Part shown: positions 1-64,000 of the stretch, in pieces
How the letters are laid out: the number at the start of each line of letters is the position of its first letter
Numbering within the stretch: position 1 is the first letter of the stretch
Position numbers and translations under genes: made by a program
Origin: a virus
Length of the DNA: 64,000 bases
IMG/VR virus record: IMGVR_UViG_3300024348_000001
Location: 122,055-186,054 of that record
Reading direction: 5' to 3' (one strand)
Notes under the pieces: generated by a model
The model's input: only the letters and a program-made list of their open reading frames with translations
The model's database searches: none
What the model was told of the DNA's origin: nothing

Positions 1-2281
1 CCGCCTTAGACTGGGCAAAAGTTTTAAGCGTTGCAATGCTGCCTTTAGCGTATACGCCGCCAGTTGTAAAAATGCTTTTGTTGTCGCCGTAATTAGTAAT
101 GTTGCCCCCAACTAATAGGTTTACTGGAAGGATTGCGCTGGTTGCGTTAAAACTATACGCAAAATTAACGGTACTGTCTTCGTTGGACGGACCTATAAGG
201 AAATCAACGCTTTTATTGCAGAATACAGCTACACGACTACCGTAGAAATTAATTTGACTGCGTCCTTTGTCAGCGTCCAAATTGATTTGTTTATCCGCTG
301 CCGAACGCAAATACACGTCTCCGCCATATGCAGCAACTACGCTGTCGGGAGCTTTAAATACAATTCCATTTGAAACAACGTCTTGGCCAATGTTGTTTTC
401 GTATTCTTGCAACGAGCCCATTCCCTTGCACTCAACAAGTACACCGCCTTGGCCGCCATTACCTGCCAACATGTGCAAATTGCGTTGTGCTTTAATACGC
501 ACGTCGTTATCAGATGCAGAAATGTCTACAGAAGTTTTAGCTCTCAACACAATCTGATTACCCATAACAACTATGTTTCTTCCGGGTACCAGTTCAATAT
601 CCCCAGCACATTCCAATCGAATTTTACCGCCAACCATTTTGATTGCAGAACCAAAACCGTCGGCTAAAACAACACCGCCATCTTCGAGGAAACACAAGAA
701 AGACGTTGTTTGATAGTACAAGACCTCGGCGTAACGATGATCGATACGCATAGAGCGAGGAGACACCGGTGACATGGTGTTAGCCCCGCCCAATTCTGCA
801 AAATTCAAATTGTCCTGCACTTGTGTAAACGTAGTGCCTTCCGATTCTTCCCGTACCCGGTAATCGTTCTTGTGGTAATGGAAGGGATGCACGCGTTTCC
901 AATTAACTGCATAAGCGATTAATTCATCTACGCCCATAACCCGACGAATGCTTGGATTGTCGTCAGGTACGCGTACATCGCCGACACGATGTTGTGTTGC
1001 GTTACCGAAGTAACCTGAATACCGATAATTATCCGCTTTAGCGTCGTCGCCAGTACCGTCAGCTGCATCTTTGCGCTGCTCCGCAATTGGCATGTTAACA
1101 CGCCGACCTATCATGACGGATTTGGCGCTAAATAAATGGTACGATCCGTCTAATCCAATCCATTCCTCAAACACGCCCTCAGGTGAACGTGCAGAAAGTG
1201 TATTTTTTCCGTCAAAAAGTGGTACGGCAACTTCACGCACATGTCCCTGTCCTAGATATCCGCCGTATTCGCGGTAACGGTAGAATGGGCGGGAATCGGC
1301 CGTGTCTTCTGTGGCACGTGACTCCGTCGTCTCGGGTTTACCGCTTACGTCATATGGCGCATACGGCCACGCCCCTTTGTCAGGATCATCTTGCCGTTTA
1401 AACGCATCAGCATTATTTAAACCGTCAGTGTAGTCACTACCAATTTGCGTATCAGGACGTGACAATCCCAGCGCTTCCCACGGATACGTGGCTACGCCCG
1501 CAACAAAAGTAGATTCGCCTTCATCGTTACCTGTATCAAGTTCGTAGGTTGCGGATTCTACCAATAACTGCTGTCCTGCGATACGTAAGTGGCTATCGAT
1601 CAACGAGCCCCAAATACCGCACATTTCGTTAACACGTAATTGGAACATGTAGTCATCAAGCGAAAATAACAAACCTGTAGCGGTACTAAACACCTTTTCT
1701 TGCGACGTTAGGTCTCGAGGACGGCCTGCTGAAAAATCAAGCGCACTGGCGGCGTTTAAAAGACGTTGCACGGGATACGAATGCACTTGCTCTTGAAACA
1801 TGCCCGACATTCCGCCTTGACTGATAAAGTCGGAATAATTTTTACCTTGAGTTAAATCTTCTAACTTTTTGACGGGATACACCGAAGGAATAGAACCAAT
1901 AATATAACCAAATGGTGAATTTCGAGGCGTATATACCAAAACCGTTGAGCCAGCAGGATACACCGTTGCATCACGTACACCAAACGGCATAAAACTAGCC
2001 GTACTGAGCGAACAACAACGCATCACACCGCGACTATCGTTTAATTGAACGCGATGCCACCCCAGATAAGGAATAGTGTGCGCAACAACACCGATAATGA
2101 GAGATTGACTGCCAAGTACATTGTGTTGTGTCTGCAAAACTCGATTAACGTCTCGCGCGTTAGCGTGAGGACTAATAAACATAGCCTCTAAGTTACGAAG
2201 CGCAGAGTCTAGTTGAGGTACGCTGGAATTGTTGTTATTACCGAAAATATTGTCAGTCGCACCAAGATGCGAGTCATTCAT
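1..2281 (-). CDS. Putative tail spike/hub protein (gp5/VgrG/gpV-like), cut by window edge
   Basis: An ATG at 2281 opens a frame that runs about 760 codons to the left edge with no stop, so the C-terminus is missing. Residues about 62-132 read like the OB-fold of membrane-puncturing tail spikes: short beta stretches, a VQLNDSRG turn, then a YPAGSTVLVY strand and a GYIIGSIP ending. From about residue 560 the sequence becomes short alternating strands such as GRNIVVMGNQIVLRA, as expected for a beta-helical spike shaft. It is the last gene after sheath and tube in transcription order, which suits a central baseplate or spike protein. The ribosome binding site is weak. The fold assignment is an inference from pattern; a different baseplate protein is possible. 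Confidence 0.5.
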   Translation of the reverse strand, partial: MNDSHLGATDNIFGNNNNSSVPQLDSALRNLEAMFISPHANARDVNRVLQTQHNVLGSQSLIIGVVAHTIPYLGWHRVQLNDSRGVMRCCSLSTASFMPFGVRDATVYPAGSTVLVYTPRNSPFGYIIGSIPSVYPVKKLEDLTQGKNYSDFISQGGMSGMFQEQVHSYPVQRLLNAASALDFSAGRPRDLTSQEKVFSTATGLLFSLDDYMFQLRVNEMCGIWGSLIDSHLRIAGQQLLVESATYELDTGNDEGESTFVAGVATYPWEALGLSRPDTQIGSDYTDGLNNADAFKRQDDPDKGAWPYAPYDVSGKPETTESRATEDTADSRPFYRYREYGGYLGQGHVREVAVPLFDGKNTLSARSPEGVFEEWIGLDGSYHLFSAKSVMIGRRVNMPIAEQRKDAADGTGDDAKADNYRYSGYFGNATQHRVGDVRVPDDNPSIRRVMGVDELIAYAVNWKRVHPFHYHKNDYRVREESEGTTFTQVQDNLNFAELGGANTMSPVSPRSMRIDHRYAEVLYYQTTSFLCFLEDGGVVLADGFGSAIKMVGGKIRLECAGDIELVPGRNIVVMGNQIVLRAKTSVDISASDNDVRIKAQRNLHMLAGNGGQGGVLVECKGMGSLQEYENNIGQDVVSNGIVFKAPDSVVAAYGGDVYLRSAADKQINLDADKGRSQINFYGSRVAVFCNKSVDFLIGPSNEDSTVNFAYSFNATSAILPVNLLVGGNITNYGDNKSIFTTGGVYAKGSIATLKTFAQSKA

Positions 2282-2302
2282 GCAACACCATATAGATCAG
2301 GA

Positions 2303-2336
2303 TAAAGGAAAACCCCGTGGTAATAATACCACGGGG
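2303..2336 (-). terminator. Intrinsic terminator after the tube-like gene
   Basis: Perfect 10-bp stem (2313-2322 with 2327-2336, CCCCGTGGTA and its complement) with a 4-base loop, followed on the minus strand by TTTTCCTTT. It lies between the tube-like gene and the spike-like gene, so it probably limits read-through from the sheath-tube transcript. Confidence 0.8.
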
Positions 2337-2363
2337 CGCATAATAAGTAACAAACTTTTAAAC

Positions 2364-2840
2364 TTAGTCGCCGGTGTAAGACAGGTCGGCAAACTCAAGT
2401 ACTGAGTTTTCGTTGATAATCAAGTTCTGCGCCTGCACGCTCATACCGATTGAACTGATGACGCATGAATTGAGAAGTACCGAAAACACGCCGCTTGAAA
2501 CTGCGCCTGCGGCAGGACATTGCGCCGAACCAACATTAAGTGCCAGTTGTTTTGGCGAGCAAGCATCGCCGTACGCAGCGTAAAAATTGCGTACGGAAAA
2601 GTTAAAACCAACGATGTGTGCAACGTTGACGTTGCCCTGTGGCTTGCCTTCAACGTAATAAACGTTTGCAGCATTACCGGCAACGCCCAATTCGTACACC
2701 TTCGTAATTGGACGCTGATATTGCAGAGTCAAGCTCTGCATCATCAGTCCGCTAAGTCCACCTGCTGCGGTGATAATGCCCTTGTCGGCACGAAAACCGC
2801 CCGCATACTGTTGAACTTCACGATTAAAAATATTGGCCAT
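2364..2840 (-). CDS. Putative tail tube protein
   Basis: A 158-residue protein directly downstream of the sheath gene, the same order as gp18-gp19 of T4, and close in length to myovirus tube proteins (about 160 residues). The sequence is beta-rich with few charges, begins MANIFNREVQQYAGG and contains an LTLQYQRPITKVYELG stretch of the kind found in tube subunits, where a residue-type motif, cell- or assembly-specific loop and C-terminal strand alternate. There is a good AGGAGG site before the ATG. The assignment rests on position, size and general character, not on a diagnostic motif; another small tail structural protein is possible. Confidence 0.55.
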   Translation of the reverse strand: MANIFNREVQQYAGGFRADKGIITAAGGLSGLMMQSLTLQYQRPITKVYELGVAGNAANVYYVEGKPQGNVNVAHIVGFNFSVRNFYAAYGDACSPKQLALNVGSAQCPAAGAVSSGVFSVLLNSCVISSIGMSVQAQNLIINENSVLEFADLSYTGD

Positions 2841-2868
2841 GTCAAACCTCCTGCCGCGGTAATTCGGA

Positions 2869-5703
2869 TCAAACGATCAGACGTACGGCAATGTTGTTGA
2901 GGGCATACGGAACCGAAATATTGACCGTGACGTTCAACTTGTCCTTAAGCAAACTGTCTTGTACAACGGCAAGATCCGCGTACGCAATCAGCACAGGACC
3001 CGTAGTTGTGGTATTTACAGTAAATGTATCCAGCGATTCACGCAGCGCCAAAGATACACGGTTGATGATGTTTTGGTTGATATTGTAGATGCCGATGAAT
3101 GGATCAAGCACATCGCGTACAGCGTAACTGACATAGTCCACATTACGTGTAACCGATTCTTCACGCTGATTGATGTCGGTATATGCACCGGTCGTGAGTG
3201 CGTGCCGTGCAAAAATCTGGCCGTTGTTACCGTTCTGCGTCACAATGAATACGCCGGAAGCTGCCAACGTATCCAATTGCGCACGGTTGAACTTTACCGT
3301 GGTGCGCGCAGCCCGAGAGTAACCAACGATTTCAACGCGAGTCATTGGTTGCTGTGGAAGCAAGCCGGCAGACAAACCAGCCAAAGACGCTGCAAGGAAA
3401 TAACCTTCCATGACAGTGCCGCTGGATTCGATCGTGTCAGGCCATACTGCGCGAATGCGACGAGAGCCCCAGCTACCAGCATCCAACGCAATTTCAGCCG
3501 CTTCAGCTGTTGCACTGAGTGAACGCCAGATTTCAATCTTAGCCGCGGAATTAACTGGAGCAGCAGGCCCCGAAACAAGTCGCAACTGATCTTCTGACAC
3601 AACTTCAGCAATTGTGTATTCTGAGTAAGTGACGCCACCAAAACCATCGCCTACGTAAACGGCGCGTACAATGTCACCTACACGCACATCGTTGGTGACA
3701 AAATTACCATTAGCGTTAGTGTTGCTGACGATAGTGAATTGAGAACCTGAAGTGTCAGGATCGTCAACAATCGTAGCCAAGCATTCTTCGCCGTCAGAAG
3801 TAGTGGCTGCAATGTGGTTGACTACGGTCGAACCAGCGGACACTACAGGAATCTCTGGAATACCTGCGAGGTTTACCCACAGTACGCGCCACAGTCCGCG
3901 CTCAGGCGACGACAAAGCCGTTACGTGTGCAGCGTAAAGATCCAATACCGTACGGTTGCGGGTCAGCGGCACAAGGTTGTAAACATCGTCGCGACCAAGC
4001 AATGCTTCCAGCACATCGGCCCACGTTGTAGCATCGTCTGGATTACTAACAGCCGTATACCCTACAGCGGTACCATTGCTGTTTTCAAGCGCCTTGAACA
4101 CCCCCCACTTAAGTGGATTGTCTGGGTCAAGTGGTCCAGAAATCGCATCATCAATTTCACCAACGTTGTTAATAAAATTCACTTCGTTAGTAAGAGTTTG
4201 CACCCACGCGCGGTATTCTACATACACAGCGCCGTAATCCTTAGATGCTTCGGAAACAACATCCAAAGGCAATTCAACACCGGAATCGGTCCAAGTTGAA
4301 TCGTAAGCAACCATGCCAGAGTACACACTGAGTTCTGTTTCGCTGGTTTCCCAGTTAATCAGAGGTGCGAATCCAATGCGGTTCTTCGTGACGTTCAACA
4401 CCGGTTTGCGAATGTACAAAGTGACTTCGACGGGATCACCAGCAGCAATACCTGAGTCAAGACTGTGACCAAGTTCGATGGTTTTATAGGCACCCGCAGA
4501 TTCACCTGTGCACGAAATGTAATAACGGTCGCCCTTAACAAGGCCGCGAGATTGACCGAAAGTCAGGGTTACGCCTTTGGTACCAATATTAACAGTGGTG
4601 TTGCTCACCCAGTTTACAAGCACTGTCGTAGGCCCTGAGACATCGCTGCCGTCGTTTGTGGTGACGGAGATTTGTGGGGGCAGTGTATCGATAGCCTTAC
4701 CGCCACGGGTCACCGTAATAATGTAAGTCGTGTCTTTACTTGCGGCATAAGTACCGCCAGCTGTGACACTAACAGCGGCAATGAAGTCAGAAACACTTGC
4801 ACGCCAACGCTGACCGATGATTAAATCATCCGCAGATACGGCGTCAGCCGTAGCCGACGCTGAGCATCCGCCAGCCGCCGAATTGTAAAATTCAACGCGA
4901 AATCCGCGTGTACCGATTGCGGTGCTTTGACCGACTGCTGCGGGCGTAACTTCGGCTACGTCGTCACGGCCAGAGCCTGAGATCACGCGCAATTTAGCGG
5001 TGGTCAAGTCTCCGTTAACAGATCCGCCGGTTACAAGGATGTCATATGTTTCGTTGACATCACCGCTGGCGCGACCTTCGTAGTCGTGAGCAGCGACAAC
5101 GGGGTATACGCAATTGTCAGGGCCAGAAAGTTTAACGATAGATGCGGCATCACTCTGCCACGGTGCGTTGCTTGCGTCAACTTCTACAGTGCCGACAGAA
5201 GAAGCAACAACGTTAGGAACTAATTTCTTGACGTAGGTCCACAATGTCACGGACTGACCGCCGCTGATACCACGAACTTTAACTACGTCGCCGGTTTTAA
5301 CGTCGCGATCGTAGAAATCGGCTGAACGTGGGTAGGCCGTGCCGTTGCTGGCGAACGACTTGGTGTCAGAGATGATGCGGTTGCTAAAACCGTCAACTTT
5401 GGTAATGACTGAACCAGACGACAATCCGTCTTCGTAATATTTAAGAAGAGCGTCTTTGATGTAGACCTTAACGTAACCTTCGTCTACTATGGCGCCAGCA
5501 GGGAGAGTAGGCCACGCATAATTGTTGTCAAGAACGGTATCGTAGTAGCCCAGAAGGCCCTTAGACCGTTCACTTTCTTCCGCATAACGCAATAGATATG
5601 CGTGCGGGCCGGAGATATGGGCGTTCAATGGATTACCATTGGCAACCACAGCTGCTTGAAAATCTTGAAAAACCTGAACTTGCGGAAGAACGTACGTAGC
5701 CAT
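2869..5703 (-). CDS. Contractile tail sheath protein
   Basis: A 944-residue protein. I place the start at the ATG at 5703 rather than the upstream one at 5718, because a GGAGG site sits just before it. The C-terminal 150 residues match the sheath family pattern: GVFIVTQNGN, then ARHALTTG, then SVTRNVDYVSYAVRD, then a FIGIYNINQNIINRV stretch and a final conserved strand. These are the interlocking domain features of T4 gp18 and related sheaths. The middle is a large insertion of Ig-like and other beta domains, making it longer than T4 gp18 (659 residues) and closer in size to sheaths of very large phages. It supports a contractile (myovirus) tail. Confidence 0.85.
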   Translation of the reverse strand: MATYVLPQVQVFQDFQAAVVANGNPLNAHISGPHAYLLRYAEESERSKGLLGYYDTVLDNNYAWPTLPAGAIVDEGYVKVYIKDALLKYYEDGLSSGSVITKVDGFSNRIISDTKSFASNGTAYPRSADFYDRDVKTGDVVKVRGISGGQSVTLWTYVKKLVPNVVASSVGTVEVDASNAPWQSDAASIVKLSGPDNCVYPVVAAHDYEGRASGDVNETYDILVTGGSVNGDLTTAKLRVISGSGRDDVAEVTPAAVGQSTAIGTRGFRVEFYNSAAGGCSASATADAVSADDLIIGQRWRASVSDFIAAVSVTAGGTYAASKDTTYIITVTRGGKAIDTLPPQISVTTNDGSDVSGPTTVLVNWVSNTTVNIGTKGVTLTFGQSRGLVKGDRYYISCTGESAGAYKTIELGHSLDSGIAAGDPVEVTLYIRKPVLNVTKNRIGFAPLINWETSETELSVYSGMVAYDSTWTDSGVELPLDVVSEASKDYGAVYVEYRAWVQTLTNEVNFINNVGEIDDAISGPLDPDNPLKWGVFKALENSNGTAVGYTAVSNPDDATTWADVLEALLGRDDVYNLVPLTRNRTVLDLYAAHVTALSSPERGLWRVLWVNLAGIPEIPVVSAGSTVVNHIAATTSDGEECLATIVDDPDTSGSQFTIVSNTNANGNFVTNDVRVGDIVRAVYVGDGFGGVTYSEYTIAEVVSEDQLRLVSGPAAPVNSAAKIEIWRSLSATAEAAEIALDAGSWGSRRIRAVWPDTIESSGTVMEGYFLAASLAGLSAGLLPQQPMTRVEIVGYSRAARTTVKFNRAQLDTLAASGVFIVTQNGNNGQIFARHALTTGAYTDINQREESVTRNVDYVSYAVRDVLDPFIGIYNINQNIINRVSLALRESLDTFTVNTTTTGPVLIAYADLAVVQDSLLKDKLNVTVNISVPYALNNIAVRLIV

Positions 5704-5749
5704 TTTCTGTACCTCCAAGCCTGTATTCGTTATACAACCAAGGCAAAAC

Positions 5750-6463
5750 CTAAGTCAAATTTACGCCGTCCAACAAAGTACTAAGTTTAATACCTTGCAG
5801 ACGCAACGCTTCCTGCCGAATCTTCCATGCTTCCTGATACGCCCAGCCGATAGTCACAGGAATCACAAATGATTCTTTAGCTTCCTCGATTTCGGCAATC
5901 GGTCCAACATCTGTGACAACTAATCTAAATAAATTCAATGTATCCATCAGAACGGGTGCAAACTGTGTAATCTCGCGCTGCACCTCTGTAGCTAAAATTT
6001 CAGCACTTGCACCGGATGCATGAATGCAAAATAACGTATGTGACCCCGCCCACCAAGTTGCGTAACAACTATTACCGTAATCGTCTACACCTGCTTGATC
6101 ACCAACCAACATACGTGTATTTGAATACTGGTTGCGCTTAATCAAAATAGCGGGACGCTTCTCGGCAAGATCACCACGCCAACGGTGAATGCTCTCTATC
6201 AATATACCCGTTGTTAAATCTTCCTTCCAAATGTAACGACGCAAATCGTGCTGTTCTATATTTTCTGCCTGAAAATGCCGCGTTAATAAATCTCTAAAAA
6301 ATCCTGTCAACATGATGGGCTGCAAACCCATCTGACACAGCGAATTAATTTGCAAACCATCTGTCGCACGAGAGCTACGACCTTTGGCCTGTTCGTTATT
6401 ACCGAAGCCCGTACCCTGACTGAGGGAATCCGGCGGGCACCAATTGTCCGGTGTCTGGGTCAC
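5750..6463 (-). CDS. Unrecognised tail/neck protein, GTG start
   Basis: A 237-residue frame starting at GTG 6463, preceded by AAAGGGAACG. It lies immediately upstream of the sheath in transcription order, between connector-like proteins and the tail genes, where tail terminator or completion proteins are common. The middle of the protein (LTRHFQAENIEQHDLRRYIW, then IHRWRG and AILIKRNQYSNTRML) is mixed alpha/beta, and the C-terminus FVIPVTIGWAYQEAW resembles the end of tail-completion proteins, but I see no decisive motif. Its start overlaps the end of the preceding small gene by about 65 bases. Confidence 0.6.
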   Translation of the reverse strand: MTQTPDNWCPPDSLSQGTGFGNNEQAKGRSSRATDGLQINSLCQMGLQPIMLTGFFRDLLTRHFQAENIEQHDLRRYIWKEDLTTGILIESIHRWRGDLAEKRPAILIKRNQYSNTRMLVGDQAGVDDYGNSCYATWWAGSHTLFCIHASGASAEILATEVQREITQFAPVLMDTLNLFRLVVTDVGPIAEIEEAKESFVIPVTIGWAYQEAWKIRQEALRLQGIKLSTLLDGVNLT

Positions 6464-6614
6464 GTGTCGTTCCCTTTCCTAGAAGACGCTCCATCAAACG
6501 TTCGTTATCAGGTTCAAACTCTTTCATTCGCATTGTCTCTAGACCAAATTTTAACGCATCACCAGTTTTTTGGGATGCGTTTGCTGCGTTAGTATTATTT
6601 GCGGAACTTGCCAT
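6399..6614 (-). CDS. Small unknown protein in the neck gene cluster
   Basis: A 71-residue frame with a GTGAGG site before ATG 6614. It is hydrophilic, rich in Asn, Met and Arg, with a probable helix (GLETMRMKEFEPDNERLMER) and a Gly-rich tail. The stop lies 65 bases inside the next gene. Coding bias and the ribosome site support it as real; function unknown. Confidence 0.6.
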   Translation of the reverse strand: MASSANNTNAANASQKTGDALKFGLETMRMKEFEPDNERLMERLLGKGTTRDPDTGQLVPAGFPQSGYGLR

Positions 6615-6620
6615 ATAGCC

Positions 6621-7508
6621 TCACACACAATGAATGCTTTGAAAATCACGTGGAATTTCAATCGTATAAACCGGACTGGTGTACGCAATTGGACGCATTT
6701 CTACTTGCGCCAACAACGGTACTCCACGAATCTCAGCAATGTTTTGCACCGAGTGAATGTAATATCTGTCGTCAGTCTTATCTGAAACCCAAATATCATC
6801 TTCCGACATTAAATCTATTGCGATCATACGCGCCTGTACAATCACGTCGTTAATCGTACCTCTAGCTTGCCCCGCATCTAGTTCGATGTGCCGACGTGCC
6901 GGACTAAGTTCAGCCCAAATACAACTCATCGGATAATAATAGCCACAACGAAAACCAGTACCGTAACAGGTTGGACAATATGCGTCTCGTGGTTCATTAG
7001 TTTGTAAATCTGTGCACACAGGACATCGTTGCCCCGTCCAACGGCGTTTAAGCAGATAACCTTCTTGACCGCCCGGACCCACACGGAAAGCCAAACGATT
7101 TTGTCGGATAATCTCTCGTGCGTGTCGCCATCCACGTCTATCCAGTACACCCAATCCAAAAACAGGCGCAGAGTAATACGTACCCAATGGCGTTGTTAAT
7201 TTTACCCTGTAGTGCGTGTATTGAGTTTTACCCCACACACGTTGTTCTGGATCGATGGCGCAATACTGGTTTTCAACAGGAAGACCTACATTTTCCCAAG
7301 CATCAGTATCGGCGCCAGAAATTGAAGCTACCTGCAATTGAAATACTAACGGACCCGGATCAATAAACGTTTGTAGCAATTCCCACATGATCTTGGAACC
7401 GCCACGGATAACATGACTGACGATAACGCGATCAAATACCGCAGGACATGTCGTACTGCACGGTTGACACGAATTACGATCATCACTTTGTGCGGCATCC
7501 CAGTACAT
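6621..7508 (-). CDS. Neck-region protein with CxxC zinc-ribbon pairs
   Basis: The GGAGGT site points to ATG 7508 (YWDAAQ start) and not the in-frame ATG at 7520, giving 295 residues. Two CxxC pairs at about residues 162-165 (CPVC) and 178-181 (CPTC, followed by GTGF) form a likely zinc ribbon like the DnaJ knuckle. A second Cys cluster lies near the N-terminus (CQPCSTTC). Around these are beta-rich segments. The gene sits in the cluster between the long repeat protein and the sheath. A role as a head-tail connector or tail adaptor stabilised by zinc is plausible; I do not recognise a named family. Confidence 0.6.
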   Translation of the reverse strand: MYWDAAQSDDRNSCQPCSTTCPAVFDRVIVSHVIRGGSKIMWELLQTFIDPGPLVFQLQVASISGADTDAWENVGLPVENQYCAIDPEQRVWGKTQYTHYRVKLTTPLGTYYSAPVFGLGVLDRRGWRHAREIIRQNRLAFRVGPGGQEGYLLKRRWTGQRCPVCTDLQTNEPRDAYCPTCYGTGFRCGYYYPMSCIWAELSPARRHIELDAGQARGTINDVIVQARMIAIDLMSEDDIWVSDKTDDRYYIHSVQNIAEIRGVPLLAQVEMRPIAYTSPVYTIEIPRDFQSIHCV

Positions 7509-7533
7509 GGTGACCTCCATTCAATAAGTGTTT

Positions 7534-8727
7534 TTACCAACCGTATCGAATGGTGTACGAAGATTCCTGAATTCCATAAATTAGTTTAGTGTTAATTTCA
7601 ATTTTCTTGGTCTGACACCATACAGCATATTCTTGCAATAAACGTTGACCTTCTGCCATGTATTCGCGTTCTTTGTTTTTATCGTCAATAGCAACACCAC
7701 CCGCCTGATGCGCTAATCGATTTCGGCGATAATGGTTGGCAGACATTACGTGTAAATGCCCTGCAATAGCTCTGAGCCAAGGTTCACGGTAAGGAAAACT
7801 GCGTGTCGTGTGATAGGCAGAACTGATAGGGGGAGACATTAAATTCCAGTCTTCTACAGGCTTAGTCATGGCGTGCAGAATTTGATCGTCGGAAAACTCT
7901 ACGTCATCTAGAAGGATGTTTTCACTGGCAGACGAATCCATGATCTGTTGTCTAATTTCTTTGATGGTGGGAGGGCCAAAATCCGCAAAAAGGGTTTCGT
8001 TATCTGACGGAAACAAAGACCTTTCTACCAATACGAAAGAATCATCGACGCCAAGAAGTTTGTCTTTACTAGAAAAAACACCCCACGAAATACGATACAA
8101 GCCCGAGTTCTCAACAAGAGCAGCAGGAAGAACGGCCTGCAAAACACCATTAACGGGATCAGGCGAAGTTACAGTCAATTCCCAGTTTGGATTAACGGTA
8201 TCAGACGGACCACTTGCCATAGCTTCTTTGGCTCTGAGTTTGCCGTAGCCTGTAGGACTAGCACTAAGACTTGCCGAATCAGCAATTACAACAATCTCAG
8301 GAAAAATTGAACTTAAATTCATAGGGTTGCCTTTACGGTCCCTGAATATGTGTTCGAGTGTTGCTGTCATACCTTGGGGCACGATGAATGCCTTGGATCT
8401 GGTGGCTATCTTGCAGTCATCAAGTTCAGGAATACCTGCCGTGATGATGGTGCTAAGTTCGCTGACGTCAAACGTGCCTTCGGAAATAATCTGAGTAGCA
8501 GCATTACCCTTCCACTGATAATAGTGCGTGCCGGGTTGAGTTGTCACGAAATCGTACTGGTATTCACCAAAAGCCTTACGCGTAATGGTGCCGGGATAAT
8601 TGGCGTTCTCAAAAGATGTATCAGGCTGCTTAATCGCCAAGATCACTGTGGTGGGGTCTACAGCAATGCCAAGAGCATCCCTGAAAACCACAAGCAGCCT
8701 GACTGTATTTCCAACCATGTAATTCAT
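7534..8727 (-). CDS. Virion protein with N-terminal Ig-like domain
   Basis: A 397-residue protein. The first 90 residues form a small beta-sandwich (MNYMVGNTVRLLVVF, then a DPTTVILAIKQPD strand, then THYYQWKG) that is clearly paralogous to the whole of the 94-residue protein encoded just upstream. The middle is a second beta-domain, and the C-terminal 130 residues are helical (ETLFADFGPPTIKEIRQQIM, then HVMSANHYRRNRLAHQAGG). The helical part resembles head-completion or adaptor proteins in general character. Position next to the other neck genes supports a connector or decoration role, not proven. Confidence 0.6.
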   Translation of the reverse strand: MNYMVGNTVRLLVVFRDALGIAVDPTTVILAIKQPDTSFENANYPGTITRKAFGEYQYDFVTTQPGTHYYQWKGNAATQIISEGTFDVSELSTIITAGIPELDDCKIATRSKAFIVPQGMTATLEHIFRDRKGNPMNLSSIFPEIVVIADSASLSASPTGYGKLRAKEAMASGPSDTVNPNWELTVTSPDPVNGVLQAVLPAALVENSGLYRISWGVFSSKDKLLGVDDSFVLVERSLFPSDNETLFADFGPPTIKEIRQQIMDSSASENILLDDVEFSDDQILHAMTKPVEDWNLMSPPISSAYHTTRSFPYREPWLRAIAGHLHVMSANHYRRNRLAHQAGGVAIDDKNKEREYMAEGQRLLQEYAVWCQTKKIEINTKLIYGIQESSYTIRYGW

Positions 8728-8774
8728 AGGACGCTCCCTTTGTAGTTACCTAATCCTACCACGGTTGAATTCTT

Positions 8775-8784
8775 TAAGTACTTA
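8775..8784. promoter_or_regulatory. TAAGTACTTA junction palindrome
   Basis: Perfect 10-bp palindrome overlapping the TAA stop of the 8782-9066 gene and lying about 50 bases ahead of the start at 8727. It belongs to the dispersed TAAGYRCTTA family discussed in the findings. Confidence 0.45.
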
Positions 8785-9066
8785 CACAAAAGCCGACTCT
8801 GCGACTTTGAACGAACCCTCTACGGCACCTTGCGCCGTTCCAGTTCCTTCCCAGCGATATTTGTGTGTACCCGCTGCCGTGGAAAGAAAATCGTAGTGAA
8901 ATTTACCCGTAGCTGTTTGAGTAATATCCCCGGGATACGTCCATTCAATTACAGTACTGTCAGGCAATTTAATCCTCAGTGTTAAACCCGTAGGATCAAT
9001 AAATGCGCCCGCAGTATTTTGAAACGTCACAAGTAACCGAATTAAATCACCAATCGTGTAATTCAT
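8782..9066 (-). CDS. Single-domain Ig-like virion protein
   Basis: A 94-residue protein that is almost entirely one beta-sandwich domain: MNYTIGDLIRLLVTFQN, a DPTGLTLRIKLPD strand and THKYRWEGTG. Residue by residue it follows the N-terminal domain of the next gene, so the pair arose by duplication. Small Ig-like proteins of this kind are common on phage heads and tails, where they bind weakly to cell-surface sugars. An AGGTG site precedes the ATG. Confidence 0.6.
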   Translation of the reverse strand: MNYTIGDLIRLLVTFQNTAGAFIDPTGLTLRIKLPDSTVIEWTYPGDITQTATGKFHYDFLSTAAGTHKYRWEGTGTAQGAVEGSFKVAESAFV

Positions 9067-9123
9067 GACGCACCTGTTTGTTGTCGGCTGCTGCCTTTTG
9101 TCATGATAATCGCTAAACGGGAA

Positions 9124-12100
9124 TTACACACCAGTAACTGTTGATTGTGACGGTATCGTAGAAACCACGCGCGTAGTAGATGACGTGGATGCCACCCGTG
9201 TCGCCTGTGTTGTTTGGACTAGAGATGTTTTGGAAACAACACTTCTTACAGACGAGACAGCTTGAGTTTTATTCTTTACAGCAATACTTGTGGATGTCTG
9301 ACTTTTAGTTGAAACAACAGGCCGAGTTGCCGATGTAACAATTGTAGGAGGCACAACGTCTATTCTGACTGTAGACGCATGTACCCGCGTAACGTTAGTG
9401 TCTGCAATGTTAACGTCTAAAACAGTGTTGGTTGTCGCCGCAAGTTTGATCAATAATTCTGTGTAAGCGGCGGCACTGGCGGCAGATAAATAACCGTTAC
9501 CAAACCCAAGCCCATCTAAAGGTACAACGTCAACATTAAACAAAGGTACGCTGACGTTTGCCGTACCCGTTGCTGTGCCTTGTGCCGCATAGATCGTAAT
9601 AGTAGGTAGTGTTACACCAACAGATCCATAAGCAGAACCATCAAGAGGCTCAACCGTGATTTCGTTGCTTGGACCTTCAGCCGCAGCACTAATGGTTATT
9701 TCACAAGCAAAACCTGTCAGCGCAAAGGTAGCAGGTGCCGCCGAAACTAAACGATCAACAAGAAGAAACGCACCAATACGATTTTCATTAAACGTTGCGG
9801 TTTGTACACGTAATGGATGATCGTGCGTAAATAGTACAGAGACACCGGTTAAGTTTAAGGTCCCCGTGGCGCCATAAAGTCTTCTACCGACGTATCCTTG
9901 AGCGTCGTATTCAGTTTTAAAGAACACGCCCGTTTCAGCAATAAATGCTCTGCCGTAAAGTAGATTGGCGTCTTGTGTTGTGTATGTGAAAGCTTGAGTT
10001 ACAGGTGAAAGTAAATGGCTGTGACTTAAGTTGGCAGCATTACTTGTAAACGCATATGTTCGTAAAACAGCAAGTAATTTACGTGCAGTACGTGAACCCG
10101 CAGATGTGCCTGTAAGTGTGTACGTTTGAACCGCAGCCGTGACTTTATACCCAAAAGCAAGCCCGGTAATTGTTCCTGTCAGCGTGTAAGTTTGAACTGC
10201 GGCTGTAAGTTTACGCGTAGTACTTGAACCTGCGGCTATTCCTGTCAGTGCGTACGTTCTAATCGCCGCAGTAAGTTTACGAGTTACAGTTAAACCCGCA
10301 GATGCGCCCGTTAGTGTGTAAGTTTGTGTCGCACCGGTAAATTTGTGCGCGCCGACAAAATTAGTTGTCGTTCCGCTCAGTGTGTAAGTCCGAACCGCAC
10401 CAGTAAGTTTTCGTGCCGCAGTTAAACTTGTGTTGTTTCCAAGCGCCTCAAAACCGCGGTATTCTGCTGTAAGCCGTGCATTTAAACGCAAACCGGCAGA
10501 AATACCATTCAACGCAAAAGACTGAACCGTTGGCGTTATGTTGTGATCAGATCTAAGAAAAACATCAATACCCGTTAGTGCAAACGTAACAGTTGTTGTG
10601 GGTAACTGCGCCGTACGCCGAAGATTTGCAGAAATACCTGTAAACGTAAGATCATCTGTGGTAATTGAAAGCGTATATGCAGATGCGCGCGTTATTAAAA
10701 ACCCAACATCGTGATGCCCGACTGTGAACGCAGATACCGTTGCAGTTAACGTGTAACCGCGTAAAAGATTGCTGTCGTTTCCTGTTAATGTTCCGGTATT
10801 TGTTGTTGCTGTAAGTTTTCGAGTAACAAGCGTGTTTGCGGCTATGGTTGTGTATGTGCAAGTTTGAGTGGTGCCACTGATTGCGCGCCCGACAAAGAAA
10901 GCCGTAAGGTTAGATCCAATGTGGTAGTAAGTTTGCGGTTCTACCGTAATTTTTCGAGTTAAAGAAAAATTTGTATCGTTTGTGGTAATTGCATAAGTAC
11001 TTATAGAAGCGGTGAGTGTGTGCGCTGGCGTTAGGGTTGCGGGATTAAGTGTCAGTGCATACGTTTGAGTCGTAGCCGAAATTTTGCGTGCACTGGTAAT
11101 TGCAGCAGCGGTGGTTGAAATGACATAAGTTTGAAAAGTAGCAGTAAGTTTACGTGCTGATGTTAAACCAATTTCTGTTCCTGTTAAGGCATAGGTCTGA
11201 AGAGTAGCTGTAAGTTTACGTGCAGCAGTTAGTCCAGTCGTTGTTCCTGTAATTGAATAAGATTGAACAACGGCTGCAAGTTTATGGCCAAAGGCTAAAC
11301 CAGTTGCTGTTCCTGTTAAGGCATAAGTTTGAAGCGTAGCCGCAAGCGTACGTGTTGCTTTAGGTGTAGCCGCTATGCCTGTTAATGCATAGGTTTGAAG
11401 AGTAGCCGTGAGTTTACGTGCCGGGATTAAACCAGTTGTTGTTCCTGTGAGTGCATAGGTTTGAAGAGTAGCCGTGAGTTTACGTGCTGATGTTAAACCA
11501 GTTGCTGTTCCTGTTAAGGCATAGGTTTGAAGCGTAGCCGTGAGTTTACGTGCCGCTTTAGGTGTTGCGGCTATTCCTGTTAAAGCAAATGAGCTTGCTG
11601 CGGCTGTCAGTGTGTAGTTGTTTAGCGTGGCAAGTGTTTGAGTTAGTGTGGTGGTTTGACCGGTTTCAGAATAAGCGCCGGCTGTAGTGGTGAGGGTGTA
11701 ATTTATGCCGGCAACTGCTTGAGTTAAAGTGGCAGCATTTCCTGTCAATGCAAACGACGCTTCGGGCGTGGCGGACATGAAGTATTTTGATACTCTAAAC
11801 GCAACAGCATTAACGGCCGATGCTTGAAAATCGGGTGGTGCTGCATAACGGCTTCCATAACCGGACGCAGTCGTAAACGGATAGGCTAACGTGTAAGGTG
11901 ATTGCGTGCCTGAACCAAAAACTACTACGTCTGGTCCAGCAGCAACCGATGTGGCTGTTCCTGAAATTTCATCTACCGGATCGGCATATTTTGTACCAAA
12001 ACCTGTGCTGTCAGACCATGGATACGCTACCTGTCGAGGTGCGCTATCCACCGCTCCAATAAGCGCATCACCTGTAAGTGAAAACGCAAGACGGCGCGGC

Positions 12101-15030
12101 ATGTTTGCGGGTAATGTTGTCGGATTAGAAAATTTTGTACCAAATCCTGTAGTGTTCGACCACGTATACGCAAATATATACGGCGTGACCAGACAACCAA
12201 ATGCGACAATATTAGGACGTATGGCCAGACCATAACCACGCGGTGACCCTGACGGCAGTGTCGGATAATTTGTATAGCGCGTGCCAAAGCCAGAAACAGA
12301 TGACCACGCATATGCGGAAAGATACGGCGTACTATATTCCGCTAAGAAAACGGCTTGACCGTCTTCTGCAAATTTAACATTATTTACGTAAAATGTAGGT
12401 GCCGACGCAGGAGTTGTAAAGCGTGTACCGAATCCTGTACCTGTTGTCCACGGGTAAGCGCCTATAGACGGCGCCGTACTAACGTTTCCGCCGACAATGA
12501 CAGCATCGTTTTGCCGGGTTACCGCAATACCGCCGGTAGTAGTTCCCGTATTTACGCCAAAAGGCCCAGTTACTGGATTAGTGTATTTTGTGCCAGATCC
12601 GGAAGCCGCTGTCCAACTGTATGCGTGAATACACGGTGAACTGTCATTCAAAAAGAAAATATCAGTCGCAGAAAAAGTTACGTCGCACGCTTTTGCGGCT
12701 AGCAACGTAGCCGGATTGGCATATTTTGCACCAAACCCGCCGGACGTCCACTGGTACGCATTTAAAAACGGTGAAGCTGCTGGACACGAAGCGATTTGAT
12801 ACGCGCCTGTATAATTAAACGCCGTATTTGTGCCTGTTTGCGTAAAACTGCTGCTGTCTGCAACAAGCCGGTACGCCTTGGACTGCACAGTAGCAATGCT
12901 ACTAACAGCGGAGGTGGGCAGTGTCAAGTATGTAGCGGTTTTAGTACCAAACGAACTGCGACCCGCGTCTAATAACGAATAAATAGAAATGAATGGTGTA
13001 GTGCTGTGCCCAACAAGCAAACTTAAATCGTTAAACGTATTAAGTGCGGCCAGCGATTGACCTGCTCCGGCAGGTAAAGAACTAGGATTACTGTATTTAA
13101 TGCCAAAACCGGAACTGTTATTCCATATGTATCCAGATACGTATGGCGATGCCGTTCCCGCATAAAATAACCGATCACCTGTGCTTAAAAAGAAAGGCGC
13201 ATTTGCCGATGGGGAAGACACCGGATCTGTGTATGCCGTACCAAAACCGCTGGCAGCTGAAAATGGATAAGCTCTTGTTCCGGAAGAACCACATGCAACT
13301 ACAAGAGTAGTTCCATCAGGATTAAATGCTGCTCCCCCTGAGTTAGATGGCGGCAATGTTAACGGATTAGCGTATTTTGTGCCAAAACCACTAACTGACC
13401 ACGGATATGCCGACACAAAAGGCGAAGTATTATGCGCCACGGCAATCGCAGCGCCGGTCGGACTAAAAACAACTTGTGCCGATATTCCGGTAGGCAACGT
13501 TACAGGATTAGTGTATTTTGTGCCAAAGCCACTTACAGACCAAGGATAAGCAGCTATAAACGGTGTTGTGCTTGACGAAACCGCTATAGCGGAACCGTCT
13601 GGTGTGAAACTAACGCCGCGCCCAGTTGTTGCCGGAACCGTGACTGGGTTTGTAAACCGCGCACCAAAACCCGTACGATACGTCCACGCGTACGCAGATA
13701 CGAATGGCGTATTACTATGGGCTACAGCTATGACATCGGATTTCATAGCAACGCCACTACCAGCGCCGGTAGGTAACGTGCTTGGATTGGTATATTTTGT
13801 TGCTAAGGTATTTGTGTCAGCCCAGTCAAAAACTTCTACGTACGGTGTTAACCCTTGCGCCGTAGCGACTACGGCGGGAGATTTTGCATACAACAACGAA
13901 GCTGCAATTCCGGTCTGAGTAAATGCCGCCGTTGTGCACGGCATACTGTAAGCAATTGGCGGTACAAACGAAGTCTGCGCCGGCGGCAGTGTAAATGCCG
14001 CAACGGTTGCGGGCATGTAATAGTAACCTGTGGCCAGAACCGCATCATTAATTGTACCGCCTGTGCCAAAATTTGAAGCGGTAGCCGATGACGGTGGCGT
14101 ACCAAATCCTGAAACCGATGACCACGGATACACAAGAACGTTTGGACCGCCTGAGCTTGAACTTACCGTTAAAGTATCCGCCGTAAACCGCGCGGAGAAT
14201 GCGCCAGTAAGCAACAATGTTGTGGGGTTAGAATACTTTGTTCCAAACCCTGAACCAGCTGTCCACGCATAAGCAGTTACATACGGCGTTGTCGCCGAAG
14301 CAAGGGCAATCGCGTCGCCTGCCGGCGAAAAGTCAACGTGTACGCTTGCACCGGGCAATACCGGACTAGGATTGGCATACCGTGTACCAATTCCCGATAC
14401 AGTATTAAACGGATAAACTGAAACAAACGGACTTGTCGTTTGTGCAACAGCTACGGCAGTAGCTGTAAAAGCAATGCCATTACCTGCGCCTGCGGGCAGC
14501 GTTGCAGGGTTGGCGTATCTTGTACCGAAACCAGTTCCAGTAGTAAACGGATACACACTAAAAAATGATGTGCTGCCTGTTGCAACACCAACCGTTGCGT
14601 TATCGGGCGTAAGAGCAACATCATTACCCGTGGCGTTAGGTATTGTTAAAGGATTTGCATATCTAGTACCAAACCCGGATGCCGCCGTAAAAGGATATGC
14701 GTACAAATACGCCGAACTGCCGGTAGCTACAAAAATATCAGTTGTCGAAAAAGTAACGTCGTTACCCGTAGCAGCGGGTAATACAGCAGGGTCGGTGTAT
14801 CTTGTACCAAAACCGTTTACAGACCACGGATACGCACTAAGACGCGGGCTAGTACTGTGCGCAACAGCAATGGCCGTAGGCTTTGTACCGCCAAACCACG
14901 CAATGCCGTTCCCTGCGCTAGCTGGAAGTGACGCAGGGTTAGAAAAAAACGTGCCTGTTCCGGTGGATGGATGCCAACCGCAAACACCTATATACGGACT
15001 ACCTGAATGCGCTAATGCAAGATGTGCCAT
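9124..15030 (-). CDS. Giant repeat protein: three tandem seven-bladed propellers plus repeat stalk
   Basis: A 1968-residue protein. Residues 1-1078 consist of 21 copies of a 45-50-residue repeat of the form 'VAHSTSPFVSAYPWS..GFGTKYTNPATLP'. They fall into three runs of exactly seven (about 1-332, 382-716, 743-1078), each run closed by a short 'FALTGNAA' linker. Seven blades are the usual number in a closed beta-propeller, so I infer three propellers. About residues 1080-1800 are roughly 24-residue repeats (TLQTYALTGTATGL.SARK) that would form a long beta-rich stalk, and the last 170 residues are Thr/Ser/Val-rich. It is probably a tail or baseplate fibre; the propellers could bind host glycans. 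The gene lies between neck and small virion-protein genes. Confidence 0.75.
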   Translation of the reverse strand: MAHLALAHSGSPYIGVCGWHPSTGTGTFFSNPASLPASAGNGIAWFGGTKPTAIAVAHSTSPRLSAYPWSVNGFGTRYTDPAVLPAATGNDVTFSTTDIFVATGSSAYLYAYPFTAASGFGTRYANPLTIPNATGNDVALTPDNATVGVATGSTSFFSVYPFTTGTGFGTRYANPATLPAGAGNGIAFTATAVAVAQTTSPFVSVYPFNTVSGIGTRYANPSPVLPGASVHVDFSPAGDAIALASATTPYVTAYAWTAGSGFGTKYSNPTTLLLTGAFSARFTADTLTVSSSSGGPNVLVYPWSSVSGFGTPPSSATASNFGTGGTINDAVLATGYYYMPATVAAFTLPPAQTSFVPPIAYSMPCTTAAFTQTGIAASLLYAKSPAVVATAQGLTPYVEVFDWADTNTLATKYTNPSTLPTGAGSGVAMKSDVIAVAHSNTPFVSAYAWTYRTGFGARFTNPVTVPATTGRGVSFTPDGSAIAVSSSTTPFIAAYPWSVSGFGTKYTNPVTLPTGISAQVVFSPTGAAIAVAHNTSPFVSAYPWSVSGFGTKYANPLTLPPSNSGGAAFNPDGTTLVVACGSSGTRAYPFSAASGFGTAYTDPVSSPSANAPFFLSTGDRLFYAGTASPYVSGYIWNNSSGFGIKYSNPSSLPAGAGQSLAALNTFNDLSLLVGHSTTPFISIYSLLDAGRSSFGTKTATYLTLPTSAVSSIATVQSKAYRLVADSSSFTQTGTNTAFNYTGAYQIASCPAASPFLNAYQWTSGGFGAKYANPATLLAAKACDVTFSATDIFFLNDSSPCIHAYSWTAASGSGTKYTNPVTGPFGVNTGTTTGGIAVTRQNDAVIVGGNVSTAPSIGAYPWTTGTGFGTRFTTPASAPTFYVNNVKFAEDGQAVFLAEYSTPYLSAYAWSSVSGFGTRYTNYPTLPSGSPRGYGLAIRPNIVAFGCLVTPYIFAYTWSNTTGFGTKFSNPTTLPANMPRRLAFSLTGDALIGAVDSAPRQVAYPWSDSTGFGTKYADPVDEISGTATSVAAGPDVVVFGSGTQSPYTLAYPFTTASGYGSRYAAPPDFQASAVNAVAFRVSKYFMSATPEASFALTGNAATLTQAVAGINYTLTTTAGAYSETGQTTTLTQTLATLNNYTLTAAASSFALTGIAATPKAARKLTATLQTYALTGTATGLTSARKLTATLQTYALTGTTTGLIPARKLTATLQTYALTGIAATPKATRTLAATLQTYALTGTATGLAFGHKLAAVVQSYSITGTTTGLTAARKLTATLQTYALTGTEIGLTSARKLTATFQTYVISTTAAAITSARKISATTQTYALTLNPATLTPAHTLTASISTYAITTNDTNFSLTRKITVEPQTYYHIGSNLTAFFVGRAISGTTQTCTYTTIAANTLVTRKLTATTNTGTLTGNDSNLLRGYTLTATVSAFTVGHHDVGFLITRASAYTLSITTDDLTFTGISANLRRTAQLPTTTVTFALTGIDVFLRSDHNITPTVQSFALNGISAGLRLNARLTAEYRGFEALGNNTSLTAARKLTGAVRTYTLSGTTTNFVGAHKFTGATQTYTLTGASAGLTVTRKLTAAIRTYALTGIAAGSSTTRKLTAAVQTYTLTGTITGLAFGYKVTAAVQTYTLTGTSAGSRTARKLLAVLRTYAFTSNAANLSHSHLLSPVTQAFTYTTQDANLLYGRAFIAETGVFFKTEYDAQGYVGRRLYGATGTLNLTGVSVLFTHDHPLRVQTATFNENRIGAFLLVDRLVSAAPATFALTGFACEITISAAAEGPSNEITVEPLDGSAYGSVGVTLPTITIYAAQGTATGTANVSVPLFNVDVVPLDGLGFGNGYLSAASAAAYTELLIKLAATTNTVLDVNIADTNVTRVHASTVRIDVVPPTIVTSATRPVVSTKSQTSTSIAVKNKTQAVSSVRSVVSKTSLVQTTQATRVASTSSTTRVVSTIPSQSTVTGV

Positions 15031-15043
15031 AGCGCACCCCTAA

Positions 15044-15487
15044 TTAGACGGCTGCCTGTACCCGAGCCGCTTTAATTTCAGCAATCAATTCGCGCATTTT
15101 GGCCATATCTGTCACTTGTGCTTCAAACGTAGCCAAAATCATTTTAGCTTTGCGCTGTTCCATTTTTTCCGAACGAATACGCATTTTCAGCTCGTCACGG
15201 AAAGCCAACCGCGAAACTGTATCAAGCTCGTCGTCATCAACAATTGACGCAGCAAGTTGATCGCGCCCCATGCCTTTGTATTTTGTTAATTCATTAGGCC
15301 ATGTAAGTGGCAAGTCAGCAAACGTGGCAATCATCGCTTCAAAGTTATTAATGTTTACCTGATACTGATACACTTCGTTTTCGCGCATTTCAATTGCTTG
15401 CGCCACATTACGGTCATGTTCGGTTTGCGTAATGCCTCCGTTGTTTGATGGAAATACATTACCGCTACCCATGTCGATGTCCGGCAT
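15044..15487 (-). CDS. Helical virion protein of unknown role
   Basis: A 147-residue protein with a good TAGGAGG site. After a short disordered start (PDIDMGSGNVFPSNN) it is almost wholly helical, with heptad-like stretches in residues 25-60 and 105-147 (LKMRIRSEKMEQRKAKM). It follows the LamG protein in transcription order and precedes the propeller fibre, so it may be a fibre chaperone, a coiled-coil adaptor or a tail assembly factor. No family recognised. Confidence 0.6.
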   Translation of the reverse strand: MPDIDMGSGNVFPSNNGGITQTEHDRNVAQAIEMRENEVYQYQVNINNFEAMIATFADLPLTWPNELTKYKGMGRDQLAASIVDDDELDTVSRLAFRDELKMRIRSEKMEQRKAKMILATFEAQVTDMAKMRELIAEIKAARVQAAV

Positions 15488-15495
15488 AACGCCTC

Positions 15496-16554
15496 CTAAG
15501 TTACAGTCAAAACACCACCAGAGCCGTCAAAATCAATTGTAAACGTGTCACCGTTTGCCAAAGTAACGCTGCTGGCATAATCGTAATAAGCAATTAAATT
15601 TTTACTGGCCGCCGTGTCATTATACAACACGACGTATCTAAAAGGCCCAACTGTTCCACTAGCGGTAAGAACCAAGTCAGCGCACACTAATTTGTATGTT
15701 CCCGAAGTTTGCGCGCTTGTAGACGTCGTAATGTTGCGTGTCGAACAGTTGGTGTAGGAGATTTCGCTGATGTCCGTCAACACAGCATTAGCCGCAGAAG
15801 GTGCCGTATTGGTAAGAGCTACCTTTAACTGATCCGATCCCAAATTGTGAACTTTTTCCATTGCCGCTTCTACAAATGGTTGGAATTTGTAGAAAGCTGA
15901 CGTGACTGGGGAAGGGCTACCTCCGCCACCGCCACTGTCAGATTGAGTGCCCGTACCTGAGTTGTAGATGCGTGCTATTTCAGTCGCATCAATTGCCGTG
16001 TCGTAAATACGGAGATCGTCGATGAGGGTGTTGCTATACGACTGGTTAAAGATTTGAAACGGAGACGAGGAGTCGTAGCCCCCCGCACCCGGCCCAGTAG
16101 TTGTTGATCCGCTAATGGTGGCAGACGAGCCGTTGATGTAAATGGACCAGTTGGTGCCATCCCAGCGAATCACCGTGTGCGTCCATACGCTGGCGCTCTG
16201 CGCACCGCTGACAGACATGTAGAAATATGGCGAAAACGCTAGCGACTCGATAAAGAGCCCTGTCGGTGTCGAGTAGCCGATGTAAAACCCGGTCATTGAA
16301 AAAATCCGTATCGCCGGACCATCAATAGACGCCTTCCACCAATACGCAATCGTGAATGCGCCTGACGTGGGAAGGAGGTTGGTGGACGTGTATGCGTTTA
16401 CCCCGTCCATCAGGTTGTAAAATGCGGTTTGGTAGCACTGGTTTACTTTCCCACTACTACCGATTGAGCCGTAGACATTCGTAAAATTTGTCGTGCCCGT
16501 AGCATCGTTGTACGTGCCTGAGGTGTCAAACAAGTAATGATGCGTTTGCGCCAT
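15496..16554 (-). CDS. LamG/concanavalin-like domain fused to a small virion beta-module
   Basis: A 352-residue protein of two parts. Residues 1-205 follow the LamG jelly-roll pattern: AFTIAYWWKA, then WTHTVIRWDGTNWSIYING, then LIDDLRIYDTAIDATEIARI, the typical end of this sugar-binding fold. A Gly/Ser/Pro linker (about 206-217) leads to residues 218-352, which are paralogous to the complete 146-residue protein of the next gene upstream (shared: HNLG.DQL, ISYTNCS.RN, GTVGPFRY, YYDY.SS.TLA). So a virion module has acquired a carbohydrate-binding domain. It probably decorates the virion and helps adsorption. Confidence 0.7.
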   Translation of the reverse strand: MAQTHHYLFDTSGTYNDATGTTNFTNVYGSIGSSGKVNQCYQTAFYNLMDGVNAYTSTNLLPTSGAFTIAYWWKASIDGPAIRIFSMTGFYIGYSTPTGLFIESLAFSPYFYMSVSGAQSASVWTHTVIRWDGTNWSIYINGSSATISGSTTTGPGAGGYDSSSPFQIFNQSYSNTLIDDLRIYDTAIDATEIARIYNSGTGTQSDSGGGGGSPSPVTSAFYKFQPFVEAAMEKVHNLGSDQLKVALTNTAPSAANAVLTDISEISYTNCSTRNITTSTSAQTSGTYKLVCADLVLTASGTVGPFRYVVLYNDTAASKNLIAYYDYASSVTLANGDTFTIDFDGSGGVLTVT

Positions 16555-16565
16555 TGCAAATTCCT

Positions 16566-16603
16566 AAGTAAAAAGTTCTGAACGCATTGCACGTTCAGAA
16601 CTT
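16566..16603 (-). terminator. Intrinsic terminator ahead of the LamG gene
   Basis: Perfect 12-bp stem (16573-16584 with 16592-16603) and a 7-base loop, followed on the minus strand by TTTTTACTTAGGAA. The T-run leads straight into the Shine-Dalgarno site of the LamG gene. Confidence 0.8.
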
Positions 16604-16627
16604 ACTAAATTTGCGACATTTATACTG

Positions 16628-17068
16628 TTACGCCAACGTCAAAACACCACTCACGTTATCAAAGTCAATTGTAAATGTTTCGCCCGATGCCAACGTAATG
16701 GAACTACCGTAATCGTAGTACCCAATCAGAGGGTTGGTGGCTAGTGTCGCAGAACTGTTGTAAATGTAAACGTAACGGAAAGGCCCTACAGTTCCGGTTG
16801 CAGTCAAAACCAAGTCCGCCAAAACCAGAGCATACGTTCCTGATGACTGCGAACTCGTAGTTGTGGTCAAGTTACGTGAGGAACAGTTGGTGTAAGAGAT
16901 CTGACTGACGTTAGCCAAAATGCAGTTAGCCGTCAAAAGATCAGGACGCGTACTTTCTGCGGATGGCGCCGTGTTACTCAAAGCGACGACAAGTTGATCT
17001 GCACCGAGGTTATGCATCTTTTCGGCAAGATGCTCAACAAAACCGTATACCTTATTGAACGTTGCCAT
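16628..17068 (-). CDS. Small virion beta-protein, paralogue of the LamG fusion C-terminus
   Basis: A 146-residue protein with an AAGGAG site. It shares with its neighbour the run of motifs HNLGADQL, ISYTNCSSRN, GTVGPFRYV, YYDYGSSITLA and FTIDFD. Similar small proteins in many phages occur in series next to capsid genes. A role as head or tail decoration is likely. The gene is followed by a terminator, so the LamG version may be transcribed at a different level. Confidence 0.6.
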   Translation of the reverse strand: MATFNKVYGFVEHLAEKMHNLGADQLVVALSNTAPSAESTRPDLLTANCILANVSQISYTNCSSRNLTTTTSSQSSGTYALVLADLVLTATGTVGPFRYVYIYNSSATLATNPLIGYYDYGSSITLASGETFTIDFDNVSGVLTLA

Positions 17069-17080
17069 GAATCAAACTCC

Positions 17081-17500
17081 TTAGTTCTGGAACTTCAGTG
17101 GTGTCGTAACCGTAACCGCAAATGTACCGTTTGTTGAGGAAATGTCATTACCAAAATCGACATATCCTACAAGTTCGTCAGCAGATGATGCGCCACCTCT
17201 GGACTTGTATATTACCCCACCTTTTGCGGTGATGGTAGCCGACGTCCACGAAGTTACGACAAAAGACAGCTCAATGTCGTTGTTAACATTGTCTACGGCC
17301 GCAACGGTAACAACACAAGCATTGCCGCCTGCCGTATAACCGACGCCCGTAACTTCGTTCGTGACATCATTGCGCTTGGAATGAGACTTGGCCGCACCGT
17401 AAGCCGATGTCACCAAAGCCAGCTTGAACGTGTCTGTGCTGAAGTTGATGTTTCCTACCAACCCATCACGAATACACGAGTTGTACACAAGACTTGCCAT
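17081..17500 (-). CDS. Small virion beta-protein of the same module family
   Basis: I start it at ATG 17500, giving 139 residues, because its ATG overlaps the TAA of the preceding gene (TAATG), a typical coupling arrangement, and a GGGAG site precedes it. The protein shows DTFKLALVTSAYG near the start and GGVIYKSRGG, LVGYVDFG and GTFAVTV near the end. That is the same order of strands as in the two neighbouring genes, so this is a more distant third copy of the module. Confidence 0.6.
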   Translation of the reverse strand: MASLVYNSCIRDGLVGNINFSTDTFKLALVTSAYGAAKSHSKRNDVTNEVTGVGYTAGGNACVVTVAAVDNVNNDIELSFVVTSWTSATITAKGGVIYKSRGGASSADELVGYVDFGNDISSTNGTFAVTVTTPLKFQN

Positions 17501-18003
17501 TAAGTTAACTCCCATGCAAGCCAATTTCCGGCAGTAGAATCATAAATTACTTCAAGCGCATGTTTGGACGTTAACGTTTTATCTGTGCCAGTAGTGTCAA
17601 TCCTGTTGGCAGCATCAGACGACGTAGACATGTGTTTAATTGTAACTGTGTCTGTTCCGACGTTGACAATACGAATCATTCTGCCGTCCGCATGCGCTGA
17701 TCCGTTGGGTGGAGCTATTCCTGTAAGTTGACTGGCTTTCGTACAATTCAGCCGTTGAAACGCTGAACTGCTAAACGCCAAATTGTTTGTATTAGTACTT
17801 ATATTAACTGTGCTGGACGGATGCGCAAACGACCCTCCGGCACCAGTACTTCCAATCGTCAATATCGTGGCACCCGAACAACCAGCTTCAACCACAGTCG
17901 TCATGGTGCTGAATCCCGCAGGACCGCCAGCCGCTGTAGTTGCCGTCATGTCTGTTTTGACAGGTACCCGAGAACTGAGTTGATCTATTCTTAAACCTGA
18001 CAT
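17500..18003 (-). CDS. Unknown Ser/Thr-rich virion protein
   Basis: The start is probably ATG 18003 (SGLRIDQLSS), giving 167 residues; an in-frame GTG at 18015 is the alternative. The protein is rich in Ser, Thr and Gly, and its last 60 residues read as a small beta-domain (GRMIRIVNVGTDTVTIKH, then LEVIYDSTAGNWLAW), common at the end of phage decoration and fibre proteins. It overlaps the next gene by a TAATG junction. Confidence 0.55.
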   Translation of the reverse strand: MSGLRIDQLSSRVPVKTDMTATTAAGGPAGFSTMTTVVEAGCSGATILTIGSTGAGGSFAHPSSTVNISTNTNNLAFSSSAFQRLNCTKASQLTGIAPPNGSAHADGRMIRIVNVGTDTVTIKHMSTSSDAANRIDTTGTDKTLTSKHALEVIYDSTAGNWLAWELT

Positions 18004-18005
18004 AG

Positions 18006-18146
18006 TTAAATCCACAAAAGATAATCGGTTGCGCCACTATTCCACATAATATGATCTGATACCGTATCCCACAACAATTGTTCAATGGGTCCGTCGTTAT
18101 TAGACGGACGCCAGTACAAAGGAATTTGTGTGCCGATGTCTGGCAT
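18006..18146 (-). CDS. 46-residue virion-cluster protein
   Basis: A short frame: ATG 18146, four bases after the stop of the spike-base gene, preceded by TTTGGTGAC, and ending TAA at 18006, three bases from the next ATG. The peptide is Trp-rich (four Trp), starting MPDIGTQIPLYWRPSNN and ending DYLLWI. Tight packing between two real genes and the spacing of start and stop support translation. Function unknown; similar tiny proteins occur next to spike and fibre genes of gene-transfer agents and phages. Confidence 0.55.
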   Translation of the reverse strand: MPDIGTQIPLYWRPSNNDGPIEQLLWDTVSDHIMWNSGATDYLLWI

Positions 18147-18149
18147 ATG

Positions 18150-18419
18150 TCACCAAATAGCTACGATGTTGGTTGCACTGGTACTTGACGATTTTACGCG
18201 CGAAACACGTAAAGGAAGCAACGTACCGGCTTGAATACCTGCGAACAATACAGTCTGTCCGCCAGCCAATACAACGTTAACACTACCTGCACCGCCAACC
18301 CACAAACCACGCGTCACGTATGTAAGGTCGGTGTCGTTGTTGGGTGTGACAATTTCAGCGTTGTCGCACGGGCTTGATAATATTTCGGGTTGTCCTGCGC
18401 ACGTATCAATTGCAGCCAT
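18150..18419 (-). CDS. Head spike base-like protein (RCAP_Rcc01079 family)
   Basis: An 89-residue protein matching my memory of the family annotated 'spike base protein, RCAP_Rcc01079 family' from the Rhodobacter capsulatus gene transfer agent: TPNNDTDL, then TRGLWVGGAGSVNVVLAGG, then GIQAGTLLPLRVSRV and the ending TNIVAIW. In that particle it anchors spikes on the capsid. It has an AGGAGG site directly after a terminator, near the major capsid gene, which agrees with a head-decoration role. Confidence 0.65.
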   Translation of the reverse strand: MAAIDTCAGQPEILSSPCDNAEIVTPNNDTDLTYVTRGLWVGGAGSVNVVLAGGQTVLFAGIQAGTLLPLRVSRVKSSSTSATNIVAIW

Positions 18420-18430
18420 AATAACCTCCT

Positions 18431-18463
18431 AAAAAAAAAGCACGCCGTTACCGACATGCTTTT
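18431..18463 (-). terminator. Intrinsic terminator merging into the spike-base ribosome site
   Basis: Ten-bp stem with two G-U pairs (18438-18447 with 18452-18461) and a GUAA loop, then nine T on the minus strand followed at once by AGGAGG. The rest of the 172-base gap (18420-18591) shows no gene. Confidence 0.8.
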
Positions 18464-18591
18464 AGTAAAATTAAAATATCAGCCGTAGTGGCGGTTGGCG
18501 CTGTTAATCTTCACCAGCCACTTAAACATTCGCCCGAGCAGGAAACAGCAAAAACACTCCGCATCGAATGACCGGCTGATTACATGTTAAA

Positions 18592-18930
18592 TCAAACCAA
18601 CGATTCCCAGCAAGGATCTGACAAGCTGAGGTTGTTGGCGCGGTCAATACGCACCATCTTGGACTGACCCACACCGTTCAGAAGAATCGGGTTGGGAGTC
18701 TTGACGATTTCCAATGTGCCGTTAGCTAAGGCATTCTGGAAAGCAGTGATATTACGGCGGCTGGCATTACGATCAAGGCCAGTCTGGATGGCTTCGAGGA
18801 TATTCCCGAAAACCGAGAACTCTTCGTTAGCTGCCAACTTGCGTCCGTGAGGAGGCAGGAAGCCAAACGTACGGCTACCGCCGCTAATGTTCTTTACTGT
18901 GCTGAAGAGGCAGGCCGTACTGTAAGCCAT
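18592..18930 (-). CDS. Unknown head-cluster protein
   Basis: A 112-residue protein with an AAAGGAG site. The N-terminal half is beta-like (FSTVKNISGGSRTFGFLPPH, then KLAANEEFSVFG) and resembles small head fibre or decoration proteins; the second half is helical (ILEAIQTGLDRNASRRNITA). It lies between the capsid module and the spike-base gene and ends in a strong terminator. Name and role not recognised. Confidence 0.6.
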   Translation of the reverse strand: MAYSTACLFSTVKNISGGSRTFGFLPPHGRKLAANEEFSVFGNILEAIQTGLDRNASRRNITAFQNALANGTLEIVKTPNPILLNGVGQSKMVRIDRANNLSLSDPCWESLV

Positions 18931-18948
18931 GTCCTAGTCTCCTTTGTA

Positions 18949-18958
18949 TAAGTACTTA
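18949..18958. promoter_or_regulatory. TAAGTACTTA junction palindrome
   Basis: Perfect palindrome that includes the TAA stop codon of the 18956-19342 gene and ends 19 bases before ATG 18930, just upstream of its ribosome site. Confidence 0.45.
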
Positions 18959-19342
18959 CTGGTTGCGAAGAGCGGCCTGAAGCTCCATAGCTTCGGCGGC
19001 CTTCAGGGAAACGACCGAGTCGTAGATCTCAGGATTCTGCATCAAAGCAGCCGCAAGATCGCTAGGTGCCGAAACAGGCGCACTGGCAGTCTTGTTAAAC
19101 CCAAGAACATTTTGAAGCGCGTCCTTGGCGTTAGCAATTGGATCATACGCTTCGCTAGCAGTTTTGATCTGGCCCTGCTGATGCATGGCAAACAGCATTT
19201 CAGCTGTTTCGAGAAGATCATGCGCTTGCTTTTCGTTTTGCGGTACAAAACCAGTAGCTGCGGCAAATTTCTCAAAAATCAAACCGTTGTGCACGTTGCT
19301 AGCAAGTCGGGCAAAAGCGGTTTCGGGATCAGGCATGCTCAT
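18956..19342 (-). CDS. Helical head-cluster protein, distant paralogue of 21249-21704
   Basis: A 128-residue, almost wholly helical protein (MSMPDPETAFARLASNVHNG). Residues 28-58 (ATGFVPQNEKQAHDLLETA) align with LGFVPQGREKEAAALLSSH of the 151-residue protein on the other side of the capsid gene. The two flank the major capsid and decoration genes, so both may act in head assembly or be packaged in the capsid. No catalytic motif seen. Confidence 0.6.
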   Translation of the reverse strand: MSMPDPETAFARLASNVHNGLIFEKFAAATGFVPQNEKQAHDLLETAEMLFAMHQQGQIKTASEAYDPIANAKDALQNVLGFNKTASAPVSAPSDLAAALMQNPEIYDSVVSLKAAEAMELQAALRNQ

Positions 19343-19351
19343 GGCAATTCC

Positions 19352-19639
19352 TTATGCTTGGTTGTTAAAGAAAGTTTGGCCTACGGCGCCACCATTAGCA
19401 TACAGATCCCGACCAGTCGCCCAATAGTTTGGTGATTTTGGTGGAGATACTGCGCTTGAATTGGCTGCGGCAATTGAAGCCAGAGTCGTCAAACGACCGG
19501 CGACATTGTAAACGGTGATTTCACCCAGAGTCGTCGGACCCGAAGGTGCAGGAGTCGGCGTACCAGAAGACTGCGAGTAAGGACCTTGCAGTGTCAGTGA
19601 TTGATCGACGTATGGACCGGCAGCGGCAGTGCTAGACAT
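19352..19639 (-). CDS. Unknown small Pro/Ser-rich head protein
   Basis: The GGGAGG site points to ATG 19639 (SSTAAAGPYVDQ), giving 95 residues rather than the upstream ATG at 19657. The protein is low in charge and rich in Ser, Thr, Pro and Ala; a central part (GEITVYNVAGRLTTLASIAA) may form a strand and helix. It directly follows the capsid gene and its terminator, so expression may be separate from the capsid protein. Confidence 0.5.
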   Translation of the reverse strand: MSSTAAAGPYVDQSLTLQGPYSQSSGTPTPAPSGPTTLGEITVYNVAGRLTTLASIAAANSSAVSPPKSPNYWATGRDLYANGGAVGQTFFNNQA

Positions 19640-19654
19640 AGGAAATCCTCCCGA

Positions 19655-19682
19655 CAAACCCGGAGCCCCTAAGAGCTCCGGG
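19655..19682 (-). terminator. Intrinsic terminator after the major capsid gene
   Basis: Eight-bp GC-rich stem (19659-19666 with 19675-19682, CCCGGAGC) and an 8-base loop, followed on the minus strand by TTTGTC. The T-run is short, so termination is probably partial. Confidence 0.65.
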
Positions 19683-19695
19683 CTTGACCGTTTGA

Positions 19696-20634
19696 TCAGG
19701 CAAAGTCAACACGGGCCAGACCGGAAGTGTGTCCGATCGATCCGCCGAGGGTTTCATAAGCGAAGAACTCAATCATGTACGCTTCGCGACGGATGTACAT
19801 GGTGGTGTCTTCGAGAACGTACGACTTGCCGATGAACTTGGGGTCGGCGAAGTGATAGAAGGTGTTGGTTGGAACCAGACCCTTCTTGATGGTGACGACC
19901 CAACGGACACCCATGAATTCTTGAGCGGACCAGCCGTTTTTCATGATGTCTTCGCTGATCTGACCACCCATTTCGTTCCAACCGAACTTGCACACTTCCT
20001 TGATGGTAATGTTGTTCAGAAGGACCGAGTGCACTTCGAGGTTGCTCGGAGTGTTTGGCATGATCTTGAGCGAATCCCAAAGGGTATCGCGAGTGATACC
20101 GCCGGAGATGGTTTCGTACTGGACGGTGCCCGAGGTGGGAACAGTCAGACCAGCGCCTACGAGGGCGGTGTTCACAGCGCGAAGGAACTTGCTGTCTTCT
20201 TCAGCCAGCATGTCCTTGATACTGTTGTCCGACAACACCTGACGGATGTCCATGATCCAAGTTCTTAGTTCATCCACGTCTTTCGTAAAACGTGGGGTAA
20301 CGATACGGTCAAACATAACGCGGTAACGAGGACCACGGATGTAGAGGTTGGTCGGCAGAGTTGCGAAAGGAATCGAGATAGCTGCTGGGCTATCAGGTTC
20401 CTTGTCAACGATCTTTACTGGCTTGTCGGTGTCAACCTGACGATCCAGTTCGTCGTTGGTGATTGGAATCGGCGGCATAATCCGACGATAGAAACCATCT
20501 TCTCTCATTTTCGTGCGGGTAAAGTCATTGACAGCGTCAATAGCTTCCTTTTCCAGCATCGGGTCGCGAGAAGACAACTTCTCGAACACCGCGCGAGAAA
20601 TAAGCTTGCTCTCATCTTGAGTCAAAGCGGCCAT
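19696..20634 (-). CDS. Major capsid protein (HK97 fold)
   Basis: A 312-residue protein in the canonical place after protease, scaffold and a decoration candidate. The N-terminus is helical and charged (ESKLISRAVFEKLSS, then AIDAVNDFTRTKMRE), like the delta or N-arm region of HK97-type capsid proteins. The middle has the long-helix type segment DVDELRTWIMDIRQVLSDN, and the end has beta-strands typical of the P-domain (FIGKSYVLEDTTMYIRREAYM, then FFAYETLGGSIGH). A strong TGGAGG site and its own terminator suggest high expression. I saw no standard cleavage site for the protease with certainty. Confidence 0.8.
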   Translation of the reverse strand: MAALTQDESKLISRAVFEKLSSRDPMLEKEAIDAVNDFTRTKMREDGFYRRIMPPIPITNDELDRQVDTDKPVKIVDKEPDSPAAISIPFATLPTNLYIRGPRYRVMFDRIVTPRFTKDVDELRTWIMDIRQVLSDNSIKDMLAEEDSKFLRAVNTALVGAGLTVPTSGTVQYETISGGITRDTLWDSLKIMPNTPSNLEVHSVLLNNITIKEVCKFGWNEMGGQISEDIMKNGWSAQEFMGVRWVVTIKKGLVPTNTFYHFADPKFIGKSYVLEDTTMYIRREAYMIEFFAYETLGGSIGHTSGLARVDFA

Positions 20635-20669
20635 GAGAATCCTCCAGTTAGTTGGTTAAGTCTAATTCC

Positions 20670-21209
20670 TTACGCGTGGAACACAGGGCAAGGCCAGAAC
20701 GCAAGGCCGGTTGAGCCGTACCCGTTGTCCACGAGGCCGCGAGAAACGATACCCACAATCATGTTGGTACCAATTGTACCGCCAACCAACTTGCCAGCAG
20801 TTGTAGAGCCGGAAGTGGACGAAGTCAGCGGAGTATTGGGAGGATAGGAACCGGCAACGTAGGCGGTGCTGACCAACTCGTAAGCGCCGGTGGCGACGAG
20901 GGCCAAAGCCTGACCGGTTGGGTTGATGGCAATCCATACACCCTTTTCGGTTGCGGGATCACCGCTTTCGTTCTGAACGTCAGGATCGCTAGATCCGTTG
21001 AACACGAACAAAGGCATGCGGTTGGTGTTGCCAACGCCCAGTTCGTATTCGCCGCTGCTGTTCAGGTGAACAACAGATCCGGGAAGAACTTCAGTAACAA
21101 TGTCAAAAACACTACTAGCAAACGGAGCACTGTAGTCCAGCGCCGTCATGCTAGGCCAGCCCTTAAGGGCATTCAGCGTGTAAGCGGTAATAGAACGCGG
21201 AGCAGCCAT
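20670..21209 (-). CDS. Putative capsid decoration/stabilisation protein
   Basis: A 179-residue, beta-rich, weakly charged protein immediately upstream of the capsid gene. It contains GSVVHLNSSGEYELGVGNTN, PLFVFNGSSDPDVQ, GVWIAINPTGQALALVATGA and an Ala/Val/Thr-rich strand. The order protease, scaffold, small helical protein, decoration protein, capsid protein is common in tailed phages. A GGAGG site precedes the ATG. The role is inferred from place and composition. Confidence 0.55.
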   Translation of the reverse strand: MAAPRSITAYTLNALKGWPSMTALDYSAPFASSVFDIVTEVLPGSVVHLNSSGEYELGVGNTNRMPLFVFNGSSDPDVQNESGDPATEKGVWIAINPTGQALALVATGAYELVSTAYVAGSYPPNTPLTSSTSGSTTAGKLVGGTIGTNMIVGIVSRGLVDNGYGSTGLAFWPCPVFHA

Positions 21210-21248
21210 AGTAAAACCTCCAAAGTAAAAGCAACAGGTGTTTTAGAA

Positions 21249-21704
21249 TCAGCCAGCCAATCCGGCTAACTTCATCAGCGGAAGATCAGACGCTTTAATT
21301 TCAGACGTCTTGCCACCTACAACACCGGTAAGTGAGTTGTAAGAACTGCCATTACGTGAAGCAAACCCAGCTTGCTTCTCTTCCCCAACGGCTCTTCCAA
21401 GTTCGCCGGAGGTGGATTCACTAGCTTGCTTGCGGTATCCAGCAGTCTTCTGTGCAAGATTTTCAAGCAATTCCAGTGTGTGGGCGTGCGACGAAAGCAA
21501 TGCAGCCGCTTCCTTTTCGCGTCCTTGGGGCACGAAGCCCAAATTTACAAGCAACTGCAAAGTACCAGAACGCTTTTCAGCGGCCTGTTTCTCGCTGTTC
21601 CTGTACGAGGCGAGTACTGCGTTCGCCTTCTTTTCATACGCACCTGCCACTTCAGCAAGTGTAAGTGCGTTATTCAGTACGACAGCCATATTAGGATCAA
21701 GCAC
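21249..21704 (-). CDS. Helical head-cluster protein with GTG start
   Basis: A 151-residue protein starting at GTG 21704, eight bases after AGGAGG. It is mainly helical (LTLAEVAGAYEKKANAVLAS, then AAALLSSHAHTLELLENLAQ) and ends in a short flexible tail (DLPLMKLAGLAG). It lies between scaffold and decoration genes and is related to the protein encoded at 18956-19342 through the GFVPQ segment. Possible roles are a scaffold partner or internal head protein. Confidence 0.6.
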   Translation of the reverse strand: MLDPNMAVVLNNALTLAEVAGAYEKKANAVLASYRNSEKQAAEKRSGTLQLLVNLGFVPQGREKEAAALLSSHAHTLELLENLAQKTAGYRKQASESTSGELGRAVGEEKQAGFASRNGSSYNSLTGVVGGKTSEIKASDLPLMKLAGLAG

Positions 21705-21734
21705 TGGATCGTCCTCCTTTAAGACAATGTGTAC

Positions 21735-22991
21735 TTAGCGCTTCTTCGAGCGAGAAAAAACTTCAGTCAAATAGCTTTCGGCCATTTTCGCCAGTGCCCG
21801 TTGCGTACGAGCCGATGACATTTTTTCGGAAGGAGCGGGAGGAAGTCCAGCACCTGCTTCAGCACCTTCATCGCCACCGTGGCCACCTTGCAGCAATGCC
21901 ATGATTTCTTCTTCAGGGATGCCCATTTGCTTGAGGGCTTCAATCAATTGTTCGGCTTTGGCCATTTCGTCGCCGCCTTCGCCGCCACCGTGGCCTTCTG
22001 CGCCCATACCACCGAGTGACGCAAGCATTTCAGCTTCGTTGCCGCCGGGTGCGCCACCCGCGCCACCCATGCCGCCGGGAGGTGCACCGCCGCCACCCTG
22101 AGCAACCGCTTCCTGCAACATGTCAGCTTCGGCCTGCTTACGCAGTTCGGCGCTGTGTGCAAGATGGTATTCAGCAAGCAAGTCAGCCTTCAACGATGCT
22201 GCTTTCACAATGTCGGAAAGCACTGAATGCACCATGTTGTCAGTTGCTTGTTTGTCCGAAATAACATTAGCAAGATCGTAACCAACTAATTGCGCAAGTT
22301 CGCCGTCAACGGCTTCTTTGTGCTCAAAGCGTTCTTGCTTCTTAGTTTCTTTTTTTTCGTGTGCATAGCCGTGGGTGCTTTCGTCTTCTGCCTTCTTAGC
22401 AGTCCACGCCACGTGTGCAATCTGTGCGACAAGCTCGTTGCCAATGTCGTTCATGTACGAAGCCAACTTCTCAAGTGAAGTGTAGTTGTCGTACGAGAAC
22501 TTGTGGCCGTCGAGGCTTTCGTTATCGGTACGGGCGGGATGCGCTGAATCCGAATCCTTCTTCCCGGCTTTGGCCGAGTTGGTTTCGTTAGCTGGATCTT
22601 CGCCGGTGGGTTGTTTGTTGGTACCGATTTGCAATTGGTCATCAGCTGCGCTACCGGGAGTAGAGACAGCGGATTCACTGCGCTTGACGTTGTACGTTGG
22701 CATTGCGGCGTAACGCGAAAGACCAGAAAGAATGTCGCGAGCGGACTTGGCAGTCGCAGCGCTATTAACGCCAACGGCACCCTGATCCTCTTTAACATCC
22801 TTATCGTTCTCGGCGCTGCGCGCACCTTCCTGAGCGACTTCGGTACGATCATCCACATCCTTCACAGGATGCGTTGTACCGCGTTGATAACCGCCAGCTT
22901 CGGTATTAGCTTCCGCACGCTTGACGGAGCCGCCAACGGTTGCCAGAAACTGTTCGATCGTATTGATCGAATTTTGCAATGAGGTGGACAT
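21735..22991 (-). CDS. Putative scaffolding protein
   Basis: A 418-residue, highly charged, low-complexity protein placed between the protease and capsid genes. It has a helical N-terminus (SLQNSINTIEQFLATVGG), long stretches rich in Glu, Asp, Lys and Ala, a Gly-rich disordered segment (GGAPPGGMGGAGGAPGG, about residues 300-320 and 330-350), and an amphipathic C-terminus (TQRALAKMAESYLTEVFSRS) that could bind the capsid protein, as scaffold C-termini do. All of this fits a core scaffold that the prohead protease degrades. No sequence motif is diagnostic. Confidence 0.6.
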   Translation of the reverse strand: MSTSLQNSINTIEQFLATVGGSVKRAEANTEAGGYQRGTTHPVKDVDDRTEVAQEGARSAENDKDVKEDQGAVGVNSAATAKSARDILSGLSRYAAMPTYNVKRSESAVSTPGSAADDQLQIGTNKQPTGEDPANETNSAKAGKKDSDSAHPARTDNESLDGHKFSYDNYTSLEKLASYMNDIGNELVAQIAHVAWTAKKAEDESTHGYAHEKKETKKQERFEHKEAVDGELAQLVGYDLANVISDKQATDNMVHSVLSDIVKAASLKADLLAEYHLAHSAELRKQAEADMLQEAVAQGGGGAPPGGMGGAGGAPGGNEAEMLASLGGMGAEGHGGGEGGDEMAKAEQLIEALKQMGIPEEEIMALLQGGHGGDEGAEAGAGLPPAPSEKMSSARTQRALAKMAESYLTEVFSRSKKR

Positions 22992-23066
22992 CTCTTAGTG
23001 GCTCCTCTCGCCGGTTTGGTGTTCCTAAGAACCGCCATCCTCGGGTGGAATAACGAGCGAAAGCTG

Positions 23067-24572
23067 TTACACAACCTGATTTTGGCACAGACTCATCCTG
23101 CAAGTCAACAAAAAGTCAGCATTAGATTCTGTAGAAGCAATTTTAGTAAGAGCAGCAAGTTTATAAATAGCATACTCTCGCGCCAACGTCTCTCCAGAAC
23201 CGCCTACCGCCGCAATTCCATAAGTATCTATTACTTCTGGAACAGGATGCTGCCGCAGTGTAGACAACATACATCGACTATCCACTGCGGTTTTTTCTAA
23301 CGAATAACTTGACACTGCTCTGAGGGCGGCGTCACGTTGTGCTACCGATGATTGTTTTTCCAAAAGGGAATAACGAGAATTGCAAATATGCCGATCCAAA
23401 GAACCATCGGCAAGCATTCGACCATATACTCCCGGAAGTCGTCGCTGTGCATCAACAACAACCTCATGTGCCGTTTTGCAAAATTTAGCGTATTCCCGTA
23501 ATGGTAAAATAATCTTGCGCTCGGCCAAAGCACTTAAGGCCGCAGCTGTCTTTTCTGTGTCATTCACCAGCATCTGCAAATCCGCATAATTCAAACCAGC
23601 CTGTACGTTAGCAGCAAATGCTCTGCGTGTTTCTGAAGGTAACAACGCCCCTTGTTCAAGTACGTCAAGACCATACGCCAATTTTACCTGAACATTGACC
23701 CAAGGCCTATCGTATCTGTTGTGATCTTGCTGCAATACCAAAGATAGTGGCGCAACAACACCAAGAGCTTCTGCGGCCTCGGCTCCAAACTTGTCAAAGA
23801 AACCGCCGTCTGATGCAGCCTTCTGAAGCCAGTCAGCTTTATTGGCATAAGCAATACGGTCTGCGGGACGGAATACAAAAGAAATGTCAAAGTAACCGGG
23901 ATTAGGATTATCGACGTGCAGGTGATGCACGTCGTTACCCACTTTAATTAAGCGTGTGAGATTATCTTTGCATCCGCCTGCCTTGCACATCGAAGACGTG
24001 CAATATTCATCTCGTGTGCGCGCGCTGTGATTGCAGTAACTACAAACATCGTGGGCTACACGACAAGCCATGCTCACAGGGAGGTCTTGGCCCATAGCTA
24101 GTTTTTCAAGTTCTTTGTCCGCAACAAAACCTTTATTGCGTTCGGCAGCTTCTTTGGTTTTGTTAAGTCCTACAAGAAGTTCAACACGACGCATGGTGGG
24201 ATTGTAAGCAGACAGTTTTACAGAACCGTAACTCTGGAGTGGATCTTTGTTCTTGTGGTTGCGGTACCATTTAGCGTGCTTAACAAAAGAATCATGGCAC
24301 GATTTGCAAGTAGCTTCTTTGAATCCATCCCCGTTGCGATTGGGACCATAAGCTTCTGAGGCACCCAAAGCAATAAGATGCACAGGTTCTTCGTCTGCTG
24401 CAAATTTAACTTTGTCTAAGTATGGCAAAAAGATGTTAGCGGCATCTCCAGCCCTTTTAACGAAGTCAGATCTGTCCGCACCAGTAAGGCCACGGGACGC
24501 AATCTTAATCGTCGAAGCGATTGGGGCGTCGAAGTCCCAACCGCTTGGACTGATGATTTTGACCATTGCCAT
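23067..24572 (-). CDS. Putative prohead (capsid maturation) protease with Cys-rich insert
   Basis: A 501-residue protein just upstream of the scaffold. The N-terminal 200 residues show GPNRNGDGF (residues 77-85), His106 in YRNHKNKD, GSVKLSAYN, and Ser167 in LPVSMAC. This matches the His...Ser order and spacing of S78-type prohead proteases (HK97: His65, Ser115). A run of Cys residues in CKSC (89-92), CSYC (177-180), and further Cys at 191, 196 and 201 may bind zinc. The remaining 300 residues are helical and carry repeated EKTA/EKQ-type sites that could be self-processed. The catalytic assignment is an inference. Confidence 0.6.
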   Translation of the reverse strand: MAMVKIISPSGWDFDAPIASTIKIASRGLTGADRSDFVKRAGDAANIFLPYLDKVKFAADEEPVHLIALGASEAYGPNRNGDGFKEATCKSCHDSFVKHAKWYRNHKNKDPLQSYGSVKLSAYNPTMRRVELLVGLNKTKEAAERNKGFVADKELEKLAMGQDLPVSMACRVAHDVCSYCNHSARTRDEYCTSSMCKAGGCKDNLTRLIKVGNDVHHLHVDNPNPGYFDISFVFRPADRIAYANKADWLQKAASDGGFFDKFGAEAAEALGVVAPLSLVLQQDHNRYDRPWVNVQVKLAYGLDVLEQGALLPSETRRAFAANVQAGLNYADLQMLVNDTEKTAAALSALAERKIILPLREYAKFCKTAHEVVVDAQRRLPGVYGRMLADGSLDRHICNSRYSLLEKQSSVAQRDAALRAVSSYSLEKTAVDSRCMLSTLRQHPVPEVIDTYGIAAVGGSGETLAREYAIYKLAALTKIASTESNADFLLTCRMSLCQNQVV

Positions 24573-24589
24573 GGTATTGTCCTCAGTCT

Positions 24590-26344
24590 TTACTTAGATT
24601 GTCCGTCTCTAAACTTTGCCAGCCTTTCGGCGATCAATTTGCGCGCTATTTCATTAAGCGCAGTGCTTTCTCTTGTTTGTTCAAGGAAAGTACCGGGCTG
24701 CTCTGCGGGATTTTTTGGATCGCCGTACAGCAAAGGTTGTACAAGATTTTCATAACCTTTTTCAACAAGATACGGGCCTACGCCTAAAAGAGCTGCCATG
24801 CGCGTGCGTGGTGCTAAATGGTGATGCCACGGCAACAAACCTTTTACGGGTCCTTTAGGATTGTTTACTTCCATTTTTACCTGATCGCGCAATTCCTTCG
24901 GGTTATAAGAACCTCTAGCAACAGCTTCTGCCTGTGCCTTAGTTTGCTCCGTGTGTGCTGCTTCTAGCCGCTCGCTAGTCATAGCTTCATTTCTTGCCAC
25001 TTGTGCTTTAACTTCGGCTTCTCGCAATTCAGCTAATGCCTCTAGACGGGCTTTAACTGATGCACTATTAGACGGTGCTGTTTGTTGTAACAAATTTTGC
25101 TCTGCGGGCGTAAGAGGTGCTAAACCTACGGTAGATTTATAACTTTCAAGTTTTTTACGCAGCGTTTCAAATGTATCAATGTTCGGTTTAAACGCGTCTC
25201 GCGCTGCTTCAATTCTTGCTGCTTCGGTCTTAAACGCTTCTTGTGCCGCAGTCTGACCTTCTCCGACAACAGACGGCATCTTCTTATTACGCCAAGTAAA
25301 AGGATTTTTAGTTCTAGGATTAAGATCGTCGGGTAACGTTACGTTCGACGGAGAGAAATCGGTAATACCTCGAAATGCCGACAAACCATCAACAACTCGG
25401 TTCATTACATTAGTGCGTCGCGCAGCTCGCTCCGCTGGACTACCGTGTGTACCCACAAGTTCATTAATTTTTGTAGCTACCTTTCCTGTGGGCTCTGTAT
25501 TTATAACTTTTTCCAATTCGCGCAAATTTACAGTTCTATCTGTAGATTTGGCTCCCATAACAGCACCTGCGCTCTGTAAACCGGCCTGTATTGTCTTAAA
25601 AGCATTAGCATCAATGTCAGCCGGTCCTCCAAGTCCCTTTAATCCAGTAGCCATATCTTCGTGCATCGTTGGCAATGGTAACGGTTTACCGTCTGAACCG
25701 ACCGGCATCGTGGCGGCTACTTGATCTTGCGTAGTGCCCATATTTTTTATGTTGCCGCTATTTTGCTCGGCCAACACTGCTTCTTGTTCCAATTTTGGCA
25801 CGGTTGCTTGCACAACAGGATCTGGAGACTTGCGTGCAGTATCAAGCTCCTCTCTCTTTTTAGTCGCTGCCGTAGTCGATGCACTGGTGTAATTTGACAC
25901 ATTGTTTTCGTCAGGAGGAAGATACGTGCGATCGCTTGTAACAATGTCTTTGTGCGCTTTTGCTGAATCGGCCGTAGACCGAGGTACATCTTCTTTGGCA
26001 GGATCGGGTGCGCGCAACGCAGAATAACCAAGACCGCCGGCAAGACCCAATGCACCGCCGCCACCGATACCCAACAAAGCATTATTAAAGACGGATTTAC
26101 GGTCTTCCTTTTTGCGGAACAAGTTAGCAGCGGCCGTAGAACCACCACCCAAAACACCGCCCAACAAAGCACCGGCACCTGCGCCAACCGCAGCAGGATT
26201 GTTTTTGAAAGCTGTTACCGCTGTGTCCACAATTCCGGGTTCAGCATTCTTTTCCAAATACCTGTCATAGGCCCGCTTCACACGCGCATGCGCTGCAACG
26301 TTGGCCAAATGTGCCGCAACTTTTTCTAAGATAGCCCGCTGCAT
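24590..26344 (-). CDS. Unknown 584-residue virion protein with glycine-rich membrane-like segments
   Basis: N-terminal helix with Ala/Lys (ILEKVAAHLANVAAHARVKR), then two Gly/Ala-rich hydrophobic segments at about residues 51-72 (AVGAGAGALLGGVLGG) and 88-108 (LLGIGGGGALGLAGGLGY) of glycine-zipper type, then a long hydrophilic helical and Pro-rich region. It has no portal-like motif. It resembles the proteins in the ejected cluster (32-57 kb) by its zipper and by Lys/Ala helices, but lacks the MITASELG start. It might be a packaged protein that inserts in host membrane, or a large head protein. Confidence 0.55.
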   Translation of the reverse strand: MQRAILEKVAAHLANVAAHARVKRAYDRYLEKNAEPGIVDTAVTAFKNNPAAVGAGAGALLGGVLGGGSTAAANLFRKKEDRKSVFNNALLGIGGGGALGLAGGLGYSALRAPDPAKEDVPRSTADSAKAHKDIVTSDRTYLPPDENNVSNYTSASTTAATKKREELDTARKSPDPVVQATVPKLEQEAVLAEQNSGNIKNMGTTQDQVAATMPVGSDGKPLPLPTMHEDMATGLKGLGGPADIDANAFKTIQAGLQSAGAVMGAKSTDRTVNLRELEKVINTEPTGKVATKINELVGTHGSPAERAARRTNVMNRVVDGLSAFRGITDFSPSNVTLPDDLNPRTKNPFTWRNKKMPSVVGEGQTAAQEAFKTEAARIEAARDAFKPNIDTFETLRKKLESYKSTVGLAPLTPAEQNLLQQTAPSNSASVKARLEALAELREAEVKAQVARNEAMTSERLEAAHTEQTKAQAEAVARGSYNPKELRDQVKMEVNNPKGPVKGLLPWHHHLAPRTRMAALLGVGPYLVEKGYENLVQPLLYGDPKNPAEQPGTFLEQTRESTALNEIARKLIAERLAKFRDGQSK

Positions 26345-26347
26345 GAG

Positions 26348-27727
26348 TCAGCTCCGTTCCTTTTCAGGTGGACGTGAAGGACGCTTAGCCAAAGTAGAAC
26401 CGCCACTACCCAATTCCTTGAGTTTGGTTTCTGTGCCGGTAATTTCTCCCGACTCAAAGGGTTCAACGCGACCAGCTAAACGTCTACGCAATAAAGGCCC
26501 CATAATTCCGGGCTGTTCCGCAGACCGAGGAGCCATAGCCGCAATTTCGTTAAAAGCACTTACCACGCGATCAGGATCATAACCGCTGATAGGATCTTCT
26601 GCATCTGTCATGAACCGATTGAGCATGGCTTGAGTTTTAATTTTACGCATGTCCGTAAGATGGTCTGCACTATCAAGATCCTTCACCATATCAATCGTCT
26701 GGTCTTCTGCGGGACTACCAAATGGCGTCATGGCTGTACGCAACTGGTTGTATGCAAATAATCCCTGTGTGGGAATCACGCCGTTAAACGCTTTTTTTTT
26801 AAAAATACCTTCGTCCTCATCTTCGTCGTCATCTGTATTAATACCACCAGCTTCTTTGTTTACATAAGCGCTTATAACGTCAGCTTCAAGACTCTGAGCG
26901 CATTGAGCAATTTTCAAATACATTTCTTGAGCTTCATGCATTGCGTGCGCCGCTTTAATGTTGTCCCGAATCAAACTGTATGGTGCAGCATTAATGTCGA
27001 TAGGCGCAGCTTGAGGTTTAATTGTTACGGCGGCAGCGCGTTTCTCGCCTGATACCTTAAACGTGCCTACAAACTTTTCCTGCAAACCCAAATGGTTGTA
27101 CACAGAATCCATCAGTGATTTAACGTCAGCTGGATTAAAGAAAGACGATGCGATTTTTTCCACAACCCCAAAAGCTTCTCGATGATCTGCTGGAGTGCGG
27201 AAATATGACACCAGCGATGCAAACTTGCTGTTTACGGCATCTGCTTTAGAAGACAGATCACGCCGTTGTTCTTCTGCTGCAAACTTTAATTTAGTGACGT
27301 GTCCCATTACAGTTTCAAACGTAGGCACAGGAGCGGCTGTCTTTTGAATTTCAGGCAACTTCATGTGCGCTAATTTTTCACGTTCTTTTTCTTTGTACCA
27401 ATTAGATGGAGCCTTGGCGTAGTCCGCGTGCACATCTTCAGCTTTCTTTTCCGATTTACCGTAAATGCGATTAATCACGGCATCAGCATCAGCCAAAGGA
27501 AATTCAGCAAACTTATCAAGGATGTTTTTATTATCTTCTCGTTGTGCTGTTTGTTTGCCCGTGTTGTAGGCAGCGCACACCAACTTAATCTTGCCGGGTG
27601 TGTAGCGTTCGTCTTTAGCAATTTTAGTAATTGCCGCATCAGGTGCCATACCACCGTTAACAAGATCAACGGCTTGTTTAATAGCCGAAAGCAAGTTCTG
27701 CTCTTCGCGTGAATCCAAGGTTTGCAT
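26348..27727 (-). CDS. Unknown helical head-cluster protein
   Basis: A 459-residue, mostly helical protein with an AACGGAG site, three bases before the next gene. It opens with a helical bundle-like region (REEQNLLSAIKQAVDLVNGG, then ITKIAKDERYTPGKIKLVCA), carries an acidic run of Asp/Glu at about residues 308-317 and ends in a Pro/Arg-rich tail. Nothing catalytic is visible. Neighbours upstream of the protease suggest a structural head protein, possibly internal. Confidence 0.55.
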   Translation of the reverse strand: MQTLDSREEQNLLSAIKQAVDLVNGGMAPDAAITKIAKDERYTPGKIKLVCAAYNTGKQTAQREDNKNILDKFAEFPLADADAVINRIYGKSEKKAEDVHADYAKAPSNWYKEKEREKLAHMKLPEIQKTAAPVPTFETVMGHVTKLKFAAEEQRRDLSSKADAVNSKFASLVSYFRTPADHREAFGVVEKIASSFFNPADVKSLMDSVYNHLGLQEKFVGTFKVSGEKRAAAVTIKPQAAPIDINAAPYSLIRDNIKAAHAMHEAQEMYLKIAQCAQSLEADVISAYVNKEAGGINTDDDEDEDEGIFKKKAFNGVIPTQGLFAYNQLRTAMTPFGSPAEDQTIDMVKDLDSADHLTDMRKIKTQAMLNRFMTDAEDPISGYDPDRVVSAFNEIAAMAPRSAEQPGIMGPLLRRRLAGRVEPFESGEITGTETKLKELGSGGSTLAKRPSRPPEKERS

Positions 27728-27738
27728 GACAAGCTCCG

Positions 27739-28806
27739 TTATTTGCTGGTGTGGTCAGCGAGTGCCTTGGTTTGGTCGTCCTTCGTAGGGCGCGGCGGCG
27801 GCAGTGCTGTGCTCTGTATTTCCCTTTGAATATCGTCGTCATCAAACCCAGCCGTTATTTTCAAAACTTCATCCGCACGCAACTCCGCTGCTTCTTCATC
27901 ATAACGTCCAAGTTTCGTCTGCGCCAAAGCCTTCTTGCCCTTATCGCCAATCAACCAGTCAATTCCACCAATCATAGAACTAACAGCCGTCGTCAGATCG
28001 CTGTCATTCTTACGCAAAGAAGTCGCTGATCTATCCAGAGCCAACAACTGAGAGTGTAACCCAAAGATCTCAGCAACGTTGTATCTGTTCAAATCAAACT
28101 TGGTAGCTGCTTGCGCACTTCGTCGCCTGATCGTACCTGTCCAGTACTCGTCCAACCATTCGTTTAGTTTATCAGGTGACTTCAATTTTTTGTCAATTTC
28201 GCACGAAGCAAGGAATGGCTCAAGCACGTGCCTACCGCCAAAATACGCAAACAGCTTTAAAGTCCCATCGTAAAACGGATCGCAAATCGAAATACTGCGA
28301 TCGACAAGATGCTCGTTATGACTATCAGCGTGGCCCGTATTGCGGTTATTAACAAACAGAGACCGCATAATCGAAGGCACGAGGATCATCTTGGTGACCC
28401 AGTCTCGCTTGTCGAGCCTATCACTGACATTAAAAAACAAACGTTCGTACCAGTCGATAGTTTCAAATGTTGTCGGCATCACCTCGGCAATTTCTTCCGA
28501 TGTCATACCCGCCAACAACCGTGCCTGAATAATAAATGGATACGTTGCGTCTTCCGTAGATCGTTCATACAAATCGACTGCGTAATACAGGCCCGGATTC
28601 TCGTAAAACAATTGACGGCGACTTGAATCGTCTTCTTTGTTTTTCCACCTGAGCAAAAAATTACGCGCAACCTTGACGTAATTATCATCCCGCGCGCTGC
28701 ATCTTTTAGGCGCAGGATGATTTTCAAGTAAAGACTTGACGCGATCAAATCTCCATTCCGGTTTACGAAATAGATTAAAGCGTTCAAAATCTGCGTGACC
28801 TAGCAT
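27739..28806 (-). CDS. Unknown protein with helix-turn-helix-like segment
   Basis: A 355-residue protein rich in Arg, Asp and aromatic residues. Residues about 95-130 (ARLLAGMTSEEIAEVMPTTF, then IDWYERLFFNVSDRL) have the spacing of a helix-turn-helix: a GMTSEEIAEVM helix-turn part and a following helix. The sequence has a second conserved-looking stretch (DPFYDGTLKLFAYFGGRHVL). It may bind DNA, for example during packaging, or may be a small regulator; I know of no firm family. The ribosome site is weak (AAGTGG). Confidence 0.5.
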   Translation of the reverse strand: MLGHADFERFNLFRKPEWRFDRVKSLLENHPAPKRCSARDDNYVKVARNFLLRWKNKEDDSSRRQLFYENPGLYYAVDLYERSTEDATYPFIIQARLLAGMTSEEIAEVMPTTFETIDWYERLFFNVSDRLDKRDWVTKMILVPSIMRSLFVNNRNTGHADSHNEHLVDRSISICDPFYDGTLKLFAYFGGRHVLEPFLASCEIDKKLKSPDKLNEWLDEYWTGTIRRRSAQAATKFDLNRYNVAEIFGLHSQLLALDRSATSLRKNDSDLTTAVSSMIGGIDWLIGDKGKKALAQTKLGRYDEEAAELRADEVLKITAGFDDDDIQREIQSTALPPPRPTKDDQTKALADHTSK

Positions 28807-28817
28807 TGAATAACCAC

Positions 28818-29273
28818 TTACTTAAAGATTTCCCCAGCAATCGTAACAGCGAAAGTAGCGTTACCTGAAGATCCCGGTACGGTGATCTGGAGGTAAAGCT
28901 TGTGGGGATTACCCAAGCGGTTAGCCATGGTGTCTTTATCTTGATTGAAAAAGACAAAACCACGACCGCCACTGGATGTCTCAGAGAAATATAACAACTT
29001 ACCTGCGGTAGCCGTAAGTGTCGGTGTTACACGGTACAGATCGGGCGGAAGATCGCCTTGGTAATCGCCAACGCTTTCTGACTGATTTGTACCACCAGCA
29101 GCAATAGCGTTGTTAAACAAAATCACTGAGAAGTTTGCTGGAGCACCGTCTGTCTGAATAACGATGATCTTGGAAATCACCGAACGGCTAGGAAAATCAA
29201 TCGTAAAAGTTTCAGTGGCTCCGGCATTTACCACGAAACCACCTTGCGGCGTACATTCATACGGGATAGACAT
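28818..29273 (-). CDS. Unknown beta-rich virion protein
   Basis: The GGAG site points to ATG 29273 (MSIPYECTPQ), giving 151 residues. Almost all beta (GATETFTIDFPSRSVISKII, then NFSVILFNNAIA, then GKLLYFSETSSG and KLYLQITVPG). It resembles small head or fibre decoration proteins in character. It sits between two large structural proteins. No named family. Confidence 0.55.
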   Translation of the reverse strand: MSIPYECTPQGGFVVNAGATETFTIDFPSRSVISKIIVIQTDGAPANFSVILFNNAIAAGGTNQSESVGDYQGDLPPDLYRVTPTLTATAGKLLYFSETSSGGRGFVFFNQDKDTMANRLGNPHKLYLQITVPGSSGNATFAVTIAGEIFK

Positions 29274-29293
29274 GGCACACTCCATACACAGAA

Positions 29294-32200
29294 TTATTCG
29301 CCAGTAGCTGCGTCAATGCTTGGATCAGGACGACCTACGCCGCTATCAAACATCACGCCACTTTGAACCGTCTTTTCCTTAAGGAAGAGTACCAGATCAC
29401 CCAGCACTTCAAACGCATTACGCAACGTATCTTCCAGTTCAGGCAAATCTTGTTTGCCGTACCTGTCCTCAAATTCTTCTTGATGCCAATAGAATAGGAA
29501 CAAGATACGACCTAGCTTGTCAAGAGCTTTCATTAAGTCGCCCAAGTACTTATCAACAAGACTGTCTTGGCGCACGGTCTTCAACATGCCACTAATCATG
29601 GCTGTGTCAAACACTTCTTTTTGCCCGGCTTGCGACGCCTGCTGTCCGACAAACATGGCTTTGGTATCAGGCATGTAGAACGGATCGTAAATCTTTGGAT
29701 CCGTCAGATTACTGTCCATGCCGGGAACCAAAGATGTGTACTCTTCAGGATACCGGGCTGGATACATGCCACGACCCACAGGTTCCTGTCCGTAGAAAGG
29801 CTCAGGGAAACCGGGAGTGTTAGGTCCGCCTGCAAGCACACTGTTGTTAAATGGCGCGGCATGCTTGACGAAATAACTTGTGGCAGAATTGTGCTTAGCA
29901 ACAGCGGATGCTTCCTTGAGCATTACGCGCGCCTGCTTCTCGGCCAAACCATGATCAGCTACGAGGTGAATCACTGCGGCCATTTTCTTAAGACGATGAT
30001 TTCCGTGCGTGGCTGATTGAATGTAGAAATCAGTACCGGTGTCTTGAATCTTAAGTGATGCCATTTTCTCGTACAGCATCAATTGGATATTTACCAAGTT
30101 ACCCAGTTCGATGGGTGAAGGATCAGACCGTGAGCCTGACTGGAAAGGCTTAGATTCGCAGCAAGGCATGAACGTAAAAGGACTATCGTCTTTGCGGCTA
30201 GTATCGTTCTTCTCTCTGACCTTAATCACCTTGTAGTCAGAGGGAATGAACATTTCCCCTGCCACCGTGCGAAGGTTAGTCCCGGGACGATTATTGATTG
30301 TGATCTTAGCGTCCCACGATTTGTAACCGTTCAAATTGTCATTCTGAGGGTGCATGCAAGTACGCGCTGCCAGATTACCGGGACGTGACAAATCAGCGTG
30401 ATCTAACCAACTGACACGATAAGCACCGTTACTCAATACTTCGGTAACTTCAAACGGGCATGTACCCGAGCCAATCTCGTGGATAGCTACATAAGTGTTG
30501 CCTACTTTGCAATCACTGATGTCGCTAAGACCGTTGACCCATTCCCTAAACACCGAGGGCAGTGGACAGTCACACGACTTTACAAACACATTGGTGCGGT
30601 GAGTGTGCAACCACGACCTTGGATCGTCTTTGCGAACAACCAATACAGTGTTTTCACGGCCACGACCTGACGCGGGATTGCTCAGTACAACCATCTCTGT
30701 AAAAGTGCCGGGCTTTTCCAATACCTCGTACACGCCACTCTCATTAGGATTCATCAGTTCCATTTTGACTTGCGTGTTGAACGCCATACTCACGTCTTGG
30801 GAATCACGCTTGTCAGTGATCAGAACGCCATCATCCAAAAGCTTCTTGCGATCATCATCTGTAGAGTTCAGCCTCTTGTTGTCGCCGTCCGTAATGGTCA
30901 CGTCGTTATCAGCTTCGGCTGATCGTTTCATCATGTCAGCAATCTTGTCCTGAATTTCATCAGGCAAAATATTCTTAAGTATGTCACCGTCAAAATCATC
31001 AGCGTCTCCCGACATCTGAATGTTTTGCATGGTGATCTTCAAAGCACCCGTTTTAATAGGATGCGTTTCACGCGCAGCAGGCAAAATGTCAAAAGACTTT
31101 TTTTCTTCCTTTTGTTTGCTGCCTGTCTTGCGACATGAATCATCAGAATATGGTTTCTTGCCGGGAACAGGTTCATATCCTTCCCAACAACGCGATTCTT
31201 TAGTCGAATCTGTAACGTCGTACGCCGTTTTAGGTTTCATCTGCGCCGACACAGGTGTTGTTGGAACCTTGTTCGCTGACGGTAATAATCCAGCAGGTTT
31301 ATTACCCGCAGCTAGTTGCGGCGCATTAGGCGTTGACCGTCCTGTGTTTTGCGCAAACATGGCTCCTGTTTGTGCCCGAGGGGTGCCCGTGCCCGTCAAC
31401 GACATAGAATTAAGATTAGAGTTTGGCTGACTCGCAACGTTTTGTCCCGACTGCGGTGTAAGCGATTGCCCGTTAAAATTCATCATTGATAACGGGAACG
31501 ATCCACCGGACGCACCCGTGTTCATCATCGGCTTATTCATGTCCACAGCGGTAGGCATATTCATCTGCCCACGCGTACGGAAACTAGAAGGATCGGCACT
31601 GGTTTTGACAATGCTCTTTGCGTCTTCCAACGCTACGCTCGCCATGTCAGCCCAGAAATTGGGTCCGTAAAACTTATCAAACCCTTCTTTGATCAAAGGA
31701 TAGGCCTGATACATTTTTTCGTACGCGGCTTTTAACAACGGAAAAGAACGCAACACGTTACGCATATCCAGATTTTCAGCCACCTTGGTATGCCGAGCAA
31801 ACAATATGTCATTACGATCGGCAACAACTGCGGCTAAGAACGGCAAGAATGGTTGTGCCCATTCCGAACAATTAAAACCAAGATCGGAACTAAACTTGGT
31901 AGCTACAGGAGGATTTGCCAAACGATTAAGGTTAGGCAGTAATCCACCTAGCTGGAATGTATTCTTGGCAGACGCTTCACCTAATACGTGAGGCTTGCGA
32001 CTAATGACGTGATTGACCCAGTTCTCTTTCATGGGAACAAACATATCTTGTTTCTTAAGATAAAGAAGTTCGTGTCCCTTGAGATCCCCGTTCAAAAAGA
32101 ATACGGGGGCGTAAAGCCATTGTTCGCCTACTTTAAAGCCAAAGATGCCTACGGCTTTAGTGTTGTCGTCGTTACGTTCGACCAACTGAAAGCCGATGAT

Positions 32201-32407
32201 AAAATCTAGAAGACGTGGAGCTTTGTCCTTTAAATAAGCGTAAGCAAGCGACGAAAATGCCTGCTCAAAACCTTCGGACTGCTCTCCACCAATCGTGGCT
32301 TGTTTCATCCAATGCTTTAAATGCTTATAGTCTGCTTTTTTATCTCGCCAGTACGTACCAACAACTGTAGCGACTTTCTCAAAGGAAAAAGAGAGTGTGC
32401 GTGACAT
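29294..32407 (-). CDS. Unknown 1037-residue virion protein
   Basis: The first 330 residues form a well-ordered alpha/beta domain (VGTYWRDKKADYKHLKHWMK, then GIFGFKVGEQWLYAPVFFLN, then HELLYLKKQDMFVPMKENW). Residues about 250-430 are Ser/Pro/Asn-rich and disordered; then a second domain with KGNTYVAIHEIGSGTC-like beta structure and Cys in CDCPLP and CCESK; a helical C-terminus follows (LVDKYLGDLMKALDKLGRIL). Size and place between head and polymerase modules suggest a large internal or structural protein. It does not look like a portal (no typical stem/wing pattern that I can see) or terminase. Confidence 0.5.
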   Translation of the reverse strand: MSRTLSFSFEKVATVVGTYWRDKKADYKHLKHWMKQATIGGEQSEGFEQAFSSLAYAYLKDKAPRLLDFIIGFQLVERNDDNTKAVGIFGFKVGEQWLYAPVFFLNGDLKGHELLYLKKQDMFVPMKENWVNHVISRKPHVLGEASAKNTFQLGGLLPNLNRLANPPVATKFSSDLGFNCSEWAQPFLPFLAAVVADRNDILFARHTKVAENLDMRNVLRSFPLLKAAYEKMYQAYPLIKEGFDKFYGPNFWADMASVALEDAKSIVKTSADPSSFRTRGQMNMPTAVDMNKPMMNTGASGGSFPLSMMNFNGQSLTPQSGQNVASQPNSNLNSMSLTGTGTPRAQTGAMFAQNTGRSTPNAPQLAAGNKPAGLLPSANKVPTTPVSAQMKPKTAYDVTDSTKESRCWEGYEPVPGKKPYSDDSCRKTGSKQKEEKKSFDILPAARETHPIKTGALKITMQNIQMSGDADDFDGDILKNILPDEIQDKIADMMKRSAEADNDVTITDGDNKRLNSTDDDRKKLLDDGVLITDKRDSQDVSMAFNTQVKMELMNPNESGVYEVLEKPGTFTEMVVLSNPASGRGRENTVLVVRKDDPRSWLHTHRTNVFVKSCDCPLPSVFREWVNGLSDISDCKVGNTYVAIHEIGSGTCPFEVTEVLSNGAYRVSWLDHADLSRPGNLAARTCMHPQNDNLNGYKSWDAKITINNRPGTNLRTVAGEMFIPSDYKVIKVREKNDTSRKDDSPFTFMPCCESKPFQSGSRSDPSPIELGNLVNIQLMLYEKMASLKIQDTGTDFYIQSATHGNHRLKKMAAVIHLVADHGLAEKQARVMLKEASAVAKHNSATSYFVKHAAPFNNSVLAGGPNTPGFPEPFYGQEPVGRGMYPARYPEEYTSLVPGMDSNLTDPKIYDPFYMPDTKAMFVGQQASQAGQKEVFDTAMISGMLKTVRQDSLVDKYLGDLMKALDKLGRILFLFYWHQEEFEDRYGKQDLPELEDTLRNAFEVLGDLVLFLKEKTVQSGVMFDSGVGRPDPSIDAATGE

Positions 32408-32489
32408 GCGTGTGTTCCTTAGGTAAGTACATTATTCAAAATTATAACGTAGGAGCGAGGCAAACCAAGACAAATGTCAAACGTTGCGT

Positions 32490-34034
32490 TTATTGCCCCG
32501 CAAGGTCTAAACCTGCGGCTGTCAGTGCGCGAATAATGTCAGGGCTGTTTTTAAGTCGCAACATTAACGGTGACGTCGGGCTAATGTCTAATTTATCGGC
32601 TGCTATCAATTTACTTAATTCTTTTTTAAGTTGCTGCGGATCTTCTAATACAAATTGATTAAGAGTAGCATCTGTTTCAGGTATCACTTTGGCGGCAATC
32701 ATTGCTTTGTAAAGCCTATACCGGTCTGTTTGATCGTTTAGATTTGCTGGAGGTAAGAGGTTGGGTTCTGTTTTCTTTAAATCCGCAGGACGCAATTGCG
32801 ATTCAAGCTCTTTTTTAAGGTATTGCGCTCGTATCGTATCAAGTTGTTGCTCGCTAGCTCCCTGTGCCTGTGCCCGCGCATATTCAGGCGTTCGCTGTAC
32901 CTCGGCATCTGAATAAGCAGCATTTAGCGCTTCTTGTTGCTTAGGATGTAATTGCATAAAGTGGTCGGGGTTTTTATCTATTAATAATTGTGCATGCGCT
33001 TGTATTTTTGCAGGATCATTATTCAACAATACGCCTTGGGTAATTTTTCGTAGCGTCATTTGATTTTGAGCCGCAGGCGTACTCTGATTCGTAATTGTAG
33101 GATCTTCTCGCATAAAATAATCTTGCCATGTTCTTGTTACTTTTGGCGGCGCGTATCCCTTTACGCCATCAGGTAAAAATGCTGGATCCGTTTTAGTAAT
33201 CGGCGCAGTACCGTGCGTTTGCGCTTCTAATGTTTGTCGAATCTTTTCTTTTTGGATTGCATCGGGTGTCAAATTTCTAACAGCCGCTGTATTAGCTAAG
33301 TGCCCTATAGGAGAACTTGCCAAATCAAGCGAAGACCAAAATTGTTTGCGCAACTGATTTGGAACTTCACCAAGCGCTTGCAACATTGTCATTTTTCCGC
33401 CCGGATACCGTTTATTGAACTCTGGATCCATTTGCGGAAATACACCACGTAATGCTGGAATTGTTCTATTCTCGTAATCATGTTGCATTTGTTGTGTTGT
33501 ACGCGGGACCGCCGTTTCCGTTGCCGCATCAATTACCATTCCAGTCACCGGGTGCTTAAAAGGAAATGCCAGTACATTACCCGCAAATCCTACTCCTTTG
33601 CCTATAAGATTTTTACTTAAACGATCAGGCAATCGTATGCCGGGTAACATATCGGGTTCAATAGTTCCGCCCATTAATGCCCCTGCTACGCCGACACCGT
33701 GCGCAAGTCTACCGGCGTCGCGCTGCAATGATGATGCTGGAGATAAAGGCGCCTGAAAAGTTGACTCACTTTTTGGCGTACGCGTTTGATCTGCGAACGT
33801 GCGTATATGTTCAGCGTATGCCGGTGATCCTATTTGCGCTTCAGCTCCGTTGTATAACTTACGGTCTGCTTGAGACATTCCCACAGGTGTAGGCGTTGGT
33901 TTAGGTGCTTTTGGTGCAGGGGGAACGTACGGCAAGCTTGGTCCCGAAATATACGGCGGAATCTTATTAGACGTAGGATCAGCGGCCATCTTTACCCTAG
34001 CCGCTAACTTTCCAAGCTCTGATGCCGTAATCAT
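32490..34034 (-). CDS. Tagged ejectome candidate, Pro/Gln-rich
   Basis: A 514-residue protein whose first 17 residues (MITASELGKLAARVKMA) are identical to those of the protein encoded at 41710-42816. It then becomes Pro-rich (IPPYISGPSLPYVPPAPKAP), has a helical part with a Gly/Ala hydrophobic stretch (AHGVGVAGALMGG, about 110-122), and ends in Gln-rich helices (EQQLDTIRAQYLKKELES) that may bundle. No enzyme motif seen. An AAGGAA site and a motif-containing leader are shared with its tagged paralogues. I infer it is packaged in the head. Confidence 0.6.
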   Translation of the reverse strand: MITASELGKLAARVKMAADPTSNKIPPYISGPSLPYVPPAPKAPKPTPTPVGMSQADRKLYNGAEAQIGSPAYAEHIRTFADQTRTPKSESTFQAPLSPASSLQRDAGRLAHGVGVAGALMGGTIEPDMLPGIRLPDRLSKNLIGKGVGFAGNVLAFPFKHPVTGMVIDAATETAVPRTTQQMQHDYENRTIPALRGVFPQMDPEFNKRYPGGKMTMLQALGEVPNQLRKQFWSSLDLASSPIGHLANTAAVRNLTPDAIQKEKIRQTLEAQTHGTAPITKTDPAFLPDGVKGYAPPKVTRTWQDYFMREDPTITNQSTPAAQNQMTLRKITQGVLLNNDPAKIQAHAQLLIDKNPDHFMQLHPKQQEALNAAYSDAEVQRTPEYARAQAQGASEQQLDTIRAQYLKKELESQLRPADLKKTEPNLLPPANLNDQTDRYRLYKAMIAAKVIPETDATLNQFVLEDPQQLKKELSKLIAADKLDISPTSPLMLRLKNSPDIIRALTAAGLDLAGQ

Positions 34035-34056
34035 GGGTGATTCCTTAAATGCTTAT
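33973..34056 (-). repeat. 84-bp module encoding leader plus N-terminal tag (copy 1)
   Basis: This 84-base stretch, covering the leader with a TAAGCATTTA site, the ribosome site and the first tag codons, differs at only a few positions from 42755-42838. The match includes non-coding bases, so it is a DNA-level duplication. Confidence 0.8.
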
Positions 34057-34077
34057 ATTGTTTAAAACTTATTTTAT

Positions 34078-35517
34078 TTATGGAATGGCTTTTCCGTCCG
34101 CATCGTATTTGTTTTGACGCGGGGGTGAAGACGTTGTTGGTTTGTTAATATTGCCCGATGGAATGGCTTTTCCGTCCGCATCGTATTTCCTTTGAGACGG
34201 AGGTGAAGACGTTGTTCGTTTTCCAACAACGCCGGAATACGCCGGCGCCGACCTTTTAGTTTCTTCTCCCCACGCTCCGGGCGGAAGTAAATTATTTAAC
34301 ATGTTTAATGGCGCACTTACGGGTGTTCCCGCTGTTGCCAAAGCAGTTCCTAAAAGAGCAACTCGAGGATTTTGCATAATTCCGTTATAAGCATCTGCTA
34401 GAGCATCTTGCTGCTCAAATTTGCCGTGTTGCACATCTATCATTTTTTGTATTTGCGCGCGGTATTTGGGGTCATTCATGACAGCACTCATTTGAGTAGA
34501 TCCGCCAAGATGTCCACGTCGCCGCAAATCTTCAACAAACGCAGAATACGGCATTCCCATTATTTCGCCCTTTGGCCATTGTCCTGTCGCCTTGTGATAA
34601 GCATCCGCCACGTGAGCACTTTCACTTAATACAGCTGGTAATTCAGCTCCAAATATTGTGCGCGGAACTTCGTCTCGCCGCATTCGTGTTGGCACACTTT
34701 GCGTCGTATGCACGTGTTCGTGCAATCGAGCAGAGTCAGGACCAACCGAAGGATAATTTTTATTTAAAAGTTTAATGGCCGAATTATCTGGCGGATTTTG
34801 CCACGCTGAATCTGGCGGCATGTTCATAATTTGTGCGCTTTCTACGTTGGCGCCGATGGGACCCATTCTAACACCGGGATCCGTAAAATATTCATCGTAA
34901 TAAAACGGTCTTGATGTGCGTTGTTTAAACGCTATGTCTTTCATGTTTTTTAATGTTTTTTCAAATTCTTGTTTTTGCGGTGCTTTTGACGGATCACGGT
35001 ACAGTGCGTTAGCCGCAGAATACGTTTCGTGTCGTTCATCCCCGGGATGGAAACTAAATGCTTGTTGCGGTAAATATTCCGATAGCGGCCCTAACAACGA
35101 AGGCGGCACATTAAACCCAAACGGACGATGATTACTATAATGTTTTGCTAGCAATGTTTGATATGTGCGCATGTCCATCTTAGGACCATCATTTCCTGTC
35201 AAATCTTTGCCTGCGTACGGAAAATCTTTCTGGGGCACAAATTTAGCCGCACTACCGCGAAGCGTAGGATCTCCGTAAGCTTTATTTTCGCTAGGATTAA
35301 ATAAACTTCCAAATATTGGGGCATTTGTGTCAACAGGCTCTCCTATCGGTTTAATGCGTCCTGTCCTTGAACTGGTAGGAAATTTAGGTAAAAGCTCAGA
35401 TTCAAAATCACTAGAAAATTCCGGTATTGGCTTTGGTGTAGCTGCGCCAATAGACGCACTTGCTCCAGCCATCTTTACCCTAGCTGCTAACCGTCCAAGC
35501 TCGGATGCCGTAAGCAT
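34078..35517 (-). CDS. Tagged putative zinc metalloprotease (HEHVH) with C-terminal tandem repeats
   Basis: A 479-residue protein beginning with the shared tag MLTASELGRLAARVKMA. A zinc-binding HExxH motif, HEHVH, lies at residues 266-270 in the context ARLHEHVHTTQ. Glu292 or Glu299 in AELPAVLSE is a candidate third ligand about 25 residues later, as in gluzincins. The tail has two near-identical repeats (YDADGKAIP, preceded by TTSSPP). A protease carried in the head could trim internal proteins or attack the host envelope. Its gene abuts that of the split polymerase subunit by two bases, suggesting co-translation. Confidence 0.65.
   Translation of the reverse strand: MLTASELGRLAARVKMAGASASIGAATPKPIPEFSSDFESELLPKFPTSSRTGRIKPIGEPVDTNAPIFGSLFNPSENKAYGDPTLRGSAAKFVPQKDFPYAGKDLTGNDGPKMDMRTYQTLLAKHYSNHRPFGFNVPPSLLGPLSEYLPQQAFSFHPGDERHETYSAANALYRDPSKAPQKQEFEKTLKNMKDIAFKQRTSRPFYYDEYFTDPGVRMGPIGANVESAQIMNMPPDSAWQNPPDNSAIKLLNKNYPSVGPDSARLHEHVHTTQSVPTRMRRDEVPRTIFGAELPAVLSESAHVADAYHKATGQWPKGEIMGMPYSAFVEDLRRRGHLGGSTQMSAVMNDPKYRAQIQKMIDVQHGKFEQQDALADAYNGIMQNPRVALLGTALATAGTPVSAPLNMLNNLLPPGAWGEETKRSAPAYSGVVGKRTTSSPPSQRKYDADGKAIPSGNINKPTTSSPPRQNKYDADGKAIP
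34080..34225 (-). repeat. Two tandem coding repeats at the end of the tagged protease
   Basis: About 78-base unit present twice (each containing GGAATGGCTTTTCCGTCCGC on the plus strand), coding TTSSPP..KYDADGKAIP. The copies differ at several positions. Confidence 0.7.
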
Positions 35518-35519
35518 AA

Positions 35520-38500
35520 TTACTCTACCTCCTCATCGAGTAACCCCAGATCGGGACTGTACTGGGTTGTCTGCTGCCTTAAAATTTTGTTCGTTTCCAG
35601 TAATTCTTTCAAACGCGCTGCTCGTAATTCTTCTTCTGTAGGTAACGCCGTCTGTGCTACAGAAATTGGTAATTCAGCAGGCTCTGGCGGTTCATAACGG
35701 CGTGCCGCAGCATTCTCAATGTCACGAATTGTTGTTACAGGCGTTGCCTCTCTGATCAAAGAAGCAATATCTGCGGCACGCTTATTACGAGCTCTGGCAA
35801 TACCGTCGGCAATACTATAAACGCTTTTCTTTTCTACCTTTTCAAGTTTGGTGTAGTACTTAAGATCTTCCACCAAATGATCTTTGGAAATGTCCGCAGC
35901 AATGGCAGGATTAGTGGTGTGCTCGGATTCCGTCTTAACACCCTTAGCCATTTCCTTCTTGGGAAAATCAGAGACGTTGTACTTGTCCCCAATGCCCCCC
36001 GGAAGAATGTCATCGGCGTGTTTGTACTGGTTTTTAAAATTGTCTAACAACGAATCAAGATTGTCTGCGCGCGTATTGTGTGTAAGCGTACCGGGCATGT
36101 TTCCAAATCTGCTCATATCTGACTTGTTGGAGTCATACAATTTCCGACCTAACTCAGAACGATATGCTTCAACTTCAGGCGTCCACGGGTTTCCTTTGGC
36201 TTCTACTCTCTGCTTAGTTCTATCTAGTCTTTGTTGCAAAAGCTCTGTTAATGGTGTCGTGACCAAAACACGATGCGGGTATTGCGCTAATTGTTGTTTA
36301 CGCAACGCAGCTAATTGCGTGCCTTCCACAATGGCACCGTCTTTTGCCGAATTAATCGTGTCGAGTGCCATACGTCGAGCTGCATCAAGATAACGCCTAC
36401 GTTCAATCGATCCGGGCGTCATGTGTTTGTTTTCAGGGTCATTCTTAAATATCTGTTTGAGTGCAGGATGATCATCAATACTCGTGACAGGTAAACCCAA
36501 AGCATCACTAAGTTGTTTTGCCACCGTGGATTTGCCTGCGCCACTATGTCCGCTAATTAAAATAACTTTGGATGGATCAGTTTCTGCGCATTTAACAAAA
36601 TACAGGTCGTCACTAGCGTGTTTATCCGTACCAGTACTATTACTTAAAAATCCTCTGTCTGTTCCAAGCATGCTTAAAAGTTTTTGTTTGTGCTCCGGAG
36701 CCATGTCTTTCATGGCTTCATCTTCATCCCTAACACGATATTCTGGGGCCATCGCAGAATACATGGGACGTGTGCCTAAAAGTTGTTCTGCTGCACGACT
36801 GGGGACTGTGCCTGTTAAACCCTTATCTGTAACTGCAAGCCTAAACCGATCAGCCATGTTTTGTTTAAACGTAGCATCGTCGTGCATCGCTGAATCGGAC
36901 GGATCGTACATATTGGACATGCGGTACGCCAAGTGATGTATGGCGTTTAACCTAGCAGCATCTGCGTTCGACAAATTAACTGATGTCATTTGCTGGGGTA
37001 CGGCCAAAGGCGCAAACGTTACAGGTTTGCCTGTTTTTGCTTGGATCCGCGTGGCTAGTTCATCAAAAACATTTTTACGTTGGGCTTCATCGCCGTTAAA
37101 CGCTAATTCGACATTACCTGTTTCTTCGTTGTTGACGCCTAAACCCGATATGCCTTTTTCGTCTAACAAAGCGTGGTACAGCTTTCGCAGACCTACACCC
37201 TGAACACTGTCGCCATTTGCTGTGTACACTTCCGCAAACTTAATGTGTTGCTGAGGCAGAATGTCGTCATTGGCAACTTTGTTGTTAGATTTGTCACCAT
37301 GCCGTTTCAACACAATCCCTGATGTCTGCAACGCGTCCCAAAGGTTTTTAATTTCCTCGACGTTTATAGGCTTCACGGCTTTGCGTGCAATTCTCTCAGT
37401 AGGCATTAACCGAGGATCTTCAGCAAAGTCTGTGGAAGGTAAATGATGTAAGAACCCGCTTTTGCCTTTATAAATCTTTTCAAAGGCACCGGGGTATCGT
37501 TCTTCTAAAACATAAGGTTCGTTGTTAGTACTCCCCAAGGACAAATCAGCATCTGTCCACGGAGCCATAAAACTCAAAGCTAACTCACGATTAGGTGTTC
37601 CAAAAACCGCAGCTTCGTTGTTAATCACACGGCTAGGGCGTGGTTCAATGTTTTTTAATCTTAAAGAAGACCCGTGGTACAACGCGTCACTAGATAACTT
37701 CTCAGTGTCGGTGCTAGGAGTCATAGGCGTGGCTACGGGCGTATTCAAATCAGGCTTTACGCCAGTCTTAGGTTGCTGGATCAAACCAACTCTACCAAAG
37801 TCAACAGTTCTTGCTAATCCGGGTACGAAGCTTGTGCCTGTAGCCGAACTCGTGGAACCTCTGTGTGTAGCATCCAACAAACTACTCTTAAGCCCCGAAC
37901 CATACATCCTCGTCATCCAGTCGGGGTCATGATGCAAATTGTACATCGCCCTAACCATCTCTGGCTGAAACGGCGCAGGCTTGTCGTGAACCGTAACGTC
38001 CTTAACACCAAAGTACGTCATGTCCTTGAGCATGCTTGGCTTTACCTGCGTGCCAATAGAATAATGCAACACAGGTTTCTCTAAATACTTATTCAAAGCT
38101 CTACTGGGTTCTAATGTCTGAAAACCTTCACGGGGTTTGTATCCATGCTCCAACGTTGAATAAGGAATCACGTCATCGGGTACGTGATCTCCGTATTCCT
38201 CTGTCATTCTCACGTGATCTATCAAACCACGACCAATAAGCTCAATGTTCCTTCTGTGGGAACGAAGCCCCATAGATCCCATAGATTCCTTAAAAGCCTT
38301 AACAAAATACTTGCGGCCTTCGCCTATGCCCTTATGTTGCGTAATGATGGAAGGATTGGGCATGCCTTCGCTAATAACATCTCCGGCTTCAACCTCATCT
38401 CCCGGTTTAACGTTAATCTCAAAACCATGACCTACGTACTGGGGTTTGTCATTAATAAATACGTACTTACCGCCAGCAGGAGCGTCTTCTATTTTCTGAA

Positions 38501-39629
38501 CTTTACCGTCTACAAGCGTGTGTGCAGCTCCACCTTTAAATGTCTTGGGTACTTGAATCAATTGGTTGATGTATTGGAAACCACCTACCGTCTTTTCTTG
38601 TCCCGCAACACCACCCGAGTGCTTTGATCCTAATTGTCCTTGGCTGATAGGTTCTGCAATAGCTTGGGCTGCTGTCATGCCCACCATCTCTCCACGCCCC
38701 GGAAGCGTACCTCTTTCCCTAACACCTACGTCACGAGCATAAACACCGCCATCAGGACTGCCACCCGTCATTGGACTGCGCACCAAGATACGATCGAACT
38801 TACGTGCCTTAAGGTCTTTCAGAATCTTAGGCGTTAATACCGTGTTGCGCTTGTAACCACCAAAGTCAAACGCTAACAATGCGCCTTCATTGTCCATGTC
38901 GTCGGTGTCTACGGGTAATCCTCTAATGCCTAAATCTTGACGTGGATCATCTTGATCAACAACGGCAAGCCTGTGTGCTACTTGATTAAGTTGTTTGCCG
39001 AAGAAGCCTGCATCCGCCGTAGCAAACTTAGTTGCAATAACACCCTTACGCGCGCCATATGTACCAGCCCAATACTCGGCAGGAGTTAACCCTTGAGAAT
39101 AGCTTTTAAGTACAGGCACAGGAATGATGTCACCCCTATGATCTTCGTACAACAAGTCGGCACCGCGTAATGATGCCAAATTCATCTTGTTGCCACGAGA
39201 GCCCGACATGATCTGCATAGCGATTGGGTTTTTTTCAGCCAAACTATCTGTGTACACGTCATCCATTAGTTTTTGCTGATATCCGCCAACAGTTTTAATC
39301 ACAAGTTCGTTACGTTGCTTGTCAGTCAGATAAGGGTTAGCCAGCAACTTTTTAACTTTGCCTCTGATTTCGGCCAGAGTTGCTTTAGCTCCGGCTGTTT
39401 GCGTCAATGCGCCTAAACCAAAGCTAAAGCCACCTGTTTCCGTTGCAACCTGTCGTCCGATGTTAGCCAGTTTCTGACTTACCTCTACGTATTTGTCAGG
39501 ATGCTTATCGGCTAATTCTCTTAGCAGTGTCTGCAACGAAGACTTGTTAAAAACCGTATTGCGCCCACGCATGCTTTCAGGCAATGCATCTTCAATCATC
39601 AATTTGCCGACGGTGCTGCGCGTGATCAC
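35520..39629 (-). CDS. RNA polymerase beta' C-terminal part fused to ART-like, P-loop kinase-like and DUF5661-like domains
   Basis: A 1369-residue protein, GTG start at 39629 (GGGAG six bases before). Residues 1-620 match the C-terminal half of bacterial beta': bridge-helix region MSGSRGNKMNLASLRGADLL (141-160), trigger loop GARKGVIATKFATADAGFF (192-210), and MVGMTAAQAIAEPISQGQLG (315-334), equivalent to GEPGTQLTMRTF. The start MITRSTVGKL resembles the tag MITASELGKL. Residues 640-760 have an ADP-ribosyltransferase-like look (LYHGSS, VFGTPNRELALSF). A Walker A, GHSGAGKST, at 1027-1035 opens a kinase-like domain; near 1215-1275 a DUF5661-like segment follows (LPGGIGDK, ISKDHLVEDLKYYTKL). It should complete the polymerase active centre with the product of 43864-48360. 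Confidence 0.85.
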   Translation of the reverse strand: MITRSTVGKLMIEDALPESMRGRNTVFNKSSLQTLLRELADKHPDKYVEVSQKLANIGRQVATETGGFSFGLGALTQTAGAKATLAEIRGKVKKLLANPYLTDKQRNELVIKTVGGYQQKLMDDVYTDSLAEKNPIAMQIMSGSRGNKMNLASLRGADLLYEDHRGDIIPVPVLKSYSQGLTPAEYWAGTYGARKGVIATKFATADAGFFGKQLNQVAHRLAVVDQDDPRQDLGIRGLPVDTDDMDNEGALLAFDFGGYKRNTVLTPKILKDLKARKFDRILVRSPMTGGSPDGGVYARDVGVRERGTLPGRGEMVGMTAAQAIAEPISQGQLGSKHSGGVAGQEKTVGGFQYINQLIQVPKTFKGGAAHTLVDGKVQKIEDAPAGGKYVFINDKPQYVGHGFEINVKPGDEVEAGDVISEGMPNPSIITQHKGIGEGRKYFVKAFKESMGSMGLRSHRRNIELIGRGLIDHVRMTEEYGDHVPDDVIPYSTLEHGYKPREGFQTLEPSRALNKYLEKPVLHYSIGTQVKPSMLKDMTYFGVKDVTVHDKPAPFQPEMVRAMYNLHHDPDWMTRMYGSGLKSSLLDATHRGSTSSATGTSFVPGLARTVDFGRVGLIQQPKTGVKPDLNTPVATPMTPSTDTEKLSSDALYHGSSLRLKNIEPRPSRVINNEAAVFGTPNRELALSFMAPWTDADLSLGSTNNEPYVLEERYPGAFEKIYKGKSGFLHHLPSTDFAEDPRLMPTERIARKAVKPINVEEIKNLWDALQTSGIVLKRHGDKSNNKVANDDILPQQHIKFAEVYTANGDSVQGVGLRKLYHALLDEKGISGLGVNNEETGNVELAFNGDEAQRKNVFDELATRIQAKTGKPVTFAPLAVPQQMTSVNLSNADAARLNAIHHLAYRMSNMYDPSDSAMHDDATFKQNMADRFRLAVTDKGLTGTVPSRAAEQLLGTRPMYSAMAPEYRVRDEDEAMKDMAPEHKQKLLSMLGTDRGFLSNSTGTDKHASDDLYFVKCAETDPSKVILISGHSGAGKSTVAKQLSDALGLPVTSIDDHPALKQIFKNDPENKHMTPGSIERRRYLDAARRMALDTINSAKDGAIVEGTQLAALRKQQLAQYPHRVLVTTPLTELLQQRLDRTKQRVEAKGNPWTPEVEAYRSELGRKLYDSNKSDMSRFGNMPGTLTHNTRADNLDSLLDNFKNQYKHADDILPGGIGDKYNVSDFPKKEMAKGVKTESEHTTNPAIAADISKDHLVEDLKYYTKLEKVEKKSVYSIADGIARARNKRAADIASLIREATPVTTIRDIENAAARRYEPPEPAELPISVAQTALPTEEELRAARLKELLETNKILRQQTTQYSPDLGLLDEEVE

Positions 39630-39642
39630 AGGGAACTCCCGG

Positions 39643-40077
39643 TTATAACACCCTGATGACGCCTTTTTTACCCATATCCAACTGCCCCGTATGCATGTTG
39701 AACAGCCACAACGTCAAACGGGTTCGAGCATGCGCGTCAATAACAGCTCTGACACGCACCAAGTACCGTTCTTCGTCCGCAGCACTCATCAATAATAACA
39801 CGACAGGTGTACGTTTCGTCATGGCGCCATAATACAAGGCCTGACCAATACCTTCCGCCCACTTATGCGCCCAATCTACTTCAATCGCCTCAGTTTGCGT
39901 CAAAATGTCTACCCGCGCTTTATCCGGTAATAGATACTCAGGCATGCCGTTTAAAACTTTGGCAATTAACGCAGCAATTTGCACTTCACCCTTAGGAAGC
40001 ACGACTGTTCGAGAACGTGTAGGCCAGAAAAAAGCTACCCACAGCCTTACACAGAAATCACGGATGAACGCAAACAT
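39643..40077 (-). CDS. Putative PD-(D/E)XK-like protein with hydrophobic N-terminus
   Basis: A 144-residue protein between a terminator and the polymerase gene. Residues 1-19 are hydrophobic (FAFIRDFCVRLWVAFFW), perhaps a membrane anchor. The part RVDILTQ..AIEVDWAHKWAEGIGQAL, then VVLLLM, resembles nuclease-fold proteins in which Asp and Glu/Lys alternate around the core strands and a helix. The exact Asp-Glu-Lys triad is not clean, so the assignment is tentative. It might resolve DNA, or be an unrelated small protein that happens to share the fold. Confidence 0.45.
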   Translation of the reverse strand: MFAFIRDFCVRLWVAFFWPTRSRTVVLPKGEVQIAALIAKVLNGMPEYLLPDKARVDILTQTEAIEVDWAHKWAEGIGQALYYGAMTKRTPVVLLLMSAADEERYLVRVRAVIDAHARTRLTLWLFNMHTGQLDMGKKGVIRVL

Positions 40078-40088
40078 GGCTGACTCCT

Positions 40089-40124
40089 AAAAAAAACAGC
40101 CGACGTGTTTTACCACATCGGCTG
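40089..40124 (-). terminator. Intrinsic terminator ahead of 39643-40077
   Basis: Eleven-bp stem with one mismatched or wobble position (40097-40107 with 40114-40124, CAGCCGA core), loop of six, then eight T on the minus strand running straight into AGGAG, the ribosome site of the next gene. Confidence 0.85.
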
Positions 40125-40144
40125 CCCCGAGAACATCCGTGTTG

Positions 40145-40543
40145 TCAGGTACCACGGCCGCTACGGTAGGAGCTTCGCCTACCTCGTCCTGATCGACCGG
40201 TGGAAGAAGTGTCAGTGTCCTTTGCTGGGACAGGAACAGTTTCATCCAAAGCGGTCAGCGGATCCGCAACTTGCGCAAAAGCATTTTGCACAGGGGTACT
40301 ATAGGAAACAAGAATCTCATCGTCTAGAGAAGGAAGCGTGGGTTTTGCCGCAATTGGAGGCAATTCAGCAATCGCAGGTGGGATTGCACTGATGCTAGGA
40401 ATCGCAACAGTTGGAGGCAACGCGCAAGCCGAAACAATAGCAGGCGTCGTTACAGGTTTATTAATTCTTGGTGCGCTGCGAACCGGTGTTTTTGCTACAA
40501 CGCGCGTACCCATCCAAATCACAGGAGAAAATTCACTAGCCAC
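40145..40543 (-). CDS. Pro/Ala-rich protein with Arg-Gly tail
   Basis: A 132-residue frame starting at GTG 40543 (TGAGGAT site). It is rich in Pro, Ala, Ile and Val without clear domains, and ends in an Arg/Ser/Gly tail (GRSGRGRRSSYRSGRG) that could bind nucleic acid. Low complexity makes homology hard to judge. It lies in the polymerase cluster and may be a packaged DNA-binding protein. Confidence 0.5.
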   Translation of the reverse strand: MASEFSPVIWMGTRVVAKTPVRSAPRINKPVTTPAIVSACALPPTVAIPSISAIPPAIAELPPIAAKPTLPSLDDEILVSYSTPVQNAFAQVADPLTALDETVPVPAKDTDTSSTGRSGRGRRSSYRSGRGT

Positions 40544-40555
40544 GGTAAATCCTCA

Positions 40556-40822
40556 TCAAGGGGCCGAAATTAACCGAGCACCTGTTGGGGGCTCAGGAAG
40601 TTGTAACGTGTCACAAAGCGTAGTCTCGTGGATGCCTAGTTTTGCCAATACTTCGTTGAAATCGTCATCACCGACATGCGACACGAGCTGACATTTATCC
40701 ATTCCATACTCTGCGGCGACAGCAATAATAGTGTTGTTGTCCTGCCGAATAACAATCTGATTGATATTCAAGCGAATAGGCGCAGAACCAATCCCGGAAT
40801 CAGAAATAATTTCAACAAACAC
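40556..40822 (-). CDS. Small unknown protein, GTG start
   Basis: An 88-residue frame with AAGGAG before GTG 40822. It begins with two beta strands (FVEIISDSGIG, then IRLNINQIVIRQDNNTII) and has a helical middle (FNEVLAKLGIHETTL). The spacing to the next gene is tight (12 bases). Function unknown. Confidence 0.5.
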   Translation of the reverse strand: MFVEIISDSGIGSAPIRLNINQIVIRQDNNTIIAVAAEYGMDKCQLVSHVGDDDFNEVLAKLGIHETTLCDTLQLPEPPTGARLISAP

Positions 40823-40832
40823 AAATAACTCC

Positions 40833-41618
40833 TTAGCGACGACCTCGTACAGCAGCGGCTACCCGAGTGGCTCTGTCGTTCGCTTGAAACAACGGCAACG
40901 TCATAGCTTGCCCTGCGGCTTCAGCCTGTTTGATGGTAGGACTGATAAACATGTCACGTACTGTTTGAGCACCTGACTGCATATCACGGCCAGCCTTTTC
41001 GCCACCCGGAGTACCTGCCGGGGTAATGCCTGTAATTCCTTTAATGGCAGAAATGGCGCCACCACCGCTATTACCGGCACCACTGGTAGCGTCACCGCCG
41101 TTAGCCATGGTCATAAGTTTATCTGGCGTAGCGACAAGATCCTGCGCAGGAATCTTGACGTTAAGCGCATCAGCAAGTTTAGCCAACATGTGCTTAATTT
41201 GCATCAATTCTACGTTGACGTCGATCTTAGGTTTCAAGCCACCGCCGCCACCCGAAGCAGCACCAGCACCACCAGCACCCATGGCTTTACGGACTTCGTC
41301 AGCCACAATCTGCTGAATCATGCCGGGATCCATAGGCGAAGGTGGGGGCGGAGCAGGTGGCGCTGGAGGAGCACCACCCATCATCGATGGATCCATAGGT
41401 GGTGCGCCGCCCATCATTGAAGGATCCATAGGCGGAGCACCGCCCATCATTGAAGGATCCATAGGCGGAGCACCACCCATCATTGAAGGATCCATAGGCG
41501 GAGCGCCGCCGGGAGGGGCACCACCGGGAGGAGCACCACCCATAGAAGGGTCTCCTGACGGCACAAAAGCCACCTTATTCAAAACATCCCGCGCCACTTT
41601 GATAAGACTGTAATTCAT
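40833..41618 (-). CDS. Gly/Pro/Met-repeat protein in the packaged cluster
   Basis: A 261-residue protein starting MNYSLIKVARDVLNKVAFVP (a short amphipathic helix, possibly a variant targeting signal). It contains four repeats of an 11-residue unit (GGAPPMDPSMM) at about residues 38-85, then a helix (IQQIVADEVRKAMG), a Gly-rich linker, and a second helix (VELMQIKHMLAKLADAL), which may oligomerise. The Met/Pro repeats look flexible. It is near the polymerase genes and may be part of the injected set. No enzymatic motif. Confidence 0.55.
   Translation of the reverse strand: MNYSLIKVARDVLNKVAFVPSGDPSMGGAPPGGAPPGGAPPMDPSMMGGAPPMDPSMMGGAPPMDPSMMGGAPPMDPSMMGGAPPAPPAPPPPSPMDPGMIQQIVADEVRKAMGAGGAGAASGGGGGLKPKIDVNVELMQIKHMLAKLADALNVKIPAQDLVATPDKLMTMANGGDATSGAGNSGGGAISAIKGITGITPAGTPGGEKAGRDMQSGAQTVRDMFISPTIKQAEAAGQAMTLPLFQANDRATRVAAAVRGRR
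41366..41497 (-). repeat. Four tandem 33-bp coding repeats
   Basis: Units 41366-41398, 41399-41431, 41432-41464 and 41465-41497, each 33 bases and nearly identical, code for the GGAPPMDPSMM repeat. The in-frame unit allows copy number to change without breaking the protein. Confidence 0.85.
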
Positions 41619-41709
41619 GCGTAATCCTCCAAGTGTTCAAGTTAGCATAAACATTTAACGTAAGCCAGAGAAAGCAATTATTCACCGCAAGCGTCAGATA
41701 AAAAACTAA

Positions 41710-42816
41710 TTAAGGCCACAAAGGTGCCGCTGGCGGTATTGCAAAACCAGCAGAGTCAAATTTTTTGTTTTGCATTATTCGGGAATACAGTCTTTCGCCC
41801 GCATCGTCTTCTTCGGAACCAATTGCGGTAGGGTTGTGATAAATGGGTCGCCTGCGCCACGCAGCCGTTTCTTGCGCGGTATCAAACAAATCTTCTTTTT
41901 TCGGTAGTGGCGCTCGCATTTGCGGGCCACTACTGCCAAAATCTTTTGGCGGAATGTGTCCGCGCAAATACGGATTATGTCCAAGTACGCCGGCCTCGCT
42001 TCCGTCAAGTGCTCTATCCAAATTAGCTAAATGTTGCGGCATTAAAAACAAAGGCGTTTTTGGGTCACCGTGAATTAAACCATCTCTAGCAAATTGATGC
42101 GGATCAAAACGACGATCGCCGTTTTCAACTTTCAACGCATTTGCAGGTAAAGATTTTGGTTGTTTTGCATTTGGATTATTTTGTTGAAATCGTAAATTGT
42201 TGCTTGAATGATCTAACATGGCAAGTCCGACATTACCGGGCAAGAAAAAACTTGGAAATCCTTGTTTGTTTTCACCAAATTCATCGTAATCTTGCACTAA
42301 ATCTGGATGATTGCGGGGACGAATTTTACCTTGCGCAAGCGCATCTTGTATATCTTGTTTTGTTGGCTGTCCTTTTTGTCGTTGCATTTTATCGCTTGCG
42401 TCTTGCAACATACGAATTGGGTCTCTTTCACCCGGAAATGCCTCAAACTTCTGGCGAAGACCGCCTGCATTGCGCAATACCGGAACACCTTTTTCTAAGG
42501 TTGAACCGTACAGCATATCTTTTAACGTTTTTTGCGGTGTTGCTGAAAATGCTGGTTGTTTTACAGATTGCAATTGCGTCAATGCTGCCGCAGGCATTTT
42601 TGGCAAAACCACGTTAGGTTTTTGCGGGGCATAATCCCAATTTTCTTTACCACCACCCGGACCTGACTTTGGATTAGGAGCATACGGCGCCACAGAAGGT
42701 TTAGGTGCCGACGACCCCGGCACCGAAGGCATTACGGTATCAGATTTACGAAACGTAGGATCAGCAGCCATCTTTACCCTAGCCGCTAACTTTCCAAGCT
42801 CTGATGCTGTAATCAT
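41710..42816 (-). CDS. Tagged ejectome candidate
   Basis: A 368-residue protein whose N-terminus (MITASELGKLAARVKMAADP) equals that of 32490-34034. After a Pro/Ser-rich linker, a region with KEDLFDTAQETAAWRRRPIY and FLMPQHLANLDRALDGSEAG follows, with many Pro, Asn and Gln residues. No catalytic motif found. The tag, shared leader and position between the two polymerase parts suggest that it enters the head with them. Confidence 0.6.
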   Translation of the reverse strand: MITASELGKLAARVKMAADPTFRKSDTVMPSVPGSSAPKPSVAPYAPNPKSGPGGGKENWDYAPQKPNVVLPKMPAAALTQLQSVKQPAFSATPQKTLKDMLYGSTLEKGVPVLRNAGGLRQKFEAFPGERDPIRMLQDASDKMQRQKGQPTKQDIQDALAQGKIRPRNHPDLVQDYDEFGENKQGFPSFFLPGNVGLAMLDHSSNNLRFQQNNPNAKQPKSLPANALKVENGDRRFDPHQFARDGLIHGDPKTPLFLMPQHLANLDRALDGSEAGVLGHNPYLRGHIPPKDFGSSGPQMRAPLPKKEDLFDTAQETAAWRRRPIYHNPTAIGSEEDDAGERLYSRIMQNKKFDSAGFAIPPAAPLWP

Positions 42817-42838
42817 GGGTGATTCCTTAAATGCTTAT
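42755..42838 (-). repeat. 84-bp module encoding leader plus N-terminal tag (copy 2)
   Basis: Same 84-base module as 33973-34056. It includes the TAA stop of the upstream gene, which is the first part of TAAGCATTTA. Confidence 0.8.
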
Positions 42839-43845
42839 TGCAAGTTAGGGTTTAGTCGCTGCTTGGTGTAAATTTTACGCACCGCAGGGTCAGTTTTTGG
42901 GTTTGCCATTTCTGTGTGAAGCAGTTTTTCACCCTCACGTGTTCGTCCTGTAGTTGGATTTACTGTAAGTGGAAAATATGGATTATCTACAGAAGCCGTG
43001 TTAAACGCGTTCATAACACTCCATGCGTCACTTTTATTTTGCCGCTCAAACGAAGGCCTGTTTCCCCAAAATTTTCTATCGTTAAACTCATCGGTACTTG
43101 CACGCGCAGGTATTGGTGGTTGTTGCGGATATCGCCATGCGTTATATGCATTGTTAACATTAGTTACAATTTTATTCGGCGTTTTGAAACCCGCTAGTAT
43201 ACTAATTCCTGCTTGCGGTCCGGGTGGCAACGCTTCAAAACGATCTATACGGTTGTCTAAACGAATTCTTGGTCTAAACGTTTGAAGGCTAGTGGGCGTT
43301 TGTGCTGCGAAATCATCAGGTTCTAGGCCTTCAACGCGACCGCCTTGCGATTTAGACACACCTGAATACATCTCAGGTTTATACGGAATATTTGAAGGCG
43401 TATAACCGCTTTGTACTGCGTCACGCGGTGTGAACTCAGGCATTTGATTTTTTTGCAAAAAGTCAGAATAATGTGATTCATTAAATGGGTGTAAGTTCAA
43501 ATCTAATTTACGATTAGCTGGATCATTTTCATATTGATGCTTTGCCGTTCTAAATGCATTGGCGTCGTGCACGTTTCTACGTTGAGAAATTGCTTGGGCA
43601 AGTTGATGCTCTGGCGCAGAATTTAATAAATCATTGTAAAAACCTTTACCTCTATATGCAGACGAATAATCTTTTGCTGCTGCCACCGCAGGTTGCGCTA
43701 CTGCTTGCATTGCGCCAAACGGCGAAATCATTGTTTTCATTGCTTTACCAGCTGTAACCGCAGCACCTGCAATAGGTGGTAATTTTTGTTCTTCAGCTAT
43801 CTTCACCCTAGCTGCTAACTTTCCAAGCTCTGATGCTGTAATCAT
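42835..43845 (-). CDS. Tagged ejectome candidate
   Basis: A 336-residue protein beginning MITASELGKLAARVKIAEE. It has an Ala-rich helix (ISPFGAMQAVAQPAVAAAKD), then an Asn/Asp/Pro-rich hydrophilic body. Its stop codon is part of the junction motif ahead of the next tagged gene. No known domain. Confidence 0.6.
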   Translation of the reverse strand: MITASELGKLAARVKIAEEQKLPPIAGAAVTAGKAMKTMISPFGAMQAVAQPAVAAAKDYSSAYRGKGFYNDLLNSAPEHQLAQAISQRRNVHDANAFRTAKHQYENDPANRKLDLNLHPFNESHYSDFLQKNQMPEFTPRDAVQSGYTPSNIPYKPEMYSGVSKSQGGRVEGLEPDDFAAQTPTSLQTFRPRIRLDNRIDRFEALPPGPQAGISILAGFKTPNKIVTNVNNAYNAWRYPQQPPIPARASTDEFNDRKFWGNRPSFERQNKSDAWSVMNAFNTASVDNPYFPLTVNPTTGRTREGEKLLHTEMANPKTDPAVRKIYTKQRLNPNLQ

Positions 43846-43867
43846 GGGTGATTCCTTAAATGCTTAT
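43796..43867 (-). repeat. Leader plus tag module (copy 3)
   Basis: Third copy of the leader and tag module; the region from the ribosome site to the tenth codon is the best conserved. A fourth, more diverged coding copy lies at 35468-35517. Confidence 0.75.
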
Positions 43868-46800
43868 TGAATGATTTCTACAGGATCGTCTGCTTGGATA
43901 TCTCCACGCTTATATGCGGCTATGGCATCTTGTCTTGACGCAAACACACGAGGTCTCCGTGCTGACGTTTGACTCGACGCATGGTACAAGCCTCCAATAT
44001 ACTCGTTAACAGGCCCATGCACGACAGATTTGAAGTCGGCCGGGTGAAATAAGTTCTTAGAAGGCATCATTCTGTCGTAGGCTTCTCTAACGGCAGCTTC
44101 GCTTGTAGGCACGTGAAACTGCATTGCGTCTCCGTCAAAGTCTGCATTGAATCCTTTTACAATCAACGGAGAAATCTGCATAACATCGCCACTGACTAAT
44201 CGTGGTTTAAATGCCATGATGCCAAACCTGTGCAACACGGGCGCACGGTTGATAAACACAGGCCGCGTTTCCATTTCTTTTAACAATGCGTCTTTAGCCA
44301 ATGCCGTCTTATCCTTAACGTGCCTTAACGCTTCACCCATGGGCATACCCAGACGCTTCAATCGCCTAATCAAAAATTTGTTGTAAACTTCAAACGCTTT
44401 ACCTTCAGGAATGCCTACCGTATCCATATCGTAATCGGGGTTAGGCGTAATTACAGCTCGCCCTACGTTGTCCACAGTCGATGACAGCAATTTACGCTGT
44501 ACCGTCCCAAACTTAGGCGAGTTACCGAAAATTGATTTAAGAATGCCTGAAACATTCTTTTCTTGAAGCTTAGGGTGAATAGGATCGCCAAGCCCTGTGA
44601 TTGCTTTAAAAGAATCGTAAATGGCCAACCTTTCCGACCCCGTATCGTTAAGGCCTACCATGTCCTTCATAGACTTAAAATTAGCCGTAGCGTCCAGCAA
44701 TTCTTTGTATAAGTAATTAGGGTCTGCTACCAAAGGAATACCCGAACTGCCCATGACGGTAACAGGTCTAAAGATAGGCGGAAGCACAGGTACAGCGTCA
44801 AGAATCCAATCTTTAGGATGCAGCCCGTATTTCTCTGCACCTTTGAGGTAACCTAACCTGCGAATGGCATTGTCGCGTGCTGCTTTGTTGCTGCCGTTGA
44901 CTTGCGCCCTAGCTACGTCGATCTCACGTTTGACGTTTAGTTCCGCCAAGGCTTTAGCTATTGCTTGAGGCCCTGTGCCATATCTGCCAAGGATATGCTC
45001 TCCGCCAATCGTGTCTCTAAGTTGTTGCTGCGTTAGACCCAACAAACGTCTAGCGGGTTCTTCCATCACAGGATTAAGAGTTGGCTCGGGTAATTCAATC
45101 TTGGCCCATTGTCTGCCGTTGTGTCCTCCAGTTAACTTTGGATCAAACAGACCGCCTGCAATAGGCTCCATGTTTTTATCAAAGCGAACTGTTTCTCCTG
45201 ACCTAACAACACGATCTGCCGTTAATTGTTTAACGTCACTATTGGTCATGGCCATTACATTGGTTTCTTGGCCATTTGATACAACGTTAATACCTGCGGC
45301 TTTAAGTGAGTTTACAAACTTTTCGTAAATCAAAGGCACCTTGGGTTCAATCGGCGTGTGTCCCTGCATGAACTGTGTCCAATACTCTTCGTTCTTTTGC
45401 CCGCGAATAAGCCCTGCGTCTCGAATGGTTTCTGTAGCACCGTGAGACAACAACGCATTAACGTCCAACATGGAAATACGCTTGGACCCTGATTCTCCAC
45501 CCTTTGCAGGAGCATCTTCTGACGAGTATGCGCCTGACCCACGACCTTGCCCTTTTGATTCCGCCGTGTGATGCAACTTCATGTAGAAACGATTACCAGT
45601 AGCAACGTTATTGACGTATTGATTTCTCGTCACGTCCATAATGTTTTCTGTGCCCTTAAGATTGTATTTCTTAAGTTGCTGTTCCGCCCATTCTGTCATG
45701 TCCTCGATGTCTTCAAAGTCGGGTACAGCAATAGATTTACCTGTTAGCTCTGCGATCTTGCCTAGCATCAATTCCACTTTTTGGGCTGGATTGGTTCTTG
45801 TCACAATACCGAGGGGATTTAGCAATACCTCAAATGGTCGGCCTTGGGAATCTGTAGGCATTTGATGGTCAGGAACAATAGCTGCGATAACGCCTTTGTC
45901 GCCATATCTACCACTCATCTTGTCACCCACTTGCGTAGGGACAATTGATTTAACCAACACCACAGGGCCATTCTTGCTTTGTACGATATCTGTTACTACG
46001 CCCGGATCATGGTGTTTCCACAATACAGACACATCTCCAAACGCCCGCGCACCTTGTTTGTGAATCTTGTTCTGTGGAGATTCCTTTTCCTGCGCACCTA
46101 AGATCAAAGGTTGGTCATACGTTACAGTCTGTCCAACCTTGATAATGCCGTCGTCGTCCATCGTATCCAATAATTGCTTATCGTATTTCTGTGGAAACAA
46201 GGATATGTAATTCCTTTTCCCCATTTTATGTTGATCTGTTACTTCAAGTTCGTGTTGATACATATGCTCTGAAGACATGCGCTTAGCCATGCCTTCGGAA
46301 ATGACGTTAGCGTCTTCAAAGTTGTAACCTTTCCATGGCATATAGGCAGTGCGAGCATTCAACCCCAGTGCCATGGCTCCGTCTTTATCCGTAAAGTTAG
46401 ACCTGACGATTGTTTGTCCTTGTTTGAACATATCTCCGGGCTTCAGCGCCGTAGACTGATGCAACATTGTTTTGCGATTAAATGGATGGTTCTGAAACAG
46501 CTCAATTTCGTCTTTGCTTCCATCTGCGTAGCGTAATTTAACAATACCGTCACTTATGTCTGTAATCTGTCCATCTTGGGCCGCTCTAACAGCACCCATG
46601 TGGACGCCAAACTCGTGTTCAAAGTCTTTAGTGCCTTTTGTGCCGGGAAGAGCACCCCGCACAAAAGGAGCTTCTCCGTCTTTCAATGGCAACGCTTGTG
46701 TCAACATACGACTGGCCATAGCCATACGTTGTGCTTTGACCGCAGACTTAATAGGAATCAGATTACCTAGTGCTGAGAATGCATCTTCAAACGCTGGAAG

Positions 46801-48360
46801 TTCGTAATCAATTTCTTCTCTAGGCACATATGTGATTTTGCCTGATTTCATAGCAGGCACGCGGTTATCGTCGCTTTTCAACGCTCCGGGAAACGCTACG
46901 GCGACATCTGCAAGTTCTTGAGGAGAACGCCATACTGTTTCACCTGTCTTCAAATCCCTGAACTGAGCATAGATCTTGCCGTCGGGTCCTTTACGGGCAC
47001 CTCGAGCAATGTGAGTATCTACCCCTGCTCTCATGCTCTCTGGCGTGCGTACAGGATCCATGAATCCCATGTGAGAAGGTTGCACACTGCGAGCTTCATC
47101 GGGAATGGCATCCATGCTTGGGATACCACCTTCTCCCAAACGTGTGATCTTAGTGTGCTTATCAAGGATTTCGGCAGGATTGATTTCTTCAAGGTTCTGT
47201 CCAAGCCCTGAACCAAGAAGTGCCTGTTCAAGTTGAGGTGTCATTACTCCTGTAGGCATGCTTTTTAAACTGCCTTGGAATGATGCTTTGTAAAATGCGG
47301 CTCTGCGCATGCCCGAATGATCTCGTTCAACACGCTCACGCAACAAATCTTCCGGTCCGTGAAAAGTCTGATAGGCCAAATGGTCACGGTCATCCACTTC
47401 TTGTTCACCGCGCGACACCGCTAAGAGTTTTTTAGTCGTAGCAAGAATGGCGTCTTTGTTCATTCTGTCAAAAGCTGTGCCCAATGTTCTTTTAGTAACA
47501 AAGGGATCTAGCTCCATTCTTTCAAACACGTCCGTAAGCTTCTGCCGCGTCGTTGTTTCATCGCCTTCTAGGTCTTTGGCTTTGAGTAATCTGGCTTTAA
47601 GTTTTTGCACAACGGCAGAATCATTCTCTTTGTAATTAGCGGCGTAAATTTGATCTCCCCACGCTTCTTTGATTTCGGCGTCTGTGGCTCCCATAGATTT
47701 AAGCAAAGGCATCAAAGGCAATTCACCCTGTCCCAATTTAAGTTTGTACACATTTGTTTCTGGGTTGAGCATGTACCTGTGAGAAATGCCTTTGCCCGGT
47801 AATACGTTGGCGTGCGCTTCTAATTCTCCGTTAGATTTAATACGCGTGTAGACGCCGGGTTTGAGCCTTTGCTGTGCAGTTAAGGTGTACTCGCTGCCGT
47901 TGTGGACCATGGTGCCGTATTTAGTCACATAAGGCACATTAGCCAACACCTGATCACGGGCATCAATGACTTGGCCCGTGATGTTGTCCATAAGCTCCCA
48001 CGTGCCTTTAAGACGACGGCCCATGGTCTTACCACCCAACACCGCATCTTTGTGCTGTTTGTTGGAATAGAGTTCGGGATCAATGTATCTGACACCATTC
48101 AAACGCAATGTGTGCTTTTCATTAGAAATGGGTTGAATAGCGGATGCCGCAGCTAATACAGAATCGTAAATAGCTTTGCGTGTGGAACTAACGTCCGAAA
48201 ATGATCTGAGTTGATCCATAGACGGTGATGTAAATTGCGGCTTAGGTGGTGCCGGTAAAATCGACATGTCACCGGCCATAGGAGGCACCGGTGACATGGC
48301 ATCTAACTTGGCGGGTAAAGCACTCGCTGTTGGGCGAGCTGGAGGCAATATAGAATCCAT
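43864..48360 (-). CDS. RNA polymerase beta fused to the N-terminal part of beta'
   Basis: A 1498-residue protein. The beta part shows MDPVRTPESMRAGVDTHIA (equivalent to IETPEG), GYNFEDANVISEG (about 676-690) and GDKMSGRYGDKG (about 811-822), holding the two conserved Lys of the active centre. A beta' part starts near residue 1070 (GLFDPKLTGG): VDNVGRAVITPNPDYDMDTV, RPVFINRAPVLHRFGI, and the catalytic NADFDGD at 1405-1411 with all three Asp. The chain ends 87 residues later, before the bridge helix and trigger loop, which are encoded separately at 35520-39629. No tag-like N-terminus. The ribosome site is weak. Beta-beta' fusion is rare; the break inside beta' resembles those of giant-phage polymerases. 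Confidence 0.9.
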   Translation of the reverse strand: MDSILPPARPTASALPAKLDAMSPVPPMAGDMSILPAPPKPQFTSPSMDQLRSFSDVSSTRKAIYDSVLAAASAIQPISNEKHTLRLNGVRYIDPELYSNKQHKDAVLGGKTMGRRLKGTWELMDNITGQVIDARDQVLANVPYVTKYGTMVHNGSEYTLTAQQRLKPGVYTRIKSNGELEAHANVLPGKGISHRYMLNPETNVYKLKLGQGELPLMPLLKSMGATDAEIKEAWGDQIYAANYKENDSAVVQKLKARLLKAKDLEGDETTTRQKLTDVFERMELDPFVTKRTLGTAFDRMNKDAILATTKKLLAVSRGEQEVDDRDHLAYQTFHGPEDLLRERVERDHSGMRRAAFYKASFQGSLKSMPTGVMTPQLEQALLGSGLGQNLEEINPAEILDKHTKITRLGEGGIPSMDAIPDEARSVQPSHMGFMDPVRTPESMRAGVDTHIARGARKGPDGKIYAQFRDLKTGETVWRSPQELADVAVAFPGALKSDDNRVPAMKSGKITYVPREEIDYELPAFEDAFSALGNLIPIKSAVKAQRMAMASRMLTQALPLKDGEAPFVRGALPGTKGTKDFEHEFGVHMGAVRAAQDGQITDISDGIVKLRYADGSKDEIELFQNHPFNRKTMLHQSTALKPGDMFKQGQTIVRSNFTDKDGAMALGLNARTAYMPWKGYNFEDANVISEGMAKRMSSEHMYQHELEVTDQHKMGKRNYISLFPQKYDKQLLDTMDDDGIIKVGQTVTYDQPLILGAQEKESPQNKIHKQGARAFGDVSVLWKHHDPGVVTDIVQSKNGPVVLVKSIVPTQVGDKMSGRYGDKGVIAAIVPDHQMPTDSQGRPFEVLLNPLGIVTRTNPAQKVELMLGKIAELTGKSIAVPDFEDIEDMTEWAEQQLKKYNLKGTENIMDVTRNQYVNNVATGNRFYMKLHHTAESKGQGRGSGAYSSEDAPAKGGESGSKRISMLDVNALLSHGATETIRDAGLIRGQKNEEYWTQFMQGHTPIEPKVPLIYEKFVNSLKAAGINVVSNGQETNVMAMTNSDVKQLTADRVVRSGETVRFDKNMEPIAGGLFDPKLTGGHNGRQWAKIELPEPTLNPVMEEPARRLLGLTQQQLRDTIGGEHILGRYGTGPQAIAKALAELNVKREIDVARAQVNGSNKAARDNAIRRLGYLKGAEKYGLHPKDWILDAVPVLPPIFRPVTVMGSSGIPLVADPNYLYKELLDATANFKSMKDMVGLNDTGSERLAIYDSFKAITGLGDPIHPKLQEKNVSGILKSIFGNSPKFGTVQRKLLSSTVDNVGRAVITPNPDYDMDTVGIPEGKAFEVYNKFLIRRLKRLGMPMGEALRHVKDKTALAKDALLKEMETRPVFINRAPVLHRFGIMAFKPRLVSGDVMQISPLIVKGFNADFDGDAMQFHVPTSEAAVREAYDRMMPSKNLFHPADFKSVVHGPVNEYIGGLYHASSQTSARRPRVFASRQDAIAAYKRGDIQADDPVEIIQ

Positions 48361-48383
48361 TGTTTACACCGTATTTGAAATGA

Positions 48384-49979
48384 TTACACCACGGCAGAGC
48401 GTTGTTCTTTTCTGGAAACTGGCCTTGAAATGTCAATAGGCTCAGCCGTTGCATACAACTCAGGTGGCGCGTGTTCATATCGAGCGCTGTCACGTTCTCT
48501 CAAAGCACGTTTCAAGGCTTCAGCTTTACTGCCCTTGCGCGTGTAGTCATATGCCAATGCACCTGTACCCAAACCAGAAGCACCTGCATAAAGCAAATAG
48601 AGAGCAGGCAAACCAGCTAAAACATCGTTAACAGCAGATCCCGTAGACACTCCCGGATATTCGGCTACCTTTTGCGTCAACGTCGAATACAACGAATCTA
48701 AAGCCTGTCCAACTTCAGTCATTGTTGCCGTTGAAGATTTTTTCACGTGAGGATCGTGTGACAACGGCGATGCGTAACTACTTAACAAAGCATCATGAAA
48801 ATCACGTTCGGCTTTTTTTCGTTCATCGTCATGTGTTTTTTTAAGCACAGCATCTGTTAAAAGTTGCGTACCTTTGTAACCACCCAACAACCCACCACCA
48901 CCAGCTAATGCTAGTGTCGAAAGCAGTAATGGGTTGTCCAATATTGATGGCGTACGCTCATTCGTACCGAATAAGTAATTAGACCAACCTTGTTCTCCAG
49001 ATTCTTTAATGCGTTCAACGGGGTACGTAAAATCAAAGTTACGATTAATTTTACTTTTGGGTTTAGGCTTGTTAAACATTTTGCTTAATGCGTAAACACC
49101 ACCAAGACCCGCACCGCCGGCAAGCCCTAACAATGCCGCACGACGAACCATGTCATTTTCATACCACGCTTTGACGCCTGCATCATTTTTTGAAGCTAAA
49201 GTTGGAGTAGGCGCACTACTTGTTCCACTTGTTCCATTTGTTTCACTAGGTTTAGACCCTGTTAGTGCTGCCATTGGCGCACCGATTACGCTGCTAATAT
49301 TTTTTGGTGTTACATTGTTTGTAACGCTTTGTCCCCAAGATTTTAATGTATCAGCAATTGCATTTGTGGCGCTCGTAATAAAAGGAGGCGCCCCTGCGCC
49401 ACGCGGAGGAGGAGGAACGGTTTGTGGCGCAGTTAAACCTGTTGCTGCATTGTTTTGTACATTAGGTGTTACTTGAGTTTTTGGCGGTCCGGGATGACTT
49501 GTCGGTAAATTATCAAGTTCGTGATTGCCGCGAAATGGTGGTTTAAATTCCGGCAATCCTTGCATGTCTGGATTTTTAGCTTTTGCTTCTGCGGCTCTGC
49601 GCAATCTAACGCCTTCATCCGACCAGACGTCAAATATTTTTGGCTTACCGTCAGGTCCCACGCCAGTCCGATCTGCTATTTCCTGTTTTGCTTCTCTTTC
49701 TTCAAACAATTTTTTAATTCTTTGTGCTTCTGCGTTTAAATTGTTTTGGACGTTTAAGCCTGCCGGCCCCAGTAAAACAGCGTTGCCTAATGGATTTTCG
49801 TTGTTTGTTGCAAGTAAAGCTTGCGCAATGTCATAAACCGAAGGATTGGATTGATTGTTGCGTACTGCGGCTCCGTCAAAAATAGGAGGAAAGCTGCCGC
49901 CAACCGCCGGAAAATAAGGATTATCACTTTGTTTCTCAAAAATCTTGCTGAGCAACATTCTAGCCATATCACTGTTCAT
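48384..49979 (-). CDS. Membrane-segment protein of the ejectome cluster
   Basis: A 531-residue protein with no tag (MNSDMARMLLSKIFEKQ). After a Pro/Asn-rich region it has hydrophobic segments at about residues 283-302 (AALLGLAGGAGLGGVYALSK), 355-377 (LLLSTLALAGGGGLLGGYKG) and 457-478 (LAGLPALYLLYAGASGLGTG), separated by charged loops. Glycine-rich segments like these could form a channel in the host inner membrane after ejection. The C-terminus is Arg/Ser-rich. It is the gene just upstream of the polymerase. Confidence 0.55.
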   Translation of the reverse strand: MNSDMARMLLSKIFEKQSDNPYFPAVGGSFPPIFDGAAVRNNQSNPSVYDIAQALLATNNENPLGNAVLLGPAGLNVQNNLNAEAQRIKKLFEEREAKQEIADRTGVGPDGKPKIFDVWSDEGVRLRRAAEAKAKNPDMQGLPEFKPPFRGNHELDNLPTSHPGPPKTQVTPNVQNNAATGLTAPQTVPPPPRGAGAPPFITSATNAIADTLKSWGQSVTNNVTPKNISSVIGAPMAALTGSKPSETNGTSGTSSAPTPTLASKNDAGVKAWYENDMVRRAALLGLAGGAGLGGVYALSKMFNKPKPKSKINRNFDFTYPVERIKESGEQGWSNYLFGTNERTPSILDNPLLLSTLALAGGGGLLGGYKGTQLLTDAVLKKTHDDERKKAERDFHDALLSSYASPLSHDPHVKKSSTATMTEVGQALDSLYSTLTQKVAEYPGVSTGSAVNDVLAGLPALYLLYAGASGLGTGALAYDYTRKGSKAEALKRALRERDSARYEHAPPELYATAEPIDISRPVSRKEQRSAVV

Positions 49980-50359
49980 TTGGGAGCTCCCGGCAAAATC
50001 GACGACATGCTCATATTCATCGGAGCGCCGTCTTCCATGTAAAACTCAGCCCATTCAATATAATGCTTGGGTTCCTTATTCACAAAGCGTTCAACATGTA
50101 AACACTTATACCAACCGTTAATGCAAGCATCGAGGACTTTGACGTACTCTGCGTTCTGCTCAGGAATAGTAACGTCAAATATGCCGTTCTTGACGTCGGC
50201 TACCCTGACGGCTCTTGACTCATATTCTTCATCAGGCATAACAGGCGGCTGAATTCCTCTAAAAGGCAATCCGTCCTGTTCAGCCCTTCCCCAAAACAAT
50301 TGTCTTCCGTCCGCTGTTTTTTTCTGTGTCTGCGCGTATTTCACCAAGCTATGCGGCAC
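49976..50359 (-). CDS. Small unknown protein, GTG start
   Basis: A 127-residue frame with AGGAG before GTG 50359 (PHSLVKYAQ start). It has an alpha/beta look (YESRAVRVADVKNGIFDVTI, then VLDACINGWYKCLHVERFVN) and a Met-rich end. It overlaps the next gene by four bases (ATGA). Function unknown. Confidence 0.55.
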   Translation of the reverse strand: MPHSLVKYAQTQKKTADGRQLFWGRAEQDGLPFRGIQPPVMPDEEYESRAVRVADVKNGIFDVTIPEQNAEYVKVLDACINGWYKCLHVERFVNKEPKHYIEWAEFYMEDGAPMNMSMSSILPGAPK

Positions 50360-50373
50360 GGCTCACTCCTAGA

Positions 50374-50811
50374 TTAAAGCATCGGTCTACCACCACGACC
50401 CGAATCCTGTTCTCGATACTGGCGTAAGTTCTTCTCGCGTTCAAGCTGTTTAATTTGCCTGCGGTACTCACTCATTAGTTCTTCGTGCTGAATGTCTTTC
50501 ACAGTATCATCTGTTGGCTCCTGCAACTTGGCTAGTGCTCTTCCACCCAAAGCTCCCACAACAGGAGGTGCCATCAACGCCAAAGGAAGGCCAACGTTCT
50601 GAAGCGCAGTACCAGCGCCAGTTAAAGTAGAACCGCCTAATCCCATCAATGTCTTAAAAATACTGTCTTCGGCTTGCTTAACGCGGCTCTGTGCCGTTTT
50701 AACTTTTTCCAATATTTCGTCCGGTGTCAGCCCTTCCTCGGCGCATTTCTCAAGAAACGCCACTTTGAACTGATCCCTTGGCGACAAATCCTTAATCAAA
50801 TCAGAGATCAT
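50374..50811 (-). CDS. Small membrane/coiled-coil protein
   Basis: A 145-residue protein: an N-terminal helical part (QFKVAFLEKCAEEGLTPDEI), a Gly/Leu-rich hydrophobic stretch at about residues 54-92 (LMGLGGSTLTGAG, then LPLALMAPPVVGALGG), and a charged helix likely to coil (LMSEYRRQIKQLEREKNL). Two close membrane segments followed by a coiled coil suit a small channel or membrane-anchored protein. A GAGGT site precedes the ATG. Confidence 0.5.
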   Translation of the reverse strand: MISDLIKDLSPRDQFKVAFLEKCAEEGLTPDEILEKVKTAQSRVKQAEDSIFKTLMGLGGSTLTGAGTALQNVGLPLALMAPPVVGALGGRALAKLQEPTDDTVKDIQHEELMSEYRRQIKQLEREKNLRQYREQDSGRGGRPML

Positions 50812-50850
50812 GATAGTTACCTCGTTCGTGAAAAACTAGATTGTTTGGAA

Positions 50851-52029
50851 TTATAACAACTCAATGGCTGGAGTCTTGGGTGGTTTGTCTGTAGGAACAG
50901 GCGCAGGCATTGTTTTAATCCCGTTGCCTTTAGGACCTTTGCCTCGAATAGCCGGCATTAACTCAAAAGGCGGCGGTACTGGGCCTTTAGGTGCGTTACC
51001 GAACCTTGGATCCATTTTGTCCCCGGCCGGATTAGCCGGCATATTAGGTCTAATAGGAAGCCTTGGATTCATTTTGTCACCGGCAGGATTAACCGGCATA
51101 TTAGGTCTAATAGGAAGCCTTGGATCCATCTGACCACCGCCGTTAAATCCCGGCATCACCACAGCCCCACCCATGCCTCGTTGCGGAAGAAATTGATTTC
51201 TACCTCCATTGAGTCCCGGCATTACTACGGGACCACCCATACCTCGCTGTGGTTGTTTGAAAAAAGGATTATTGCCGCCTAAGCTAAATAACCACGACGG
51301 CAAATCAGACCAACCCTCAGCTTGTTTAGTGTGATGCATTTGTGCGGATAATCTTCCCAAGTCGGCCGCAGTGTGCATATTTAATTCGCCAGATTCTTTT
51401 TCAATTTTTGGCTTTTTAAAATACTTTTCGGTTATCACGTCAAGAGGATGTGTCCCGGCAGGAAATGCTTCGTCCCGTTCCATATAATCAGGTGTTTTTA
51501 AACGTAACAATTCAGCCAACCCTGCCCGTGCTTTGCGTGGGTGTTCCATAGAATAGTAATTTGGCATTGAGCTTTCATTTGTATCATCAATTTGCTTTGC
51601 GGCCATGAGCCTTTTTATAGCTTCGTCTGCGGAATACATACTTGAAGGATCAGCATACTGTTCGCCATAAAACTTAACATCGGCTCCGCGTGCTTTTGCT
51701 GCATCTGCCAATGTTTTAGTCATGTCGATAATGCGCTTTCGGCTCCGATGCAAAGGCCTGTCGTCGTAAGCAGGTCCACCATCCAACCAACGATCATATT
51801 CGTATCCAGTGTCACTTCCGCCATACGCCGACTTCTCAACATTTCGTTTTGTTTTATTTGTTTCTTTAAGCCAAGCATGCATGTCATTGCGTATGTCGTG
51901 AAACTCTTCAGGAATGTCCTTAGTCATTTTTTTGTATTCAGCTGCGTCACTTTTAGCTTTGCGCTTTGGCTCAGTGTCCTTAGCTTGCTTTTGTGCGGTA
52001 AGCATTCCCAATTCAGCAGCAGTAAACAT
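50851..52029 (-). CDS. Tagged protein with a second internal tag copy and Pro-rich repeats
   Basis: AAGGGG before ATG 52029 sets the start (MFTAAELGMLTAQKQAK), giving 392 residues. A second tag, MHTAADLGRLSAQ, occurs in the middle (codon at 51378), so the gene looks like a fusion of two tagged proteins. The region after it holds Gly/Pro-rich repeats (RGMGGPVVMPG, then two copies of NPRLPIRPNMPANPAGDKM). The first half is helical with an RIIDMTKTLADAAKARGADV stretch. No enzyme motif. Confidence 0.6.
   Translation of the reverse strand: MFTAAELGMLTAQKQAKDTEPKRKAKSDAAEYKKMTKDIPEEFHDIRNDMHAWLKETNKTKRNVEKSAYGGSDTGYEYDRWLDGGPAYDDRPLHRSRKRIIDMTKTLADAAKARGADVKFYGEQYADPSSMYSADEAIKRLMAAKQIDDTNESSMPNYYSMEHPRKARAGLAELLRLKTPDYMERDEAFPAGTHPLDVITEKYFKKPKIEKESGELNMHTAADLGRLSAQMHHTKQAEGWSDLPSWLFSLGGNNPFFKQPQRGMGGPVVMPGLNGGRNQFLPQRGMGGAVVMPGFNGGGQMDPRLPIRPNMPVNPAGDKMNPRLPIRPNMPANPAGDKMDPRFGNAPKGPVPPPFELMPAIRGKGPKGNGIKTMPAPVPTDKPPKTPAIELL
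51004..51117 (-). repeat. Two tandem 57-bp coding repeats
   Basis: 51004-51060 and 51061-51117 code for the 19-residue unit MNPRLPIRPNMPANPAGDK, followed by a partial third copy. Confidence 0.75.
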
Positions 52030-52040
52030 GTTTAACCCCT

Positions 52041-52050
52041 TAAGCACTTA
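52041..52050. promoter_or_regulatory. TAAGCACTTA junction motif
   Basis: Overlaps the stop codon of the peptidase gene and the Shine-Dalgarno side of the next tagged gene; on the minus strand it reads TATAAGTGCTTAAGGGG. Confidence 0.45.
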
Positions 52051-52488
52051 TACAGTTGGCCAAGCTGCAATGCCCCAACACTTAAATACTTCGTTGAGAC
52101 GTCCTGTTGTCTTCCACATTCTGTCCCATTTTATCAAAGTTGCGTGCGCATGTCCTATCTGAACATCGTGCATAAAGACTTTATTGTGTTTGACACCTTT
52201 AACTACGACATAGTGAGACACAGCGTCAGGTTCCCAGCACACTAAGCAAATGACAGGTTTATTGGTGTTACAGAAATGCCTAAGATCGGACACAGTCATC
52301 TCACCGGCCAAGACATTGAGCCCAGAAAGCCTAAGAGCGGCCTCCAACTGCCGTGGATCCGCTCCATCTTGGGGCGTGGCAAACTTTTTTTTAGCTGTCG
52401 GAACATCGAAGTACTTGAGGACACAGGCTACCGCCGCTTCTCCGCAATCATGATCTCCCTTTTGTCGTTCGTCAGGTAATGAGATCAT
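52048..52488 (-). CDS. C39-like cysteine peptidase
   Basis: The TAGGAG site fits best with ATG 52488 (MISLPDERQK), 146 residues. The N-terminal motif HDCGEAAVACVLKYF (Cys15) is the classic C39 start, where the Cys is the nucleophile. His92 in VSHYVVVKG and Asp108 in VFMHDV complete the expected Cys-His-Asp order. In bacteria C39 domains cleave after double-Gly leaders of secreted peptides. Here the target is unknown; it might process packaged proteins or host export peptides. It has no tag. Confidence 0.7.
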   Translation of the reverse strand: MISLPDERQKGDHDCGEAAVACVLKYFDVPTAKKKFATPQDGADPRQLEAALRLSGLNVLAGEMTVSDLRHFCNTNKPVICLVCWEPDAVSHYVVVKGVKHNKVFMHDVQIGHAHATLIKWDRMWKTTGRLNEVFKCWGIAAWPTV

Positions 52489-52518
52489 GATCATTCTCCT
52501 AAAAGTGCATATAAATCA

Positions 52519-53259
52519 TCACAGTGCCCCTACCCAGCGTCCCAACCCGTTCAACACCATGGGAATAAACCGCGGAACACCTTCTTGGATTATACCCGCA
52601 CCCAAAATAGGCTTGTATTTCATTGTCCGCCCGTACTTGAAGGCATATGCCGAGTTGTCCACTAAACACCCAACGTTGAATCCCCACCACAGCGATGATT
52701 TGTTCGCTGCATACATAATACCTGCGTGACTATGAATGTGTCCGATCACCGTGGGCCTCATATTGGCTATAGCACAACGACTAGCGCCCAAAGCTCCCGT
52801 AAATCCTTCTCCGTGTTCAAAGACAATACCGTCTATGATCCACTCGTCTGCCCATTTCCAGCCCACAGGTGCCTCTAGGATGTCATGAAGCTCCTTAAGG
52901 ACTCTCTGGGGCAACCCTGAGTCCAAAGCCTTCCTGAATGGCCTCATGGTGTGATTGGATGTGCATATCTTGGCGACGGGAAACAATTCATAGACATCCC
53001 GTAATTGCTCTACGGCTTTATCTAGTTCGTGACCTGCGGATAATCCATCAGGGTCATGCTTGTACTGAGACAAAGCATGACCATCTATTTCGTCGCCTAA
53101 AAACACGACTTCGTCAAAAGCATGTTTGTTTTTTATGGCCCTGAGAAACGCCGTCGTGTCTTTATGCATGAAAGGACAATGTAAATCACCAACGGCAAGA
53201 ATGGTTTTTTTACTGCGTGCGAGGGGTTGGGCCACGAAACGCCTCCCATATCGGGTCAC
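52519..53259 (-). CDS. Calcineurin-like metallophosphoesterase
   Basis: A 246-residue protein (GTG start at 53259, overlapping the preceding stop). The five metal-binding blocks are in order: GDLHCPF (24-30), GDEIDGH (55-61), SNHTM (101-105, the GNH(E/D) block), His149 and GHIHSHA (173-179). These residues coordinate two metals in phosphodiesterases and phosphoprotein phosphatases. The substrate is unknown. A role in nucleic-acid or nucleotide metabolism is common for phage members. Confidence 0.8.
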   Translation of the reverse strand: MTRYGRRFVAQPLARSKKTILAVGDLHCPFMHKDTTAFLRAIKNKHAFDEVVFLGDEIDGHALSQYKHDPDGLSAGHELDKAVEQLRDVYELFPVAKICTSNHTMRPFRKALDSGLPQRVLKELHDILEAPVGWKWADEWIIDGIVFEHGEGFTGALGASRCAIANMRPTVIGHIHSHAGIMYAANKSSLWWGFNVGCLVDNSAYAFKYGRTMKYKPILGAGIIQEGVPRFIPMVLNGLGRWVGAL

Positions 53260-53633
53260 ATGACGCTGTTCTTTCCCGGAACGACAACGGTTACGGGACG
53301 ACGGCGCACTAAATCCCGACGGGCCGAAGCGTCATCAGGAGATCCTTGTTCGCGCGCCTCTTGCACTAAGTTTTCCATTTTATCAATAAACCGCTGCAAA
53401 TCTTCAATGTTGTCCATAGCCATATAAGAATTGTCGCCGGGATTGTCTCTGAGATGCTTGAGGCCGTTCTTAACCATTTCGCTCATGGCGCTCATTCTGG
53501 CTAAGGCTTCTCTGACAGAAAGGATTTGGTAACTGTTGTCGCGAGAATCTTCTATGCGAATAAGACCACGTTCCGCCCACACCCTGAGATGCCTGTATTG
53601 CGCGAGACCGTGATCAAGATTAGTAAAAAGCAT
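53256..53633 (-). CDS. Small helical unknown protein
   Basis: GAGGT points to ATG 53633 (LFTNLDHGLAQYRHLRV), giving 125 residues. It is helical with an RVWAERGLIRIEDSRDNSYQ beta-turn and a QRFIDKMENLVQEAREQG helix. It overlaps the phosphoesterase start by four bases, so the two are probably translated together. Confidence 0.55.
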   Translation of the reverse strand: MLFTNLDHGLAQYRHLRVWAERGLIRIEDSRDNSYQILSVREALARMSAMSEMVKNGLKHLRDNPGDNSYMAMDNIEDLQRFIDKMENLVQEAREQGSPDDASARRDLVRRRPVTVVVPGKNSVM

Positions 53634-53640
53634 GATTACC

Positions 53641-54195
53641 TCAATAGGACACAACGTTACTCGGGGTGATTGTAGTCGGAGTCATTATTTCAATTCTTGG
53701 GTAAATGTCCATCCCCATGTATTTCTCTGTCTGCAACGTACCAGCGTCTTTCGCCGCACGCCAACGTTTTAACGCTTGTTTCAAACCTTTTTCACCAAAA
53801 GTAGTGCGTGATTTGCCTGCGCCTACTACATCAAAAAACGAACTGTTTACGATATTTGGCGCTAATGGAGCTTCGTGCCGATAATCTCCAGTGCCGGGTG
53901 CCCCAAACATTTCATGATCTGCAAGTGTCGCATACAAGAATGAATTGTTGGGATCTGAAGGGACATTGCGCGCGGCCAGACGCTTGTGCAATTCTTTTTC
54001 AAACCAACGTCTTTTGTCTACGTAAGCTTTTACCTTGTCAGGATCGCTTGCCCACCTGCCTTTTGTGCGGTGTGCAGTCAATTCGTCATATGACAATGGT
54101 TTAAGTTGATCACGTTTGTCACGGGCGTAATGGACCAACGTGTAATCTTCTGCATACTTAGCCGCAAGTTGACCGAGTTCGTGTGCAGTAATCAT
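53641..54195 (-). CDS. Tagged ejectome candidate
   Basis: AAGGAG before ATG 54195 gives a 184-residue protein starting MITAHELGQLAAKYAED. It has a Lys/Arg/Tyr-rich body (HYARDKRDQLKPLSYDEL, then KVKAYVDKRRWFEKELHKR), suggesting nucleic-acid contact. No known fold recognised. Confidence 0.6.
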   Translation of the reverse strand: MITAHELGQLAAKYAEDYTLVHYARDKRDQLKPLSYDELTAHRTKGRWASDPDKVKAYVDKRRWFEKELHKRLAARNVPSDPNNSFLYATLADHEMFGAPGTGDYRHEAPLAPNIVNSSFFDVVGAGKSRTTFGEKGLKQALKRWRAAKDAGTLQTEKYMGMDIYPRIEIMTPTTITPSNVVSY

Positions 54196-54210
54196 CACTA
54201 ACTCCTTGTG

Positions 54211-54528
54211 TCAACAATTCCATTTACGCAAAGCCTTGTTAATACGGCTGTCAGGATCATTGGCCGTTTCACTACTTGTCAGCTTACTCTTCATGCCACC
54301 CATTCGTGCACAGAAGCTTGCCTTACGTCCTGCGCGCTCTCCTGTGGGTTTGTCTTCCGTCACAGGAGGTTTAATGTCTTGACCCTGTGCTTTGAGGCTA
54401 GCACGTCCTTTGGCGTTTAAGCCACCTGACTCGCTCTTGCCTTCAGCGCGCGTCCATGCACCTTCAGCAGCTTTGATCAAGTTAGCTGTGTGCTGCGCTG
54501 CAAGTACGCCAAGATCGTGTGCAGTCAT
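54211..54528 (-). CDS. Short tagged ejectome candidate
   Basis: A 105-residue protein starting MTAHDLGVLAAQHTANLIKA, a tag version that lacks the usual second residue. The body is Lys/Gly/Ser-rich (ESGGLNAKGRASLKAQGQD) and ends RKWNC. The AAGGGGTGA ribosome site forms part of the TAAGCACTTA junction. Lys-rich small proteins are common among packaged phage proteins. Confidence 0.55.
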   Translation of the reverse strand: MTAHDLGVLAAQHTANLIKAAEGAWTRAEGKSESGGLNAKGRASLKAQGQDIKPPVTEDKPTGERAGRKASFCARMGGMKSKLTSSETANDPDSRINKALRKWNC

Positions 54529-54542
54529 TGTGAGTCACCCCT

Positions 54543-54552
54543 TAAGTGCTTA
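54543..54552. promoter_or_regulatory. TAAGTGCTTA junction motif
   Basis: Includes the TAA stop of the 54550-55716 gene; on the minus strand GTATAAGCACTTAAGGGG precedes ATG 54528. Confidence 0.45.
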
Positions 54553-55716
54553 TACGTTTGTTCCGGGTGCCTGTCTTTGTTTGTTTTGCACCACGGACGA
54601 CAAGATCTGAAGAATGGCTTTTCTTTTAAGTTCAGGATTAGACATGATGGTGGGAAGCAATTGTTGAAATTCGGGGTTTACATTTTTTGGTACGGGCTTA
54701 TCGCCGGGTTCTCTGGCAGGATTATAATGTTGCAACAGTGCTTCGGCGGTAGGGATATCATTTAATGCTTTACCGGGATTGTTTTCAATCCAGTGTCGCC
54801 GCAATTCACTTAAATGTGCACCAAATTCAGTTGGCCTTCCGAAATAATCCACACCATATCCACCGGGTTTGCGTAACTCCTCAGGAAATTTACTTTCATA
54901 TCCTTTGAAGATGTCTGGCAACCCAAAGCTCGGAGTCATCGAAAAATCTTGACCTATACGTGACAAACTGTTACTAGCATTATGGTGCATTGCGTGTGTT
55001 AGCTCGTGTCCAAATGTGCTGCGAATCCAAGGGTCTGACGCCGGCCGATTGATCTTGTTCGGGTTCATCATTATTGCATTGGGATTTCGGCTCCAGCCGT
55101 TGCCGGACTGATTAATCGCTTGATATGCACCTGCGTCCCGCGGATTATTTTTATCAGTAAAACCGCCGTGCGTTCCAGTTTCAATAAATGGCGTTTGACG
55201 GTTTTCCCACGGTCCAACAAAACTGCCACCGCGTACGTCAACGGGGTTGTGTAAGTCTTCAGGTTTCCACGTATGCAATCCTTCTCTCTTAGCGTCGTCT
55301 TGCCACCGTTGAGAATGGTCAATTGCTCCCTGATATCCTCCGGGATACTTGTCATACAAAGGTTTAAAGTAAGCGTAAGGTATGATTTGCGTTTTAAAAT
55401 CACCCGTTGGCGGTCGGAAATAATCATACTGCGGTCTTGCGGCTGCTTGTGCAGCTTCTTGAGCTTTAGCCGATCCACTTGCAAATGGGGTTATGGGTTG
55501 TTTTGGATTACCCTTGGGCAAACCCTTAGTTGCACCAAACGGTTGTTCTGATGATTTAGCGTAAGGATTTGGTTGAGCTTGGGGCTTTTGGTCTTTTGTT
55601 AAATTCATCTCTGGTGGTGTAGGTGTAAACCAAGACCGCACAGCTTCCGTTAAATCCGAAGCGCTTTTAATTCTATGCCTAGCACACAGCATTCCTAATT
55701 CACTTGCAGTAATCAT
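54550..55716 (-). CDS. Tagged putative zinc metalloprotease (HELTH)
   Basis: AAGGAGT and the tag fix the start at ATG 55716 (MITASELGMLCARHRIK), giving 388 residues. HELTH at about residues 237-241 (STFGHELTHAMHH) is a full HExxH zinc site, and Glu297 in RPTEFGAHLSE fits the third ligand of gluzincin-type peptidases. The region between is Pro/Asn/Gly-rich. It is the second tagged protein in the cluster with this motif, the other being at 34078-35517, and they share little beyond tag and motif. A substrate in the host envelope or in the particle is plausible. Confidence 0.75.
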   Translation of the reverse strand: MITASELGMLCARHRIKSASDLTEAVRSWFTPTPPEMNLTKDQKPQAQPNPYAKSSEQPFGATKGLPKGNPKQPITPFASGSAKAQEAAQAAARPQYDYFRPPTGDFKTQIIPYAYFKPLYDKYPGGYQGAIDHSQRWQDDAKREGLHTWKPEDLHNPVDVRGGSFVGPWENRQTPFIETGTHGGFTDKNNPRDAGAYQAINQSGNGWSRNPNAIMMNPNKINRPASDPWIRSTFGHELTHAMHHNASNSLSRIGQDFSMTPSFGLPDIFKGYESKFPEELRKPGGYGVDYFGRPTEFGAHLSELRRHWIENNPGKALNDIPTAEALLQHYNPAREPGDKPVPKNVNPEFQQLLPTIMSNPELKRKAILQILSSVVQNKQRQAPGTNV

Positions 55717-55726
55717 CGTTGACTCC

Positions 55727-56824
55727 TTACTGCCCAAAGATTTTAGGAATTACTGCGCCGATAACACCTAATGCCACGTTACCCAATCCAAACTGTGGTG
55801 CCGTATAAGGTGTTCCGACAACTTTGTTCAAAGCATATCCAGCCAAAAATCCTGTTGCGTAATTACCCGCAGCGTTGACTGCTAATTTACCTAATTGATC
55901 TCCTGTGACATATCCCGGAATGCGCCTGTCAGAAGGCATGTGAGACGCAGAATACATAGTCGCCAAAGTACCTGCCATCATTTGAGGACTAGCCCCCGTC
56001 TGCCACAGCGTTCTTCCAAGCGCGTCTACATTGACATCAAAAGGCGTAGGCGTGCGGGGAGAAAACGAAGCAGGTCCAAAAGCATCTTCTTCAAATTCGG
56101 CTATCTTTTCGTGTATTAGATCAAATGACAATTTACCAAACATGCTACCGAACATGCTTTTTTTAGGTTTATCCTCGGGGTAAGACACGGGGAATTCTGT
56201 TTCAGGTTTGAACTTAGAATAATCTATTGGGTCAGCGTGGGGCCAATTGCTAAATAAAGACTTACCTTCCATGAGACTAGGATAAGCCCTTAATAAACCT
56301 GCGGCTCCTGTACCTGTTAAGCCACCCAACATAGCTAGACTTGATGGCAATTCATCGCCATAACCTTCAGGCGCAACAGTTTTGATTAATTTGCCCGCAC
56401 CATAACCTAATCCTGCACCGACTAACCCCGACGTAAGCATCGCAGCTAAGGGATTAGGGTGATTAGGGATGGTGCCAAAATATTTACCGGGAATAAAGTT
56501 AAGGTTCTCAGCTATGGTCTTGAGTGTCTGACTATATGCCACTTTAACCCAAGGCTCGCTGTCTAATTCTTCAAGTGTCAATGGCGTTTCTTTGATGTAA
56601 CCGAAGTCACTTGCAAATTTAAGGGCTCTAATTACATCAGCTTCTGGCGTTTTAGGACTAGCGTGTACTGCAAGCTTCTCAATGACAGGTGAGTAGTAAT
56701 AACCTATGTGCCCTGTGGTTGCGACATCTAACGCCGCAACCTTAAGAAGATCCGCGGCGTCTACACACGGCTCCAACCAATCATCAATGGCGGGAATCAC
56801 ATCTGCCCACGTTTGAGGAATCAT
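55727..56824 (-). CDS. Membrane-segment protein of the ejectome cluster
   Basis: A 365-residue protein (MIPQTWADVIPAIDDWLEP). Hydrophobic Gly/Ala-rich segments occur near residues 128-150 (AAMLTSGLVGAGLGYGAG), 160-180 (SLAMLGGLTGTGAAGLL) and 320-362 (GYVTGDQLGKLAVNAAGN, then LGNVALGVIGAVIPKIFG). Note YVTGDQLGKLAVNAA, which resembles the tag sequence but is internal. Such proteins could span the host membrane after ejection. It ends only 10 bases before the next gene. Confidence 0.55.
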   Translation of the reverse strand: MIPQTWADVIPAIDDWLEPCVDAADLLKVAALDVATTGHIGYYYSPVIEKLAVHASPKTPEADVIRALKFASDFGYIKETPLTLEELDSEPWVKVAYSQTLKTIAENLNFIPGKYFGTIPNHPNPLAAMLTSGLVGAGLGYGAGKLIKTVAPEGYGDELPSSLAMLGGLTGTGAAGLLRAYPSLMEGKSLFSNWPHADPIDYSKFKPETEFPVSYPEDKPKKSMFGSMFGKLSFDLIHEKIAEFEEDAFGPASFSPRTPTPFDVNVDALGRTLWQTGASPQMMAGTLATMYSASHMPSDRRIPGYVTGDQLGKLAVNAAGNYATGFLAGYALNKVVGTPYTAPQFGLGNVALGVIGAVIPKIFGQ

Positions 56825-56868
56825 GGTTTAATCCTTTGAGTACCGTTCCTTTAAACGCTTATGGACAG

Positions 56869-57411
56869 TTAGCGCATCGATCGCATTGCCGCAAGCATAA
56901 GAGCGGAATTATTGTCGGATTGAGTCCTGTCGGCGTCTCTTTGAAAAACAGGATCACTCATGATGTCACGCATACGTGCTCCGGGTGGCAATCGACGCAT
57001 CAATTCTTCTGTGGACTCGTTCTCGGCTTGTCTGCCCCACGCGCCGCCAACACCACCAACAACGCCACCTAACCCCGCCCCAATAAGTCCGCCCGGAAGA
57101 CCGCCTAACGCCAATCCACCGATACCACCTGCGCCGGCACCTAGCAATCCCGTCAGTAATCCTTGTTTGGTGGGACTAGCCATCGTTTCGGCAGGATCGG
57201 TTGCATAGCTCTGGAAAATTCGAGGTATCCAGCGATCTTTACCTTTTTCAATTCGTTCTTGTTCCTCGGGTTCAAATTCTCGTCTTTCATTTATGGGTAG
57301 GTATTGTTGCGCGCCAAATTGCGGCGTTCCATATGGTTTTTCTTTAGCTGTTTTTTCTTGCATGTAAGCGTTGTATGCGACAAAACGTCCAAGATCTGAA
57401 GCTGTGTACAT
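56869..57411 (-). CDS. Tagged glycine-zipper protein
   Basis: CGGAGA fits ATG 57411 (MYTASDLGRFVAYNAYMQEK), giving 180 residues. A hydrophilic, Glu/Arg-rich part is followed at about residues 90-130 by LLGAGAGGIGGLALGG and LIGAGLGGVVGGVGGAWG, a clear glycine zipper that in other proteins packs membrane helices. The end is Arg/Met-rich. It is the first gene of the minus-strand packaged-protein block after the small-gene region, so it may mark where late transcription begins. Confidence 0.6.
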   Translation of the reverse strand: MYTASDLGRFVAYNAYMQEKTAKEKPYGTPQFGAQQYLPINERREFEPEEQERIEKGKDRWIPRIFQSYATDPAETMASPTKQGLLTGLLGAGAGGIGGLALGGLPGGLIGAGLGGVVGGVGGAWGRQAENESTEELMRRLPPGARMRDIMSDPVFQRDADRTQSDNNSALMLAAMRSMR

Positions 57412-57434
57412 GTGCAGTCTCCGTGCCAAAACAT

Positions 57435-57444
57435 TAAGTGTTTA
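57435..57444. promoter_or_regulatory. TAAACACTTA motif upstream of the tagged block
   Basis: Variant of the junction motif 24 bases ahead of ATG 57411 where no gene precedes, with an AT-rich flank (minus strand GTTATATTAAACACTTA). A promoter would be expected here. The gap 57412-57594 otherwise holds the terminator below and a 21-codon frame (57479-57541 region) too weak to call. Confidence 0.4.
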
Positions 57445-57552
57445 ATATAACATACCACCACAAAAGAACATTATCGCCAAACTCTAAGCAAGATCCTGTC
57501 TGACCGATTCATGACTGGCGTAATAAGGCTGATCATGGGGGCTCCAATAGCT

Positions 57553-57590
57553 AAAAAAAAGACACCCAAGGCCGAAGCCTCAGGTGTCTT
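57553..57590 (-). terminator. Terminator of the shared-tail family (copy 1)
   Basis: Stem AAGACACC (57559-57566 with 57583-57590), an inner GGC-UUCG-GCC hairpin, then eight T and AGCTATTG on the minus strand. It ends the lipoprotein transcript. Confidence 0.85.
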
Positions 57591-57594
57591 TAAT

Positions 57595-57735
57595 TTACCA
57601 TCTAATCGACTGACGAACAGTCGTTTGTACGACAGGCGGTCCGTGCCCACCGTAGAACGCCGTTGTCTCAATGTCCATTTGATGCGCTGTGGCACATCCA
57701 CTAGCGCACGCAATCAAAAGCAATAGAAAGCGCAT
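57595..57735 (-). CDS. 46-residue putative lipoprotein
   Basis: ATG 57735, with GGAGGGG six bases before, opens a 46-codon frame ending just before a terminator. The peptide begins MRFLLLLIACASGC: Arg2, a short Leu/Ile-rich core, then Leu-Ile-Ala-Cys10, a perfect lipobox, so a lipoprotein signal peptide is likely. The mature part would be about 37 residues, rich in Gly, His, Thr and Val with few charges. Small phage lipoproteins include superinfection-exclusion proteins (T5 Llp type) and Rz1 spanins; this one lacks the Pro-rich region of Rz1. It is part of the small-gene region, expected to be expressed early. Confidence 0.6.
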   Translation of the reverse strand: MRFLLLLIACASGCATAHQMDIETTAFYGGHGPPVVQTTVRQSIRW

Positions 57736-57749
57736 TGCCCCTCCATGGT

Positions 57750-57830
57750 CAATAGTAGCTATTGCTTATGCAGACAGGACTTACGTCGAGTCTGCATTGC
57801 GTCTATAACGTAATCATACGCTATAGACGC
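57750..57830 (-). other. Structured leader with three hairpins
   Basis: Ahead of the lipoprotein gene: CAATAG-TAG-CTATTG (57750-57764); ATGCAGAC pairing with GTCTGCAT (57768-57775 with 57790-57797); and a 12-bp stem with one mismatch (57799-57810 with 57819-57830, GCGTCTATA). No T-run follows any of them on the minus strand, so they are probably leader or processing structures, not terminators. Confidence 0.6.
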
Positions 57831-57835
57831 CGGAA

Positions 57836-58084
57836 TCAAACACCGATTGGGTATTCCCAATCGGGTTGCCGTTCAATCAAATTAATGATTGAAACGGCTG
57901 CATGGCGGGTAGCCGCCCACCCTGCAAACGGGTGAGGTGCGCCGGAAGAATTTTCCAACGCAGTCAACACTTCGGTGGTAACCGGGTGTTGGGTCTTGCG
58001 GACGAAATTAATCGCCCTCATAAATCTTTGCATAATCTCGTTGTCCGAGACTTCCCCAACGGGTCGCTTATCCAGCGTTGTCAT
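57836..58084 (-). CDS. Small unknown early-type protein
   Basis: An 82-residue protein with AGGAGA before ATG 58084. It is mostly helical (EIMQRFMRAINFVRKTQHPV, then EVLTALENSSGA) and ends WEYPIGV. It lies behind one of the four promoter-like elements (58112-58145), without the UUCG leader hairpin. No family recognised. Confidence 0.6.
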   Translation of the reverse strand: MTTLDKRPVGEVSDNEIMQRFMRAINFVRKTQHPVTTEVLTALENSSGAPHPFAGWAATRHAAVSIINLIERQPDWEYPIGV

Positions 58085-58111
58085 TAGGTTCTCCTAATTA
58101 AATAGGCGATG

Positions 58112-58145
58112 CATAATATATGACGCATTTAAGCTTTGGATTTAG
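58112..58145 (-). promoter_or_regulatory. 34-bp promoter-like element (copy D)
   Basis: Reads CTAAATCCA...GCTTAAATGCGTCATATATTATG on the minus strand, 27 bases ahead of ATG 58084. The TATATT box differs most from the other copies, yet the CTAAAT and GCGTCATAT parts are kept. Confidence 0.7.
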
Positions 58146-58157
58146 ATGCTCTGATAG

Positions 58158-58198
58158 CTAAAAAAAACCCACCCAAGCCCGAAGGCCTGAGTGGGTTA
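58158..58198 (-). terminator. Terminator of the shared-tail family (copy 2)
   Basis: Stem AACCCAC (58166-58172 with 58191-58197), GGCC-TTCG-GGC inner part, then T-run and AGCTATC on the minus strand, just downstream of the stop of 58202-58561. Confidence 0.8.
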
Positions 58199-58201
58199 AA
58201 T

Positions 58202-58561
58202 TCAATAATCATGTCGTACTGTTATTTCCCCCAAATGGGGAACGAGCCATTTTTCTATGCGGGTGTGCTGACACACTCCGCCGTCAAAATTTCGCTCTGT
58301 AATCGTCCGACGCCCGTATAGGGCGTCGGACATTGATTCTGTTTTGGTTGATATGCGGACAGCCCAGCCAGCCGCAATGGCGGCTTTGGCCAGTCTCTTT
58401 TTGCAAAATCCGGCCGCAATAGCGGCTGGGATGTCGTCAGCAGACGCCAATGTCATGTATTGAATAAATTTCGTATTGACGGTTGGGTAATCGTCAATAC
58501 TTTGTTCTACGGTGTCGTTCCGAGCTGCGTGACTTTTAACATACTCAGTGCAATACAGCAT
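58202..58561 (-). CDS. Unknown 119-residue early-type protein
   Basis: AGGAG points to ATG 58561 (LYCTEYVKSHAARND), not the in-frame ATG at 58585, which lies inside the leader hairpin. The protein is mixed alpha/beta with an Ala-rich helix pair (SADDIPAAIAAGFCKKRLAK, then AIAAGWAVRISTKTES), and ends in a beta-like region with HTRIEKWLVPHLGEITV. It is the only gene of a promoter-hairpin-gene-terminator cassette. Function unknown. Confidence 0.6.
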   Translation of the reverse strand: MLYCTEYVKSHAARNDTVEQSIDDYPTVNTKFIQYMTLASADDIPAAIAAGFCKKRLAKAAIAAGWAVRISTKTESMSDALYGRRTITERNFDGGVCQHTRIEKWLVPHLGEITVRHDY

Positions 58562-58582
58562 TTCAGAAACTCCTATTGAATC

Positions 58583-58620
58583 CACACACCTCTAAACCGA
58601 AATGGCTTAGATAGCGTGTG
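58583..58620 (-). other. Leader hairpin A (UUCG type)
   Basis: On the minus strand CACACGC..TCTAA, then CCATTTCGGTT, then TTAGA.GGTGTGTG: stem with a small internal loop and a UUCG-type loop. It lies between promoter A and ATG 58561. Confidence 0.65.
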
Positions 58621-58627
58621 TCTTCCA

Positions 58628-58661
58628 CATGTAATATGACGCATTTAGGCTTCCAATTTAG
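58628..58661 (-). promoter_or_regulatory. 34-bp promoter-like element (copy A)
   Basis: CTAAAT...AAATGCGTCATATTACATG on the minus strand. It stands back to back with a plus-strand promoter candidate starting three bases further on. Confidence 0.75.
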
Positions 58662-58663
58662 GC

Positions 58664-58692
58664 TTGACATTAATTTTCAACAAGACCACAAT
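58664..58692 (+). promoter_or_regulatory. Sigma70-like promoter for the plus-strand island
   Basis: TTGACA (58664-58669), 17-base spacer, then CACAAT (58687-58692), a weak -10. It is the only clear TTGACA in this intergenic region and faces the three plus-strand genes. Confidence 0.5.
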
Positions 58693-58746
58693 CCCTCTTC
58701 GCTAGGCAGGTGATTTGGTTTCTGTTTAGCTTGTTGAGGATTAGTT

Positions 58747-58986
58747 ATGTTGAAGTACGTCGCTCTCGGTTTTATGTGCGTAACCGGTTTTGCCTTTGGT
58801 GGCGAAAAGGGCCAAGATGCTAAGGCTCCCGAAAAGGCCACACTTAAGTCGGCCAACAAGGTCATCGTGGAACAGAAGACCACAGAGTATGCTCCTGTTG
58901 CTAAGAAGAGGAAGTTGCTCTATCGTCCAGTCAGCGTCAAGAAGGTTGTGGGCGAAGTTGAAACCTGCCCTAACTGCAAGAAGTAA
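58747..58986 (+). CDS. Small secreted protein with C-terminal CxxC
   Basis: A 79-residue protein with TGAGGAT before ATG 58747. Residues 1-18 form a signal peptide-like start (MLKYVALGFMCVTGFAFG), followed by a Lys-rich mature part (KGQDAKAPEKATLK, then KKRKLLYRPVSVKKVVG) ending CPNCKK. It heads the plus-strand island with the glycosyltransferase and mutase. If exported, the basic mature peptide could bind anionic surface polymers or act on the envelope; the Cys pair may bind metal or form a disulfide. Not a known family to me. Confidence 0.6.
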   Translation: MLKYVALGFMCVTGFAFGGEKGQDAKAPEKATLKSANKVIVEQKTTEYAPVAKKRKLLYRPVSVKKVVGEVETCPNCKK

Positions 58987-59003
58987 GTATCCTTGTTTAA
59001 TTT

Positions 59004-59046
59004 AAAATCCTCCTGTTTTGGTTTAAAATCAAAACAGGAGGATTTT
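59004..59046 (+). promoter_or_regulatory. Perfect 17-bp hairpin hiding the glycosyltransferase ribosome site
   Basis: 59004-59020 pairs base for base with 59030-59046, loop of 9. The AGGAGG at 59036-59041, seven bases before ATG 59049, lies entirely in the 3' arm. Folded RNA should block initiation unless ribosomes, a helicase, temperature or a protein opens it. It also resembles a weak terminator of the preceding gene, because a TTTT follows. Confidence 0.75.
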
Positions 59047-59048
59047 CT

Positions 59049-60047
59049 ATGTCACAACTGCTTGGCCCTTATCAGTTTGAGTTGTTTTCATTAAAAGAAG
59101 TGCACATGGATTCATCGCGTAATGTGGTGTTTTCATCTAAGCCTGCGATTGATCGGCGTATTCTTGCGGACAGGATTCAATCTCTGACGCAATCGAAATA
59201 CGAGAGAACAATCAATGACGCCAAAGTAATCGACAATCTTCTAACCGTAAAAATGGACAAAGGACATTACGTTCCAAGTTATCCCGCGTTCTACCACATG
59301 ATGGTTGATGGGTTGCCTCGTACTTTTCCCACATTTGAAAACAAACTTGATTTGATTATCAGCGAGCACAATTTCAATTTATTTAAAGGGCTTAGGGAAG
59401 CTGTTGAACCGTGGTTACCTCATAATTCAATAAGCACTTATGCGGGGAATCCTGAGTTCATACAAGCGGCCGATGGTACGGAACTTTATGGTTCTCGCAA
59501 CAGATTGGAAGCTAACGAACTGTCTTTTTTTTCTGTTAAACATTCTTCTAACTACAACGCTAAAGTCATTAACAAAAGAATTGCGTGTGCTTTCTGGCAA
59601 AAGTTCGCTGTTGATCACTGGATTGACGTTAAGCCAAAACGCAGATTGTTTGTTGCTCGGATGGATCAATACTTCAGATCTATGCGTTGTGGAAACCAAC
59701 CTGAATTGGCAAAGATGCTTAGAAAGAAATATGGCTTTGAACTGTACGAAACAGATAAACACAGCTTCATGGAAAACGCTAAGGCATTTCGCGAAGCTGA
59801 ATTTATCATCGGTGTGCATGGGGCCGCGTTGTCACACATATGCTTCTGCCACCCCGGAATTAAATTCATACAGTTGGCAAGCAAAGATGTGTATAACGTG
59901 TTCTTTGATGTGTTGGCTGAAACGTTGAATTTCAAGTACAGAAACCTATATGGGTTTGATGCGAACAACCAAATTTCCAAAACATACAACGAAGTTTTCC
60001 GCGTGCCTCTACATCACATGGAAAAGGCTATCAGAGGCTTGAAGTAA
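59049..60047 (+). CDS. GT61-type glycosyltransferase
   Basis: A 332-residue protein. The C-terminal region holds the family signature: KPKRRLFVARMDQYFRSM (basic, donor-side), then EAEFIIGVHGAALSHICFCH (the conserved HGA(A/G)L) and GIKFIQL. Families of this type (DUF563/GT61) transfer sugars onto polysaccharide or protein. Length is close to a single-domain member, with no membrane segment, so it should work in the cytoplasm. The next gene starts after one base and makes the galactofuranose donor, so I infer that UDP-galactofuranose is the donor used. An unusual leader hairpin controls access to the ribosome site. Confidence 0.75.
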   Translation: MSQLLGPYQFELFSLKEVHMDSSRNVVFSSKPAIDRRILADRIQSLTQSKYERTINDAKVIDNLLTVKMDKGHYVPSYPAFYHMMVDGLPRTFPTFENKLDLIISEHNFNLFKGLREAVEPWLPHNSISTYAGNPEFIQAADGTELYGSRNRLEANELSFFSVKHSSNYNAKVINKRIACAFWQKFAVDHWIDVKPKRRLFVARMDQYFRSMRCGNQPELAKMLRKKYGFELYETDKHSFMENAKAFREAEFIIGVHGAALSHICFCHPGIKFIQLASKDVYNVFFDVLAETLNFKYRNLYGFDANNQISKTYNEVFRVPLHHMEKAIRGLK

Positions 60048-60048
60048 C

Positions 60049-61134
60049 ATGACTAAAGTTGATTATCTAATTGTCGGATCGGGGCTTACAGGGGCGGTTA
60101 TCGCAAGGTCATTGGTTGACGCGGGTAAAGATGTGCTTGTGGTCGATAGGCGTAACCACATGGGAGGAAACGTACACGACACTGTTCATGAATCTGGCGT
60201 CAGAATCCATACATACGGACCACATTACTTCAGAACGTCATCTAAGAAAATATGGGACTTCGCCACAAGGTTTGCCAAGTTCTATAAGTATGAAGCCGCG
60301 TTACTTTCAAATGTTGACAATGAATTAGTACAGTGGCCAATAGCTGGTTCTTACATCACAAGGAAAGTGGGAATTGATTGGGCGCCCGAGTTTAAAGGTA
60401 AACCCTCAAATCTTGAAGAAGCTGCTTTAGGATTGATGCCTAGATTGATCTACGAAAAATTCATCAAAGAATACAACGAAAAGCAATGGGGCGTGCCTGT
60501 CAAAGATTTGTCAGCAGAGTTGTGCTCCCGCTTTGACGTTAGATATGACGATGAACCAAGACTTAAACCAAATGCTCTGTATCAAGGTATTCCAGAAGAC
60601 GGATATGCCTCGTGGATGGCAGCAATGCTCAATGGCGTAAAAGTCGAATTGGGTTTTGATTATCTAAAAAACAGGAATGAGATCGTTGCCCGTAAATGCC
60701 TGATCTTCACGGGACCAATAGACGAATTCTTTGATTATGAATGCGGTAAGCTCCTGTACAGAGGACAGGTCCGCAAACATACTTACATGCCACTGATTGA
60801 TTTTGTGCAGCCATGTGGGCAGGTCAACAATCCATTACACTCTGGAGGTACACACATAAGAACGTTGGAATGGAAACACATGATGCCAAAACATGTGCAA
60901 CCTCAAATAAAAGGTACCGTGGTTACACAAGAAATTCCCTTCACTCCTGTTACTTCAACTAATTACGAATACCCTTTTCCAGACAATGTGAATAAGCACT
61001 TATACGAAACATACAGAACAAAAGCTGATGGCCTGACAAATACACTCATTTGTGGGAGATTGGGTGAATACAAATACTATGACATGGATCAAGCCATAGG
61101 ACGAGCTTTGACACTAAGTGAGAAGTTTGGTTGA
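60049..61134 (+). CDS. glf: UDP-galactopyranose mutase
   Basis: A 361-residue flavoprotein (E. coli Glf is 367) that converts UDP-galactopyranose to UDP-galactofuranose. Motifs: GSGLTGAVIAR (FAD-binding GxGxxG, residues 10-20), RRNHMGGNVHD (34-44), THTYGPHYFRT-like GPHYF (59-63), EYNEKQWGVPVKDL with KQWG (about 144-147), PNALYQGIPEDGYASWM, and the C-terminal GRLGEYKYYDMDQAI, all diagnostic. The key Arg of the family lies in the GRLGEY segment. It starts one base after the glycosyltransferase stop, so the two are surely co-expressed. It shows no sign of disruption. Confidence 0.93.
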   Translation: MTKVDYLIVGSGLTGAVIARSLVDAGKDVLVVDRRNHMGGNVHDTVHESGVRIHTYGPHYFRTSSKKIWDFATRFAKFYKYEAALLSNVDNELVQWPIAGSYITRKVGIDWAPEFKGKPSNLEEAALGLMPRLIYEKFIKEYNEKQWGVPVKDLSAELCSRFDVRYDDEPRLKPNALYQGIPEDGYASWMAAMLNGVKVELGFDYLKNRNEIVARKCLIFTGPIDEFFDYECGKLLYRGQVRKHTYMPLIDFVQPCGQVNNPLHSGGTHIRTLEWKHMMPKHVQPQIKGTVVTQEIPFTPVTSTNYEYPFPDNVNKHLYETYRTKADGLTNTLICGRLGEYKYYDMDQAIGRALTLSEKFG

Positions 61135-61139
61135 TAGCT

Positions 61140-61184
61140 AAAAAAAAGCCCACCCAAGCCCGAAGGCAAGGGTGGGCTTTTTTT
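61140..61184. terminator. Bidirectional terminator of the shared-tail family (copy 3)
   Basis: Eight-bp stem GCCCACCC (61148-61155 with 61170-61177) with eight A before and seven T after, so it can end both the plus-strand island and the minus-strand gene at 61183-61443. On the minus strand the tail is TTTTTTTTAGCTATC. Confidence 0.9.
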
Positions 61185-61443
61185 ATTTTCTGGTTTGGCT
61201 GATTTGGTCCAGCGCACCCATGACCGCATACACGGCCCCTCCTACCATATAAATGGTAAATGCCGTAATTGCCGGTACTGGGACTGTTACCCAATACCAC
61301 AGTATCCACTCTGGTCCCTCAAAAATCTGAGGAACCATCAAGAATTCCGCAAGACTTGTTGCCAGAACAATTGCCGCCACAAGGGCGGCAAGTTTTGTCA
61401 CAACGACAATGTTTGTAACATATGCGTTCATGAAATTCTTCAT
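61183..61443 (-). CDS. Small two-pass membrane protein
   Basis: An 86-residue protein with GGGGGA before ATG 61443. Two hydrophobic segments, about residues 10-30 (IVVVTKLAALVAAIVLATSL) and 46-72 (LWYWVTVPVPAITAFTIYMV), with a short loop (FEGPEW), suggest two membrane passes with both ends in the same compartment. It is a single gene in a promoter-hairpin-gene-terminator cassette. Candidates are superinfection exclusion or holin-like function; nothing specific seen. Confidence 0.65.
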   Translation of the reverse strand: MKNFMNAYVTNIVVVTKLAALVAAIVLATSLAEFLMVPQIFEGPEWILWYWVTVPVPAITAFTIYMVGGAVYAVMGALDQISQTRK

Positions 61444-61460
61444 AACTCAATCCCCCAATA

Positions 61461-61503
61461 ACGACTACGCCACCAAACCGAAGTGGTCTGATGGCGTAGT
61501 CGT
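61461..61503 (-). other. Leader hairpin B (UUCG type)
   Basis: Fifteen-bp stem with one mismatch (61461-61475 with 61489-61503); on the minus strand the loop is GACCACTTCGGTT. It lies between promoter B and the membrane protein start. Confidence 0.8.
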
Positions 61504-61506
61504 CCA

Positions 61507-61540
61507 CATGTTATATGACACATTATTGGGTTGGATTTAG
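61507..61540 (-). promoter_or_regulatory. 34-bp promoter-like element (copy B)
   Basis: Minus strand CTAAATCCA...TGTGTCATATAACATG, starting just after the csrA stop at 61542. Confidence 0.75.
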
Positions 61541-61541
61541 G

Positions 61542-61727
61542 CTAGCTGACTTCCCCTATTCCGGGCAGTAACTCTTCCCTGATGATGTTCAAGGAAGGAT
61601 CAGCCGCTATGCCTATTCTTGCCGTTCTGTCGGGTGCGTCTATGTTCACCAGCATCAGGACAATATCAGGTTTATTGTCCTGCCTGAGAATAATCCTCTG
61701 GCCAATCTTGCGGGTGAGTACAAGCAT
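61542..61727 (-). CDS. csrA: CsrA/RsmA-type RNA-binding regulator
   Basis: A 61-residue protein, the typical CsrA length. The N-terminus MLVLTRKIGQRIIL carries the conserved Leu4 and Arg6 (first RNA-binding strand), DIVLMLVNID the second and third strands, ARIGIAAD the next, and IIREELL the C-terminal strand with the second RNA-binding Arg (Arg50, equivalent to Arg44 in E. coli). The insert of a few residues before strand two is a small variation. CsrA dimers bind GGA motifs in or near ribosome sites. Here it could silence host or phage mRNAs. It shares a transcript with the Lys-rich gene upstream; GAGGT precedes ATG 61727. Confidence 0.9.
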   Translation of the reverse strand: MLVLTRKIGQRIILRQDNKPDIVLMLVNIDAPDRTARIGIAADPSLNIIREELLPGIGEVS

Positions 61728-61734
61728 CCATACC

Positions 61735-62193
61735 TCACGAAAGAGTTACCATCTGATTGAACTTAAATAGCTTCTTGAAAGACTGCTTGTGCTTTTCCAT
61801 TTCTTTCATGAAGGGTACAAGAGCTTTGGCTATGGCTTGGTCTTCGTAGAAAGAAAAGAGTTGGACCTTGTTGGCAATGGCACCTACAGCGGCAATGACT
61901 ACGTTGTGGGCACTGCAAATCTGATTGTTGATTCTTTTGCCTGTGTTACCAATGATCGTGACTTCAATTCTTTTGCAAGGAACAGAAGCCAAATCAATCT
62001 TGCTGTTAATGCAATGCTTGGGATCTATTACCTCAAACATGTCAGCCAAAGATTTGAAATAATCACAACCAATGCGAGCAGGGCCATCTGTCCAATATTC
62101 AACTCTCCACGTGAAGTAAGGCTTGGAAACTTTAGCTTTAGTTTTGGTTTTGGACTTGGCAATTTTTGGCTTAGACACTTGAACCTGTGACAT
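61735..62193 (-). CDS. Unknown Lys-rich protein upstream of csrA
   Basis: A 152-residue protein with ATGGAGG before ATG 62193. The first 25 residues are highly basic (VSKPKIAKSKTKTKAKVSKP), then a mixed alpha/beta domain (PYFTWRVEYWTDGPARIGCD, then RIEVTIIGNTGKRINNQI). The basic N-terminus suggests nucleic acid contact. Eight bases separate it from csrA, so the two are co-transcribed. Function unknown. Confidence 0.6.
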   Translation of the reverse strand: MSQVQVSKPKIAKSKTKTKAKVSKPYFTWRVEYWTDGPARIGCDYFKSLADMFEVIDPKHCINSKIDLASVPCKRIEVTIIGNTGKRINNQICSAHNVVIAAVGAIANKVQLFSFYEDQAIAKALVPFMKEMEKHKQSFKKLFKFNQMVTLS

Positions 62194-62215
62194 GCGACCT
62201 CCATGTGAGAAACAA

Positions 62216-62225
62216 TAAACACTTA
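62216..62225. promoter_or_regulatory. TAAACACTTA motif ahead of the csrA operon
   Basis: Minus strand GTAAGTGTTTATTG, 23 bases ahead of ATG 62193 and without a preceding stop codon. It follows a small hairpin (ACGAG...CTCGT). Confidence 0.4.
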
Positions 62226-62286
62226 CAACGAGTTTTAGTTACTCGTGGAGGAAGTTTAAAAGTTACAAGGTAAGGAGTCAATAGCT

Positions 62287-62327
62287 AAAAAAAAAGACCC
62301 ACCGTAGCCCTAAGGCACAGGTGGGTT
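62287..62327 (-). terminator. Terminator of the shared-tail family (copy 4)
   Basis: Stem ACCCACC (62297-62303 with 62320-62326), then nine T and AGCTATTG on the minus strand. It closes the transcript of the 35-residue gene upstream. Confidence 0.85.
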
Positions 62328-62338
62328 GTTTTGATTTT

Positions 62339-62374
62339 CTGCACGTCTGGACCTATTACAGTCCAGACGTGCAG
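62339..62374 (-). other. Perfect 14-bp hairpin of unknown use
   Basis: 62339-62352 pairs perfectly with 62361-62374 (CTGCACGTCTGGAC), loop of 8. No T-run on either strand. It lies between a small gene and its terminator, so it may protect the mRNA 3' end or be part of a small RNA. Confidence 0.6.
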
Positions 62375-62395
62375 AAGCAAGATCAGAAGGTTGGC

Positions 62396-62503
62396 TTAAC
62401 GCCAGCCCTCTAATCTTGCTAGTTCTCCTACGAACCCTGCGGCAAAGTTTGCCGCAAATACCACGGACTCGAACACCGCACCGATAAATAACTCGAATTC
62501 CAT
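62396..62503 (-). CDS. 35-residue hydrophobic peptide gene
   Basis: ATG 62503, preceded by AGAGGATT, in the position where cassettes of this region have their gene. The peptide begins MEFELFIGAVFESVVFAANF and has a weakly hydrophobic centre and a Trp-Arg end; it may sit at the membrane. It is preferred over a longer overlapping frame (62310-62570) whose start lies inside the leader hairpin. Confidence 0.55.
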   Translation of the reverse strand: MEFELFIGAVFESVVFAANFAAGFVGELARLEGWR

Positions 62504-62525
62504 TTAGGAATCCTCTTGTAACAAC

Positions 62526-62558
62526 TACGCCATCAAACCGAAATGGCCTGATGGCGTA
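62526..62558 (-). other. Leader hairpin C (UUCG type)
   Basis: Perfect 10-bp stem (62526-62535 with 62549-62558, TACGCCATCA) and the loop GGCCATTTCGGTT on the minus strand. Confidence 0.75.
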
Positions 62559-62567
62559 TGGCTGTCT

Positions 62568-62601
62568 CATGTTATATGACGCATTTGAGCCGTGGATTTA
62601 G
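62568..62601 (-). promoter_or_regulatory. 34-bp promoter-like element (copy C)
   Basis: Minus strand CTAAATCCA...AAATGCGTCATATAACATG, overlapping the last codons of the upstream gene. Confidence 0.75.
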
Positions 62602-62807
62602 TTCGTGTTTGCGTTGCCACCCTTAGGATCTTCAGCCATGTCAGCTTCCATCCACAGGTTCCATTTCTTGACCACTCTCTTACCTTTGTAGTAAAGCACA
62701 GGCGTGGACAACTTACCCTCAAAGTCTACCCACATCAAAGAATAGTCAGACGTCAATTCAACATCCACACCATCCACACTCAACAACTGATATTTCACGC
62801 CAGACAT
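62598..62807 (-). CDS. Small unknown protein
   Basis: A 69-residue protein with GGAGGTG before ATG 62807. It is beta-rich with an alternating pattern (VKYQLLSVDGVDVELTSDYS, then LYYKGKRVVKKWNLW) and an acidic to Asn-rich tail. It follows the reductase and a terminator-like hairpin. Function unknown. Confidence 0.55.
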   Translation of the reverse strand: MSGVKYQLLSVDGVDVELTSDYSLMWVDFEGKLSTPVLYYKGKRVVKKWNLWMEADMAEDPKGGNANTN

Positions 62808-62816
62808 AACACCTCC

Positions 62817-62855
62817 ACAAAAAGCAAACAGGCGGGGAATTGAACCCCCACCTGT
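62817..62855 (-). terminator. Terminator after the reductase gene
   Basis: Ten-bp stem with one wobble (62828-62837 with 62846-62855) and an 8-base loop, followed on the minus strand by TTTGCTTTTT. The loop looks like a tRNA T-loop, which is discussed among rejected items. Confidence 0.65.
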
Positions 62856-62883
62856 AAGAAAAACATACTACTTTTTCTTAGAC

Positions 62884-64000
62884 CTAGAACGCGCAGGCAC
62901 CACCAACACATGCATAATTCTGCGCCGATTCCGTCTGATCGTCATCTTCGTACTGACACAACTTAGACCAATCCACCACAGGGAAATCCTTGGAGAACAT
63001 CGCATACTGATCAGCCGTCAATTCCTCATTAGGTGCGTGCTTGTAAACGCCATTATCCTTGGGGAGGAAACTGAGGCCTGTGATTTCATCGAAGTGATCA
63101 TAGACCCAAGAGCCGACTTGGAACCACTCATAAGGCTCCACATAAATAGTCGCAGATACAGAATGCTCGGCCCAGTTACGTTTCCAGCAGAGCCAGTTTT
63201 CCAATTGTTCAATGGCCGTCATGGAGTTACGCGTGAGACAACCATCAGGAGCAGTCTTGGGGAAACCAAACACATACAAGTCATTAGGCCTTTCGGGAGA
63301 ATCATGGTACGGAACGCCTTGGTCAATTAGGAACTTGGCCACAGGTGAATGCTTTGATTCTCTTACCCACCTGATTTGCCTGTCGGCGTAACGAGGACTA
63401 ACGCCAGAAGCACAATCAAAGAACACGCTGCTGTCGCCTCCCGGTTTGATACACGTGTCAGCCGCCGAACGAGAAATACCAAAGCGCCGAGCTAAAGATT
63501 CATTGGTCGCATTAACAACTGTCTTGAGTTTGCGAAGAAGCTCAGGTCTGTCGGGATGTGATGGATGTAGCAGAGGACAATCAGCATGTCCCGTAATATC
63601 CACACCCAGAAGTGCTTCCTCCTCACAGTTCCTACGCCACTGATCCCTGATGTAATTGAAACGAGTACATGTGGCCTGCATAGTGCCGAAATAAGTCGCA
63701 ACAAGGACTTTCTTCATGAGAGTCGTTTCATTGTCTTCAGGTCTGGCTACAGCAATAGAAAGGTTGCAGAACTCATAGGGCCTAAGTTGAATTTCACCGC
63801 ATGGGTTAAAGCCCCAATCATGTCCCTTCTGCCTACGCTCAGGTGCCTGCATATCCATGGCTTGGCGATTGCAGATACCACGTTCGCCTGAGTAACTACG
63901 GATGAGGGACAGCCACTCATCCATGAACACGTCAGTTGAAGGTTTGGAATGGTACACGGCTGAGTTGTTGGCCATGCTGCGATGCTTGTTGTCTATGTAC
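62884..64000 (-). CDS. Class II (adenosylcobalamin-dependent) ribonucleotide reductase, C-terminal part
   Basis: The frame is open at the right edge (HRSMANNSAVY reads through the ATG at 63975), so the N-terminal part is missing. Visible: NPCGEI with the thiyl-radical Cys and Glu, CNLSIAVAR, GTMQATCTRFNYIRDQW, LLGVDITG, KPGGDSSVFFDCASGVSPRY, and the end CVGGACAF. The C-x4-C tail with GGAC matches the redox-active Cys pair of monomeric RTPR-type enzymes such as that of Lactobacillus leichmannii. It makes dNTPs for phage DNA synthesis using cobalamin, in air or without it. A terminator follows. Confidence 0.9.
   Translation of the reverse strand, partial: YIDNKHRSMANNSAVYHSKPSTDVFMDEWLSLIRSYSGERGICNRQAMDMQAPERRQKGHDWGFNPCGEIQLRPYEFCNLSIAVARPEDNETTLMKKVLVATYFGTMQATCTRFNYIRDQWRRNCEEEALLGVDITGHADCPLLHPSHPDRPELLRKLKTVVNATNESLARRFGISRSAADTCIKPGGDSSVFFDCASGVSPRYADRQIRWVRESKHSPVAKFLIDQGVPYHDSPERPNDLYVFGFPKTAPDGCLTRNSMTAIEQLENWLCWKRNWAEHSVSATIYVEPYEWFQVGSWVYDHFDEITGLSFLPKDNGVYKHAPNEELTADQYAMFSKDFPVVDWSKLCQYEDDDQTESAQNYACVGGACAF

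Follow-up and report, generated by a model that had tools for sequence, protein, structure and literature searches.

The 186-kb contig of this virus carried nine near-identical 34-bp elements, all on the minus strand and each preceding a small gene, and the element was probably a phage-specific two-box early promoter of a multisubunit RNA polymerase (RNAP) delivered with the virion, combined with a stabilizing hairpin at the 5' end of the transcript. The nine copies were found by pattern searches over the whole contig. Four of them were in the window (the whole 64,000-nt stretch of DNA analysed here), where a sequence-only reading had placed one directly ahead of each of four small genes. We confirmed their exact positions, on the minus strand and with scores far beyond chance, as well as the single small gene behind each copy. 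The same reading had restricted the element to the small-gene region. This held inside the window but not for the contig as a whole, because the motif search over the whole genome, proposed there as a check, revealed five further copies, likewise before small genes. Additionally, that account did not include the leader hairpin or the terminator, nor the further copies and the swapping of genes.

The element had the layout CTAAATCCA-N10-GCGTCATATAACATG. Its most constant bases were CTAAAT, then GTCATA beginning 15 bases later, and usually a terminal ATG, while CCA and AACATG were the variable parts. The spacer was one base longer in the copy at contig position 28722. A de novo motif search of the upstream regions ranked the 34-bp element first. 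The copies scored 46.7-54.9 with a weight matrix derived from seven of them, and no other site scored above 9 in 104 kb of the virus, nor did any site in eight first-order random sequences. About 82 kb in the middle of the contig were covered by pattern and family searches, which a strongly diverged copy could escape. The TAA of CTAAAT ended a long upstream reading frame in four copies and was therefore probably a stop codon of the gene located upstream; for the copy at 62568, it closed the gene 62598-62807. Upstream of the same gene, at window positions 62828-62855, we observed a strong hairpin with the tRNA T-arm-like GGGGTTCAATTCCCC, although a tRNA search found no tRNA.

The copies in the window avoided structural operons, and none of the nine preceded such an operon. 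Moreover, the motif search detected no second promoter motif in the 104 kb that were read, including the regions before the structural operons, and only the terminator tail remained when the promoter was masked. A candidate second promoter class, TTACGTTATAA ahead of larger genes, did not exceed the chance level and was rejected. Thus, with only nine copies and none before structural operons, this promoter cannot account for most of the transcription.

The elements were built into small cassettes (Table 1) in which the promoter was followed by, usually, a stem-loop, then by a ribosome site, a small ORF and mostly a terminator with a TTTTTTTAGCTAT tail. This tail was present at eight minus-strand places and closed most of the cassettes. 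The four small ORFs directly behind the window copies (82, 119, 86 and 35 aa) had no Pfam matches. Between two of these opposite-strand cassettes, the plus strand (window 59049-61134) carried a UDP-galactopyranose mutase gene preceded by a 332-aa gene.

Most of the copies had leader stem-loops of 14-20 pairs with energies of about -20 to -36 kcal/mol. The five strongest leaders had z from -3.4 to -7.6, and the hairpins of copies 58112 and 86062 were weak. The first paired base was 1-5 nt 3' of the element in every leader, and the ribosome site was outside the stem and single-stranded. Since aligning all leaders together produced too many gaps to test for covariation, compensatory changes were tallied in matched leader pairs. 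Namely, 10 of the 17 pairs were altered on both sides with the pairing kept in related leaders of the 2283 type that shared the same loop, and so were 8 of 16 pairs in those of the 28722 type, again with the same loop. Thus, the stem itself was under selection. A known structured-RNA leader was rejected because the leaders had no match in Rfam at the gathering score. Leader hairpins were not general in two relatives (G001 and G009) or in Salmonella phage Arash.

Bacterial mRNAs are stabilized by a stem placed at their very 5' end (ompA type), and the leader therefore probably prolongs the life of a short early mRNA. The stem-loop would cap the 5' end of this mRNA, usually of one gene, leaving the ribosome site single-stranded, and the capped end should slow 5'-end-dependent decay. 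The terminator with its fixed tail would end most of the units. A hairpin near the early transcription start is also known from phage N4, whose polymerase is carried in the virion as well. However, the N4 promoter is itself a short DNA hairpin read by a giant single-subunit RNAP, whereas here a stem of 14-20 pairs was located 3' of the boxes and the polymerase was a multisubunit one. Thus, an N4-type hairpin promoter was rejected.

Table 1. Promoter cassettes and RNAP genes of the virus (window coordinates unless marked as contig coordinates).
Feature	Coordinates	Strand	Remarks
Promoter-element copies	contig 2283, 2731, 27562, 28722, 86062, 180166, 180682, 183561, 184622	-	
Promoter copy CTAAATCCACGGCTCAAATGCGTCATATAACATG	62568..62601	-	contig 184622; weight matrix and alignment
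Promoter copy CTAAATCCAACCCAATAATGTGTCATATAACATG	61507..61540	-	contig 183561; weight matrix and alignment
Promoter copy CTAAATTGGAAGCCTAAATGCGTCATATTACATG	58628..58661	-	contig 180682; weight matrix and alignment
Promoter copy CTAAATCCAAAGCTTAAATGCGTCATATATTATG	58112..58145	-	contig 180166; weight matrix and alignment
Leader stem-loop	62520..62566	-	about -29 kcal/mol
Leader stem-loop	61460..61504	-	20 pairs, -36 kcal/mol
Leader stem-loop	58578..58625	-	-26 kcal/mol, z about -5
Small ORF, 35 aa	62396..62503	-	behind copy 62568
Small ORF, 86 aa, membrane-like	61183..61443	-	behind copy 61507
Small ORF, 119 aa	58202..58561	-	behind copy 58628
Small ORF, 82 aa	57836..58084	-	behind copy 58112
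Second ORF of the 58112 unit, 46 aa, lipoprotein-like N terminus	57595..57735	-	
Terminator, TTTTTTTAGCTAT tail	62281..62325	-	
Terminator, TTTTTTTAGCTAT tail	61134..61179	-	
Terminator, TTTTTTTAGCTAT tail	58154..58197	-	8 bp before promoter copy 58112
Terminator, TTTTTTTAGCTAT tail	57547..57591	-	
Multisubunit RNAP, beta fused to front of beta', 1498 aa	43864..48360	-	NADFDGD near residue 1405; Arash Gp206 homolog
Rest of beta', 1369 aa, AAA/kinase-like C-terminal part	35520..39629	-	Arash Gp216 homolog

The virus encoded a multisubunit RNAP near the cassettes, and its two subunits were homologous to Gp206 (E 7e-203) and Gp216 (E 2.6e-42) of Arash. Both of these Arash proteins were detected in particles by mass spectrometry. 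Gp206 had the top spectra count of all proteins in purified Arash particles, where the sigma-like Gp10 was present as well (PMC10585845). The homology of the nearby RNAP to a virion protein made reading of the element by a virion polymerase, which had been suggested previously, the best explanation at the level of sequence. Since the Arash enzyme was only about 30% identical to the RNAP of this virus, virion packaging would here rest on homology. The contig, which may be incomplete, had one Rpb2 domain-6 match and hence one multisubunit RNAP. The arrangement of the RNAP genes varied: in several relatives, one frame of ~2050 aa matched both subunits encoded at window 35520-48360 (L009, L010, L012, L017), and in others the RNAP beta gene was interrupted (L007, L008). 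In Vibrio phage D181, a homing endonuclease was annotated under the RNAP beta match.

Box pairs of the same kind, with changes particular to each lineage, were found in three more distant relatives. In G001, with an RNAP 60% identical to that of this virus and a GC content of 63%, the pair was CTAAATA..GTCACAATA, and the TATA core was lost. The pair of G002 (RNAP 58% identical, GC 63%) was CTAAATWAA..GTCATATTA. The pair of G009 (RNAP 44% identical, GC 55%), TTAAAWA..GGCATATAA, rested on pattern matches because the de novo search there was swamped by T-runs. The GC content of our virus was 47%. In Arash, a search without a prior motif returned GGTATAAG as the top upstream motif, ahead of non-structural genes. 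It had 35 copies against 3.6 expected, and 34 of them were on the minus strand, which is the strand of the non-structural genes for replication and metabolism. A weaker upstream box near TTCCAWAAA was located at -22 to -14. Thus, the two-box layout recurred among phages with homologous RNAPs. The Arash motif resembled our element in this layout, in its A-rich upstream box, in a core running from G-rich to TATA and in its position before non-structural genes; it differed in the core (GGTATAAG instead of GTCATATAAC), in its 35 copies, in the weaker upstream box and in having no leader hairpin.

The element may alternatively be read by the host RNAP, which we considered unlikely. In this case, the enzyme would use an alternative sigma factor of the host, or its sigma-70 would be redirected by a phage protein bound to the CTAAATCCA box (compare MotA of T4). 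The early genes of many phages use the host enzyme, and a box followed after about 17 bp by a TATAAC-like hexamer is a geometry that fits a bacterial holoenzyme. However, a host sigma-70 early promoter has TTGACA-like and TATAAT-like boxes 16-18 bp apart, while the first box here was CTAAAT and a sigma-70 scan listed none of the four window sites. In this respect, the previous suggestion that the first box was not a normal -35 was correct. Furthermore, the box pair was kept along the phage lineage at 47, 55 and 63% GC, even in G001 without the TATA core, and the polymerase of this lineage had a virion-packaged homolog. The scan and the lineage conservation gave good support for a promoter that was not of the sigma-70 type.

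It also spoke for the host RNAP that no phage sigma factor was recognized in this genome, where no credible match was obtained with PF04542, PF04545 or PF08281 and the neighbourhood of the primase contained no sigma factor. The protein encoded at 50374-50811 had a weak region-4 score but no Pfam match and was rejected, as were the region-4 matches in G001 and G002, which resembled LuxR-type regulators. Sigma factors were present in G004, G006 and Arash, with weak or broken ones in G009 and G002, and the alignment of two candidate sigma proteins from relatives was too poor for a profile. One sigma region-2-like frame of G002 (L100, G002:60426-60626) contained an in-frame TAA within a conserved stretch and may represent a pseudogene, a sequencing error or recoding. 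Against reading by the virion RNAP, we counted the unrecognized sigma factor, the few copies, the absence of any motif before structural operons, the low identity to the Arash RNAP and the weak or non-general leader hairpins.

The closest known systems for a virion-delivered enzyme were the phages of the phiKZ group, whose AT-rich early promoters (TATATTAC in phiKZ, AAATATATATTAT-N6-G in AR9) are read by a virion RNAP. Early transcripts of AR9 begin 6-7 nt downstream of the AT core and are independent of protein synthesis (PMC5312081). Similar to the early promoters of phiKZ, AR9, OBP and N1M2, our element was a phage-wide motif associated with a multisubunit RNAP. Such promoters have a conserved AT-rich core centred near -10 and repeated upstream of operons, and in comparison with the published consensus the nine copies had a similar core, CATATTAC/CATATAAC. 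In contrast to this group, there was a further constant box 15 bp upstream, together with a GCGTCA lead-in, nine copies only and a leader stem-loop. Additionally, phages of the phiKZ group have two RNAPs (virion and non-virion), each of them split into several parts, whereas here there was a single RNAP with an unsplit beta fused to the front of beta'. We propose that the -35-like CTAAAT(CCA) and the -10-like GTCATATAAC would be recognized by the phage's own multisubunit RNAP, most likely delivered by the virion, for early transcription. The start is predicted about 6-7 nt past the second box, and by analogy with AR9 most transcripts would be expected to start only a few bases away from the stem-loop.

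The same RNAP could instead be made in the cell and use the element for genes expressed later or throughout the infection, since a single multisubunit enzyme in the contig might serve all stages. This seemed rather improbable: the copies avoided the structural operons of the window, the matching Arash motif was on the non-structural strand, and early expression is typical of small exchangeable genes located beside genes for replication or metabolism.

The head of the cassette, that is, the promoter plus the leader, was conserved independently of the gene behind it. A pattern scan identified a related contig, IMGVR 3300032310_000320, in which two heads matched those of cassettes 58628 and 2731 at 95% and 92% identity, respectively, but were followed by unrelated proteins. 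In cassettes 61507 and 2283, the head and the gene were both retained in this contig. Near-identical heads before unrelated proteins showed that the genes were swapped, with a constant head carrying a gene exchangeable between related phages. That these repeats serve mainly as recombination homology for the exchange of small genes, with promoter activity secondary, agrees with the two conserved heads and is compatible with a promoter role, but as the main function it was very improbable, since the fixed -35/-10 geometry, the placement before a ribosome site and an ORF and the terminators pointed to a promoter, and just the two boxes survived in relatives otherwise diverged in sequence.

Mobile regulatory cassettes with the same exchange pattern were reportedly described in T4-type phages by Arbiol et al. 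in 2010, in a paper cited by PMC4177764. As in those cassettes, the terminator, promoter and leader were constant around exchangeable small genes, and related phages had the same regulatory signals with different genes. The difference was a phage-type promoter in place of the T4 early promoter, together with a long leader stem-loop. T4-type phages use early promoters of the host sigma-70 type, whereas this virus had a non-sigma-70 element and its own multisubunit RNAP. At the end of the contig, window 62884-64000 carried a gene similar to phage ribonucleotide reductase that seemed to resume at the contig start (synteny with L072), so the contig was probably a cut circle or a permuted genome.

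We found no promoter described in the literature for tailed phages whose single multisubunit RNAP is of such a kind. The word "promoter" is absent from the Arash paper (PMC10585845) as well as from the mReC paper, which deals with metagenomic phages carrying such RNAPs. It is plausible that the element combines an early promoter like those of jumbo phages with a gene-exchange cassette. More tentatively, a lineage of tailed phages may package a multisubunit RNAP that recognizes bacterial-style two-box promoters, instead of the single core of the phiKZ group, and such promoters may be built into an early-expression cartridge (promoter, 5'-terminal hairpin, small gene and terminator) that exchanges host-takeover genes. 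The motifs give exact predictions of start sites and, since Arash is cultured, the question of the reading polymerase is directly testable. Finally, the cassettes mark small genes under rapid exchange, which make good candidates for a role in host takeover or counter-defence.
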